This document shows positions 1 through 64,000 of a stretch of DNA of 64,000 nt, piece by piece (positions within the stretch are counted from its first letter, which is position 1; the number at the start of each line of letters is the position of its first letter). Made by a program: the position numbers and the translations under genes. Below the pieces are notes generated by a model that worked only from the letters and a program-made list of their open reading frames with translations, ran no database searches and had not been told where the DNA came from. Location of the stretch: NCBI GenBank assembly GCA_002205965.3, contig NADL03000755.1, positions 310,001 through 374,000 of the forward strand. The letters are read 5' to 3'. This stretch comes from Kappaphycus alvarezii (taxonomy: Eukaryota; Rhodophyta; Florideophyceae; Gigartinales; Solieriaceae).

Positions 1-90
1 ATTGTCAGCATGTATCGAATGCAGAGGAATCTTCTTGTTGTTATTAGCGAGGCAATTGGCATAGAAGTGAAGCAGACGATAGAGGGCAGT

Positions 91-429
91 TTACCAAAAC
101 TTAGGCCATTCCTTAATACTTTCCGGGTCGATACAGAACTGGAAGTGCTCAGAGATTTCTTTCCAAGTCTCGTAAACACGAAACTCTTCGGCAAGTGAGA
201 CGGCAAAACCTTCAGGAATTAGATCATCATAGTGCTTCGTGTATGAAGGAAAGATGTACTCCTTGACATCCGTTATGCTGAGGCTACCAAGTAGATGCGG
301 CCAAGGTTTTTCATCCTTGATGTCTTGAGGTCGTTTGATAAAATTAACGACTTTTGTGATGAGCTGTTGACATTCATCACTAAGTAGCGGTAAAGGATTG
401 GGTTGGGACGCGGGTCCAGAGTTGGTCAT
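91..429 (-). CDS. Hypothetical protein, 112 aa
   Basis: The frame runs from an ATG at 429 to a TAA at 91-93. It is soluble-looking, rich in Trp, Tyr, Glu and Lys, with no signal peptide or membrane segment visible. The first 15 residues are Pro/Ser/Asn-rich; the rest has the composition of a small globular helical protein and ends in Trp-Pro-Lys-Phe-Trp. The frame stays open upstream past a GTG at 442-444 to a TGA with no ATG, so 429 is the first ATG; a spliced upstream exon is possible. It lies on the same strand as, and about 0.9 kb downstream of, the di-iron enzyme gene. I do not recognise the family. The coding call rests on amino-acid composition and the lack of a better frame. Confidence 0.5.
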   Translation of the reverse strand: MTNSGPASQPNPLPLLSDECQQLITKVVNFIKRPQDIKDEKPWPHLLGSLSITDVKEYIFPSYTKHYDDLIPEGFAVSLAEEFRVYETWKEISEHFQFCIDPESIKEWPKFW

Positions 430-1332
430 CTCTTCTACAGCCACTTTAATCGGATCTTCTGATTGACAGATACAGTGGTTTGAACTTCATTTGACGACGA
501 AGGGTGTGACGATTTGATTACAGAATTAGGGAAGTGAAGGTTGAATCGTGTTGTAAATAGTAATGGAGGAATAGAAAGGAATGAGTGGTCAAAAGAAGGG
601 ATGATGGAGGAATAAATGTGGCTTGATCGGGAAATGGAAGGTGTTTCGTGGTGTACAAGACGGGTTTGCAATTTGTTGTAGTCTGGTGTGGGCAACTCGT
701 TGCGTCTTTGCGTTTGACGAACAGTTCGAAGAACACAAAGAGTGTTAAGCCAAAACGCAGGGTAATGCTTAACTCAAGTTTTGCGAGCTCAAAGTTGACA
801 TGGCTGCAAAATGTGCGATGCTACCATGTGGGCACGCAAAGCTTTGTGATGCCTGTGCTGACGAGTGGAGCACGTCTTCAATACTGTACTAGGTAGTCCA
901 CCACTGTAATGCTACTGTACAACTGTAAACCTACATTAACATAACCCAGGATTGTCCCTCCTGAAAATGGTTTGAATGAAAGTCCATACGGTAGGCCTGT
1001 TAACCTTAACCACTCGAGGTAAAACTACCTCATTGGCTCCGTGAAGTAAAATCAATCTCTCTAGCTAGCTAGCTAGCTACGCTAGAGCTAGAATGCACTT
1101 TGATTTGGACCAATGCTCCGTGAGAATTGATTGTTTCCCTACAATTTGGGGTATCGCGCACAGGTTTACAGCTAGCACAAATTAAATTTAAGCAATGATA
1201 ATTCAAATAATTCATATCTCAAACGCTATCACCGACTATTCGCATGCAAGAAATTACAAAGTCATTAGTAACGCAAAGGCAGCAAGTGACGAATGCATGA
1301 ATAATAATGCAGACCAAACAAACTCCTCGATA
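430..1332. other. Intergenic stretch between the two minus-strand genes
   Basis: This holds the 3' flank of the di-iron enzyme gene and the 5' flank of the small gene. Overlapping frames at 435-695, 518-736 and 648-896 look like chance. Two TACTGTAC motifs lie at 882-889 and 913-920. Nothing else is supported apart from the CTAG microsatellite listed separately. Confidence 0.5.
1061..1079. repeat. CTAG tetranucleotide microsatellite
   Basis: CTAG is repeated four times and followed by CTA, an uninterrupted simple repeat of 19 bases between the two left-hand genes. Confidence 0.9.
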
Positions 1333-2199
1333 TTACAAGTTGACGCTGGTTTCCTTGTAGTTGTTGGCCCAGAACCGGTCCCACTTGCTCTTCCCAACAG
1401 AGTAGCCCATGAATAATTCCCGAACACTCTCACCATCCACAGTAGCATTTGAAATTGCAGCCCTTACCATTTCGCGGTGCTTGATGTCCTCCTCACCAAT
1501 GTGATATGTCCAAAAAGTCCAATCGATCTGTTTGCCGAGCTCAATCATGCTCTTGTTTTCACTAAGATACTTGTGCATTGCGGTCAAGTAGATCTGGCAC
1601 AGGCATTCACCTCCCATACCCACCATACCAACAACGTACTCATACGGCTTTGAGTGACAGAAAGCTTCAATCTCGGTCAAGATTTGGGAATTTTCCGAAT
1701 AGAGCGCAGTTTTGATTTCCGTATCTGTAATGCCCAAAGAGCGCAGAAAGTTGTCATACCACACGATGTGAGCGGCTTGCATTTTTCCGGAACCGAGCTC
1801 CTCTGCCAAGATCTCGGCCATGAGACTGCGAAGTTCGCCGTCCGGAAGTCTGGCAACTAGCAAGCCCAGGAAGGTGGGATAGCGCTCGACAAAGTATCTG
1901 TATTGAATGCAGACCTTTTTGATCTCGTCAAAGGAGGCTTCCTTTAGGAAAGCGATCTTGGCGTCGGATTCGTATTGAGTGTTAACCTTGGTTTCATCGG
2001 CGTGCTCCCAGAACTGGTCCATGGTCATGGTGTCGAGAATGTTGACGGATGCGATCATTCTGATGGAAGCAGTGTTGACTCTTGGGGCGTGTGAGACGAC
2101 TGGAATGGGACGGGTGAGGGAGGTGGTTGGTTTGGTGGTGAAGAAGCGGGAGGAGAAAGTTGAGACGGGGGCTGCGAATGCAAAGGCGTTTGGAGACAT
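1333..2199 (-). CDS. Haem-oxygenase-like di-iron (iron-containing redox) enzyme, predicted plastid-targeted, 288 aa
   Basis: Residues 1 to about 50 are rich in Ser, Thr, Arg and Ala with Phe at positions 6 and 8, as in red-lineage plastid transit peptides. Residues 55 to about 250 resemble the TenA/UndA/CADD-like haem-oxygenase-fold oxidase superfamily. Candidate metal ligands are Glu134 with His144, Glu198 in a Gly-Gly-Glu context, and His233, Asp238 and His241 near the end of the fold. This layout is known from non-haem di-iron oxidases and oxygenases; the substrate cannot be read from sequence. The frame is open upstream to 2436, but a TATA box at 2317-2324 would place transcription start near 2290, so the Met at 2199 is chosen, leaving a 5' UTR of about 90 nt. 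No intron is needed. Ordinary codon use and no lesions suggest a working gene. Confidence 0.8.
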   Translation of the reverse strand: MSPNAFAFAAPVSTFSSRFFTTKPTTSLTRPIPVVSHAPRVNTASIRMIASVNILDTMTMDQFWEHADETKVNTQYESDAKIAFLKEASFDEIKKVCIQYRYFVERYPTFLGLLVARLPDGELRSLMAEILAEELGSGKMQAAHIVWYDNFLRSLGITDTEIKTALYSENSQILTEIEAFCHSKPYEYVVGMVGMGGECLCQIYLTAMHKYLSENKSMIELGKQIDWTFWTYHIGEEDIKHREMVRAAISNATVDGESVRELFMGYSVGKSKWDRFWANNYKETSVNL

Positions 2200-2316
2200 G
2201 TTGGAATGGTTTGGTTGTGGTGTGGTGGTTTGGGGTTGGCTGATGGTTGAAGTGGTCGATGTTGAAAGTTGTAGCGAAGATAATGCATACAGAGGTCTGA
2301 CGCGATACGGTGCCTG

Positions 2317-2324
2317 TTTATATA
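2317..2324 (-). promoter_or_regulatory. TATA box of the di-iron enzyme gene
   Basis: On the minus strand these bases read TATATAAA. They sit about 120 bp upstream of the chosen ATG at 2199, giving a transcription start near 2290. Because the box lies inside the upstream extension of the open frame, it argues against the longer protein. Confidence 0.6.
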
Positions 2325-2329
2325 GGAGG

Positions 2330-4021
2330 GAATCGGTGAGTGGGTACCTGAACAGAAGGACAGAAGAGAGAGAAAGAGTGGTGATCAAATGGGATGGAGC
2401 AGGTGAAATGAATATTCTATTTTTGAGTATTCGCATACAGCATGGCGGATTTGAAGGTCGGGGGAAATGTAGGGAGGCTAATTATGGAGACTGGAGACTT
2501 TTGGGAGGTGTCGCGGGAGATGGGGGAGAAAAGGGATCTGCAGCAGTCGGGGGGGGAGGTGGTTGAAGAGGGGCGATTGGTTGAGTGGAGTGCTGGCGCA
2601 ATGAAGAGGGAAGGAATGTGCTTGGCTGACTATAGTGGTTGTAACCAAGTGTTGTGGGAGATGATAATTTTACAGGGGGGAATGGACCTTGCTCAAAAGC
2701 CAAAGTTTGATGCAGGAAAGGACAGGGTATCGACAAGAGGGAGTAGGATAATTAAGCTGCAAGAAAAACGCAGGGGAGTGTAAACAAGGTGGAAAGAAGT
2801 GGTGAGCCTAAAGTACGAGAAGAGGAAGGGGGTTGTGTGAGACAAGAAATAGCGGGATATTTTGGCTGTTGCTGGACAGCGACTCGCTGGTGTGATATCC
2901 AAAATGGATTGCACAAATCGTACAAAAATGTGGTTTGATGTAATGAATAGAATAGCGTCCAGACTTTGCAATGCAATCAGTTGTATTCTACTCGGCAGGT
3001 TTTGTGACGTTGTGCAACAAAAAAAGGTATGAAACGCCAAGTGACTCAAGGGGACAAGGGACAATGCACGAATACGTCACATGCAGCATACAGATACAAA
3101 CGTGGGACAAGCGTGACCTACACTAACTTAGTTTCAATTCAACGGCCAGGGACAGCTCTCTCAATATCTACACATCCTTTCGCCGAGAATAAGCACCGTG
3201 CATTGCAACTGTCAGCTACATAAACGTCGACATAGCTCAAGCACTCGTGCGGCTGCGTATACAGTAAGGAATCAGCAGTGGTAGCCGTTTTACTGATGCC
3301 ATAAAGTTACCACACTACAATTCCCTTTGGCTGAAACATCGCTGGCATGTGCCTTCCAAACGCCACCGCAGTTTTTGTACTTGCCAAACCAGATTCAACG
3401 CGCGTGATGCTCGCCTCATCGCAGCGTTGGTTGACCAGGCTTGCGCTGTGTTTTGCTCATTACGCAAAACCCAAGTAGGGAGGGAAACGTGTGGGGTGGT
3501 TTTCTGTGGAAAGGTAGTGTGGCACATATATGTAATGGGGTGGGACAGAGCGTGGTACAAGGCCTGTGGCCACTCTATTTTGTAGGATGCTCCTTTGCAA
3601 CAGACACGTATTTTACATGCGTACGCTTCGCCGCGAGACGGAAAGCTGGTAAATCGGCAGGTGGGATGGTGCACTAGTTGTTGAGGTTGATGGGATGTAT
3701 GCCATGGCGCGAACTTTGTGCAGCTGGCAGCCAGCCACATGTAGATGGCAGTGAATGCAGTTCCAGTGCGGTACTGTTCTAGTCGAAACTGGACTGCTTA
3801 CATCATTACATGCTTTACACTTTTGTCGGGCACAGATATTGGGTACAACTCGACTGCGTGACTCATTTCTTTAACATCAAAAGGCACACACCGACTGTGC
3901 CACGACTCCTGTTGTGATCCGTCTGTAACACGCTGTACTTTTTCTCCCTCGCAGGACGTGGCCGTAACCTTTGGAGGCTACTCGTCGGCACTGCACCGTC
4001 GAAATACTGTACTACTTGCTA
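2330..4021. other. Intergenic region, no supported gene
   Basis: 2440-2590 is G-rich (a run of eight G near 2550) and 2800-2830 is purine-rich. Frames at 2442-2783, 2693-3064 and 3315-3740 overlap each other on both strands and lack recognisable domains. The 141-codon minus frame at 3315-3740 begins with ATG but is Ser/Ala/Thr/Trp-rich without domain features. Confidence 0.4.
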
Positions 4022-4045
4022 TACTGTACTGTACTGTACTGTATA
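4022..4045. repeat. TACTG pentanucleotide microsatellite
   Basis: Four uninterrupted copies of TACTG are followed by TATA. A separate TACTGTAC lies just upstream at 4005-4012. This is the densest cluster of a TACTGTAC/GTACAGTA motif that recurs across the left 10 kb. Confidence 0.85.
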
Positions 4046-4900
4046 CTACCCATGTAAAGGTCCTCTCGTACTGCATTTGAGTAAAAGGTCACCTCTTCCC
4101 CCACGTACACCCACCTCTTTTCTCCTTGTATTTCTCCCTTTTCATACAATCTCGGTCCCTCTGCCACCGCACTACTTGTCGCCTCCGCTATCCTCAACAT
4201 ACACCTGCATCCTACCCGTCCTCGATACATTGCCCACACTGCCTAGTTTTGCAAATCTACACCCCCTACAGCGATCGGAAGGGTTGGATCCCTGCAAGAG
4301 GACAGGCCCACTCCATCCCTCGACATTGCTGTACCGCATAGCTCCCCAGGCCTTGAACCTACTTTACTATAGCAGTATCACAACCCTCGGGAGCACTTGG
4401 CCCCGCTTTTTACGCTTTCCCCGTTAGGAAATGTCCTAGTTTCCAAGTATGAAACTACACAAGATTTTTTGCAACTCTACGTTTCCCTTGCCCTACTGTC
4501 CTGCCCACAAGTATGTTTTCACCCTCCTTTCTGTTCATGAGATCCATCGTTCATATACCATCACTGTATGGTCAAGCCCAATGTGTCGATATCCCCACAA
4601 TTCCGAAATCAAAGCTCGAATAGCATCACTTCTATCCCTCTCGCAATGTCCCCTTGGCCTGTTCAGTACCGTTGGTACAGGGGGTTATCAGAGGGTTGGC
4701 AGTCCTGGCAGCTTGCATTCAAAGCATGTGCGGGATCTACACTACAATAGACTGAGCATTTCCATCTCCGAACAGTAGCGGATGGCCCACTCAACAAGCA
4801 CGCGGCGTTGAAAGTGGTCATCAGGAAGAACAGCCCTCACAATTAGACTATTGGTCCAACGCTAGGCTGCCGACCAATCGATACACCTCCTTGATAGTCC
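4046..4900. other. Intergenic region, pyrimidine-rich on the plus strand
   Basis: 4090-4260 is C/T-rich on the plus strand. Overlapping frames at 4077-4427 and 4449-4778 have low-complexity Pro/Ser/Leu composition and no recognisable domain. No gene is supported here. Confidence 0.4.
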
Positions 4901-5457
4901 CTAGTGCGTAGATACGCCTCCTTCGTTTCTGCAAACGGTCGTCAGTGCCTGCATGCAATAAAGCATCCAGACGTTTTCCCCCTTGATGTGGGAAAACGCA
5001 TCAGGGGGACATCTTCCGACCGTGGATATTGGTATGGTATGGGGACCAGCCTGTTCCTACCGGGTCATTCCGGGACTCAATCCCTGGTAATTTCGTAGCT
5101 TATCGGCGTGGGTGGCTTTCAAGCTCCTGTCAGGGTCGAAGGTTCTCCTCCTGGGGTGAGAAGGGGCCAGCAAGTTTACAATGGTAACAGCAAAGCAGTC
5201 GGCGTCATAGTTACCACGATATCTGGCGTCGTCCTGTGTTCCCTGTGCGACCGTTTTTGACGACGGGATGCCCGGCGCCGAGGCCGAGGCTGAGATTGTT
5301 ACTCAGCAAAGAGACCCGGTCGTCGTGGCAGTCAATCCGCTGGGAGCCGTACCCCGCAGTAAATGAGATGATCGCAGTTGACGTCCAGGGTTTCCGACTG
5401 TCGGCATAGTACTTTCAGTACCGTATCTTCTTCAATGAGTAATGTGTAGCACCTGAC
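4901..5457 (-). pseudogene. Decayed C-terminal RLE region of a non-LTR retrotransposon polyprotein (copy 1)
   Basis: Read on the minus strand, frame pieces match the remnant at 41928-42416. First comes a Cys/His knuckle at about 5340-5406 with the core ETLDVNCDHLIYC, equivalent to ETLDIYGDRLMHC in the other copy. Next is a strand FAVTIVNLLAPS at about 5170-5210. Last is IPIST...PPDAFS at about 4990-5030, ending at a TAG at 4901-4903. The pieces lie in different frames, so at least two frameshifts are present. In RLE-type LINEs a zinc knuckle followed by a PD-(D/E)XK-like nuclease forms the C-terminus of the reverse transcriptase polyprotein. No reverse transcriptase domain is visible upstream. 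Confidence 0.6.
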
Positions 5458-5845
5458 CTAAAGTTAGGACCATCGTCTAGCCGTGTTGTACCATTCAACA
5501 GCGTGAACGCAAAATGCTCCCCTTTCCAGCACAGCCAACCCAAGTATTGCCGTAGGCAGTAGCCTATAGTACATGCATGTTATAGTGCTATAATAACCTG
5601 CGCAAACGCTCGCAGTCCGAGACACATGATATCCCCTGGCCCCTGCCGACCACTTTCCCATTTCGATAAATTAATGATATGCCCTCGCAAAAATCAAGCC
5701 GCGGGTTCTCTTTATCCGGCTGGAAATCTACACCTATCCACTCGCCCCAACGCAATGCCCCAAGTCTTCCGCTTGCTAGAACGAGCCAAACCATACTTTC
5801 CCAAATATAAAGATGATATGGACTCTGCCATACTGTACAAGTTGA

Positions 5846-6283
5846 CTAGGTATCAGCCAGCATATACTGTACTGTCCTGTACAGTATGGTACAGTAAATG
5901 AATCCCCAAAGTTCGCCCTAAATTCTTTAATCATACCGTCTTCAGACTTACAAGACAAATTTGCAAATACACCGTATAGTACAAATACGAACAGGCTAAT
6001 CCCGCTTTCTATCCCCACGCTCGGAGGGTGGCACCCTGATGAATTCTCAACCCTCAAAGAGGCGGCGAGACCGATCACCAGCCATGCCCTTGGTCGATAC
6101 TCCTGGGGCGGTGGATTCCGGGGTGCTTTACTGATTAGAGATGTAGGACGGCTATTTCCTGAAACTGGGGGTCAGGTCTGTCTATTGGAGGCTCTGCAAA
6201 GAAGACAGAGTCAGGCGGCACTATATTTCAAGTGGTGCAAGACCACCCGAAAGACATGCGCGGTTGGACGAAACCGTTTCTAA
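5846..6283 (+). pseudogene. Fragment of the same RLE-type retrotransposon C-terminus (copy 2)
   Basis: A 145-codon stretch without stops, from just after a TGA to TAA at 6281-6283, has no suitable start. Its middle (about 5960-6080) reads LIPLSIPTLGGWHPDEFS, close to the end of the minus-strand remnant at 41928-42416 (PISTFGGWHPDAFS). The following 6110-6270 matches the plus strand of 41700-41880 at DNA level, including a shared run GGGTGCTTTACTGATTAG. It lies in opposite orientation to copy 1, about 400 bp away. Confidence 0.6.
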
Positions 6284-6999
6284 TGGAGCCGAAAACGCTC
6301 ACATGTTTTCATCTCATCGAAAGTTTGGCGACTCATCTCCCTCAAAAGTGTTGCACGTCAGATCAAGGACCACTACTGGGGGATAAAAACAGATGGAAAG
6401 TTCTAGAATTGCAGCAGGAAATCTCAACATAAAAGCACTTGAAACGGAGTGATCCCGGTCAACAATTTGCTGATGTATGCGACTTTGACTTTGATTCTTG
6501 TGTAAATGAATCTTGCGCAAACTTCATCACTCTTGACCTTCGCAACTCATGCCCCTTGTTCGATATTGTCATTTCGTTGGGGGTTATCGCCCACTGTGTA
6601 ATGACCTGTCCGTTTTAAAAGTCTCAGGAGGTGTAGCTATCTCGCAACAATCATACATATTCTAACATTTCACCGCGAAATATAACTTGATACATCAAAC
6701 GGTAACTTAAACTCCCTTCATCACAACTTCGATGCATCCAACCTACTCTGATGCTCAGATTGCCTTTTGCTGTGCTACGTCAACAAGCAGACTAGCAGAC
6801 GAGATTCGGTAAGAACCACTGCCAATACAACTTTGCATTACACCCGCACATCACGACGCCGGATAACAGCTGCGATATCTTTCAAAACTGCACCACTCCG
6901 TACTTTTCCCAAGTTGCATTACTGGACCCGTACACGAACATCTAGCAAACAATAAATATTGAAATCGATTGAATACTTATTGTGTATAACGAGCTCCAT

Positions 7000-7206
7000 A
7001 TGGATTTCCGCCTGATGGCTTTCGATATCAACGGCTCAGCTGGCCCCGGGACGGAGACCGGACTGCATCAAATTTCTGAACTCATTGCCTCACCGAAAGG
7101 TACTACTCCTGTTTCCGAACGTCATCGACCCGTTCTCAGCTCGCTGGTGCAACAACGGACTGCGATTGCTGTCAATTGCCTTAAGTTGCATCGCGATGTT
7201 TCTTAG
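7000..7206 (+). CDS. Short unrecognised open frame, 68 aa
   Basis: The frame starts ATG-GAT-TTC and ends at TAG 7204-7206. The protein begins with an Asp/Asn/Gly-rich turn region and continues with Leu/Val/Arg-rich helical-looking sequence. There is no signal peptide, motif or known neighbour to assign a role. It could be a fragment of a mobile element or chance. Confidence 0.2.
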   Translation: MDFRLMAFDINGSAGPGTETGLHQISELIASPKGTTPVSERHRPVLSSLVQQRTAIAVNCLKLHRDVS

Positions 7207-7831
7207 TATTGCATTTCTCACAGGCATTCCAATTTTCAAATAAGCCCTCTCTCGTCTTTTGTGTAACGATGCTTCTTCGCAAGACCGCGCAACTCCATCC
7301 CAACAATGTGTAACATACACAAGAAACCTTTAAAGTCTTGTAGCGAGGCAAACATGTTCAATTAGATCTTCACGAGTGGAATTTGCGCTGATGCCCCACT
7401 ACAGGTGGCCGACGTGGGCCATCTAGTTAGCTCTTTACTAAACAGTCAGTCAGTGTTCATTTCAGAAGCCGTCGATGGCGCTAAGCAGTAATGGACCCAA
7501 CCTTTTCCCCCCGCAGAAAAAAAGCAGTTAAAATCACTGTCCTGAACTTCCGGCCAATACCTTCCACACTATTAATTCAAATTCCCTCAAAAGAATTTTC
7601 TCAACTGGACCATTACAATTTTCATTGTCTTTACTAGGGCTGGATAAGTTGAGGTAAATCGACGAGGGAGCAGTTGCGCGGCGACAACAGTGGTAGCTGT
7701 GCAGCAGCTGCATGCAGGGGTTTTGAAGTTGGTTACAAGGTTGAAGGTTTTGAAGTGAGTTCTTTGTTTGTTGTCATGGCAAGTGGGGCTGGCTTTTTTT
7801 TGCTACCTAGCTAGTGTCTATCCAACCGAGC

Positions 7832-7853
7832 ACTGTCCTCATATGAGGACAGT
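7832..7853. repeat. Perfect 22-bp palindrome centred on CATATG
   Basis: The left half is ACTGTCCTCAT and the right half is its exact reverse complement. The core CCTCATATGAGG recurs near-perfectly at about 38864-38875. Half-sites CATATGAGGAC occur near 9311 and 35992. It sits after the phrase TAGTGTCTAT, which also precedes related sequence at about 15340 and, inverted, at about 9325. Confidence 0.85.
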
Positions 7854-8192
7854 TTCCGTTACATTTTGGAAAGGTAAATGTTTTGGAAGCCCGAAATCTT
7901 TACTGGAAAAAAGGTTTTTTATGGTAAGTTACAGTACAGTAATTTTTACTGTACATGCGCCCTCGCTTCTGAAACCCTGCACGATAATATGAACTATATT
8001 TCCTTCCAAAATGAAGTCGTTTTCACAACTTCTTGTGAAGAGCGGAAGCTGGTGAGGGAAGATTGCTCTAGCCTTAACCGAGGTCAACAATCTTGAAAAG
8101 TTTGTTTTGATCGGCCATCTACACTCATGAACTAATGCGGAGGGACAATGCGCTGAGGTAAAAAAATTTTGTAATGAAAAAGAAGTGCTAAA

Positions 8193-9200
8193 ATGATTGA
8201 TGTTTTCCGCCGTTTCTCAGATCTGCTCTCCTTCTCGGGAGACCTACACCTGGAGGAAGTGCCTCGGGCCGCGATTTCTTTATTATCTACCCGTTATCCA
8301 TATTTGTCGGCTTCCTTGTCGCCCACTTCCCTGTTTCAGCGATGTCAAACGCCGGTCCCCGGCGAACGGCTCCATTCTGCTATCTCGTCTGAGCTTCACA
8401 GTTCGACGTTTGATCGGATCTTCCGATCATCCTCTGACCGCGACAGATCTCGCCTCCTATTCGTCCGTGAGTCGTCCCCCTGTTCAGCTTTCTCAACTTT
8501 ACCGCACCCTCACCGCGGAACCTATCTGTCCTCGCAAGCTTGGATAGTCGCTGTATCTCTACGCCTCGGCCGCGCGATTTTCTCTGGTCATGATCGATGT
8601 CCGGTATGTGCTCGCCGTTCCAACGACATCGCCCCATTGCTCGATTCCCTGGGCAAACATGCCCTCACCTGTAAGTACGATGGGCAGACTCGTCGCCAAA
8701 ATGTCTTGCGTAACTCTCTCCATCGTTACTGTAAGGAGCTTGGAATTTCTGCCTCTCTTGAACATCTGCTTCCTCCCCTTCCCCCTTCGTCCCCTCCCTC
8801 GTCCGCCCTTCGCGTAGATCTTTATATCCCTGCTGCATATGGCCTCGACCCGAAGGATATCGCTTTGGATGTCACAGTGGCCCATCCACAGGTCACTTCT
8901 CGCGTTTCCCAGTGTGCCCTATCTGGCGGCGCAGCTGCCTCAATGGCTGAACGTGCGAAACACACGCACTACGGTCTAGTCTGCCACACGAACGATATAC
9001 GGCTTCTTCCTGTTGGTATTGATGTGTTCGGTGCCCTTGGGGCCGACGGGGCGACTTTCTTCCGGCGCCTTTCTACGTTCGCTGCTGCCCGTCGAGGCAC
9101 CACTCCCCAATGGGAGCTGCACCTCCTAATCACGCGCTTTGTGTTCTGCTTGCATGGGTTGCAAGCTCGTCAAGTTCTTACCAGATGCATTTCCGATTAG
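8193..9200 (+). CDS. Non-LTR retrotransposon polyprotein C-terminus with RLE-like domain, intact 335-codon frame
   Basis: The frame runs ATG to TAG with no lesion. Residues 1 to about 130 match the thumb/linker of RLE-type LINE proteins, with conserved Leu-Ser-Ser-Gln and a 'LRLG' segment. About residues 136-165 form a Cys/His knuckle: CPVC, then LGKHALTC. About residues 205-235 read RVDLYIP...DIALDVTV, like the R-x-D ... D-V-T core of the restriction-like nuclease. Residues 245-330 are Ala-rich helices with a DVFGALG motif typical of this C-terminus. The polymerase domain is absent, so this is a 5'-truncated insertion or a retained fragment; the ATG at 8193 may be fortuitous. It belongs to a different subfamily from the three other RLE remnants. 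The unbroken frame suggests recent insertion or selection. Confidence 0.7.
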   Translation: MIDVFRRFSDLLSFSGDLHLEEVPRAAISLLSTRYPYLSASLSPTSLFQRCQTPVPGERLHSAISSELHSSTFDRIFRSSSDRDRSRLLFVRESSPCSAFSTLPHPHRGTYLSSQAWIVAVSLRLGRAIFSGHDRCPVCARRSNDIAPLLDSLGKHALTCKYDGQTRRQNVLRNSLHRYCKELGISASLEHLLPPLPPSSPPSSALRVDLYIPAAYGLDPKDIALDVTVAHPQVTSRVSQCALSGGAAASMAERAKHTHYGLVCHTNDIRLLPVGIDVFGALGADGATFFRRLSTFAAARRGTTPQWELHLLITRFVFCLHGLQARQVLTRCISD

Positions 9201-9254
9201 TTTCTCTCTCAACCCCCTTCGCATGTTAGTTTCTCTGTAATCCCCCTCAGCATG
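9197..9254. repeat. Tandem duplication, two 29-bp units
   Basis: TTAGTTTCTCT...CCCCCT..GCATG is repeated twice (9197-9225, 9226-9254). The stop codon of the RLE frame lies inside the first unit, so the duplication forms the start of the element's 3' UTR. Confidence 0.7.
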
Positions 9255-9719
9255 TTCTCCCACATGCTTTTCCCACATCCCGTAAAGATTACACGCACAA
9301 AGTAGTTTTCATATGAGGACAACGGTTCAATAGACACTAGAGAAGTCACTGCAATCAACATAGTGACAGTATTGGTAGTGCAGAAAACATTCGGTGAACT
9401 CAGTGTACAGTACTGTACAGTACATGAAAATATATGGTGCAGCATTTTTAGATCCTCCCCAAAAAGAGAAGGGGTAATGTGGCAGAAGAGCGCGAACTGT
9501 CGTAGCGCTATACACCTGTACACCTGTAGGCCGTTGGCGTACGCCCGTTGTAGTACTAGAGCCATGCCGGCATGCGTAGCCATCATCATCATCATTCTCA
9601 TTATCATCATAGTAAACAGTTTCCTATTACTTGTTAGCATCGCCTAACGATGTTCTCCGCCGCCGGACTTTGTTATTCCGTCATTCCGCATGAGGTCTCC
9701 TCGTTGTTCGACAACCCGT
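9255..9719. other. Probable 3' tail of the LINE fragment plus flanking DNA
   Basis: It contains an inverted copy of the TAGTGTCTAT/GTCCTCATATG phrase (about 9308-9345), a 16-bp perfect palindrome of TACTGTAC type (9404-9419) and a CAT/ATC microsatellite (9581-9610). No gene is supported. Confidence 0.4.
9581..9610. repeat. CAT microsatellite, slightly interrupted
   Basis: Five CAT units are followed by TCTCATTATCATCAT. It may be the simple-repeat tail of the upstream LINE fragment, since some non-LTR elements end in short repeats rather than poly(A). Confidence 0.75.
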
Positions 9720-10088
9720 CTACGGCTTGAGATATCTTTGCCGTTTAACCAGTACTGGTATTTGGGGCTTTTTAGATTATGTGCAGTTGAATAGTGAATC
9801 GTTACGGTATTAGCCGTAACCTACGTCAAGATAAAACAAGAATCAGTATCAGTACCGTTAGTAGTTGGTACAATCAGTTGAGAACTTTCTCAACAAAGGT
9901 GGTTTATCAGTCGAGGTTTTGCTTCATCCTCTCTATTGTCTCACATATACTGTAAATCTAAGACCGATAAACACTATGTTAGCAATAACAACTATGCTTA
10001 GCTAAGCAGCATGTGATGTCCAACGCAGACACCTAATATACCTGTAAAATAGTAAAAGGTCTAATTTTTCAGTATACAAATGTATACA
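9720..10088 (-). repeat. Candidate 3' LTR region of the copia element
   Basis: This directly follows the putative polypurine tract and starts with TGTATAC on the minus strand. It contains a perfect stem-loop (GTTACGG / CCGTAAC at 9801-9820) and a second palindrome near 9876-9893. Its outer limit is a guess because no second LTR copy is present to compare. Confidence 0.3.
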
Positions 10089-10115
10089 TGTGCTCCTCTA
10101 AGACGTTCCCTCAGA

Positions 10116-10530
10116 TTAGTCCTTGCTATTGAGTATACCCATTCCGATTGTACGCTTCTCCAGCTTAACTCTATCGAGTGGCTTGGAAAAACAATATGCA
10201 ATCATAGATTGTGTCGGAATGTGGGAGAGAGTAATTTTTCCACTACTCACATACTCACGTACAAAATGATAAGCAACATCGATATGTTTGTTTCTATCCA
10301 GTGTATTTGATTCTTTCGCCAACTTAATAGCCATCAAGTTGGCTGCCCAAATAGGCATCGAATCCTGTTTCAAACCGGAATCCTTAATCAGCTTTCGAAT
10401 CCATAGCACTTCCCTTGTAGCAAAAGCTTCGCCAATATATTCTGCTTCTGTACTTGATGCAGCAACCACGCTTTGCACTTTAGACTTCCATGTCACTGCA
10501 GCTCCTGCAAAACAAAACACATAGCCTCTA
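10116..10530 (-). pseudogene. Copia RNase H / C-terminal domain
   Basis: The frame 10116-10520 contains the copia hallmarks WKSK.Q..VA.SSTEAEYI, LWIRKL, a KHIDVAYHFVRE motif and the terminal SKPLDRVKLEKR. The expected phrase GYSDADWA at the domain start is split by two stops: D-stop-D-stop-A at about 10543-10557. The second stop replaces a conserved Trp (TGG to TGA). The terminal AD.LTKPL motif is altered to AYCFSKPL. Confidence 0.85.
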
Positions 10531-10562
10531 GTTGATTTTCTGCTCTTTTCTTTGGCTCAATC

Positions 10563-11560
10563 CTAATCGGTATAACCCATTAAATCTAGATCAGTCTGCG
10601 CTTTGTATGTAATTTGATATTTCTTCGTATATTGTAGATAATGCAGTACTCTTCTGGCTGCTTGCCACAGGGCCTCATTAGGAGAACAGTAAAATCTTGA
10701 TAAGAATCCAACTGCGAACATAATATCAGGACGAGAAGTAACTGCAAGATACATCAGGCACCCGATGAGCTCTCTATACGGATAATTCTCATTAGTATTC
10801 TGGTAGACCTGTACTCTAGTATAAATATTGGGATTCATCGGAGTCTTGGTGCCTTTTGAGTTACTCATATTAAACTTATCTAGAATCTAATTAATGTATT
10901 GAGTCTGATGAATAGTCAACCTTCCACGTGATCGGTCTCTTTCTATACTCAATCCCAAGAAACATCTTGCTGCCTTAAGATCCCTAATGTCAAAATGTTT
11001 TGATAAAATATCCTTGAATTCTTGACAGGTTTTTAGGCTACGGGCGGCGATAAGTACATCATCGACGTACACAACAACAAATATTACGAATCCTTCTATG
11101 AAGCATTTGTAAAAACATGGGTCTGCTGTAGACTGTTCAAAGTTTAGAATCTTCACAATGAGACGGACCTTAGTACAAATGCTCTCGACGCTTGTTTTAA
11201 ACCGTAGATACTTTTCAACAGTCTTTATGCTTTGCCTTCCCAAGATGAACTGTTCAACTATTTTCTTAGTTGCTCCGGTATTTCTGGCGGTTCCGGGTAA
11301 ATTTCTTCCTCTAACTCCTCATTTAGAAATACAATTCTAATATCAGCTTGTTCAAGTTCTAGGTTATTCTTTGTCACAAATGCCAGGAAGAATCGTAGTG
11401 TGGAAAATTTTGTTACTGGGGAAAAAACTTCATAGTAGTCAACACCATGCTCTTGAGTAAAACCTTTCGCTACAAATCGAGCTTTGTACCGGAAAATTTT
11501 TCCGTCCGCATCGGTCTTGATATCAAATATCCTTTTACCTTGTATGGGCTTCTTCCCCTT
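10563..11560 (-). pseudogene. Copia reverse transcriptase, frameshifted
   Basis: From high to low coordinates: an N-terminal RYKARFVAKGFTQEHGVDY block (about 11430-11500) and an LEQADIR block (about 11340). Then comes a stop after PEQLRK, the motif KSIYGLKQASRAF (about 11180-11220) in a shifted frame, and the catalytic YVDD at 11058-11069. The end is YRELIGCLMYLAVTSRPDIMF and LHYLQYTKKY (10563-10868). The catalytic YVDD is intact although the frame is destroyed. This is the polymerase that copies element RNA to DNA. Confidence 0.88.
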
Positions 11561-12244
11561 TAGTAGATTACTTATTTGAAAGACTTCAAGGAACTGTATC
11601 GGTTTTATCTCCAGTCGTATATCTTCAATCTATGGGTCCGAATCAGCACTATTTGTTGCTCCCTGCACAATCGTCAGCAGACATCGGTCTGAGTGATTAT
11701 TGATATCTTATACTGTAAGGAATGCTAGCATTGCATTGGGTGTGGGTTCTTTACGGGTCCATCGACCGCTTCCAGTTGTTATCGGTACATGTGTCAATAA
11801 ATCAGGTCCTTTTGCGACCAAATTCCTGATATAATGTTCATTATTGATATCGTTTGTACCAGTATCGGTATCATCATCATCAATAGCTTCTGCTTCTATA
11901 TCAGTATTCATCTCTGTCTCGACATGAGATGCATGTTCTACCGCTTCTGGTTTTTCATCCAAACTAATGACCTTTGTCTGTGCAACCGGGGCAGGTGTTA
12001 CGTGTTCTATAAATTTGACATCTCTTGAGACTATAGCTCTTAATAAGTGTGGTATGAATGTTCTATAAGCTCCCCCTTCATTATATCCAAAATGGATTCC
12101 GTTCTATGCTCTCGAATCAAACTTCTCATCTATATAACGCTTAGGCTTCTTGAAATATACTTTTGATCCAAATATTCTTCATCCAGATAGATTCGGTTTT
12201 GTTCCATACATGATCTCATAAGGCGTTTTCTTGCAAAATAGTTC
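11561..12244 (-). pseudogene. Copia polyprotein linker between integrase and reverse transcriptase
   Basis: A frame at 11708-11962 is acidic and rich in Asp, Thr and Asn, like the variable linker between integrase and polymerase in copia polyproteins. The flanking DNA reads as broken frame. 12060-12240 on the minus strand encodes a KTPYEIMYGTKP-like start of the integrase C-terminal region. Confidence 0.6.
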
Positions 12245-13030
12245 TTATGTGGACTTAGTAAACGTACAGTTTCTTTTAAAATTCATACACTCAACTGCTT
12301 CGGCCCATAAGTAATTATATTGCTCTGTATTGTTAATTAGTCGAAGTTCAGCGATCATGCTCCTCGCGCCTTCAACACTTGTCCTACTAAGCCTCTCAGC
12401 TCTCCCATTAGATTCCGTAGAATAGGGTTGTGCCGTTTGATGTGTAATACCATGTGCATTAAGTGCCCCCGTTTTATACTCTCCAGTCCCATCAGTTCTG
12501 GCGGACACGAATCTCTTCTTAGTGACGTTCTCCATAATCTTAATCATAGGTTCAAGCGCTTTCGATGAGTCTGACTCATTTTGTGAGAACGTTACCCAAG
12601 ATGCTCCACTTGCATCATCTAAAGTGCACAGTATATAACTGGCTCCACCTGGCGACGTTACTTTCATAGGTCCCATAATATCAGAGTGTATAAGTTCAAT
12701 CACTTCACGGACTTGTTTAGTTTTTCCCGGGGTAGATACAGCTGCTTTCTTTCCTTTGCAGCACTCTCCACATACTTCTTTGTTTACAATCTTATCACTA
12801 TCGGTCTCTATACCGATAACAGCATTACTTAGAACCATGTCTTCTATGACCTTTGTATTTTTGTGTCCCATGCGTCTATGACACAACTTCATAGAATTGG
12901 TATTACCAAGACTAAATAGAGCTTTTTGCCCTCCTTGTATACAATGTGCCTCTGTACTGATTAATTCACAAATACCGTACTCTTGGGCACTGAAGATCAT
13001 CACCAACTCTTCATTCTTGTATGATCTCAT
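12245..13030 (-). pseudogene. Copia GAG-pre-integrase and integrase core
   Basis: A 261-codon frame carries the zinc-binding pair HRRMGH and CGEC, then HSDIMGPM with the first catalytic Asp. TDGTGEY carries the second Asp (the usual TDNG is altered) and NGRAERLSRT carries the catalytic Glu. This is the DDE strand-transfer enzyme that inserts the element. It is the longest unbroken piece of this element. Confidence 0.88.
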
Positions 13031-13157
13031 GTCTAGAGTGTTAGATGGGTAATCGATTCTGATTCCAGACTTTTGCGCTAAAGGCTATGATACCAGGTTC
13101 GTTCTTATGTTCGGCATGTCGGCTATTTGTTTAAGTTCAATAAACTTCCATTTTCCA

Positions 13158-13628
13158 TTAATTTTCTATTTCAACAGGACAGAGCCGTACCCTTTGACCT
13201 TTAAATTTTGCGTCTTTGTTAGCTGTGTTCACACTTTCATCGTCTGTGCCAACTTTCCTGTAATCATATATTATACTTTTTTGATTGGTCATATGTTGTG
13301 TGGCACAACCATCTAAGAAACATTTTTGAACCATTTCTTCGAGACCAACAGCAAAGGCTGCACACAATTTCTTAATACTTTTTCCTCTTTTCTTACGATT
13401 AGTTTGTTCATTCAAACTTCTTACTCTCCCTTCTACCTCTGTAGTGGGTTTAAGATCCGGTTTACAATTCTGTGATTCTGGGTTGAAATAGCATTTAATA
13501 GACGGATGGCCTTCCTTGCCCCATGCATGGCATTTACCATTGAAACGCTTCTTTGATCTGTTGTTATACCGATTCCTGTCCCTACGAACCAGTGTAAAAT
13601 GCGGAGTCACTGCCTTTTCGTTCTCCAT
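13158..13628 (-). pseudogene. Copia zinc knuckle and aspartic protease region, active sites altered
   Basis: A CCHC-type knuckle is present as C-HA-W-GKEG-H-PSIK-C: the second Cys is Trp, one base from Cys. The protease motif, normally D-S-G-A-T, reads D-G-C-A-T. Both changes would disable function. A basic Lys/Arg-rich segment precedes the knuckle, as in nucleocapsid regions. Confidence 0.75.
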
Positions 13629-14040
13629 CCTTCGAGTTTTTCAATTCCTCCTCCCGAATCTCAAGTCTAGAAACTACTTCTTCGGACAGCATACTCGGTG
13701 AATTCTGAAGAACTGTCTTCATCATATCATACTCATCCCCCAATCCTTGGAATAAGGAGAATTTCTTATAATCCGGATGTAACTCGTAGTCGCTCATGGC
13801 GAACTCATTCTCTATCTCAGAGATCTCCTAGACAAATGACCTTATAGTCTGGTTGTTTTTCATGCTAAGCCTGAACAACTTAGCACGTAGTGTATACTGG
13901 CTCGCTGTGGCCTTTCTTTTCTGCATTGATTCTAATGCATTCCAGATTTCCTTGGGATCAGTCTTTTGAGCAAGCGACGGTAAAAACTTAGGATCCATGG
14001 TATCAGTACCATTGATGTCAAGGAACACGTTAAGTATCCT
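13582..14040 (-). pseudogene. Copia gag, partial
   Basis: Two frames, 13828-14028 and 13582-13797, join across a stop at about 13828. They show the UBN2-type gag pattern: DPKEIWNALESMQ, LRAKLFRLSMKNNQTI, LFQGLGDEYDMM and LSEEVVSRLEIREEEL. The gag N-terminus, expected beyond about 14040, is missing. There the DNA instead encodes plus-strand gag-like sequence. Confidence 0.75.
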
Positions 14041-14082
14041 TCACGGCCAAACGCTGCACCGATGCCATATGGAATGTTGTTA

Positions 14083-14995
14083 GCTTTGGAGACAGACATT
14101 AGAAGCTTTGCTGGTAAGGAAGAATATCTGATCACTTCTCTTTCCACATTGATGTAGACGGCGTTCCCAACTATCCCTTTGCATGGAAGCAGCACTTGGA
14201 TCGCATTATGCGTGCCTATATAGGAGGGAAAAAGATCCGAGGCTCATCTCATGATCTCTCGAGCACGGCAATTATCAAAATCCTTATAGGTGCTGATGCT
14301 GAAGACGAAGACTCACCAGACGCCTTGACGCAGACAGGATCCGCAACAACTCCGACACCGACAGTTCGTCAAGAGGATCAGACAAGCACAAAAGAGACCA
14401 CTATGGACCTTTCGAAAAGCATCATGTGTATGTCTAATGTCTTTGGTCAAGACTATCGCATCTCGGGTGAGGAAACTGATCCCTGTTACCACAAACTGCA
14501 ACCAGTTCTTCAGCAAATGGAAAATATCTCGAAGAAATGGCATGCTAGTGTTCTTCTCTCCATGTTGAATGGAAAGGCGAAAGAGGTAGCGTATAAGATT
14601 CCTCATGCTGGAATTTCTGTGAAGATCTTGTGAATCATCTTGCGCGACATCTTTTGTATGATGCTAATATACAAATACGCAAGGTTGAACGATGGAACAT
14701 TATAACTTTTGCGGACTTAAAGGTGAAGCATCAAACAAACCATGAAGCATCAACCGCTTGCATTGACCACCTGAAAATGCATCACAAAGATATTCAAGAG
14801 TACATGAAAATGCCGCAGACACTGCTCGAGCGCATTCAAAACGTCTTTCGAGACGAAGTGTGGTACAAAACGCTATACGAGCGCAATGCTCCAAACCAGA
14901 CTCCACCCGGATTTGTAGAACTCGTTAAAACAGCAGCTTCAAACCAAGATGGACATGATCGACACAACAAGGCAGTTTCACATACCCCGACTTGA
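14083..14995 (+). pseudogene. Retrotransposon gag-like pseudogene, plus strand
   Basis: The 14196-14633 and 14630-14995 frames are one ancient reading frame split by a shift near 14610-14630 (from HAG-ISVKIL to a shifted EDLVNHLARHL). Features are a DVDGVPNYPFAWKQHL segment (about 14150-14195), an Asp/Glu/Thr-rich linker and KWHASVLLSMLNGKAKEVAY. A Gln/Lys-rich helical C-terminus ends at TGA 14993-14995. The L..L.G.A...Y pattern is gag-like. No polymerase follows. It starts where the copia gag ends, in opposite orientation. Confidence 0.5.
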
Positions 14996-17825
14996 ATGCA
15001 ATCAGTAAACATAGCTCTCATTTTCTTTGACCATATCGAGGAACAATATGCTTTTGCGGGCTTCCACTTTCAAGAAGTCAATCGGCACGGTGCCATTGAA
15101 CAGCATTAATTGCAAAATCTCAGATAGGGGAATGTCTGTCCTTACAATCATATATACATGTTTTGCCTTTCATAGCGTTTCATCCCCGTCGATGTAGTCA
15201 CAGGACCACGGAGGCCCAAACAAATTTCTGTTTATACATTAATAACCTCCAAACCCCGTCTAGAGTCCCCCTCGCTGGAAGTTTCAAACGAAGTACACTA
15301 CCACATCATTCCCCCTTTCACCGCAGGCTTCCTAGTGTCTATCGGACCATTGTCTTCGTATGTAGATGTTGTTTGTTTTTTGCTAACTTATACTTTCAAC
15401 AGTAGTAAAGCTCGATCAAAACAAACTTTTCGGTATTTTGAGCGCTAATCAGGTTACGGAATACTTTCTTCGATTTGAAAACCTTCGATTTTAATGCCAA
15501 TTTTCCACATTTTATCCTTTATGCTTCTTTCCGCAGAAGAGTGAAGTCAATTGTCAATTTCGTTGCCTATTTTTTAGTATGACGTGCTCTCTTTCTCTCT
15601 GCTTTATTATGGGAGGGGTTTTCAGAAGAAAATGGAGAATGGACTCTTCAGGAGAGTGGTATAGAATGGTAACGAGACCTGTTATGCTAGTCATTGATAG
15701 GGAACCTTTACACGAATTCAAGTGCTAGATGTCTTGGAATCCATAATGGGAAGACCACTGAAGGTTTATACAGCCCTTGAGGCTTCTTTAACTAAACACA
15801 CCACTTATGAAAAAAGTAACACTAAATATGAATAAGAGAAAGTTAATAACCTAAGTGTACCATCCAATAGAATATTGTACCTCACACGGATACAATTTAT
15901 AGGAATCGGGATTATCCTATTCTCCTTGAACGACACGCAGTGATCGTGGTCTCTTCCAACTCGGCTTGCTTGATGAAGGGACTACCGTCTACATTATTAG
16001 TCAGTCGAAATGATCCCTTACCCATCCGGTGCTGTAGGTCCTCAATCATTATTCGAATGCAAATTCATGGGACTATATACCTTTACACAAATCAAAGAAA
16101 AAAACTCCACATACCAGCCAATGCAAACGATGAATCTCAAAATCGAGGTGCATAAGCTTAACTACGGCAGCTATAGACTTGTCTCCGAGTATTTGAAATG
16201 TAGAAAGATCACAAGATGAGCCCGTATAGTCCATATTAATTTGAACATAAATATGAATACCTAGCAGCCTTTTGCATGCGTTGGAAATGAATTTAATTTC
16301 ATATGTTGCATCAACGGCAGCCCGAATTTATGCTGATTCAATCTGGTTTACAATCTGCTTAGATAACTGCGAGCTCTAGTCGCGGGCATGAAGGGTAGAA
16401 CCGTGGGTAAACGGATCTATGGGGAAATCAGACACTCCACCAAGCTGGTCGAAGTGGAAGGGACGAACAGAATTAGATATCACAATTACGGATAATTTGT
16501 GGCTCTCAGACTCTACTGGTCGAATCAATGCAGCAATTCAAATGAACTTCACTATGTCAAACATATTGCTTTGCTTAGCTAAATTTCGAAAAAAGTATTA
16601 AACATCTGAACAATGCTGATAGATACATTTAATCGAGAAGAATGTGCTAACAGTAATTCAGAGAAACCCAAGAGATTTACAAACAGAACCAAAAACAGAT
16701 AATACTAATAGGGTGAAAATTGCGGAAGAAAATAATGTGTAGAAATATTGACTAAGGAAAAAGATATTTAGGGGCGGAGAAGATCAAATAAACAGAGAAT
16801 TCTGAAAGAAATACCATAAAAGGGAAAGGTAATCGCCCATAAAGGAGAAGCAAGAAAAAGGAAATAGTATGAAGAAATGTATAATTTGTGTCGCAAAAGA
16901 AAAATAAAAAAAGAAAAAAAAAGGGAAAAGGAATGAGGAGAGAAACGTAAAAGAGATTGACGTTCTGTGCCTAAAGATAATACGTTCAGTTTCCTGTTTA
17001 ACACGCCCCCGCTCGAGACGGATTTCCCGCCCGTCATTACTCTTCCGTTCGTTCTTTCGATGTCCTTAATCTGTTTTCGAAATTTTAAGGTCTGTAGAAC
17101 CGATTAGGGAGTAGGCTTTTGCCAATATGGTGCTATGGAAAGTAAGTTATTGTCACGGGTACTTCATTTCGTTTCATGGCCTCATATATCGACTTGATGA
17201 TGTCAAGGTGGTGTCGAATACGCTCTTCCTACTTAACAGATCTGAACCTTCCCACAGTGGAATAATGAATGTGGAACACAAAATTTTCCAGAAGATCCCG
17301 GAGGAAGGAGTGTCTAAAGGAGAAGAGTACACGCGTCAACAGGAATGCATCGTCATATGACAGTTTAGCTCCATGTAGCGACCGGGTAAATACTCAACAT
17401 GAAATAAAAAATGACTTGAGTGTTGTTATCGTCGCCTGAAAGATAGCGAATCTACGCAAAAACTCTCTTTCTAGCGACTATGTGTTGTGTATAGTGGTAC
17501 AGTGGTGTTATAGATGCGGGGCTAGAAGCTTCCCCTGGCAGAGGTTCACCCGCATCTCTGGCTGTATTTGGAACGGCTCGCGGCTCCTTTGGAGGCCGCC
17601 TGCGGCCCCTTCTCTGGTGTTTGGACCTTTCAAAAAACCCGCCTCGGGTCATCATTACTTTTTCGGGGGGTTCTTCGACCTTTTCTGCGTTCCCATTCTG
17701 GGAGGGCGGAAGTTATGGGTACAATAGCGGGTAGGGGAACAGCCTATACGACACATAAGGGGCCATGTCATAGCCCCATATTTTAACGTGTAAGTGGGAT
17801 TGAAGAAATCAAAATGCGTTTCGAA
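14996..17825. other. Gene-poor region with dispersed-repeat copy
   Basis: 15320-15530 is similar to 38830-39060 (see repeats). 16890-16935 is A/G-rich on the plus strand. 17520-17700 is GC-richer and may be 3' flank or LTR of the neighbouring gypsy element; the frame 17452-17655 there is Arg/Pro-rich with no domain. Frames at 15940-16219, 16419-16601 and 17127-17360 show no recognisable domain. Confidence 0.4.
15320..15530 (+). repeat. Dispersed non-coding repeat, copy A
   Basis: Blocks shared with 38830-39060 in the same order include the GCTC.ATCAAAACAAA block, a GCGCTA/ACGCTA block, the CCTTCGA.TTT block and GCCAATTTTCCACAT against GCTAATTTGCCACAT. Upstream both carry a GTC(C/T)TC(A/G)TATG phrase related to the 7832 palindrome. 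Confidence 0.6.
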
Positions 17826-18717
17826 CTACGTTGAAGTATGTCTGCGACAGTTCCCCAGGCACAGCTGCGCCGTAACGACCCACAGCTTAGTCATATGTGG
17901 CTTATACATATGATGGACCCGCATCGGAGAATCTTCCGGTTTGAAACGAAAAAAAACCCTTAACAATAAACTTCGGTCGTGTCCAGAAAGAAATGGACCC
18001 ATCAGAGCCCTGAAAATAATTGCTATGTTGATGAAGATATGTAGAATCAATTGAGTTTCGGCATTTTCTCTCGTCAATGAACCAATCAATTCCTTGCCTT
18101 GTATGCCAACAATTCTGAGCATCATGTAATTATGAAAAAGCACATTACTTGGGACATTGTAGGGTCCAATCATACAAAGTTCTTCGGTTCTCTTATGATA
18201 CGGGACGAGGCTTCGTGCATGAATAGCTCCTTTCGACCTCTACCCAGAACTTGGGCAGAGCTCGTAATGTGGGTGCCTTGCTTTCGTTGTACTGCATGGA
18301 TTGGAATACTTCGTACGGAACGCGGGCCACTTCACAGTCTGTTGTAAAGCCTTACAATGAATGACCATAACCTTAGATCCGACAGCAAATGTCCGCGGTA
18401 TTTCAGGGAACCCTTATTTTGTTTTCACTTTCTGGCCCGGTTGCACCTCCATTTTTCGGATGCTAGGAGCTCCATCTCTTTTACCTTAGATTACATATTA
18501 GTACCTTCAACATCCTCTTGTACCATTCTAGGGGCCTTTATATAAATTCCCTCGAACAGATAGTACCTGCCGCTTCTTCTTATAAGCCCTAAACCGTACA
18601 AAATCTTTGTCATGGAGTCCTTTCAGGAGGGATCGTTTCCCAGCATGATCCTTAATATGGCCCTTATGACTGTTCACATCATCGTCTCTGCCTTCCTGTT
18701 GGACATCGGAGAATAGG
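17826..18717 (-). pseudogene. Gypsy integrase C-terminal region, heavily decayed
   Basis: The frames 18528-18734 and 17826-18173 and the sequence between them are consistent with the C-terminal part after the integrase core. They are basic and include a VGSKVMV-like stretch expected of the GD.V.V motif, but stops are frequent. The extent is uncertain. Confidence 0.4.
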
Positions 18718-19310
18718 CTAGAACCGTTTTGCAATTAATTCCGTGTTCTTTCTTGAATTTGGCAAGAGATGTAGCCGTAAAGCAAAGCGCGTTGTGCGAA
18801 ATGTTTTCGTAGGTAGGCCAAAAGGCTCAATTATTTCCTTCTTTATAAATAAAATGACTACCTCGGCGATGGCGTCCTTAGAAGCCATTGCAGATGGCCA
18901 TCTTATCAGGTGGTCAATTGTTATGAGAAGATATTTGTTCTCAGAAGGGGTTTCCTTAGAGGAGCCGGCAAAATCCCAGGAAAATGTCTCAAAAAGCCCG
19001 GTAATAACAATAACGAGAGTGGATTTGTAATTTTTGGACTGGAGCGAGCTTTTTGCACCCATTGAAACTTTTTACAAAGTTATAGATGCCCCTGTGCCAG
19101 TCCGGCCACCAAAATCTTTCCGCGATGAAATTTTTCGTTGCGCTAAGGTCCCAATGGGCTAACTCATCATAGAAGGTCCTCGTAATCTCGCTTCTTTTTC
19201 CTGGTAGAGCTGCTAGCCGGAAACTTGCTTTTATCCACCGGAATAGCTTTCCTTCCCATACCGAAAATACTTTTTTGTTTCGTCTCACCCATTCTCTGTG
19301 TTTCAAACCA
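18718..19310 (-). pseudogene. Gypsy integrase zinc-binding domain and core
   Basis: The frame 18989-19306 has the H2C2-like region LAHWDLSATKNFI...FWWPDWHRGIYNFV...GCKK with the first His and final Cys visible. The overlapping frame 18718-19062 has FETFSWDFAGSS with the first catalytic Asp, then YLLITIDHLIRWPSA and EPFGLP. The expected SDRG motif with the second Asp is not visible, probably through a frameshift near 18790. Confidence 0.75.
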
Positions 19311-19796
19311 ACTCTCGTGATCTATAGCCCCGTCATAATTCGAAAAATAGATTTTAATTTGGCTTCGAGGTCAACTGGTCCAGCCATATCAACGACGGTT
19401 ACTTCGGTACTATTTTTTCTGCTTCTTTGATGTTTTCTTTCGGATCATTGGACCTGGAAAGAAAGTCTGCTGGCTGGCTGATTCTTCCCGACAGGTAAAC
19501 GATTTAGAATCGGTATTCTGCAAATAATTTGAGCCATCTCGCCAAATCAGTTGTGGACATCTTACTTCTTGAATGCAGTTTTGAGGGTCTGGTGATCTGT
19601 TATCAACTCAAATTTTTCTGTGAGAGAAGGTAGACTCGGAATTTTTTAGCGCGAACAACACAACCAGGGCCTCTTTTTCGCAGACTGGATACTTTGATTC
19701 AGCATAATTCGTTGTACGACTCGAAAAGTATACTGGGTGTAATTTACGTCTTCTTCTGTATGGGGCAACATGACGCCGAATAAATCCTCCGAAACA
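19311..19796 (-). pseudogene. Gypsy RNase H region, multiply broken
   Basis: Fragments such as KPFIVETDVSEDLFGVML (about 19765-19820) and FELITDHQTLKTAF (about 19570-19610) match the gypsy RNase H motifs F.v.TDAS..a.GavL and f...TDH..L. Stops and frameshifts separate them. Confidence 0.7.
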
Positions 19797-20708
19797 TCAG
19801 TTTCGACGATGAATGGTTTTTCGAAGCCCGGAAATGTGTATGGGCGGTTCGCACAATTTCTGTTTTAGCTCTGCGAAAGCGTTTTCCATTTCTGGGCCCC
19901 AATGAAACTTTCCGTTCTTTGAATTTAATGTGTGTAGAGGGGCCGCCCTCTTATCAAAACCACTAATAAACCGTCTGTAATACGATGAAAGTCCAATGAA
20001 GCTACAGAACTCTGTTTTAGACGTTGATCTGGGAGCTTTTTTGATCCTAGAGGTCTTTTCTGGATCAATACTGATACCGCGGCCGTCCACCATGTGACCA
20101 TGTAATTTAATAGAGGGTTGTGCGACGAACAACTTGCTCAATTTGATTCTCAAATGATACCGTGAGGTCCTTTCCATCACTACCCTAATGTTATCCAGGT
20201 GGGTTTCCAGTGTTTCCGAAAATATCACCACGTCGTTTATATACACCCACAAAAAAGAGGGATCCTTCAATACCTCTTTCATGATTCTTTGAAATATTGT
20301 AGCTTCGTTCATAACAACAAATGGCATCACTTCAGCCCTGAACTTCCCCAGTTTGCAGGTAAATATCTTCATGGCTTGAATTCTTCACAGATGTTTCCGC
20401 CAATATCCTGTGTAAAAATCTGTAGACGTAAAGTAAGGCCCTCCTTTCAATTCTTCTAGAATATCTTCCATGTTTGGGTGAAAGAATCGATCGGGGATCG
20501 TTCTTTGGTTAAGTAAGCGATAGTCTACACAAAGCCTCGACTTATCATCTTTTTTCGGAACAATCACAACTGGGAAAGACCAAGCTGACGAAGTCGGCTT
20601 AATAATTCCATTTTGTAGCATAGAAGTGACGTTTTCTTGTACACTTCCTTCCCATTTCGGTGGTTGACGTCTTATTCTATGATAAATGGGCGGTATTAGC
20701 CAGCTCAA
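19797..20708 (-). pseudogene. Gypsy reverse transcriptase, catalytic Asp changed
   Basis: The frame 20385-20708 begins the domain: RRQPPKWEGSVQENV, LQNGIIKPTSSAWSFPVV, LCVDYRLLNQRTIPDRF and FTSTDFYTGYW. A stop and shift near 20372-20390 separate it from 19797-20372. That piece has VMPFVVMNEATIFQRIM, the catalytic box as YIND at 20232-20243 (normally Y-x-D-D), then the SFIGLSSYYRRFI and FHWGPEMENAFAELK connection. The first catalytic Asp is Asn, a single G-to-A change. Confidence 0.88.
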
Positions 20709-20800
20709 ATGAGTACGTGACAGGGACTCGGTCCAATCGTAGGTCCCAAGAGTTCCAGGCGGGCAATTCGTTTAAGGTAAGTATTGCGGCGATTTACTCC

Positions 20801-22704
20801 GCTTCAGGGAGAGAAAAATGCTTCAGTTTGCCCTGAATGGTCTCCTTTTTTTGATTACCTCATCACCTCCATGGTCTTATCAACTGGTTCTATCTTGGAT
20901 TTTTCGTTGGCTGTAGGTATATTTTATTATCTCTATCATCTCTTCCATGCAATAACTTGCCTTGTTATATCTGTTATTTTCATGATTTTGCTTTACTTCG
21001 TAGATACTATGACTGTAAAATGATATTAGTTTTTGCGGGAAGACACAAATTTGAGCTGTTCAGGAAGAATGTTACTTCCTCTTCTGCACATAAATTTTCA
21101 GTTACATGAGACAGATGCACTCGAGCTTGATGGGGCAAAATTCCTTGCTGCTAAATCGGTTGTGTTAATGTAGGTCTTTTCGGGACGAGCTTGATAGTTG
21201 AGCATTAATATTAAGTCCAACAGCGGTGGTAGAGCTACAGGGATCGGGAATATTCTTCAATGTATATATGTTGAGTTCTTTTCAGTCAACGAGAGTGAGT
21301 TATTTTGGACATTAAGGCTATTTAAAGTAGAATTTGAAGCCTCTTGTGGTGCGCCTTTATGGTTTTAATCATCAGATAGAATATTTATAGATGTAAGGTT
21401 TATCTCTTAAACCTTGGTACTTTTAGAGTTATAAGTAAAACGATTACTTCAAAGGGTTTTAAATTATGACCAAAAAAGGAGGATTCCTTTCCGAGATAAA
21501 ATTATTTCAAATTTTTGTACCTCTGAATGTTCATATTGTTGCTGACTTTCAAGTCGTTTAGATTGAAATCCTTTTAAAGATTAAATGAATAAAATATATT
21601 GCTGATACTATCATTTCCTTATCTGTACGTTTTGGAGAACTTCAATTGAAATATATTCATTACATATTTTAACAAAAATTAGGCCTTCGCTTATATGAAT
21701 TGGTATTTGATAGAAAATTATGAAAAATACTATATGAATACCCATTCCATGCAAATTCTATCAAAAAATGCATGATACGTGCTAGAGCAAAACGGAATAC
21801 GTTTCTGGAAAAAATTGATGCCGAAATCATCTCAAAAGCTAGAAACATTGCATTACTGTGCATTTAAAAGAACCATTTGACAAAAAAGATTATTGTGATT
21901 TTTGGGGTCTACCGTTACCTTTAGAGATACTCTCTGTGCTCTATACAGCTATGAATAAGTTCTTAACCTGAGATAAGTGTATTATGAAAGAAATTCATAG
22001 CTTCTGTCAATCAATGCTGTGCGATGAACTGGTATTGAGGTTTTGCTGTATAAAAATAAGCGAATAAACAATGCCATTTTTATTGACTTCCACATAGAAA
22101 AATAATATAAATTTTCCGCAAGTTCAATACTATAACCATACTAGTCGGGTTTAAAATTTCTTGAAAAATTCAAAAATATATACAGTACGCAGTGGAAACA
22201 CTATATTAACTAAAGTCAGTCTCAGAAAAAGCGCACTAAAAAATGTTTTTATTTGAAGGAATGTCATGCATGATTGAGAGAAGGAGATGGAGCTACGGAG
22301 TGAGAGAAAGAAGGAGCGAGAAAAGTAGAGTTAAAGAAAGAGTGAGTGAGAGAACGAGTGAGGGACCAAGAAGGAGAGTTGAGAGGAGAGAAGGTAGTAA
22401 GGGACTTTACTCAGACAGAACATGGAGGGAGACCGGGGCTTACAGAGAACTAAAGGCGAGTCGAGTGGTGCTTCCGGACGATCGAAGGAAGTTTCAAGAA
22501 GCTATGTAGACGACGGTGGGAGAGTAACCCTAAATTTGCTTAAGATGATCTAAAGATGACCAGCTCAAGCTTACAACGCTGTACAATGCAGAAGCGTAAC
22601 GGTCAATTTCTTGGTTTTACAGTAACCTACAGTAATGGAAGTCAGAAAGCCTCTTTGCTAGCTGTAAGCTGTGAGCAGCGGCGACAGAAAGTAATAACAA
22701 TATC
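20801..22704. other. AT-rich region without gene
   Basis: From about 21000 the composition turns AT-rich. A purine-rich, Arg/Glu/Ser-coding low-complexity tract lies at 22262-22500 (frame 22243-22509); it looks like simple-sequence DNA, not a domain. Nothing else is recognisable. Confidence 0.4.
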
Positions 22705-24035
22705 AATTCATAACGCTTAAAGGCTCTAATCGAGCTAATTACAACGGTATGTATTACTTTCAGAGCGCACAGTTTTACGCAAAACTATGCTTGCTTAAGT
22801 GCGAGGATGTGAATTCGTGGCAGGGGAATGCATTGATGTGATCTAAATACTAAATTTTTATTAAAATTAAAAAGGGTTTATTGTTTCAGATCTAGATCAG
22901 GTGCAGTCCTCGGTAGCGCGATTGACCACAAGTCACGAGTTACATCATTACCGAATTCTCGTCCGCGTGCAATTTGCCGAGTGTAGACTTTACTGAGGTG
23001 TGTCAAAAATTTGTGGCTGCCCCAACGAAATGCCTACGAGGGCTATGAAGTCAGAGGGAAGAGCCGAAGTGCTTTCCTAAAGATAGAATAATAATGGAGA
23101 TGGAAGTGGTCATATTCAGATGAGATGAGCACGTTGCCGTCCCGAGAACAGTGAGTAGATGCAGAAGGACTAACGAAGTATACATATATATGGGATGAGC
23201 AGTTGAAAAAGCCTATCGATCTGTGCAACAGAGATTTTCGTCAAGGAGAGGTGCAGCAGAAGCTCGAGGATGGAATGGTCAGAGCCCGGTAGATGAGGAC
23301 GGTTTTGAGAGGAAAGGATGAGTATGGGAACAAGCGAGGGAACCAGCGTAGAAAGAGGCGTTGGTGGTGACCGTTGATGGATGGAGAGGTCAAGATACAG
23401 GGGTTCTGGCCGATTCGTAGCACGAAGGGGGCCGATTCGCCAGACGGAATTGGCACGGAACATTAGAGGAGGTGGGTTTAGTGAGGAGTTCCGCAAGGTC
23501 CTAAGATGAGTGGGCCAGACCGGAGGAGGTCACGGGCTGGTAAGACTTTGATGAAGGGCAGAAGTGGGGTGTAGAAAATGTACATCTTGCAAGCCATCCT
23601 CAGCAATACGGTGAACATTGCCTCTGAAGGCAGTTGTATGACGACGGAGACGGGCTACAAACTGTACGCATGCTTTCGCAGGAGCGTACGGAAATCCACA
23701 ACTTGGTAGGGGGGGCTGAGGAGGGCTATATGAGCTGAGTGAAATGGAGATAGTAAAAAGACTACTGTTTCCTTAAGTCTCCGGGTCCCTATTTCCTCCC
23801 ACTTATACGAAATAAGCATACTTAATTACCAATACTTAGGACATCTCAAGCGCAGAAAAGCGCGTTGCCTGGGACTAGTTGGGCCTCATTTTATCACAAA
23901 GGACACATAAACGCTACATTTCTACATAACAGGAATAAGAGACGTACTGTTGGTAGAATGCAGCAAGTTTCGATTCACTGAATCGGCCACATATTGTCCT
24001 GCTAAGCGGGAGGAGATGATTGAGAACAAAGGGGA
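22705..24035 (+). repeat. Left arm of a large inverted repeat
   Basis: The arm is the reverse complement of 30575-31855, collinear through at least six anchor blocks. The anchors (left/right) are about 22806-22846 / 31715-31755, 22921-22940 / 31621-31645 and 23095-23230 / 31341-31462. The rest are 23410-23510 / 31040-31140, 23840-23900 / 30700-30760 and 23950-24000 / 30590-30650. The left arm's reading frames are more damaged than the right arm's. The outer limit is uncertain by tens of bases. Confidence 0.85.
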
Positions 24036-24990
24036 GGACCTTTAGTACGTCATAATAAAGAGAGCAGGAATAAGGTGGCTAATGGCGTTGCAGCTTGCGG
24101 CATTTCATAGCAATCGCCGCACGTTCCTGAATGAGAGAGGATAGAGTTTGCAAGAGGTTATGGCAGTCGACACTTATTTTCGTTTCGTTTGGAAGGCGAT
24201 GCACTCGGAGATGCAATGAAGACCGACTTCGGTCCCTGGACTAGCGGAACCGTAAAAATCGAAGCCATGGGATGGAATTGAATATCCAATTCGTCACATG
24301 GAACCTAATGTCGTTTTTTCTTAACGCGCTGAGCATCTGTGAAATGTGTAATAGGGTCTGAATTACGGAAATGAAAGTATTATTCAGAATGAGGGCTGAT
24401 CACAGCAACATCAAGCACTTATGGTCAAGGAGTAAATTATGGATCGTCTATGTAGAAATCAAGACAGAGATGACTGTCAGGGTTTTTGAAGGAGTCCTGG
24501 GGGATTCCTGTTCGCGAACAGATCGGAACGCAATGGAGGGGGTGGTAAGAGAAGATTAAAGAGGGTCTCGTAGCATTCTGTGGCATCGAGTAGAGCCATA
24601 ACGCAAGGACACAATCAGGCATGATGCCTAGATATGTTGGGGAGCAGTACGGAGCGGAAAAGGGCAGCAACAAAATTGTGGGTGTTAAGCGCACACGAGC
24701 AGATCTAGATATTAATGTGGTTGAAACTTTGGTTGAGGCTGGCCGGGCTAAGCCGACCGCTCCAAACCAAGGTTCATATTGAACTAGAGATAGCTACATA
24801 AGAAAGGAAAATGTAGTCACAGTAGTGAATGCAAAGGTTTTCCCGTAAAACAGCCCTGAAGTTATCATAAGCAGCGCTTTTCGAATTGTAGTGGGCACGA
24901 ATGATATACTCTGAAAAGATGTAAGAAGTACATTGGTCCAGGTTGCATAGGATATCAAGACAAGTTTTGATTGGTAAAGAAGTGATATAA
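24036..24990. other. Loop of the inverted repeat, left part, no supported gene
   Basis: An open frame at 24371-24559 (62 codons) has no recognisable domain. An imperfect hairpin around 24728-24775 (TTGGTTGAGG...CTCCAAACCAA) is the only structure noticed. Confidence 0.3.
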
Positions 24991-25197
24991 TATCCCAGTG
25001 TGTCACTCGCCCGTAACTATTCCAAGTGTACCAATGGGGGGAAACGCTGTGTTCAGAACTGTCAGGAAAAGTGTAACGACAGAAACGTGCCTAGTGGCCC
25101 TGGTTGTAAGGTTACCGCTGGTTCGAATCTACAGTACAGTATATGCAATAAAAGCGTGTAAAGCTGTAAGGCCTGTGAAGTGAAATACAACAAAAAT
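24991..25197 (+). pseudogene. Cysteine-rich reading frame, interrupted
   Basis: In the frame that reads NYSKCTNGGKRCVQNC from about 25016, cysteines fall as C-x6-C-x3-C-x3-C-x10-C-x12-C. A TAA at about 25157-25159 follows, then SCKAC and a second stop at about 25197. Clustered Cys with Gly, Asn and Lys resembles a small secreted or extracellular Cys-rich domain. There is no start codon in frame and upstream stops lie close, so it is best seen as an exon or pseudogene fragment. The family was not recognised. Confidence 0.35.
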
Positions 25198-25419
25198 GGG
25201 GACGTATAGAAAGTAAGGTATTCCAGACCTCCGGCCTACAGCGGATGTCCATGTGACTCATCGGTTAGAGCAGCAATAGGTCAAATTACGGAGGGCGAGG
25301 AAATGGATAAGAGGTATTTCATGTGGTGACGAGATGTGTTCAAGCACGGATTGGATGGAAGAAGCGAATCTTAGCGAGAGTCCATGATAAACCTTAAAAT
25401 GTTAACTGGAAGTCTTCAG

Positions 25420-26060
25420 GTCTTTTGGGAACAGTCACAAGACACATAAACAGGAACATAAGTTTCCCTGAGGTGTCAACAGGATATCTCAGGAAATATT
25501 GGTAGAAATTTGGGGGTTTCTAGGAGACAATATAATGTCTCCTGGACATTCTCGAATCTCCTCCGTATGTCTACTGGACATTCTCATGTCTTTTGAGAGA
25601 AAAAAATGTGGCACTTCTATTCGCAACTAGCTCACATGAAACCTTAGAAAGATTATGCGTTTCTTAAGGTGGCTTAGGAATGTATGAGAACATCTTCGGA
25701 AAACGTGTGGGGTCCCTAGGAGAAATTCAAATGTTCACTGAGCAACCTAAGGTCTCCTGGGAACCAAAATGTGCAGCACATATTTACACGAGGAGTTAAC
25801 AAGACACTTTAGGATGAACATGAGTTTTCCCAAGGTGTACTGGGAATATCGCAGAAAGTCCTGGGAGGGCGTTGTGGGTTCCCAGGAGACCTTAAAATAT
25901 CCTTTTTCCATGGTCGTTGAACTGTCAGCTGTCACTAACATGTCTCCTAGGAGCCAAAAAGGCAGACCACATATGAGTTACTGATGGGACAATCTAGAAA
26001 AAATATGACGTTTCGTAAGGCGTCCTGATTATGTCCCATGATATTCTGGGAGACAGAGAG
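25420..26060. repeat. Degenerate tandem repeat, unit roughly 160-200 bp
   Basis: Similar stretches of the type GACA...ATGA(G/C)TTT(C/T)CC.AAGGTGT...GGAAT begin near 25440, 25640, 25800 and 25985. They are interleaved with CTCCTAGGAG-like and CTCCTGGGAA-like boxes. A related stretch with GGTGTCTCAGGAATA lies near 29510. Units are diverged and uneven. Confidence 0.5.
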
Positions 26061-28638
26061 GGGACGAAGATGGCCTGTTAAATGACCACTGACAGGAAGA
26101 TTGAAATGCCCTGGCCTACGATTTCCATCAATAGCAGAAGACTACAACGTCATTTTACGTGATGCTGTGTTCCTATTTTGTTCTTACTCCAATAGATTTC
26201 TCTCTATCTTCCTCTGTCTTGTACTGTACCTCTTAGCATTCCCTGATGCAGTCCAGATATAAGCAATGGTAAAGACTATTGAAGATTAATATAATTGAAA
26301 CGGAATCGGAACGCTTCTAACCAGTCTTCCGTGCTATCGAGAGATCAAATTGCATCATAAATACGCCTAAAAAATTGCCAAAAGTACAGATAAGCGCGTG
26401 AATTAACAACTCATGCTGGCTTGCGCTTGATGAATAGTTACTTAATACGTGCGAATGAGACCACATGTGTATAGCGAAAGGCTGCTTACCCGAAAACATC
26501 ATTGTCATATTTACCACCTCCTGAGGATCAAAGTAGGCTTTTAATCTTCATTCTCCTATACAGTGAATAAAGAGACCCTTACATTTAAAAGCACCAGAAG
26601 CTAATGATCTTGTGGAACAATAGTGTTTCATTCGAAATCGTTTCCGACGAGTGCTCTGGAGCTCCGTTTTTTTCTATTTTCCTCGCATAAAGGCCTGGAT
26701 TTTATGTCGTGGTCAACCGTTGCATAGCCTCCAGCGAATTTTTCACAGTCTAATGGCTATGCACAGTCTAATGGCTATGCCAGCCAAATTTCGAACGGTT
26801 TTTGTGTATTTAATTCTCCTCCCAGTACAATTCTCAGCAAATGTATTGCGAGCCACATGAAAAGTAGCTAGAAACCTGATTAGGAGATCAACTTCTACCT
26901 GATGGAACTATCACAACTTATCCCCAATAATGCAGACCACAAAGTTTTCCTCGGTTTGCTTTTAATTGCTGTCTCGAGCGTAGGATTTCAGTCTGCTGAG
27001 GTCTTTAGACTGCAACTTCTCCACACACCATTTAAATTACAACTAATGCTCTGGATAAGACTCAGCCAAATGGATAATCGCAGCATAGCTGACCTCCGTC
27101 CACAATCCTATACCACCGCTCTTGTCTTTTGAACATCCCTCCGTACCCGTGCGTGGCAATTAATTTTCACTCATAAAATAAAGTAGTCAAAAAAACGCCT
27201 TGCCCCACTTCCGTAGCCATTGCCCTGCTACCACTTGCAGAGAACCCACTTACAATGCTTGGAGAAAACTCCGATCGATTGAATAGATTTTTAATATTTT
27301 TAAACCAAATGGGACAATCAATCTGACTTTTGTGTACGGATTGAATGACATGGGATTGGTAGCAACCACCTCCACACCCACCATGAAATATTGGAATGAA
27401 TACTATTGACAGAAAAAGTTGACTGGTGAGAAAAATCCTGTTGGTGAACGCAATCCCTGTTGGGAGCTCTCCTCGGGAACCTCACCATTGGTGTTCTGAT
27501 ATTACTAAACCATATTGTATGGACTCAACTTAAGTCGCAAGTCAGAGGATATTTCATGAGAAGTGGAATTTCATCTTTACTTAATAATAGATAAATCGCA
27601 GTGAGAATAAATTTTGAATTGGTTGAATAAATTTTTTTTGTGCGTTAATCAAGTTTTAAGATTATTGTGGGACATTCAAGAAGACCTGGTAAAGACCCAT
27701 TTACTGCTTAAAGGACTTTATTTATTATTTATTTACTATGAAAATTGAAGATACAGCTAATTTGTTAATAGAATAGCTATTCAGTTAAAGAACACGATGT
27801 TGAAGTCGGGCGGGCATTTCTGACGTGAAGCAAGAGGTTTATTTGGAAGATCTTAAAAAGGGGAGTGAGCAGCGTAGGCTGAGGGGTGTCTCCCAGGACT
27901 TGTACGACCATGACTTTGCATGAGACCCTGCTTTCACCACTCATTATCTCTCTTTGTATCACTGCCAATGTAGAAATAACTGAGGTGCTGGTGCACGGGA
28001 GAACGAGTCTCCCCATATTTACTTCTTTTAAAAGAATAGTTCCACACTCTTAAAATTCTAACCACCCCATTACGTGACTCATGGATCAAATCATAGGGAA
28101 GGACCCCCGTTTTGCAAAAATACCTATTAAAAAGGTATTTTCTGTTTCTTGAGCTATGGATATATTGCTTTTTTGAGATAGATCGGCCCATGCTTAAATC
28201 AAAATAGCTATTAAAAACGTATCCAAGTCGCCTCTCATGTTTGACCTATGTGCTGATCCACGGATCAGCAACACGTGCCGACCGTGACTTGACGTGACCT
28301 ATTAATTCTAGACAATGTCATGAAGCAATGATCAACCACCATACAATATCATCTAAAACGTTTTTTCTGCGTCAGATGTTATCTGATAGATTATTAGACC
28401 GGTCCTATCCTTCATAAACATGCTCCAGTTGATGAAAACAGTCAGGTTGATCAAAGTAACAAGCACCCAAACCATGTCACTTGTATCAATCTGGTGGGCC
28501 ATCTAATTCGCCAGGATGCAAAAACAAGTTCACCCCATCTGGGAAAATTTGATAAACTGTGACATTGCAGGATGTTTGCGATACATAAATTGATATTTTA
28601 TTTGATATCTATGAATCCAGTTAAATATCATTTGATAA
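26061..28638. other. Loop of the inverted repeat, central part, no supported gene
   Basis: Only short frames occur, for example 26902-27132 (plus) and 27777-28191 (minus, two overlapping). A tandem 18-bp duplication (CACAGTCTAATGGCTATG, twice) lies at 26741-26780. No domain was recognised. Confidence 0.35.
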
Positions 28639-29262
28639 CTAGCATCTAATACATTTGAGCCTCATCTACGCACTGTTTTACCAATTTCCAAATTACTTAA
28701 AGAATGTAAAATGTTACACAGGGATTATCGCATTGATAATCAAGTGGGTGAGCCCCAAAATTCAATTGACACAAATATGAATGACGGAGATGTATTACAT
28801 AACACAATCGAGGAGGAAAACAGGGTATCTTCGAGGCTAAATTATGAAATCGGAGATTTGGTGGAGGTCCGTGCACTACGTGATGGAAGGGTGCAGTTAT
28901 TGATATCATAAGTAATAGATTTACGCCCTAGAGATGGAGATGGTTACTCATTATCTGTATCTTTGAGGTGGTATGAGCCTACTGACAGAGCGACGGGAGA
29001 AAATAGTCCGTTCAATGTGTCGTACAAACCATCTTTCGCAGGAAGTGGAACCAGGGCATAGCCGTGTAAACAGAATTATTTGGATGTGAGAAAAATATTT
29101 GTGCCTCTTGATCACCCTCTCACTCGAATGAACCGAAATCAAAACATAGATAGACAATTCGAGGAGCCCACTCAGTTTGAATTGATGTTCCTGGTACAAC
29201 ATAAGTTTTACAGCTCGGATTGGCCTTTGAAAAAAAATTCTATATCTCGTACGCTATCCTAG
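28639..29262 (+). pseudogene. Interrupted gene, possibly BAH-domain-like
   Basis: One frame runs from 28639 to 29262 and is broken only by TAA at 28909-28911 and TAG at 29059-29061. The first Met is at 28711. The middle reads YEIGDLVEVRAL...GRVQ, then after the stop VIDLRPRDGDGYSLSVSLRW followed by YEPTD. This resembles the start of BAH or Tudor-like chromatin-reader domains (G-D-x-V-x-V ... x-R-W-y-x-P). The C-terminal part (about 29062-29259) is Arg/Asn/Phe-rich and unrecognised. It lies inside the inverted-repeat loop. Two clean single-codon stops in 207 codons suggest a recently dead gene or element protein. The domain call is tentative. Confidence 0.45.
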
Positions 29263-30574
29263 GAACCGCTCCCGAATTCCAGGGTTACTCTTTGCACTTC
29301 TAGAATGCTCTGGAAACTAACCTCTAACTCCTAGGGATACCTTTATATATTGCTGGGCTGCACAGTAAAGATCTTAGGCATTCACGGGATATCCCTACAG
29401 AGCCTTCAAATATCCTGCGAACAACCCAAAAATTCCTACATTACGCCTACAAATTCTTATTGTGTCCTGCGGACTTCTTCCATATTTCCAGGACAGGTTT
29501 AACATTGTTGGGGTGTCTCAGGAATACCATAGCCTTTCATAGGATAGATCTGGACATTTCAGGGGTGAGTTGGCAAAGGATGAAAGGAACCTTGCTGTCA
29601 GTAAAGGTATATATCTTAAAACGTAATGAATATATGTATGTAAAGAGCGCTGTAGAGCAGGATAAAGAGAACCAACAAGTCACTATCCCTTGGGTGGTTT
29701 AATAAAATATTATATGCCTCTCCGCAGAGATTTATGTAAGGTTGGAACTGCCGACTTGTATGTCGCAAAGGGAGATCACCTATGTATGCAATCAGGTCTA
29801 TAGAACGATCTGACTTTAGTTCTGTGGAAAGTGGCAACATCGAGGGAAACGTTGACGACCCATAGAAGCCCGATCTTGGTGAAACGACGATCATTAGGTG
29901 TCAGTAATGGGTTGAAATTTTATTTATGTACTCAACAATGGGGGCAGGCGATTGGAGACGATGGTGAGGGTCCACCTTCACACGCTGTTGGAACTATACA
30001 CTTAGCTAGCGTAGACAAACTGAACATTGAACCTTAGAGGAGAGAGAATTGGAGGAATGGTGATACCATTGTAATCATGATACACAGTTGTTGTTATGAT
30101 AAATCCCGGCGTCGAAGCAGGTTGAGCGTAAACAGAAGGTGGGTGGTGCGAGTGAGGCCTTGTGGAGAAGAAGGGTGGCGGGAGTGGGAGAAGATTCTGA
30201 AAGATGCAGAAGGCGTGGGAGGTGTGTGAATCAGTGGATATGAAAAGCGCACAGAGGTTATGATGTGATTCGCGGGTGTCAGTGGTACGCGCCGGTTGTT
30301 ATTGCATGTGCATTCCTGTAATGAATGAAAACACGTACATGGTAATCTGTTTTTATACTCCTTCTCCTTCCAGCCGTACTTTTTTCCTTATCTCCCAAAA
30401 AGGGAAGACCAAGCATTCAAACTATTGACATTTATGTACCAATGAAGGATTGGAAGTTAATGCCTTGGTCCTGAATATTTACAGTGTTATTGGTGATGGT
30501 TTCCAGACCGAAGCCTGGCTTATTTCTTCTCCCATTTCCTCTAAGCATGGAAACTCTTCTGGAAAGTAACATTA
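29263..30574. other. Loop of the inverted repeat, right part, no supported gene
   Basis: 29270-29580 has the same style of short AGGA/CCTA boxes as 25420-26060. A frame at 29831-30037 shows no domain. Nothing else is recognisable. Confidence 0.3.
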
Positions 30575-31855
30575 AAACCTTCTCAGCCATTGCTTCTGTT
30601 AGTTGGACAATATGCATCGACACTTACTGCATTCTACGAAAAGCACTTCTCAGATTCCTGTTATGTCGAAATGTAGCGTTTATGTGTCCTTCGTAATAAA
30701 ATGAGGCCCAACCAGTCACAGGCAACGCGCTTTTCTGCGCTTGAGTTTTCCTAAGTATTGGTATTTAAGGATGCTTATTTCGTATGAGTAAGAGGAAAGA
30801 GGGACCCCGAGACATAAGGAAACCATAGTCTGTTTCCTATCCCCAACTCACTCAGCTCATACAGCCTACCTCCGCTCCTGGAAAGCAGGCGTCTAGTTTG
30901 TGGCCCGTCTCCGTCGTCCCGCAACCGCCTTCCCAGGCAATGCTCACCGTATTGCTGTGGACGCCTTGAAAATGTCTATTTTCTACACCCCACTTCTGCA
31001 CTTCATCAGAGCCTTACTAGCACGCTACCTCCTCCGGTCTGGACCACTTATCTTAGGGCCTTTCGGAACTACTCACTAAAAACACCTACTCGAATGACCC
31101 GTACCAATTCCGTCCGGCGTATCGGCCAACCTTGTGCTACAGCTCTGCCAGTAACCCCGTATCGTGAGCTCTCCATCCCTGAACGGTCACCTCCGACTCA
31201 CCTTCCAACGCAGGTTCCCTCGCTAGTTCCCATACTCATCCTTTTCTTCTCAAGACCTTCCCCATCTCCCCCGCCCTGATCTTGCTATCCTTGAGCTTCT
31301 GCCGCAGCTCTTCTGGCCGAACATCTCTGATACACAGATCGATAGACTTATTCAACTGCTCATCCCATACATATATGCATACTTCGTTAGTTCTTCCGAA
31401 TCTCCTTACTGTTCTCGGGACGGCAATGTGCTGATCATATCTGAATATAACCACTTCCATCTAAACTAGTATTCTATCTTTAGGAAAGAACTTCGTCTCT
31501 TACCTCTCATCTCATAGCCCTCGTAGGCTTTTCGTCGGGATAGCCACAAATTTTTAACGAACCTCAGTAAAGTCTACGCTCGGCAAATTGCATCCGGATG
31601 AGCATTCCGTAATGATGAAACTCGTGACTTGGGGTCAATCGTGCTACCCAGGACTGCACCTGACCTAGATCTGAGATAAAAAACCTGTTAATTTACATTG
31701 AAATGTAGTATCTAGATCACAGCAATGCATTCCCCTGCCACGACTTCACATCCACACACTTAAGCAAGCATATTTCCACGTAAATTTATGCTCTCTGAAA
31801 GTAATGCATACCGATGGGAATGAGATCTATCAGAGCTTTTAAACGGCATGCATAA
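30575..31855 (-). repeat. Right arm of the large inverted repeat
   Basis: This is the partner of 22705-24035. On the minus strand it holds an open frame 31236-31460 (74 codons from ATG) starting MEVVIFRYDQHIAVP, whose equivalent in the left arm has a stop after seven codons. Further conserved coding-like phrases in both arms (for example KRRKARC and VGPHFITKDT near 30690-30750 and 23850-23910) suggest each arm derives from one element that encoded protein. The family was not recognised. Confidence 0.85.
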
Positions 31856-33659
31856 AATTTCCTCTGTTAAAAATATTTTTCTGTTCACTTTTCTTGAGAC
31901 CGGTTGTTGTTGATATAGAGTTTGAGTTCGAAATAGCTATATTTTTACTCTAATATTTTAAGAAAGTGGGCTGGAAGTACATGAGGCTATATCCATAGAA
32001 CGGTTATTTCTCTCTTCAATTTTAAAAAGTATGTCATGAATAACTTGAGAGGGGCCTTTACTACTTCCGTCAGTAGTCAAATCACCGCTATTACAATATT
32101 TTCAATAAATATTCGACACTACGCAGTGTTTCTATTTCATTGGTACCCAATGTAAATATTTTTTGTTCAATTATCCTTACAAGAAGCGTTTCGGGAGATA
32201 AAATGTTCGAATATAGAAGAACGTTTGCATAAATATCGAAAACTAGTAATTAGTGACTAAATTCCTTATAAATACTTCATTAATAACTGCATTTTTCATG
32301 AAATTACAATTAAAGTGTCTTGAATGTGAGCAAAAAGAACACATTACATTCATTAAATGGAAAAATTAAATATTCTTATGTTATAAGTAGAGAATGTTTA
32401 TAATAATGATAAAAATATTTGCTCTTTACTGTGCTAGTAGTACTGAAAAATAGTCGTAATAATATTTATATAGTTTAATTGCGAAAATGTTGACTCCTAG
32501 AGAAATTGTTTTCAAAAAGGTTTTTATTGAACAACCTCCACCATATTGAAAATTTATCACAAATACTTTGCTCTTTATTCTGATTTCCTGCGTATGTTTT
32601 ATTCTAAAATGGAAACAAAGGATCCGAAAAATTAGGAACCAATAAATTCTTTCATATTTTGGAAATAATTGTCTTTCCGATCCTTTAAGGCATGTTCAAT
32701 ATTTAATATACAAAAATTAAGCTTTACCTGGATCTTATGTCATTTGCAGGTGCCTCTCGGCAATCAGCGATACTTTACAACTTAAATTCAGATAATTACG
32801 ATTTTATTGGCGTCTGGCATATATTCAGCGGCAACAAAACGCTTATATTACAATCTTCTTTCTGTGATCTTCTTCATTTAACATTTCCATAGTATAATTT
32901 CAAAAAGGCGCAGCTTATCTTGTAATAATAGAATATTTATATCCCAATTTTCCAGAGAATCAATTCCAAAAGGGGGGAAATTGGGTTTTTTTAATGACTG
33001 AAAAGTAGGTTTGCCTATTTTGTAAAGCGCATCAAATAATTGGTACAAGTGGTCGGGATGGGGGAACCAAGAAACGGATTTAATCCGGTTCAAAGTCGCT
33101 AGAAGGCTGACTCGAGGCCAGCCAGCAGGCAGGCCGAGTTAGAAGTGGTAGTGGCCGCAGCTTGACATTGCGTGAACATCTGCTAATATAAAAATTAGCG
33201 GCAATGATTACTAAAACATTGATTGAGAAAAGTAGAGGTTTCCATCTTAAATTTGCAGAAAAGACTTCTTTTCATTCCAAAAGAATTATTTCAGCTTGAA
33301 GTTCCCTTTTTTTATTTTTATATGGACTTTTTCTTCAAATTTATGTATATGCACATGTTGAATCAATTAAAAGTTGGTCGAAAACCTATTATTTAGATTT
33401 TTACACATTCAGACTATACTGAAACTACATATATTCGCTTCAGGTCGAAAAAATGCAGTAATGAATATTTATTTATTTATTTCCATCTAAAACGATTAGA
33501 GCTTACTGCAGAGTGGTTCTTAGGCAGAGTAATAGTGAGAAGTGAGAAATGTTATGGGCATTTTATTATCTCCAAATCTTAAGAATAGTATTCTTAATAA
33601 AAGAATGAAAATTTACTGATTCACAGTATTTACCTACTGAATAGGACATTATACAGTAT
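31856..33659. other. AT-rich non-coding DNA
   Basis: Very AT-rich with A/T runs and frequent stops in all frames. The frame 32878-33093 (minus, 71 codons) has no recognisable domain. Nothing else is supported. Confidence 0.4.
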
Positions 33660-34147
33660 TTCTGTGTAGTGGATTGCCTCTCCGCGCCCCCAGCGCACGT
33701 GGGACGAACTGGAAAAGGTGTATAAGGATGGCTCTACTACCCGAACAAAGTTTGCGAAGTCCTCCGTACCCTGCCGCACTCAAATCTTCCGTAATTTTGA
33801 CGGACTGCGAGGTTGTGGTCTTCACAGCCTTGCGGGCTTGTCGTAAAGTTCTCTCGTCCGGAGTTCTCGCCGTTGTCGTCGCCGTCTCTATCTGTAAGCC
33901 TATGTGCTTACAGCGGGAGTTTTTTAAGCCTTCTGAGTCCCCGGTTCAGGTGGTGGAGTTATCTTCCGGTCCCTTTTTCGCTTGAGTGGGCAATCGGTTC
34001 AGCCATTGCCCGGAGTCGTCCGTCTAGCAGAACCCGAGGTCCTGTGTAGTGCGGACTTGTCTTCAAACAATAAAGCGTCATTCTTCCTTCTGTGTAGTGC
34101 AGTTGCTTTGAAAGCAAACAATTTATACATTAAACCAATACGAGAAT
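33660..34147. repeat. GC-rich island bounded by TTCTGTGTAGTG direct repeats
   Basis: A sharply GC-richer block stands in AT-rich DNA. TTCTGTGTAGTG occurs at 33660-33671 and 34088-34099, and TGTGTAGTGC also at about 34034. A polyadenylation-like AATAAA occurs near 34069. A plus frame near 33700-33845 reads TWDELEKVYKDGSTTRTKF and could be a gag-like scrap. It could be a short retroposed element with 12-bp target duplications, a solo LTR, or a tandem-duplicated 3' end. Confidence 0.45.
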
Positions 34148-37100
34148 AAGGAACGAATGAATCTTCTCTTAGCTTTTAATCTTGTTTCCTGAGCTCGCTG
34201 GAACCCGAGTGTGTCCTGACTAGTAACGTAAAGGGTTTTATGAAATATTCAGGATTGTTTTCGTTGCCTAGGTAGTAAAAAAACCGTAAATTAATTTATT
34301 AGGATATATTGTACAAGGACACAAAGAGAATTTTCAAACAGCATGCAATATTTAGAAATCTTCAAGACCTTCCTTCCAGAAACGCAATCTCATATAGACA
34401 GAAAAATAATTCACTTTTTGCGTGTTTTCAAATCACAGTGATTTCCCAATGCCATATGCGACATTTTCGTACAAAATGTATGGGAAAATTATTTCCCACC
34501 AATTTAAACCATTTCAATACGTTCTATATGGCCCATAATCGAGTATTACAGCTCATCATTGGTTGAAGTTGCCAAAAAGATCAAAAAATTCTCATTGGAA
34601 AGTTTTTTTTCAGTTTTGGCTGAAGGCCTGACAGGACATGAAAGTTTTGAGGAAGGAAGGGAAAGTAACAGAAATTTGTGAGAATCATGAACACACATAT
34701 TATTTAGAAGACAATGGCATAGTTGAAGACTATTCTGAACCCAAATAATCTCTTTTAATTTATGGAATGGATCAATGCCTCATATTAGGACTATTATAAC
34801 TTTTTTAGATCTGCGGGGTATTGAAATGCATTTATAAGCATTGGCGAAATCTAGCCTTGATCAAATGAAGTCAACTTTTTACTAAAATATGAATATATGG
34901 TTTACCTAGAATAATTGACAAATATAGTACAATTAATGCAAATGGTATTTTACAAAGCCTTGGGTTATTCGAAGACTTTTTATGAGATAATTTCTCAATA
35001 TTAAAATTTCAAAATCTTTTCGTACCAAAATTGTACAAGTAAATACTTGAGATGGTCGGAAAATTTAGCGATACTTTGAACCAGAAAAAATTTACATGGA
35101 CTCAGGAAAAGGAACTAGCTCAGTCTGAATATAAAACTTCAGCTCGATTACAGAGAAAATTGAATAATAGTGTCAATAATGAGAGAGATGATCCTTACCA
35201 ATTTTGTAAATCTCTAAGCGTCGTTAAAGCTATACCCTATGTTAGACTAAGTAGACATCTTTTCTTCAAATCATAGAGAAACTAGAATATTAGTGTCAAT
35301 CAGAATTAAAATGAGTCTTGGCTAATTTTTCAAGCACTGAATCTGTCACAAGGAAGAAAATGTTTGGAAGAAATGCAAAACTATCAATCATATTAATATT
35401 AAATTCTTATAGGTCGGGTTCATCTCGTCGAAGTCGGCAATAATACATTTAATTTCATACTGCATGGAGATTAATTTCTCCTGTTTCAGAGCTATCGAAA
35501 GCACAGAAAATAAATATTTGATAAGAAATAATCTAATAGAATTCATTTCTACGCAACAAGACTTTATTTTAATGTAATTGCTATGTGAAAGTACTAAGTA
35601 GTACGTAACCACGAGAAATATCCTGCTCAGTTTCAATTCTAGGATTCATTCACAAAGAATTACTACGCTGATATCCGGATATACATTTTTACAGTGCTCT
35701 GTATTTCAAAATTCCAAATGAAATACATTTATGTTTCTGAGTCAGAATGATGTATTAGAAGCTAATAAATTAATTTTTTGTCACAAACTTGAAGAAGAAT
35801 CCTGAAAGTCAGGTTCTTCGTAAAATAACTGTCACAATATAGTTATCACCACATAGTTCCTGCAAATTAAACTAATCATGGATTGAAACTAAATACGAAT
35901 GTTAGAGGCTGTGAATTGGAAGCTAACCAACTTGGTTAAGGAAAAATTTCTTTTGAAATTAAATATTACCTATCAATCACTCCAAAAGTGACATATGAGG
36001 ACTAAATCTAATTTTATTTTCTAGGTTCTGGTGTGAAAATTGAAGCATATTGTGATTAATTTCAGTTCTAATGTTTCAAATCTCTTTTTTGATGGCAACT
36101 TCTTTGTACACTAGATATAAATAACGGATTTACTAATATTTGGGAATGATTGTAAATATCAATTTTTTCATCATAATTCATACTGCAAGACTTATATTAG
36201 AAAGAAAAAACCATCTAAGAAATGCTAATATTTCCTTCCGTGTCAGAAGAAACAATGATCAAATCTAAATTCTGTTATTTTGCTGCTACCTCAAAAACAT
36301 TCACTATTTAATCACGATTTTTGCTATCAACTGATTCAAGAGTTGTAATTAATGGGTTACAGAAATTGCATAAAATAAGCTGCCGAAAATTTGACAGATC
36401 TTTTTAATTCACAGTTTTCTTATGTTCTCAACATAAATAAGGGGTTGACGTGCATTAATTCCAATTTAAGATTACAATTAGGTTGCTTTCGAGTACAATA
36501 AAGTTTAAATACATATTTTAACTGAAAATTCGGAAGTTCCATCACCTCATTACCATTTCTATCTTCAGTAGAGTGAATTTTTTAATTTTGTATATGAAAT
36601 TTGGAGACAGCTCAGCATCAGGTGATATCAAGTAGTGCTTTTCATTTGAACTTCACCTGTCATGATTGCCATTTTCTTGGTGTTTTGTTTTGAATTTTGA
36701 AAAAATTTTCAGAAGCAGCGATGGTGCTACTTATATTTTTCTATTATCAGCTAATTAAAAATTATTCCAAAAATGTAGCATATGCTGTACTCAAAAAAAT
36801 TGGTATTTTCAGAAAAAATATCATCTTCTTGATAGACAAGATGACAAGGTAGCAATAATACTTTACTGAATTAGTATCGGGGGTCCATTGCAGGAACGGA
36901 GTATGTTGCTAGCTATAAATTTACGAGAACCTCAAAATAGTAGGGCAAGGTTTAGTTTACAAGATAAATCGTATAGTTCGTATGCGTTTCACTCATTTAT
37001 GCATTTGCTGGTGGATTTTCTGCAAATTTCAAATATATTGGCTATTGTTTGATTTAAATATATTACTTTTTTAGCCCATTTTTTGTTTTTTGATAGCTAA

Positions 37101-40100
37101 GGGATCATTTAATTTACTATCATCTGGATATAGATCATACTTTCTAAGCAATTTATCTAGAATTTACAGCTCTTGGATTCTGCCTGAATTTCTCAGTGAA
37201 AAGGAATAATTCTACCACAAATATAGATTAAATATATTCCCACTCATAAAAACACTTTTCGATTATTAAATGGATTTTTTAAATCCATTTATAGTACGTA
37301 TAAAGCATTCACATGGCAGCAATTTTATCTGCTTTAGCAAAACATCGCCTGTAGCATCTAACAGAGACCAAACCGGTAAATATTTGATGATTCTAAAATA
37401 TTAAGGGATAGCTTACATTTCTCAAGTGTAACGATCGCTTCCCAATTTAAAATATTAGTTCTATCTTCTACACGTAGATTTGATATCTTGCAGAATTTTT
37501 TTCAGTAATTTTTAGTACCGACAAATTTAATAATTATCTCTTTTCCTCTCATATAAATACGGACAGCTCCAACCGAAAATGCCCGTTTATCTCGCCAACG
37601 TTAGATCTATAAGCTTTCAACCGCATTTTTCCAGATAAGAATCCCCCGGAGAGTCAAAAATAAGTGCCATGCTCATCCAAACGAATGATGCACTCCTTTT
37701 AACTGTACTTATACAAAATGAATTAAGTTGAGGTATCGTGTAATTCTTTACTAATTTCAATGGGGATACTTTAATTCAGAATACAAAATATAGGATGGTT
37801 ACAATAGTCGTAGTAATCAACCAAAGCTCTGCCTTCTGGTGTCTCATACTCTTCCAACCGATACTATTACATCCTCTTCCTTGAACAAGTCCGAATATTA
37901 ATCTGACTGAATCTATTTACGTGAGTATAACAGTAAAGAAAATAATTGAGATTATACAGCAATTTCAATACACTATGAGCCATATTAACTTTAATTGTTA
38001 CGTATTCAGACGTATAACAGTTTTGGAGCTTAAAACAGAGAAAAGTTTTAATCGGTATTAAGTTGATGTGGTTTCGAGATCTAACTGTATAGATGATTGT
38101 CCCAAGAGTTCATATAAAGCTCCAAGAAAATTCAGATCTCTTTTATTTAAAACCTCCGTGTCGATTAAATGCTTCTTATCTGTAATTTTCATTTCGAAAT
38201 ATATGTTTAAATGTCTGTGAATAGTGCTATTTACCCGGCTACAACATTTGTGTAGGTTTAAAATCGTCTTGGAGCTTTAGAAACGTCAATGAATATGATT
38301 TTCAAACGTGAAGCAATAAACTAATTTGAAATTATGAATAATTTTAATATGATATGAGTAATTACCCTTCGATATGGTCAGTAACTAGGTCAGTTTGTTC
38401 TATTCTTCTGCAAAAAATAGATTATTTTAATGAGTAGGCAATTTTTCATCTAAAATTCGATTGCGTTAAGAATACTAGAATATTTAGGTAGATCTCATTA
38501 GCTAAAAATATGTAGCAAAAACGTTCCGACAGGTTGTATTAGGTTCACGATCCTATTACTTCATAGTTATTACAACTTGTGCTCGGGGTTTCCAAAACTA
38601 TTTAATACCATAACTATTAATTCTGGGGTCTGGTTTTAAGGAAAGTTCTGCGATATGAAAAGGTACATCAGCAGAACCGCACTTTTCAAAAATTAAAGAA
38701 ACAAATCAATTAATTTGGAGATAAAATCGTTCTGTACAGGAAAAACTTGAATTTGGTGGTCTGTTCAAACTGAGGATCAAATCTCTTTTGTTAGGACTAT
38801 AATTTTCTTAGGGTTATATGAAACAATTTCTCCGGTGCCTTTCGAACCATTTGCCTCATATGAGGACAAATTCTAGGGCTTATGTTTTAGTTAAAAATAT
38901 TTTGCCTTCTATTTTTTATGCTACCCTCTAGTTTATACGTTATTGAAGCTCTATCAAAACAAAATTTTTGTAATTCTAACGCTAGTTCGAGTACGCCGCA
39001 CTTTTCACCACTCGAAACCCTTCGAATTTTGTGCTAATTTGCCACATTGGGCCCTTTCAGTTCCTGCAGTTGGATGCTTTAGACAAGGTGTTTTATAGTT
39101 TTAAGCGAATGACGAACAGCTTAGTTTAATTATATAGTTCTAGAGTATCTTTCTAGTAAATATGTATAGGCCAATTTTTTTTCTTAGAGTAAATATTTGT
39201 ATGAAAAAGAGATTTGCGCTAATATGAGGACAAAGTGTGCGGCATATGAGGGAAGTTCTATGGCTGGTTGACTCTATATCGGTTGGCATTATGATTTCCA
39301 TGTAATCATTAAGAAGTGGAGATATTGAGCATGTTCCGTTAAGAACTCTATAACGAGGGAGTTATAGATTGAAAGAAGAATTCTTTGGCCTGGTTTATCG
39401 TACAAAATGTACGGAAGAAAATTAACAAACCGTGAATTTTTTTCCACTGTAACTAATAACTCCTTAAGTTAAGTGATATCAAGAAAGATTAGGGTTTAAG
39501 TATACATGTCATCTCAAATCTATCAATAATTTTTCCAGAGCACTGTAGACCGTCTAAAGACCACTTGGCGGGTGTACAGAAGCCTAAAATATAACCGTAC
39601 ATTTATAGTAAGCAAAACTCCCTTACTACAATCATTTTTCTCAAGTGTCTCTTCTAACATGTCGCATTTTTTTACTTTCACTCTGTTCTTCTGCTACTTT
39701 TCCCTCTGTTTAGTTTATATAACTTAAATTTTAAATCCTTGGAACAAAACAGGCTTCTTATAAATCTTTACTCTGCGGAAAAATTTATGCATGAAACAGC
39801 ATGAACTCATTTTTTTACTTAATACATATTTATATATTTTAGCCATCATGCTGAGAAATTGCATTAAGGTAGTTTTAGATTGAAATTAAAGACTCAGTTC
39901 CAATAATTTCCTAAATTGAAACTACGATCCAAACTTTTACTATGTACATTATCGTGCGATTACTAATTTCACACAGGTTTATTCTTGAAAGTTTACTTTA
40001 TTGTAACAGTCTTGATAAAAAGCTTTATAAATACTTCATCACTGATTTGGACACATTTATGGCAAAAATATGCTTCTTAATCAATAAAAATTTAAACAAA

Positions 40101-40479
40101 AAAAATTGATGACTGTGCTTTTTCACGAAGTAAAAAGTTTCATAAACCAAACCGAAGTTTTTTAAAATATATGCAACATAAAACAACGTCTTTGACGAAC
40201 AATTGTAGTTATCAGTTTTGTGACCTTTTCTTGAATATTTAAGTTTACTTAGCGAACAAAATCATAATAAATTTTCCAAGCTTTAGTGCTTCAAAAGTTT
40301 TGCCCTTTTCCCCGATATCAACCCATCTTTGTTGTTAAGCGTCGTATTTACGTAATAAAATTTGAAGAAGTCTGTCTGTCTGCAAGCTCTAATTTGAAAA
40401 GATCTGTTGTAAAGAGAAAGAATACTAGATCAGAATACGATCTCTGTCACACTAGAATTTTTTTGATCCCAAGAAATAA
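34148..40479. other. AT-rich desert
   Basis: More than 6 kb without a supported gene. It contains a dispersed-repeat copy at 38830-39060, a perfect 10-bp stem with a TTT loop at 37268-37290 (AAATGGATTT / AAATCCATTT) and CATATGAGG half-sites near 35992, 38866 and 39243. The frame 35052-35276 has one FTWTQE phrase loosely like the gypsy connection domain, too weak to call. Confidence 0.4.
38830..39060 (+). repeat. Dispersed non-coding repeat, copy B
   Basis: This pairs with 15320-15530 in the same orientation. It begins with CCTCATATGAGGACAAA (38864-38880), an almost perfect form of the 7832-7853 palindrome core. Such a shared head suggests an element terminus. Confidence 0.6.
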
Positions 40480-40870
40480 GCTGAAAAGAGTAATGGTAGA
40501 GTCACCCCTACTATGTAGTGCTGCCTCCGTACGTAGGACTTTTGCAGGCGCTAACGGAAATCGGCAATATTCGGCAAAGATCTCAAGACCATCTCAGGAA
40601 TCAGAACTTGACGTGTTTCCTTCGTGTCGGCTTGACGAATGGCGCTAAGGAAGCCGTTCTGTGCGCAACAAAGGCCGGTACCTGCCTTTAGAACGTTGCA
40701 GTCGTATGCACGAAAGTCAAAGCTCGGAAATCGTGAAGAAACGAGTTCAGCGGTCCATAATTTGCCCGGAATGTTTCACATGGCCTTGCTGGAGTCACTA
40801 GTAGGAGTCTGCCACTATTCAAAGTGGCACTATATCGTGATCCTCCCCCGTAAAAATGGATTTCACTGCC
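40480..40870. other. GC-richer patch, unidentified
   Basis: Plus-strand frames 40286-40648 and 40639-40932 overlap by a few bases and become coding-like after about 40480 (mixed Ala, Val, Arg, Ser). No domain was recognised. The contrast with flanking AT-rich DNA suggests an inserted fragment of another sequence. Confidence 0.25.
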
Positions 40871-40932
40871 GTTTCCATAACATTTTGAAAGCTAAAATGA
40901 AGACAAATAACATTTTTCATGTATTGAAATAA

Positions 40933-41696
40933 GCAGTCGATGCTTACTCATTCATATCGAAAAGATATGTTCGGCGAGGTCCAGAATAGCTGTTTTACTT
41001 CGGTAATTTTTGATGCCAATAATTTTAAAACCTCGAATCTACTCAGATTCATAAAGATTCAAATTTGTAACACTCAAAACATTTAATCCCAGAATTTTGT
41101 AATGGATTGTTACATGCTTTTAGTTTCAAGATCATCACTACTGTATTTTTTAAATTTATTTCGCAGTAATAAAAGTCTATCATGTATTCAAATATTTAGC
41201 TAAAAAACGGCGGTTAACTTTGATATTCAAGTTTCAAGTAGACTTTAAAGTCGCCCTTATTCATTTTTCCTCAAAAGTTTCGATAGAAATACAGACATAT
41301 ATCATCATCACGCATTTAGATTCGCGCATACGACTTAGAAATGCTTAATATTGATAATAATTTTAAATTAAGGTCAAAGTTGATTATAAAAGACGAAATT
41401 TGAGGGAGCTTGTCCTTGAATTTATTTTTCAGATCTTAGCTCTTTCAATTCATTTCTTTTCAAAATTTTCCTGGACATCTGAACGCCAATATGAGGAATG
41501 ATAATATAAGATAATTGAAAATTAATGCTTTTCAAAGGACTCATTTCGTTAGATAGTTCTGAATGATTTTAAAACACCCAATTTCTGATTATATTTTTTG
41601 CTGTACAAATTGTAAAAGAGTTCATTCAGGATTATTTGAGAAGATGAAATAATCCTATATATATTTATATATATATATAATTTCCAAAAAGGGGGG
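40933..41696. other. AT-rich non-coding DNA with TA microsatellite
   Basis: No gene is visible. A TA-repeat tract lies at about 41656-41680, immediately before the retrotransposon remnant at 41697. Confidence 0.45.
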
Positions 41697-41900
41697 GAGT
41701 TGGGGTGCTTTACTGATTAGGAATGCAGGACGGCTATTTTCCGCGAAAGCTAAGGGGGACAGGTCTGTGTAATGGAGAGTCTGGAAATGAGGCCCAGTCA
41801 TAAGATATTATTTCACAGGGCCGGTGTGAGGCCAGCCGTATGGCATGCTGCGTTGGACGAAACCGTCGCCGCAGCGTGTCTTTGCATAAGGACAAATCGC
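41697..41900 (+). repeat. Plus-strand repeat segment matching 6110-6270
   Basis: It shares GGGTGCTTTACTGATTAG, GCAGGACGGCTATTT (GTAGGACGGCTATTT in the other copy) and GTTGGACGAAACCGT with 6110-6280, in the same order and orientation. In the 5846-6283 copy this follows the RLE remnant in the same direction. Here the adjacent RLE remnant is inverted. Confidence 0.7.
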
Positions 41901-41927
41901 ACACGCCCGAAGGTCTCCTTGGTTCGT

Positions 41928-42416
41928 TCACAGATGTAGCCAGACGTGCCTAGCCACATCTGTTAGCACCGAGAATGCGTCTGGGTGCCACCCGCCGAAA
42001 GTAGATATCGGCACTGGGATCAGTTGGGACCTGGCATGCGTGGTGATGAAGTCTTGATACCTCCTGAACTTTGACTCTTTCGCGGCGTTCAGAGATGTCA
42101 GGGGGTTTGAACAACGGGCCCGTGTGTTGGAGGGGGCAAGTGGATTGACGAAGGTAAAGTCGGCGAAGCCTGTCCCTCCGGTGCTCCCTAAAGCGTTGAT
42201 GTCTGGCCTTGTGTGGTGTTGGCAATTGGGACGGGGCTCCATGACGGGGTTTCGCGCGACCTTTGCTAGGTCCGACGTGAGGACTGTAACCTGCCGGTAC
42301 TGACGCTCGACTCGCTCTCGACCATACAAGCAGTGCATGAGGCGGTCGCCGTAGATGTCCAAGGTTTCCGGGCAGTTTCCAAAAAGCGGTGTAGATAAAA
42401 TAAAAATTCTATTCAT
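41928..42416 (-). pseudogene. RLE-type non-LTR retrotransposon C-terminus (copy 3), 162 codons open
   Basis: The minus-strand frame shows a knuckle with CPETLDIYGDRLMHC, then HHTRPDINALG...GFADFTFVNPL, matching the R-PD ... D-x-T core of a restriction-like endonuclease. An Asn-Ala-Ala-Lys-Glu-Ser-Lys helix and QLIPVPISTFGGWHPDAFS follow. In RLE LINEs this domain nicks target DNA for target-primed reverse transcription. The polymerase is absent and the segment is inverted relative to its usual 3' neighbour, so it is a rearranged fragment. It stands out as GC-rich in the AT-rich desert. Confidence 0.7.
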
Positions 42417-44530
42417 TTGAATACGACATCGCGATTTACTTACAGAAACATTTTCATATTACTGTATTTCTATGAGGTAGCGCTGACGAGTCGTATCTAC
42501 TGAATTTTAAAGACGTCCATTGGCATATGCGAAAGGATAATCTCACTTTTTATGTATAAAAATGATTTTAAATGATTACAGCGGCTCGAAATAGTAACAG
42601 TACGAAAACTTTGTTGAATACGACAAAATTTTTCCCAAAAATTTCTTACGACAGTAGGATTCGACTAAAATATTAAAGTCTCTCAATTTTCACATTTATA
42701 ATTCTTCGCCAAAATAAATTCAAGAACCAATTGATAAGAGCGTTCAAAAAATTGTAGAAATTCGGTTTTATTCCACTTCGAACACATGCTAATAAGATAT
42801 GCTGGTTCTGACCTACAAGCCAAAAATGACTTCTTCGTAGTATGTATAATGAAAGTTTTACAAATATAGTGAGATAATAAGCTCCCTCTGTGATAATCAG
42901 ATTTGGGGCAGCCTCAAAAAGGCCTTTGGGAGTGTCGTATACATATATATTTTTCTCTAAATTTTCTCACATAAATAAACTCTCTCGATAAATCAATCAC
43001 CAGCAAAATTGACTTTCAATGAAACTGAATCGTCAATGACATTTCAGAAAATTTATGGAAAAGGAAATATATTTTCTATGAATTCTACTCCTTTTTTCGT
43101 AGTTTTAGATAAAAAAAGACATATACTCTTAACACTGATACACTACATTCTTGTAAAATGCTATTCAACAGCAAAACATAAGAATTACGTAATCATGATA
43201 TTATGATAACTACTTCTAGAACAAAGCAAAGGGTCTTTTCGGTCAACAAAGTAAGCATTTTCGAAACTATTAAAAATTTCATCAACTAAAATAAGAAGTG
43301 AGCTATAAGAATCGATCATATACTTTTAACAACACTGGTATTGAATAAAAAAAGGTTAGTATATTTCTTGCGCTTTAAAGCGTTCAAAAAATATTTTAGA
43401 GGATTTTTTTCCCAAGAAGTCATGCGATTTTTCACCAAAAAGGACAAGTAATGCAATATCATTCTTTCTACTGAATTTATTGGCAGATAAAATTCACTCA
43501 ATACAAATTGTATTCTCTTTTACTGTGTTTTATGTCAATTATTTGAAAAAAATAGAAGTGACTGTACCTTTAAAATTAGAAAGAAATGGAAATGTTGAAA
43601 TATTGGCATGAACTTATATACGTGAAAATTCTTCTTATGTATTTCTCATTATATTATAAAAGGTGCTAATTTTATTTAAGTAGTCCAAATAATATTTATA
43701 TAGTAAGTGTTTATCAAAATTTCTATTTTTATAAAAAATCTTGAAAAAGTGAAAATTTCTCAATAAAACAAAATTATAACGATTATATATAGATAATTGA
43801 TGTACTGTGGATCTATTCAAGATATACAAACATGACAAAGCGCTTGATTGCCTCAAAAAATGAAAATGCTTTTGACGTCTTACTAGCTTTATTTTTACTC
43901 CAATGTTTTCTTTTCTTCCTCTCGTATTTTCAACTACTTCTTCCTAGTCTGTTTTTGAACTCAAAATATATTAAGTTCGAGTTTTAATGTCGAGAAAATG
44001 ATTTGTTTTCAAAAAATGATTTCTATGGAAAACAATTATACATTTTTCAGAATTAAATTGTTTCAATATTAAAACTAAATGATTTGATCTGTCTATATTT
44101 TATCGTCATCAAAGAAAACATTGTAGGTACATTAAAATCAAAAGAAAGGTCTCCATTTCGTAGGTACATAGGAATTTCTTCAACTCGGTAGGGTTTGAGA
44201 AATCTTACGTGAAGCTTTTACTGAAAATTATTTTATACTTAATTCTAATGGCCTATAATTACTATAAATCAGTCAATTATTCACAGTATTTTAAGTCTCT
44301 ATAATTTTTATAAATGAAATTTTCGACTTATAATTTGATAAAATTTAGTGATTAATAATATATTGAAGATTTTTTTTGACTGATAGAAAATCCAATTTTT
44401 ATGCAAGGCAGTATTTATATAAAAGGTTCAAATAAAATGCATTCCTATCCAAGTAGCTGAGCACTGTCCGTGAAAAATACTCTCCTTAGATCCAAACCAA
44501 GTCTTATCGATTAGAGAAAACTTGTAATAA
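42417..44530. other. AT-rich non-coding DNA
   Basis: Stops are frequent in all frames. The short frames 43009-43206, 43316-43501 and 43635-43856 are Lys/Ile/Phe/Asn-rich, as expected of AT-rich chance frames. Confidence 0.45.
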
Positions 44531-45498
44531 ATGTCTGGTACCGCGGAAGAAGTCTCTTTTATAAAAAATTTGAAGGGTTTTGTGGTAGATATAACTTATT
44601 TACCTCCTCTTCCCTTCTCTACTCCGGAAGATTCGGAGAGCATGGATAAATCAACTGCAAAGGAAGTTCATGATAAATTACCAATCGGGAAAACCTTTTA
44701 AAAATTTGGAAACGAAGCACAGAATTTCGGCCTAAGTTTTTATCGACACGTCATATTACTAAAAATATGCGTTGGGAACCCAATTATAATTGGAGAGGTA
44801 GATTTCCTGGTGTGTTCCAAGAGCAAAATGTTGTATTGGGAGGCAAAAGCTGTATTTAAGAGCCAATAAGGTATGATAAACCACCAATGGAAATGAATGA
44901 TTGGAAAAACAAGAGAACCAAAATAAGAATACGAAAAAGACACGGATATCCTTTTTATGGATGCTCATTTATTAGGACGAAAAAGACAATGACTTTTGGA
45001 TACACAGAGATCGGATGTAATCTTGCAAATTCATCTATCTCTCTTTCGTTTTGGCTAAAAGAATTTGAGGGACAAAAAAAAGTAGATGTCTTTGAGTATA
45101 CAACTGGGACGAGCATTCGTAAGAGTATATATCTTGAAAAAAGATATATAATGAACGTCCATCATTTTCCAGATAGTCGCAAAGGAAGGAGAGAGAAAAG
45201 TGAGAACATGCCTCGATCTATCCCTTTTGAAAAGGATTTAAGCAAAGAAAAGTTCTTTAAGGCTGGACTGTAGTGGACTGATGAAACAATATGTTGGTTT
45301 GTAAACGAAAAATTGGTTAGGGAGCTTAAAAGTGACGGCTTTTTCAGAAGTGACTGTAAAATGCATATTCAAATCGACTCGGAAGTTTTTGAGTGGGTGA
45401 ATGAGCCCGAGCTTGATGTAAGTAGTTTTGGAAATTTTCAAGTTTTTTATGTAAAAACATGGGACCTGCAAGTTAAACCTCATAAATTGATTTTTTAA
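44531..45498 (+). pseudogene. GH16-family glycoside hydrolase pseudogene (agarase/carrageenase/porphyranase-like)
   Basis: One frame runs 44677-45498 (274 codons counting stops), about the size of a GH16 domain, with in-frame stops at 44857-44859 and 45271-45273. Landmarks: WEPNYNWRGRFPGVF (about 44770-44815), NVVLGG, GYTEIGCNLANSSISLSFWL (about 45000-45060), the catalytic region KKVDVFE (45076-45096), then NVHHF. Later come WTDETICWFVNEKLVREL (about 45274-45327), IQIDSEVF and the final FQVFYVKTWD. In GH16 the catalytic box is E-x-D-x-x-E; here the first Glu, the nucleophile, is Lys at 45079-45081. A separate 56-codon frame from ATG 44531 may be the displaced N-terminus. The family degrades or remodels galactans of red-algal walls. 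Substrate not assignable. Confidence 0.65.
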
Positions 45499-48400
45499 TG
45501 TTCTCTATTTCTGACTCTACTTGAAGTTTAACTAAATTTGACTATCTTTTGATTTTTTTGAGTTAGCAGAGTTTGCGAGTCAAAGGACAAAGTAATTTCA
45601 AAAAGAAATCTCAAATAGCCGGAAAGTGAAACATGATTTCGTTTCAAACTTTTCTATGCATAGCGTTTCGTCTGAAAATTATTGTAACCAGTTCTTCTCA
45701 CTGATATTTTCCGCAAACTGACTCCATTCCAAAAATATTTTGCGACAATTAAGAGCGAGTTTTTTGCACGGAAAATTAGCTCCCAATTGTATCAAAATGG
45801 TTGATCTAAACTTTTTTGTTTTGGAGATAGTGGCTTTCAATTAGTTCTTAGAGTTTTGACTTTTAATGAAAGTTTGATTTTCTTAACTTTTCTTGCATAC
45901 ATTAATCTGCTATACTTACGAAATATCGTTTACCAAGTTTATTATAGCTCCAAATTTCAATATGTGAGCTGTTTAAAAATGTCATATTCTACGGTAAGAA
46001 TCATGCTTATGGTGTTTAATAAACGAACCGACTATGACAGAAGAAAAATTCCTAAATTGTTTTCTCTGCATAATAGTAAGCCAGCATCGATACAATAATA
46101 CTTATTTTAGATGCCTGATTCTTTAATTTTCAGATGTTTCTTTTATGAATGTGATTTGAATTTTTATATTTTTCCATTATTACACACATATATATTCCGC
46201 TCCATTAATTTCTCGAAAAAATTAAAAATGATTTTTTTAGTTATTGAGAAATCAAAGAGAATTTCTCCAGTCGTTTTGAAGCAGAAAGCGAGACTATTTT
46301 CATCACAGCAGGAAGTTTGAGGTAAATCAATAGTTTTGCCAATATGTCTACCAAATTTTTTACATTAATGCCGAATCCAATAACCTGGGGCAGTTTGTAA
46401 AACATGTTCATAATCGCGAAGGCCATTTCACTTCAAAAAACTTGTGCACTAAAATCCTCAGGGATTTAGGCATGGCAATTTCCATGGCAATTGGTATCAT
46501 ATTTGTATATTTTGTTGATACAATTATTGATGAAGGCTGTTCCGATTAGTATTGACACTGACCTACTCAAATATGAAAACAGTATAAAAGCCTTGATTTC
46601 AAATTTGGATTTCGTCACATGAAAGAATATGTACCTCGAAGGTATGCTTTTTAAAAAAGTAAAATGGAAAAATAATTGTTCTTAATGTGATAGAGGGAAT
46701 AAATGTGTTCTTTTTGCATTTAAAGAAGGGAAAAGTGCAAAAAGATTGTTTTGCTGCGTTGAAATCAGTGAATAGCAATTCGGCTTCCCACAGTTGGAAT
46801 AAAAGATATAGTTTCACGATCTTCAGAGACACCCTTAAAGCTTAGCTATGCATTAAGAAAAAAAAATTCTGATGGTAAATTACAAACTTTTGAGCCACCG
46901 TAAAGTATTTGATGTGCGGTTCAGCTGGTAGTTAGCGTAAGGATCAGCTATCAATGCTGCAGGCAGCTTATAGAGGGTTTGAATAAATTTGAGATATTAT
47001 TCTAAGCATCTATTTGTAACCAATCGCACCAACATTGTAAGAGAGAGAAAAACACTTGTGCCAGAATCTGATTATGGAGTTTAGAGCGAGGATATTTTCT
47101 CCTTTGTGTGTTATAGAAGATATATTTCCTCGAGGTTCATTGATTATTACCCCTAAAAAACTCGCACACAGCGGTAATAGTGCCCCTACTACTTTCCCCG
47201 TATGTGCTGGACTGAACATTCACAGATTTTGCATTAAGAAAAAAAGATTTTAATGGTATTCACCATTCCGTCGTGTTTTCCAGTCATTGCATGATAGCTC
47301 AAATGAAATACATGCTCTCAATAGATTTCAAATGACATGTATGATTGCGTTTCAGAATTAAAAATCATAATTAAAACCCACTAATGGGAACCAATGCACT
47401 TTTTAAATAAAAATATTGCACAAAAAATTGATTACCTTTCATTGAGAATGAGGGTAAAAATACCAATTTTATTTATGGAGCAATAAGTTAATAGGGAGCA
47501 TTTGAGGTGCCTTAGATATAACTTACCGTCAAACTGACGAAAAATTGTTAATAAAATAATGGAATATCTAGAACATATATCAGAAAAATTCGTAAAAAAG
47601 GACGAAAATAGCACGAGCTTCAATTCTAAGTAGCAACCGAAATCGATTCCTGTTCAGTAAAGCTGTACTAAACTTTCGTCAATCGTAAATTCAGGAGAGC
47701 TAGTCTATTATAATTGTCGTGGGATCATTCCAAAGTTCAGGACTTTATCTCGTCATATCCAGTCTAAACGAGACATTTTGACGAGAAAATATCAATTTCA
47801 AAAGTAAGAATGAGGCAAGGGACAGAAGAATACATAATGATGCGAAATTGCTGGAATTCATCTTGTACATATTACTAGCGACCATTTCTCTCATAGATCC
47901 AGAACATATTTATAAATGAAATAACCTGGATATATCGGACTCTCTAGCAGTACGATCTATCTTTGACTTCTATAATACTGTTATTTAGATCCGGAGAGAA
48001 AATCTACGGCTACGAAAAAAATTCACCGATAGTAGCATTGTAAATAGTTGTCCGTAGTGGAATTTTTTTGTACAGATATTGCTACAAAAAGCAGATTTCG
48101 ATAAGAAACAAACGAAATTTCCTAAATACATTAAAAAAATTAAAACAAAATAAAAAGAAATCGAAGAAGCTACAGATATTTAAAGTGTGAAATAAGCATT
48201 TCATAAACCCAGAAACGTCTACTTTATCTCTTAAGTTGTTAACTGTTCATTCATGGAAGCTTCAACTGAAAATTGTGGAATTTAAATTAGCCTTTAAACT
48301 GCAGCAAAAGTTTACAGCTTTATTTTTTTGTATAGCACTAATGCTCCAGCGTAGATGACACATTCTGTTTGGAAGCAATAATTCGTTTCTAGAAAAGAAC

Positions 48401-50717
48401 AAGTTTTTTTCTCTTTGCGTCAAATATAAAAATATTTTTTCACTCAAATGAAAACATTTTAATATGATCTATTTTTCCAGTATCTTTTGGATGTTTAATC
48501 TTTGTTATTGAGTCATTTAAACTGCTAAGAAATATTTAAAAGCATACAAAAATATAAAAAATATCATTGAGAGCCTATGTAAACAAAAAATAATTCTAGT
48601 TGCATATAATTGTGTCTTTTCACTCCATTTCCTAATTTTCTAAAGGGCTAATCAAATTATGGTGCCGATATATTTTGCAAAAAATCGCCGAAAATTTTAA
48701 AAACTATCTTTTTTTAAAAAAAATCTACTCTTTACCTCCGAATTAATTTTTTGACCTACCCCGAATTAATTTTCGACCTACATTTTAACCGTACGTAGAA
48801 AACCTTTGCGCTATGTACTCATATGGTTTTATGAAATAGTTTATTCTTGCTTCATTTTTTAATTTCTCATCCAGCTTAAAGAGAAAGTCATATTCAGCCA
48901 TATAGGTCCCCTTGTAAATTGTTGTGGTATTTTGAACTTATCATTCAAAGTTAATTATTGATAAATACTTCTATAAGGTCAATAAATAAAAATAAATCTT
49001 CTTGTTTACATGAAATTGAGGTACCAACGGCTGACATTTGCTTTCTAATTCCATATATTTCAAAATGGTCTACCGGAAGAAATACAACTTCGTAACTTTT
49101 ATATTTATACAAAGACATTACATCGCAATTTAAGCTTACCTCACAACGCAAGAGCGGCGTGGATATAAACTGCATCTTTTACAGATTAAAATAACCCAGC
49201 AGTCCCCACTTTTTCCATTACATTTTACAATTGTTAGCATATTTTAACAATGATTACTACTTTCGAAAGTTACCTTCTTCATTTTCATTAAAATGTTTCA
49301 CTCATTTTCTTAAAAGAATACACAACGAATTTTTTTAATTTTTTCCTCCTCGAAGATAGTAATACCCTCTTTCCATTTAGGTCTTACAAATTAGACGATA
49401 AATATGTCACATAAACCAATAGTTTCAGAAGTTATGATAAATATGCCACATAAACCAATACTTTCAGACGAAAGGACACAAAAATATATTCAAACAGAGG
49501 CAAAAGAGGTTAGTTTCTGGATCGATTGTCCCCATGCGCTTAAATTCATTGAATAGGGAGCATTTGTTGCACTCTCTCGTCCTACACTCTGTTCATGTAA
49601 TCTAAAATTTCACATTGGTAGCAATTAAAGCTACTACGAAAAATCAATTTTTCACAAGAAAAGACTGGTTTTGCTGTAACTGTCAGCATAAATAATTCTC
49701 AAAACAGAGACGTTCTAATATTAGGTTATCATAAATGTGAGAACTATTAATTAGTCAAGAAGTCAATCAATTCCTACAGATTGTTTCACACAAAATAACT
49801 CCATTCTGATTACATAGACCTATAAAATCATATATTACATAAATTTCCAAGGTTAGAATCGATTTCAATTAAAATATGATCGTGAAACTGCTTTCTTTAG
49901 TACAGTTAGACTATTTTAGAAGTAAATTTTTACTTTACGAGTCGAAAGAATAAATTTTCTTCTAGGTCTCATTTATATATGAGCTAGTTTTGAAAATCAG
50001 GGTACTGTAGAGAACCTACACTTGTGCGTCGACATTAATTGAAAATTTATCTCCATTTGAGACCAATTTATCGTATTCTATTTTGCCCTTGTTTCATTTA
50101 TTACAGTAAGTAAGCTCAAGTTCCTTCTATAAGAGCGGAGAGAATAACAATCTCTTCGATGTCTCCTTACGGGTTCATTGCGTTCTGAGAGAGACTATCT
50201 ATCCCGCCTCTCATATTAACTCCCCACTTGTATATCACTTCCTACAATATATATACTTCAAGGAAGAATTTCCAGAATGTAACTAGCTACTGTTGGGGTG
50301 CTTCAGACTTAGAAAGCAAGGAAAAAGTTAAGCAAAGCCTCATATTTATGAATATGCGCATACGTACTAGAAGGATAGACGCTTGATGTTTTTTGAGACT
50401 TTTCAAGTGCCACCAACATCAAAATAACTAACAGACACAAAACCAGTACACTATTGATAAATTCAATCCCTACTTAAAAAATTTCTACCGATGTAGAAAA
50501 ATTGAGACAGCTTTAAATAGTTGCCAAGGTGCCCCTGCAGTTCTTGCTTGGTCGCCTGATACCTGGCGAATTATGGACTTTTCCGTGTCCTTCGAGAGTT
50601 GTGGAACCCGCATTTTCACAGTTTTCTTGATACTTTGCTTTTCTATTTCTGTGCTTCCAATTTTTGAAGATCTAATGGAAAGCGAACGAAATATTTGACC
50701 CTATTTTAAACCAAAAA
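45499..50717. other. AT-rich desert
   Basis: No gene is supported. Frames such as 45856-46098, 46599-46832, 47010-47219 and 48951-49175 have chance-like composition. A 39-bp tandem duplication is listed separately. Confidence 0.45.
49397..49474. repeat. Tandem duplication, two 39-bp units
   Basis: GATAAATATG(T/C)CACATAAACC followed by AATA(G/C)TTTCAGA occurs at 49397-49435 and again at 49436-49474 with few differences. Confidence 0.8.
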
Positions 50718-50763
50718 GAGTGCTTTTAAGCAACTTAAACCAAAAAGTTGCTTAAAAGCACTC
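50718..50763. repeat. Perfect 19-bp stem-loop
   Basis: The left arm GAGTGCTTTTAAGCAACTT (50718-50736) is exactly complementary to the right arm at 50745-50763, with an 8-nt loop AAACCAAA. Flanking AACCAAAAA on the left and TTTTTGGTT on the right (after a 9-base offset) would extend the stem. This is the strongest isolated hairpin noticed in the AT-rich desert; it may be a foldback/MITE remnant or a small-RNA-type hairpin. Confidence 0.85.
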
Positions 50764-53700
50764 AATAAAATTTTTTTGGTTATAGTCCCGCACGAAAAGA
50801 GGAAATCATTTTTCTGATTCCTTGAGATTTTCTGCTCTTAAAATTGTGTCTGTATGTCATTTACGTGTACATATTCACCTAGAGCAGTAAATAGTATGGA
50901 TCATGTACACATTTAATCAGGAACGAAATTTTTTTCGATAAGCAATCCTTCAAACTAATTCTGAAGCGCTTAGTTAAAGCTAGGTTCGTACAAATTAGAA
51001 TAATTCATCCAAGTACTATGCAACACATCTAAAACTCTTTTCGAAGGTTTGAGATTCGAAGCCTATACGGAGTTCCACATAAAAGAGAAGGTAAAAGGAA
51101 GCAAAAGAGCAAGAACAAAAAAACCATAGCAAGAGAAAATGTAACGGGAATAGATACAGTAATGGGAAAAGGAACAAAAACGAAAACCGACACAGAAAAG
51201 GAAATAAATGAAAAAAATTTCACGGGACAAGAAGTAGAAAAAGCCATTAAATCTAAATAACACCACGATAAGCTCAAAAATGCATCGTAGTTCACAGAAA
51301 ACAGCTTCGTACACCGCGTAGATCTTATATTCTAGCGAGAATGCATCAGAGTGAAACTTTGTTAAGAACAAGGATTACTGTGTGAACCATTCCTTTCGAA
51401 TAGACCTCCAAATGCATTGTTTTCACGAGATTCATATAAGCTATCATTAAAGCAATTAGTCATTATACGGTATAATTATGCCGAAAAGTAGCAGCAACAC
51501 TTATAAATATCCACGAAACATAGATTCGAAACTCTAAGAAATCGATAAAATTCATCACGTTGTATCTTACAGATACAGTCAGAAATCACATGAAATTCAT
51601 TTATTACGAAGACATAACCCGTTTTTTATCTTGTGATTGGTCTGGTACTCACCAAACCATCATTCTCTGAACGATTGCATCAAAATTTTGGAAACATACT
51701 GGACACATTGACAGTCAATAAAAACGAAAATCTGCACAGACATTTTCTAAATTCAGTGTAATCTTTAATAAGCTATTGACATAAAAGAAGAGCAATCACT
51801 TCAAGCATTACTTCAAAATGAATAAATTCTATTCTTTTTTTTTATGCTATATACCGCCACCACATATCTTTTAGGGGCTTTTCGATCGTCTTTGAGGCAG
51901 ATCTTACTCGAAGATTGAACCCGAATGAGCCTCATGAAGTGTCTCAAGGACAGGAATAAATACATGTTAACGTGGCCTACACGATAATATAATTTGTAAA
52001 ATGATGCTTAATGGGTTCTTGATACCTTAAAGGTAGATATTTATTTGTATATAGGCTCCATATGAGTCTATTTGGGCAGAACGGATTATCGAGGAACCTC
52101 AACCAAGTGAAATAATTTGACAGGGGTGCAGTGAACATAGAAGAAATATTTATGCTGAAAGCTTGAGGACAGAAACCCGCGAAATAACCTCCAATAAGTA
52201 CATATCTCCCATCTATGCCATCAGCGAACAACTCTTTCAAGAACATTTATCACGTAATAATTCACTGGCATCATTCCAGATTGTAAAAATATTCTTCGTA
52301 GCCATAAATTGTCGTGGCCACGATACTATTGCGAATAGAAAGGTTCGAATTCAATTATTTCAAATAAAAAGACAATAAATTAGAACCGCGTTAATTTATG
52401 TTTTTGAAACATCCTTTTACTTCAATAGTCGCTCATCATTTACGTATTACAGCAGAATGACAAAAAAAAGTATTCTCAGCACCCATAACTTTACACATTC
52501 TTTTGAAAAGGTCTGGGTTACTACAACTGATCCATGGGATATAGCTCGAAACATGGTAAAAAGATAATTTTTGATTCTAGAATGATGGCTGCTCACTTGC
52601 TTGCGAAACAATCCACATTGATGTGCTCAGAGTTTCTGTTCCAGCATTACATGATTAATCTTTGAATGTACCTCCTTGGGTGTTTAAGATATATGTTAAG
52701 CTTACTGCGTTATTTACTGACTCTATATTCTAGAATTTGGCTTTAAATAGAGAAAAATTACAAAATCAAAAATTATTATTTAAGACTGAGGGAATAGAAA
52801 TGATAGCAAGAAACTGATAAGATTGCTCTTAACTTGTACTCTAAGTTAGCTGGACAGTATACGATTTTTTCATCCCTAGATCGTTCTTAATTCGATAAAA
52901 ATGAATTTTTTTGTATATATGACTACAAATATGAGTAAAGTTCCCATGAAAAAGGCGTTGAGTAGACCAATTAATCTTGTTTACTAGATATATATAGATT
53001 TATTATTTTAACTGGCTAGGTCTTACGGAGAAAATAAGATCTAAGCTACTTTACTGACCCACACACAGAAGAGTGTGAAAAATTGATAGGCAGAAAAATT
53101 AATGGACTACAATTAATTTTTCGCGGCTACAACTTAATTGCTAAAACTCGATTCGCGGATGTGGTAAATAAATCGCGGATGAGCTGTAGCTGTAGGGAAC
53201 ATGAGTGCAAAATTAATTAGCTCCTAGGATGACGTTGGACTGTGAATCAAAGATTAACCTCCCTGGAAATCTGGAAACAATAGTATTAATGAGCGCTTCT
53301 CTAATGTGCATATTGCGAGGCTCAAGTTTTAACTCCAAGAAATTGATATCCCACATAAGTATGGGGAGAGGCTTTGAAATATCTAACTTAACTTAGCAAC
53401 AAGCTTACAGTTGTATTTTCAATGACAGTATTCAAATAAATCTATGGAATCTGCGTATAGGACGTAGTTTTCAGAACTACTAACATTTTTCGACGTTTGC
53501 TTCCCATTCATTCACCATGTTCACTCCAATAGAGAAAAAATGTTGATGCAGAGTCCCAAACTTGAAAATCATATCTGCATAGAGTTAGAAACTCAGCAGA
53601 TAAACCGATCATGAACCATCACTCATTTCAGATATTCGGGACCACTCGAATTTTTGTTTCGGATATATACATGTATTGAAACGAAAAAGTTAGTAAAAAT

Positions 53701-54529
53701 AATATTCTTTTTCACTCAAACCCCGGAAGTGGTCCCATTTATATTTAAATTGGGTTTCGAGACTACAGTTTTATATTATATTAAGCACTTTCATATGGAA
53801 ATGTTATATTATAATGGAAAGGTCGATATTAATCGCCCACAAATAAACTAATACCCTAAATTAATGATCTTATGTTCAAAGCATCTGCAGCGAATAGGCT
53901 ATTCTGAAAGGAGGCGGAGTTTCTATTTTAAAAACATTCGGGACAATTTAAATTCCTATAGAAATGGATCAGAAATATAGGTCCTTTCTTCGATTGCCTA
54001 GAAAGGGTTACTTAAAAAAGTAGAGAATCATTTCCGGGTTTCAAAGCCAGAAAATCATGGTAAAAGTTTATGATTCAGCGAGAAACCCACCAAAAGGTGA
54101 GTTAAACATTCCATATCCAAAGCACAGCTCAGTTCCTGTTCCAATGCTGATTATATTATTTTTTGAAATCTTAATTGGCAAAATCGATATTGCTACTATT
54201 CAATAGGTTCTGCTTTAGAGCAAAAAGAATTTTAGTCTTCACATTTCAAAATAATTTTTTGAGAAGCTTTAATCCGTTATCGAATGAAATTAGTTCGCTC
54301 TATACTCGCAATTATGAACTAAAAGACACCGATTGAAAGCGATATCCGAAAATAATACGGAATTGACCAAGTATACGCATATATTTTTTGTTTTCAGATG
54401 ACGTTCCAACTGATACTAGCGACAGATTAAGTGGTATTGATAATTGAAAGAAGTGACAAAAATTTATATCGCAGCGTAATTTGTGGCTTACTTTAGGTAG
54501 TCACTCATACTCAATAGGAATTATTATTT
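50764..54529. other. AT-rich desert
   Basis: No gene is supported. The minus frames 51029-51371 are Phe/Ser/Val-rich because the plus strand there is A/G-rich. Nothing else is recognisable. Confidence 0.45.
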
Positions 54530-54690
54530 TCTGTGACGACCTTCGCCAGTCAAGTTCATGTCCGTATGAGACGCCATATAGAGATGATCAAACGATTTCT
54601 TCAATATACAAATGGGGCTTTCAGCTCTGAACTGAAGCTATACTGGTGCATATGGGACCATATTATAGTCTATTCTTGCTTCTCTTCACT
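54530..54690 (+). pseudogene. Copia reverse transcriptase/RNase H junction fragment
   Basis: The frame reads TTFASQVHVRMRRHIEMIKRF then LQYTNGAFSSELKLYW. It matches the block LLAHQVHTPTERHMKLVKRF and LRYFNGTSHLGL of the copia remnant at 62990-63211. Upstream and downstream sequence is not copia-like, so it is a short relic. Confidence 0.6.
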
Positions 54691-54799
54691 CTTAATCGGC
54701 GCATATATTCTAGACGCTTGTCTGTTTTCTCCTTGTATTCTCTCCAAATTCCGTTTACATTCCACCCGCTAGAAGTATCAGACGACTAATTTAACTACC

Positions 54800-55480
54800 T
54801 CATGTTCCTTACTCCCATTTCATATGGAGCTATAATTCAGTGTAATTTTTCCACAAGAAACGCCATGCCTACGATATCACTTCCCAGATACATTCGACTT
54901 ATACAGCGATCACCTCCAGCATTGCTCTATCGGTGCTCAAAGGACTCTTTGGTACAATATAAAAATGAAATTTCTCTCAAGGCACTTGGGTGTTTGCCTC
55001 TTTTATACCCTTTTGGAGCCTGGTTAAGGACTTTCACGTTCACGCTGGACACACGGGCTATGAAAAGCCGCGGTAGGACTGACTTTTCTGGTGTCACTTT
55101 CTTCAACCGTTCTGTACCTTCACGTAGGAGGATTAAAGATTATAACCCTCTGACCTCTTCGAATACAGCTCGGGACGCGAGAACATAAAGATACCAAGCA
55201 TTCATCGCGATTTTTGGCAGAATCTTGGCCAAAATCCACTTTGGGAGGCTGTAACCCCAATGCTTACGCAATGGAAGCTAAGATCGCGAGGAGCTTAGCC
55301 GTAATGGTTTGGCAAATTTATGCAATGGTGTGGATAATACTGATGCAAAGGCATGCTGCGGCCGCTGTTACGTCTGACGCAACCGGCCTTCTGGATGTTC
55401 TCGACACAGCCCTCTCAGGAATATTTTGTGCATTGTACCACTGTGTTCTTGGTAGTCCAGTCCGCGACTACTTCTTGTAG
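54800..55480 (+). pseudogene. RLE-type non-LTR retrotransposon C-terminus (copy 4)
   Basis: The frame 54802-55188 includes RTDFSGVTFFNRSVPS and KDYNPLTSSNTARDAR, aligning to GFADFTFVNPLAPS and SNPLTSLNAAKES of copy 3. After a stop, RYQAFI continues the match. A frameshift near 55205-55240 moves into 55214-55480, where KSTLGGCNPNAYAMEAKIAR matches PISTFGGWHPDAFSVLTDVAR. An Ala-rich helix RHAAAAVTSDATGLL follows. The upstream knuckle is not recognisable. Confidence 0.6.
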
Positions 55481-56403
55481 CTGAAGAGAGCTGACCATGC
55501 CTTTCAAATATTAAAAAATTCCAAAAAATTCCGTATTCAAAAGAAAATTGACGGATATAATTCATGAGTTAGTACAAAATGGAATTCCTGTTGTTGCTTC
55601 CAGGAGGTAGGCGTTTCTCGCTATTCTGCCCCGCAGGATTCTAAAAATGGGTGAAATTTCCCCCGTACTCCGTAATCGAGACAAGCATTGAACCTCTAGA
55701 ACGCCCTATTTGGCTCCATTACTACTGCCATGTCCCACCTTTCCACACTGGGACGCCATACCAGAGAAGTATTCGTCCGAAAACATTCGATGTACACAGG
55801 GGTATAAATAGGCACTGTGTTCCCACGAAAACGGTGCTTTTAGCGTATTCCTGTTTCCTTCATCCCGAGATCCAAAATTGATCCCTCCTTTTTCAGCCAA
55901 TATCTCTATATTTTCTTTCAAAAAAAGAATTCCTAGAGTCCCAAAATCACTGTGTAACTCTATTTCATGTTTTATGTTTGAAAATTTGGTCATCCTTTTT
56001 CGAGAAGAAACCTTTCCACTCGTGAACCGTTGCATTCTCCAAAATCAGTTCCAAAATTTTATCAAGCAGAATTTTTTATTGCCCCAAATGCATGCAGAAT
56101 CAAAGCCGCAGTATCAAATTGCCTTTTTTATTTTGCCGAAAGCTATTAAAATTTTCAAAGCTATTTCCCGATTTCAAGCTTGAAAGCGCCGTCTTTGAAG
56201 TGACACCACTTCCATCAAACACTTCATCGTCTCACCCACTTTTTCATCAACATTATCAACCTCTGCTCTTCCCTCAACACCGTCAAATCAACCGTAAACA
56301 GCAGTAAAGTCAACGGCCTGGCTTTAATGGCCAATGGGGGATCTGAATAGGAGGACTATTGCAGTGGGATTTACCGCGCACACTTTCGTGATTAGGATCG
56401 CAG
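55481..56403. other. No supported gene
   Basis: Frames on both strands (55651-55881 plus, 55706-56035 minus) overlap and show no domain. 56200-56310 is a short stretch of slightly higher GC. Confidence 0.35.
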
Positions 56404-56782
56404 TCAATTTATGGAAGAGGAAGATGAAGAATAGAAAACTGAGGAAACAGAATGTAGCAATAGAAAACAGAGGAAAGAGAATGAAGCAGAAGAGTGAAAG
56501 GCGCTGGAGGAATCAGAGTGATCTGAGGGTGATGTGGAGGTATCAAAAGATGAGAAGGACTGGGTGTGGCCATGGAACCCACTAGTGAACAATTGTGGGA
56601 GATTTACTGTAAAGGAAAGTGGAATATTGATGGTTAAATCGTAGTCTTGGACTACTACGTAGGGGAAAAAGTGGAATTTGACGGTCTTCAGGAAAGATTA
56701 GAAGATCTTGATATGTCAAAGAAGTTTATATTTCATTTTGGGCCGCTCGACAGTATTTGTGGGTACTTTATTGGGCTATAGA
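56404..56782 (+). pseudogene. Unrecognised decayed gene: acidic tract then a globular segment
   Basis: The first part (56412-56575) is Glu/Lys/Asp-rich with three in-frame stops (EEEDEE, KTEETE, ENEAEE, EGDVEVSKDEKDW). A shift at about 56575 leads to MEPTSEQLWEIYCKGKW, one stop at about 56635, then VVLDYYVGEKVEFDGLQERL followed by EDL, ending at a TAG at about 56780. Alternation of hydrophobic and charged residues is coding-like. It could be the 5' part of the gypsy element that starts about 0.9 kb downstream, or an independent gene. Confidence 0.35.
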
Positions 56783-57689
56783 TATTTTGGAGGAATTTTT
56801 GGCACTTTTCCCAAGGACGAGGTTTTTGAGGAGTAAAAGTAGATTTTTATCCTGATGTTTCCCTTTTTAGTCTTTCTCGTCTACAATATTCCCTTTATTA
56901 AATTTTATGGTATCTACTATCTTTATTTGAGAAATAAGGGTTAGCCAAAATTTCTATATGAGCTGAACAACTCGCTTCCTCTAGGCGCTTCCTCTAGGCC
57001 TAGAGAGCAAGCAAGTTGAAAGAAAAGGTCAAGAGTAGACTCAAATATTTTGGAAGTTGAGGGTCAACTTCTGGCTTACCAAGAATTTCTTTTACGTTTT
57101 TCACTGAGCACAGGTGGTATAACTTGCACTTCTACACTCACTTGTATCTTCTTGACTCTCTGTCTTTATCTAACTCTTTTTTTCCCACAAATATAATTCG
57201 GTAGAACTTTGTCGCTTTAAAGGTATCTTTCTAGGATACATTGGTTCAAAGTATCTCATTTTCGGCTAATTATTCCTATTATTTGGTTTGTATCCGCTTG
57301 TAGAGTGAATATCATCCGATGCATTTGAGCTTTGTATTGTTGGGTTCAATTTCAGTTCAATTTTTTTAATTATTTCTTCAGACATAGCTCTTAATTCTGC
57401 TCTTACATGGTTCATAAGAAGCAAGAATGAGGGCGGTGAAGAATTTTTTTCATGTGCTAACATTTTATTGAGGGATAATAATGATAAATAAAAGACCGCA
57501 AGTATTTTTGCCTATCTTTTTGTTTATCCAAAGAGCAAATATAAAGCCCAGGTCATTGATAAGTCACTCTTTAGTGGAAATGGAATCGAATTACCTGAGG
57601 TATGTGAGTAGCTTGTGAAAGAGCACGCTAAGAAAGAGAACTAGAAGAGATGATTTGTAACGACATAAAGGCCCGTCTCAACTTCTGTG
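56783..57689. other. No supported gene
   Basis: A direct repeat GCTTCCTCTAGGC is present twice at about 56974-56998. The minus frame 57266-57463 has no domain. Confidence 0.4.
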
Positions 57690-58270
57690 ATTGGTTAAGC
57701 TCATAATTTTTACTATTGTGATCTCTACGAGAAGGCTGAGTTCAAGGCCCAAGCCAAGACCGGAATGTTAAGTAAGGCGGCAAAGGAGGATAATCGGCTC
57801 TCCTATTTCCTCATCATCAAAGGATCTCGTACGTTTAATGATCTGAAGTGCACTATAGCGGAGTTGGCTACAAATTCGGATACATTTCAGTCTCTAGATG
57901 AAAACTCGAAGCGGTATCGTATATCTACAACATTCATTTATCATAAGAGCAATTATTTAGTGCTAGCTACCAGCTTGGATGCACTGAAGTCCGCCAGATA
58001 CGATATCAGAAACTTGGAAGAAAGGCCAGAAACCCTTTTCGACAATCGACTGGATATGATAACGTCCCAGCTGTAAAGCTTTACTCTGAATGTCAAGAAA
58101 ACCATTCTGTTGTTGTAAAGGCTACATAAGTCTTCTTCTGCTTCCATAAGCTTGAAAACTTTCCAAATAAGTTCCTGAAAAATCACCAGCGGAATGATCG
58201 CTGTAGGAAGTGTAGTCGCTACAGTTATCATGAAAGAAACTACTGCAGAGAAAGAGTAAAAGATGTGCAA
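57690..58270 (+). pseudogene. Gypsy gag with zinc knuckle
   Basis: The frame 57765-58076 and sequence just upstream read like gag: EKAEFKAQAKTGMLSKAAKE, then FNDLKCTIAELATNSDTFQS. At 58202-58246 the translation C-RK-C-SRYSY-H-ERNY-C is a CCHC knuckle with one extra residue before His, in a frame different from the gag start. Confidence 0.65.
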
Positions 58271-58550
58271 CCATCTTAGAGGGATTCCAGAAAAGGAGGA
58301 TAAGATAATACTATGAACAATGCCGGAAACGTGTAAATCGCTGGCTTAATCGGCCAATCCGATGTGAAGAAAAGGATGAAGAAAGTAATGTGTTCTCGAG
58401 GAAGCCAAGGGAGAAGAAAGACCCAATAAAGTCAAAATAATTCTTAGGGATGTATTGACGTATAAGAAAAATTAGACTTGGTAGCAGAGCTTGCTTCACT
58501 TCCGCTTGAACTAACTCTAGTCACCTGTAACGGGGATCGCAGAAGATGAG

Positions 58551-58900
58551 ATGATATGGCTCAAAAAGATCATGAAGTCTAGTAAGTCCAATAAGAGCAA
58601 TAAATTATTCCTTAACTCGGCCTGGACAGCACTGAGGCTTCTTATGCTGGTGCCATTAAAACTTTTAGGAACGAGAAATCGAGCTCTTTTCGATTATAGA
58701 GCTGTTAAAATACCATTTCAGGATTCTTGGTGGCAAATCTCGGCCTCGAAATTGGTCCAACAAAACGAAGAATACATGTTGCAGATTGTGTTACCTGAAA
58801 ATGTGTGAATGGTAGTGGAAAAGTTCCAGTGTGCTTTTCTAGACTTGATATGGATTTCCTTGTTATGCCTGCGCTACCTTCGATTCAATCATTGGTTGTC
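58551..58900 (+). pseudogene. Gypsy protease-like region, weak
   Basis: The frame 58551-58808 contains VPLKLLGTRNRALFDYRAVK, which by position and pattern matches a retropepsin strand (raLiDTGA), with the DTGA motif changed to DYRA. No further motif is certain. Confidence 0.35.
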
Positions 58901-59529
58901 CGACAATGGAATAGTCAGGGATGTGAATTGACCTTGAGAAACGAAGTGTCTCAGACCAAATAGAAGGCATAGCACTAAAAATGAACCTTTCATTTGACAA
59001 AAACGTGAGAAAATAAGAACTTAGGGATAAGGGCGGTAAATATTTTAACTCTAGCTATGACAAGGAAGGTTCAGAGTTGAAGAAAACCTTCGAAAATTTA
59101 AATTTTCATTCTACACGGATACTAAAACCTTACATGGAACTACTACGGTTTTGGTTGTAATACAGACGAAGACTGCGATTTGAAGGAATTCCGGGCTCCA
59201 AATTTGAAGTAGTTTGCGTTTGCAACCTTCGGATCTAAGAACTATATTTGCAGTTTGAAAGGTGAATAATTTTCCGAAAAAAACTTGCGATTTGGTGGCG
59301 ATTAAATTCGAAAATGTAAATGAAACCAAAATGGCGCATCAAAAAAGGGATAGGAAGGATCAAAGGAAAGAAGGGCGAATAATTTCTAATATTAATGAAA
59401 AAATTAAAAATCTCCCCGCTACCGCTTCTAATCATGTATATGGGAAATTGAAACTTTCCCAAGTCATTGCATTAAGTGTTCTGGATTTAAAAAAAGCAGG
59501 TGTACCTGTCACTCGCATTTTCGAGTATA

Positions 59530-60276
59530 CCAATACTCAGCAAATTTAGCATAGGCATATACGATATCCGCCCAAATATGACTATTTTATGTCTAAAATG
59601 CTAATAGTAAGCTGAGAATTATATTTTACTGCCTATCTCGTCGTCATGGTCATTTCTTTTCGTTGTTGCGCCAAAAAAGGATGAAAACTTCTATTTTGTG
59701 TCTACTTCCATCAATTAATCAGACAAATGTTACCTGATCGATTCTGTTTCCAAATATGGAGTAAATACTCGATTGTTTGAAGGAAGGGAAATATTTCACA
59801 TCAATTGACCTTTTTAATTGCTGTAGAAGAAATCATTTTGATGAATATTCGCAAGACAAACAGTTTCAACCGGGAAGTTTGGTACATAAAGATTTGAGTC
59901 GATGCTTTCCGGTCCCATGATTGCCCAAGCTACATTATCATGGGTAGTGGATGAGGTTTGAAGGGACATCCATTGGCCAGGTTTTTGCACTGATGATGTT
60001 TTGATATGTGCAAAAACTTTGGATGAGCAAATTCCGGTTCCGAAAACGGTAGTGGAGATGGTACCTTATTATAGCTTGAAAATCAAACTGAGAAAAAACT
60101 TATTTGTGCAACACTCCATCAAACAACTGGGCGAAATTGTAGATTTTGAAGTAATCAAGGTCGATCCGGAAGACAAAAAAATCGGAAAGCCTCCAACAAC
60201 TACTTCAAAGACTCAGTTTCGAAGCTTTTTGGTCTATACTGATATTACTCAAATTTTATCAAACATTTTTTCATGA
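59530..60276 (+). pseudogene. Gypsy reverse transcriptase
   Basis: RYPPKYDYF near 59565 and a CAKKG...LLPDRFCF-like region near 59665-59745 start the domain in broken frames. The catalytic box reads C-T-D-D at 59986-59997 (Tyr replaced by Cys), followed in frame by VLICAKTLDEQ, LKIKLRKN, QLGEIVDFEVIKVDPEDKKI and TTTSKTQFRSFLVYT. The last part matches the LG.iv....i.vdP.K..ai...P.P segment of gypsy polymerases. Confidence 0.8.
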
Positions 60277-60390
60277 AAACGGCACAATCAAACGAAGAAA
60301 CTTCGAAAATATATAAATTTTTACAGTAAAAATTAAATTTATATCTCATTCGCATTTCATCAAAAAAATTCGTGAGCCCCGCCTGTACCA

Positions 60391-60606
60391 ATGTATTTGA
60401 AATTTAAAATGCTATTTCTAGTAGAAACAAATGTGTTTGATCGGTCTTTGGGAGAATGTCTGTGCCAAAAAGATAGAAAAATGGCGCTATGCCCCCTTCA
60501 AATAGCAAGATTCACTATAAAATATGTAGGCAAGAGAGAATTTGCCTGTGAGAAGGAAGCGGTGTATTTCGTTTTTGCATTGCTAAAAATCATTCAAGAA
60601 ACTTAA
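60391..60606 (+). pseudogene. Gypsy RNase H, copy 1
   Basis: FLVETNVFDRSLGECLCQKD aligns to F.l.TDAS..glGa.L.Q.d, with the catalytic Asp as Asn. KREFACEKEAVYFVFALLKI aligns to the e..y...EkE.lAvv.al helix. Confidence 0.7.
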
Positions 60607-60652
60607 AAATATGCGACTCAGCCCTAAAACACTTACCTATCTGGACTCTAAA

Positions 60653-60790
60653 AAGTCTTTTATCGTGGTATAAAATGCATCTGATCGAGATTTGGGAGTA
60701 TTTATATCCCAAAAAGATGACAGAAAATGCCCTCTCTCATTCAATTCAGAAGTTAGGCCTTAATTGATGCAGAAAAAAGATAATGTGTAT
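60653..60790 (+). pseudogene. Gypsy RNase H, copy 2 (partial duplicate)
   Basis: In a different frame from copy 1: KSFIVV, a TAA (60671-60673), then NASDRDLGVFISQKDDRKCP and LSFNSEV. It is clearly another version of the start of the RNase H domain about 260 bp after the first, again with the catalytic Asp read as Asn. The two copies are diverged, so the duplication or juxtaposition is old. Confidence 0.6.
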
Positions 60791-60869
60791 TTGCAAAGAG
60801 ATCAAAGGATGTCCCTTCTGCATTGAAAAATATTCGAGTCTAGCATTCATCATTGATAGATTTTATGCT

Positions 60870-61645
60870 TTTAATTGACCACCGAAAACTTGAGAAAGCA
60901 TTCCAAAAGAAAGACACATATCATCTGTCGTCCGAATAGCTCAAAATGTCGGCAGATTATTGGTTCAAAATTGTGTAGAGACCAGGAACCACTACTCATC
61001 CAGCCTCTTACCGGTCCATTTCTGGAAACACACAAAATCTCGGTAACTGCTTCCCCAAAGATGTCCCTAGAGTGACTGAAATACCGGAATTTTTTGAGAA
61101 AATGTTTGAGGCTCAAATGAAGGGAGTTATTAGATTCTTTAATGACTTTAAATCAAAGAAAATGACGTATAGATAGAATCATGGGTGTCTAGGAACCAGA
61201 AAGCCTTTGATATGTGCACACGAATGCTTTTTCAACACACATACGAAGGTTCCCGAAAATTGACTCTATTGAAAGATATAATCAAGAAGTTGAAGATAGT
61301 TTAAGTGAACTAGCTCATTTTCACATCTAACTTGCAAATAAATTCATTATGGAATGCTTTTGGTGGACTTAGAGTACCTTCTAATTACCTACCCTTTTTA
61401 TGAGCCTTATATTCTACCTGAAAGGATCTGGAATTCAAAAGTTGGGGAGAAATCACCTGAAGCAATGGTGATGATCGACACAGTACCATTCGATGATTAT
61501 AAGATGCAAATAAAAGGCTCTGGAAATACCAAAGAGGACCTTTTGTGGGCTCGAGTACTCCGTGAAATGGACTTGAACCTCCACCGAGATAATGAATCGC
61601 ATTTTCAAATGCACCTCTCATTTATAATATCGCACAATACGTAAT
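60870..61645 (+). pseudogene. Region after RNase H, possible integrase remnant
   Basis: The frames 60875-61075 and 61354-61644 are coding-like but I find no HHCC or DDE motif. The position after RNase H is where gypsy integrase should be. The identity is inferred from position only. Confidence 0.25.
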
Positions 61646-62789
61646 TGGTAGAATGATAATATCTTTTTGGTTGCGCAACATCTTTGAGGGCAGGACCGAT
61701 GCGCAATCTATTGCTTATTTTAGGGCGCTAAACGGCTCGCCCTTGTCATACGACGATTAATTCATGTCTATTTCTGCCTTTCTTTCTGATAAATATCCAT
61801 TTTTTTAATGAGGTTACACATCACATATAGTATTTCAATCTTGGTAAATTGTGAAACGTCAATGAAAAAGAGTACAGACAGCTTCACCTGTATGTTATCA
61901 GAATTATACAAGAATTCATGGTACGTAGTGAGGTTCCAGTGACGCGTACGTACTGTTTGGATCATAAGGTTGATAGCCAGCTGCATCTTCATCCGTTTTA
62001 AAGGCTATTTATTTTAGAAATAAGGCAACGGGAGCTAATGAAACTCGTAGAATAACAATGGATAAAAATTCCGTAGATATCTTTAGAATCATTTGGCTAT
62101 GGAAAGGAGGAGATTTGATGTATCGTGACGTACTCCTTTAGCAATTTGCCGTGAAGTTGTCGGGGGTTGAATGCAAAAAATGTAGTCGATGTTTGAAAAG
62201 TTGTTTCATTCTTCCGGTAGCAGAACGGAGCTTCGAACCAGGTTTCATTTAAAAATAGTACTCAACAGTAGCACAGATGTATTTGTGAGGAAAAAGTACT
62301 GAACTCAAAGGTACTTCAAAAAGAAAGCCCTAGATGTATAGAACTTTGAGGTTCTGAAGGCTTCAATGGCAATGATCAGTGCAAAAGACGGCACAAAACA
62401 TCATTACAAAGTTACATTAGTATAATTGGGAAGAATTAATAAATTTGTTACTAATTTTTGAGATGCGAGAAGTTTTGAGATGCGCGAAGTTTTGGGAACC
62501 ATTATACTTGGCGATGTTGGATTTACCTGATTGGTTCGGTATATAATGATACGATACTGTGCTTTTCACTTGTACCTGACCATAGTGCGCAAGTTACACT
62601 GATAGCTGAGTACATTGGTAAATTATTGATAGAAGTTACTGGCAGGGTACTGACAGTTTCTTAGGGCAATTATGCGCCTAACCGTGGCACCACTTTTCCA
62701 TTCGAAGATCATTCACCCTGATTCTTTACCTGAGTAGCAGCTACTTATAATTGCGGATTTCATTTTCTGGTATCCACGAGATTTGGTGG
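61646..62789. other. No supported gene
   Basis: AT-rich DNA between the gypsy and copia remnants. A 17-bp tandem duplication (GAGATGCG(A/C)GAAGTTTT, twice) lies at 62460-62493. Confidence 0.45.
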
Positions 62790-63733
62790 TCTGCATACTC
62801 TCTCCATTTGATGAGAAAATTTTCCATTCCTTGTTGCTCCTTTTGACTGCAAAGAACCTTTTGCGGGCATATGAAATGGACCAATCCAATGCTGTCTTGA
62901 CTCCACTCCCGATGGACGTGAAACTGCTTGTTCCAGCAGAATGTAGGCAGCAGACACTAAATGGAAATTAACATAACGCTTATCGAAGTATGATCGGTAG
63001 ATTACTTTACTTAGCCGTTTCTACTCGACCCGACTTGTCATTTCCCGTATCTTTATTGGCCCATCAAGTCCACACCCCGACTGAGCGTCATATGAAGCTA
63101 GTTAAACGATTCCTTCGCTACTTCAACGGGACTAGTCACTTGGGACTCCACTCTGATAGCACGCACTGTATCACAGAAGATTCTATCGGTGCTTTCGTTG
63201 ATGTCGACTGAGGCGGATGTGTGAACACCAGGCTACCAACAACTGGGTTCATGGTCGACGTCAACGGTTCACCAATCTACTGGAAATCAAAGCGGCAGAC
63301 CGTAATAGCAAAATCTTCTGGAGAATCCAAATATGTTGCACTCGCAGCTTGTGGAAAAGAGCTATCCTGGATTAGGAAACTCTTTTGGAAAATATGTCAC
63401 CAACCTCCTTTGACTGAAAGTAGCCACTTCTGCCCAACTGAAAGTAGCCACTTCTGCCCAACTTTTATCAACTCAGAAAGTACAGTGGTAATTTCAATGA
63501 CTTTGGCAGTCCACGTGACGCCCAAAAACAAGCATATTGATCTCAGGGTACACAAGGTTAAGGAACTGATCTATGATGGCATCATCAAGCTGAGGCACAT
63601 TCGCTCTAACCACAGCAAGGCAGATTTACTCACAAAGCCATTGTCGAAAGAGGCTTTGGAGCGGAGGGTTGGATTGTGGTACTTGGATGGCTATGGGACC
63701 TTTTTGTGGAAATCATTTCCTGTTTTACTTTAA
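62790..63733 (+). mobile_element. 3' part of a second copia element (reverse transcriptase end and RNase H)
   Basis: From about 62830 the frame reads LLRAYEMDQSNAVLTPLP, a stop, then RSMIGRLLYLAVSTRPDLSF (from about 62985) and MKLVKRFLRYFNGT. A TGA at 63209-63211 replaces the conserved Trp of DADW. Next are PTTGFMVDVNGSPIYWKSKR, AKSSGESKYVALAACGKELS, KNKHIDLRVHKVKELI and ADLLTKPLSKEALERR, ending at TAA 63731-63733. The last piece is a clean 170-codon frame. The 5' two thirds of the element are missing. It belongs to a different subfamily from the 10-14 kb copia. Confidence 0.85.
63413..63460 (+). repeat. In-frame tandem duplication of 24 bp inside copia RNase H
   Basis: ACTGAAAGTAGCCACTTCTG plus CCCA is present twice, duplicating eight residues (TESSHFCP). 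The frame is kept. Confidence 0.9.
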
Positions 63734-63960
63734 TTCTTTCTGTATCAGCTGCAGTAGCTGAAACAAGCTTTAGTAGCTGAAAAAATTCATGGAAAAGTGA
63801 AACAGCAGCAACAGAGTGAAAATAGCAGTAGCAGGAAAGAAAAATGAAGTATCAGCAGAAAAAAAAATTAAGCAGCAGCATATACAAAATTCAATTCCAA
63901 AAGAAAATCAAAAGCAGCTGAACAAAAAGAAGCAGAGACAGCCGGGAGCCCCACTCGGAA
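63734..63960 (+). repeat. AGC/GCA- and A-rich low-complexity tract after the copia stop
   Basis: It is rich in AGCAG, AGCTGAA and A runs, with few pyrimidine stretches. Its position right after the copia stop is where polypurine tract and LTR start are expected, but no LTR boundary is evident before the window ends. Confidence 0.45.
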
Positions 63961-64000
63961 TGGATGATTTTTTTGGTCCTGCTGAGCGGCGTGTCACAAT

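Follow-up and report, generated by a model that had tools for sequence, protein, structure and literature searches.

The window, a stretch of 64,000 nucleotides of Kappaphycus alvarezii DNA, contains two long arms in inverted orientation, separated by a loop. The question raised by this locus is whether the arms are the two ends of one large DNA transposon or two copies of a repeat that lie in opposite orientations. As described below, positions 22197–31922 are probably a decayed and non-autonomous copy of one large DNA transposon whose terminal inverted repeats are each long (~1.3 kb).

Inverted arms and true ends of the structure

The arms are recovered in a gapped self-comparison, where 22706–23977 pairs with 31853–30613 in reverse complement at 82.1% identity over 1,276 columns (E = 0). 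An ungapped repeat search resolves the pair into six collinear blocks, and it is the sole repeat pair listed in the window at a minimum length of 60 bases. The original prediction of a 9-kb structure with 1.3-kb inverted arms, aligned through at least six collinear anchor blocks, is borne out by these results. The ends and arms are as follows.

22197–31922, no strand: whole relict element, 9.7 kb with nested inserts; terminal profile matches at both ends
22197–22272, + strand: left terminal inverted repeat, outermost part
22273–22705, no strand: nested repeat that interrupts the left arm; absent here in the other aligned copies except C631a, with related pieces found twice near the arm of C619
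22706–23977, + strand: left terminal inverted repeat (arm); 82% identity to the right arm
30613–31922, − strand: right terminal inverted repeat (arm), from the self-comparison and the terminal profile

The predicted ends, 22705 and 31855, are correct for the uninterrupted arms. The termini of the family, however, are located slightly outside them. The terminal sequence begins at 22197 on the left, behind the 433-bp insert in this arm, and finishes at 31922 on the right; the corresponding profile matches are at 22196–22272 (+ strand) and 31929–31724 (− strand). The left outer piece matches the profile with 40 bits and has a weak match (69%) to the right outer end. The terminus reads AACACT at the left end of the window copy and AACTCT at its right end. 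A target-site duplication was to be looked for just outside the ends, and the flanking bases (TGGA and TGAG) do not match, and therefore no duplication is demonstrated for this copy.

The two window arms are 84% identical to each other, as compared to 66–77% to other copies. In the arm tree, they group with the partial arm C631a in a single clade (support 1.0).

The arms had also been thought to carry coding-like phrases. This is unsupported for the arms as a whole, as no codon periodicity is seen when four other copies are compared with the left arm (p = 0.98, 0.67, 0.81 and 0.30). An interpretation of the arms as genes was rejected, with no periodicity over the whole arms and no long frame on the arm strand that is common to most copies. 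The antisense strand has a stretch of 236 codons without a majority stop across the copies, which we attribute to the pyrimidine-rich composition of this strand. Between the two window arms, the changes at about 23806–23955 are uneven, with 11, 4 and 0 at the three codon positions.

Dispersed copies of the arms and termini

A search of the genome finds 29 matches to the arm, including the left arm itself and its partner. The copies are dispersed in differing flanks and have a common outer edge. None of the ten fetched arm copies (8 distinct loci) has an inverted arm within ~10 kb, and the terminal profile finds no second terminus for them either. Single arms in unrelated surroundings, the observation named beforehand as speaking for independent repeats, are thus present. 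They indicate that many copies have lost one end or have it out of reach, which by itself is no proof that the window pair is unrelated.

Inverted repeats at both ends are found in the window copy and at C614, C760, L014, L016 and L020. The termini of C614 are 15.9 kb apart, and those of C760 are 16.4 kb apart and ~98% identical over at least 570 bp, with AACACT at both ends in each case. C4 and C679a have the same letters at their 3′ ends. A TTAA duplication flanks C4 and also C679a, where one base of the 5′ copy is altered. These two represent one shared ancestral insertion, and so the duplication is readable for one event. This insertion interrupts a Tc1-like relic, which was found by a PDB search (Sleeping Beauty transposase, E = 8e-4) and was missed by Pfam. 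The flanks of C614, C760 and C509 show just partial target-duplication matches by eye.

Organization of the loop

The loop is composed of the following segments.

23978–28718, + strand: left part of the interior; pieces common to C450, C15, C590, C585, C7, C751b, C631a and C631b, adjoining an arm
24680–25193, no strand: second nested repeat, containing the Cys-rich frame 24986–25180; absent from the equivalent position in C450, C15 and C590, and found elsewhere, also inverted
25437–25901, + strand: degenerate direct repeat of ~105 bp, part of the interior, from the self-comparison
26914–27423, no strand: conserved interior segment A; 66–70% identity at C17, C5, C851, C637, C130 and C427
28107–28266, no strand: conserved interior segment B; 73% identity at C427 and C851
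28639–29259, + strand: interrupted frame, earlier called BAH-like, with a conserved core (28843–29193); core 67–68% at C637, C614, C851, C5 and C130
28934–30612, − strand: right part of the interior; pieces common to C619, C460, C509 and C4, adjoining an arm

The frame core falls in the right half of the loop, and segments A and B fall in its left half.

Of the features noted earlier in the loop, the degenerate tandem block is real, with units at 25437–25539 and 25799–25901 that are 70% identical, and this region is also found in C450 and C15. The Cys-rich frame does lie in the loop, but it belongs to the separate nested repeat. The interrupted frame is observed as well, with two internal stops in 207 codons. 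Runs of this length are not unusual by chance in the loop (27 of 100 block shuffles), and the frame is regarded as real because its core is conserved at five other loci. For the first and last pieces of the frame, Pfam does not confirm an identity as a BAH domain, and neither does PDB for the first piece.

Other searches with the interior gave no assignment. Pfam finds nothing above the cut-off for the window ORFs in and around the loop, the best match being cytochrome b559 (0.0099, below the cut-off). A PDB search with the first frame piece and with the ORF of segment A in C7 finds nothing significant. No significant codon periodicity is seen in the interior blocks that were compared (lowest p 0.052). 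The window has no Rfam match at gathering scores, the plasmid records gave no match, and a search of viral contigs with the C7 ORF, which detects close relatives only, gave none. Sequence comparison gave no family name for the loop.

One element or two

Wherever two or more of segment A, segment B and the frame core are present elsewhere, they have the same order and orientation as in the window. All three are found together at C851, A and the core at C637, C5 and C130, and A and B at C427, while C7 has an arm, A and part of B. The terminal sequence of the family adjoins loop segments at C851, C637, C427 and C614. One end each is listed at the first three of these, and none at C5 and C130. At C614, the frame core is located between two inverted termini. 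The collinear recurrence of the loop segments beside the family termini, together with the inverted ends on both sides of C614, indicates that the window structure is most likely one element. Of the two readings originally proposed, the large DNA transposon bounded by long terminal inverted repeats is therefore the better supported, with both halves of the loop collinear beside termini and the inverted ends of two relatives ~16 kb apart. The arm tree, the parts of the element retained in a homeologous segment and the regular orientation of a methylase gene at related loci (see below) also speak for this reading. Points against it are the unmatched bases at the window ends, the solitary fetched arms, the single or missing ends listed at C851, C637, C427, C5 and C130, the arrangement of the right outer flank and the unmatched left end in the homeologous segment (see below), the failure to find a transposase, and the lack of significant codon periodicity in the interior blocks compared.

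The dispersed single arms at first favored the other reading, in which two separate members of one repeat family lie tail to tail, meeting at about 28.72–28.93 kb, with their arms perhaps homogenized later by gene conversion. The evidence from the loop demotes this to a rival that we consider rather unlikely. Besides the number of arm matches and the ten solitary fetched copies, it is consistent with the lack of a matching target duplication at the window ends and with a possible seam, as homology to the window ends at 28718 for C631a and at 28934 for C619. However, the co-occurrence of A, B and the core at C851, beside the same terminus, and of A and the core at C637, C5 and C130 places the sequences flanking this seam within a single unit, and the core of C614 between two inverted termini also argues against two copies. 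The site patterns among four arms give a hint of conversion, with five orthology sites at arm positions 2–96 followed by six within-window sites at 168–317. Against conversion, nine derived changes are common to the left arm and C631a, compared to four common to the two window arms.

That the structure is host DNA in an inverted segmental duplication or a palindrome, with no mobile element, is very improbable: the window does lie within a duplicated segment, and C751b and C631b carry further copies of the right outer flank, but arm copies sharing one outer edge are scattered over many unrelated surroundings, and one of them interrupts the Tc1-like relic with a TTAA duplication.

The duplicated segment and a proposed history of the window copy

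The homeologous segment (C631:974000-999299) retains the left arm and the left interior, as well as the first 400 bp of the right arm and its outer flank. The outermost 76 bases on the left and the adjoining flank are unmatched in this segment. The right outer flank of the window copy also adjoins C751b and C631b, where the arm is followed by left-type interior, an arrangement not accounted for by a single undisturbed insertion.

For the transposon reading, the following history may be proposed. The transposase of an intact relative would have bound the terminal and subterminal sequences of the arms, and the element would have inserted into a short AT-rich site, which is TTAA in the one related insertion that can be read. 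Duplication of the chromosome segment probably came later than the arrival of the window copy. This copy, which has no recognizable methylase gene (see below), would have taken up two other repeats and decayed.

A DNA methylase gene at related loci

A gene for an N6/N4 DNA methylase is present at seven related loci, in the same orientation. At all seven of these best-matching loci, it is antisense to the direction that leads inward from the end or, at loci with no known end, to segment A. In the five loci that have A, the gene lies on the side of A that faces the end. It has no constant place, its distance from the end ranging from 0.2 to 10.2 kb. Other conserved segments are located beside the gene at six of the seven loci. 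The shared orientation and these neighboring segments suggest that the methylase gene serves the element.

No transposase was found in the ORFs scanned: Pfam detects only retrotransposon domains in 90 ORFs (83 of the 139 ORFs of at least 95 aa from eight fetched stretches, and 7 loop ORFs), and there is one weak integrase-core match in L021, among retrotransposon matches.

Comparison with known transposons

Polinton/Maverick elements have long inverted ends, several genes, a 6-bp target duplication, a protein-primed polymerase B and a retroviral-type integrase. The size of ~16 kb, the long inverted ends and the several genes are similar here. In comparison, the duplication at the one readable related insertion is 4 bp (TTAA) and not 6 bp. 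The ends of piggyBac differ from the AACACT termini of the window family. A TTAA target duplication, as seen at one related insertion, is also described for piggyBac (PMC9587614).

For the Kolobok superfamily, the same source describes a 4-bp TTAA target duplication, termini of 5′-RR and YY-3′, and hosts that include rhodophytes (PMC9587614). The transposase of this superfamily is of the DDD/E type. The TTAA duplication at one related insertion event and the AA..TT termini, which fit the RR/YY rule, are in agreement with this description, and by these two features the window family appears to resemble Kolobok. It differs in its very long inverted ends, in the N6/N4 DNA methylase at related loci, and in that no transposase is seen in the 90 ORFs. 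KolobokP is described there as having long direct-repeat ends and solo ends as separate copies (PMC9587614). Long repeated ends and solo ends are also found here; the ends are inverted instead of direct, however, and the family was not assigned to KolobokP.

Implications

The transposon reading turns a formerly unexplained 9-kb structure in the window into a datable relic. Keyword searches of open papers found no account of such a family bearing a methylase, which is not proof of absence. To our knowledge, large eukaryotic DNA transposons that combine very long inverted ends with genes for enzymes other than a transposase are uncommon. The related loci with the methylase gene point to a little-described family of very large transposons. 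As a speculative proposal, which we consider possible but doubtful, this family, up to ~16 kb as found, could carry its own N6/N4 DNA methylase and a second conserved protein (possibly a chromatin reader), and could mark the DNA of the element to shape transposition or escape silencing, with the long inverted ends also recombining with each other. If the methylase does serve the element, self-serving DNA methylation by a transposon would be testable in an organism with better-preserved copies.

Structure of the inverted arms and ends

The window, which corresponds to C751:310001-374000 in the assembly, contains a candidate relict DNA transposon, with two inverted arms and a loop between them. 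Its retrotransposons indicate that the DNA is eukaryotic. Its parts and the other features of the window are as follows (C and a number denote a contig of the host genome, with a and b for separate copies on one contig).

1333-2481 (-): open frame with a long extension at the N terminus; haem-oxygenase-like iron enzyme (PF14518, 3e-14)
10887-13640 (-): decayed Ty1/copia element; reverse transcriptase above cut-off, integrase and gag-pre-integrase below
19797-20771 (-): Ty3-like fragment; reverse transcriptase at 19797-20384
22197-31922: candidate relict DNA transposon
22273-22705: separate nested repeat
22706-23977: left arm
26914-27423: loop segment A
28107-28266: loop segment B
28639-29259: interrupted frame, containing the core segment (28843-29193)
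30613-31922: right arm
~58.5-59.6 kb: Ty3-like fragment, resembling the nested element of C760 that has the protease

In a self-comparison, the right arm (31853-30613) pairs with 22706-23977 in reverse complement, with 82.1% identity over 1,276 columns (E = 0), bearing out the 1.3-kb inverted arms of the original prediction. The alignment has long gapless stretches, with inner limits near 23977 and 30613, and no further repeat pairs of at least 60 bases are listed in the 64-kb window. A search with an end profile, built from 13 aligned ends, locates the terminal sequence of the family at both outer edges of the structure (22196-22272 and 31929-31724), the exact ends being 22197 and 31922. The separate repeat is inserted between 22272 and 22706. 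The target-site duplications sought just outside the structure are not present at the refined ends, where the flanks are TGGA and TGAG. The better-preserved termini of the family are AACACT..AGTGTT. In one stretch only (23806-23955), the differences between the arms are spread unequally over the codon positions (11, 4, 0).

Copies of the arm elsewhere in the genome

The left arm has at least 29 matches in the 336-Mb, 884-contig assembly, including itself and the right arm; the remaining 27 show 70-82% identity. The fetched copies share an outer edge close to arm position -75, and their surroundings are unrelated. Single arms, the arrangement expected of independent dispersed repeats, were indeed found: 10 fetched copies, from 8 distinct loci, lack an inverted arm within roughly 10 kb. 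The single inverted match in these searches, in C631a, is the nested repeat; for C631a a partial inverted arm does exist 14 kb away. The tree of 16 aligned arms is near-star, identity being generally about 75% and reaching 84-89% in some pairs. The C590/C46 and C460/C695 pairs, on different contigs, are 99.7-99.9% identical across 20 kb, and each is probably one locus assembled twice (uncollapsed haplotypes). At C515, one arm lies in two pieces that adjoin in the query (490928-491232 and 510418-511031); they have the same orientation but are separated by 19 kb, probably through a large insertion into that copy.

The right outer flank of the window structure is found again beside C751b and C631b, there adjoining left-type interior. 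An inversion between the two long ends could account for this arrangement.

Conserved segments of the loop

Genome searches with the two halves of the loop find conserved segments at other loci. The right half (28720-30612; 18 matches, the rest being the window itself or other parts) finds the core at C637, C614, C851, C5 and C130, with 67-68% identity. The left half (26409-28718; 12 matches) finds A at C17, C5, C851, C637, C130 and C427 (66-70%) and B at C427 and C851 (73%); neither is among its matches at C614.

Positions of loop segments (kb from the terminus where known, in element orientation, by subtraction of match coordinates)
Window: A 4.7, B 5.9, core 6.6
C851: A 5.4, B 6.9, core 10.3
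C637: A 5.3, core 12.4
C427: A 5.2, B 6.7
C614: core 12.0; second end at 15.9
C5: A, with the core 7.4 kb beyond A
C130: A, with the core 4.5 kb beyond A
C7: arm, then A, then part of B
C17: A alone

All seven loci with at least two parts, ends and arms being also scored as parts, agree in order and orientation (C851, C637, C427, C614, C5, C130 and C7), the independence of C637 and C614 being in doubt as their core scores are identical. A and B belong to the left half of the loop and the core to its right half; the simplest view is therefore that the loop forms the interior of a single element.

Large and short relatives

With the end of L020, a short family copy, as the query, 21 genome matches are found. 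Inverted end pairs about 16 kb apart are present on two contigs, C614 (98867, 114767) and C760 (16602, 32960), and all four ends match the family end profile (104-143 bits). By-eye counts from the alignments give about 98% identity over at least 570 bp for C760, where the differing positions fall in the outer third, and about 85% over 268 columns for C614. The interior of C760 has nested Ty1/copia and a Ty3-type protease. In C614, a nested part reads, to us, as a non-LTR type retrotransposon, for which Pfam gives no match. As nested retrotransposons make up part of the 16 kb, the size of the intact element is uncertain.

The short copies L014, L016 and L020 each have the terminal sequence at both ends. 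L016 (at C679a) and L020 (at C4) are located inside a Tc1-like relic, part of which aligns to Sleeping Beauty transposase (E 8e-4). At C4 the relic runs through ..ARSPEL to one TTAA, and continues as SIKNL.SRLERT behind a second TTAA on the other side. C679a and C4 have this insertion in common, although one base of the 5' TTAA differs at C679a. L016 in turn holds an insert (~2544-3051) that contains palindromic GTCCTCATATGAGGAC motifs.

Duplication and age

The two window arms (84% identity) group with C631a in a single clade (support 1.0). Over the first 400 bases, the left arm is 83.8% identical to C631a and 84.2% to the right arm. In reverse orientation, C631:974000-999299 matches window 2225-32886 collinearly, with gaps; identity is 88-92% as far as 7754 and 80-85% from there on. 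This homeology, together with other arm pairs at about 85%, suggests an old large-scale duplication. Still present in the C631 segment are the nested insert, the left arm, pieces of the left interior as far as 28718, and the outer flank of the right arm together with that arm's first 400 bp. Window 28719-31452 is missing there, and window 17868-22278, including the left outermost bases, has no match. As parts of arm, interior and flank are kept, the element was probably in place before the duplication.

Of the four arms compared, two from the window and two from C631, three could be scored, and these share 37 derived changes. Site patterns along the arm follow orthology (5 sites, arm 2-96) and then within-window pairing (6 sites, 168-317), a switch that hints at gene conversion. 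On the other hand, the left arm shares nine derived changes with C631a and the two window arms share four, which speaks against it.

A methylase gene at related loci

A frame at the end of C614 matches Pfam N6_N4_Mtase (2e-6, 28.4 bits, cut-off 26.7) and solved DNA methyltransferase structures (best 6e-4). As a genome query it finds 27 matches, nine of them, at 60-100% identity, at seven loci (C614, C130, C637, C851, C585, C427 and C5). A or the core is present at six of these; the exception is C585, where the methylase is 10.2 kb from a family end. This distance is 0.2 kb in C614 and 3.4-3.5 kb in C851, C637 and C427. At all five loci with a known end, the methylase runs antisense to the direction that points inwards from that end, and in C130 and C5, where the end is not known, it is antisense to A. 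At the five of these seven loci that carry A, its position is on the side of A that faces the end. None of the 27 matches is in the window, and in the window copy the gene is therefore either lost or no longer recognisable. The other 18 methylase-like matches (33-44% identity, several without internal stops) suggest that this eukaryote has further methylase gene families.

Nature of the element

No transposase was seen in a Pfam scan of 90 ORFs from the window loop and eight fetched stretches. The length of the 28639-29259 frame is not unusual compared to chance, and its earlier description as BAH-like found no confirmation in Pfam (first and last pieces) or the PDB (first piece). Codon periodicity in the interior is not significant between dead copies. 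The ends and the collinearity of A, B and core elsewhere favour one large DNA transposon with long terminal inverted repeats, the first of the two readings originally offered, and the window structure is probably a relict of this type, possibly of the Kolobok superfamily. The window copy itself is an ordinary relic; the interest lies in its family, whose related loci carry a predicted DNA methylase gene.
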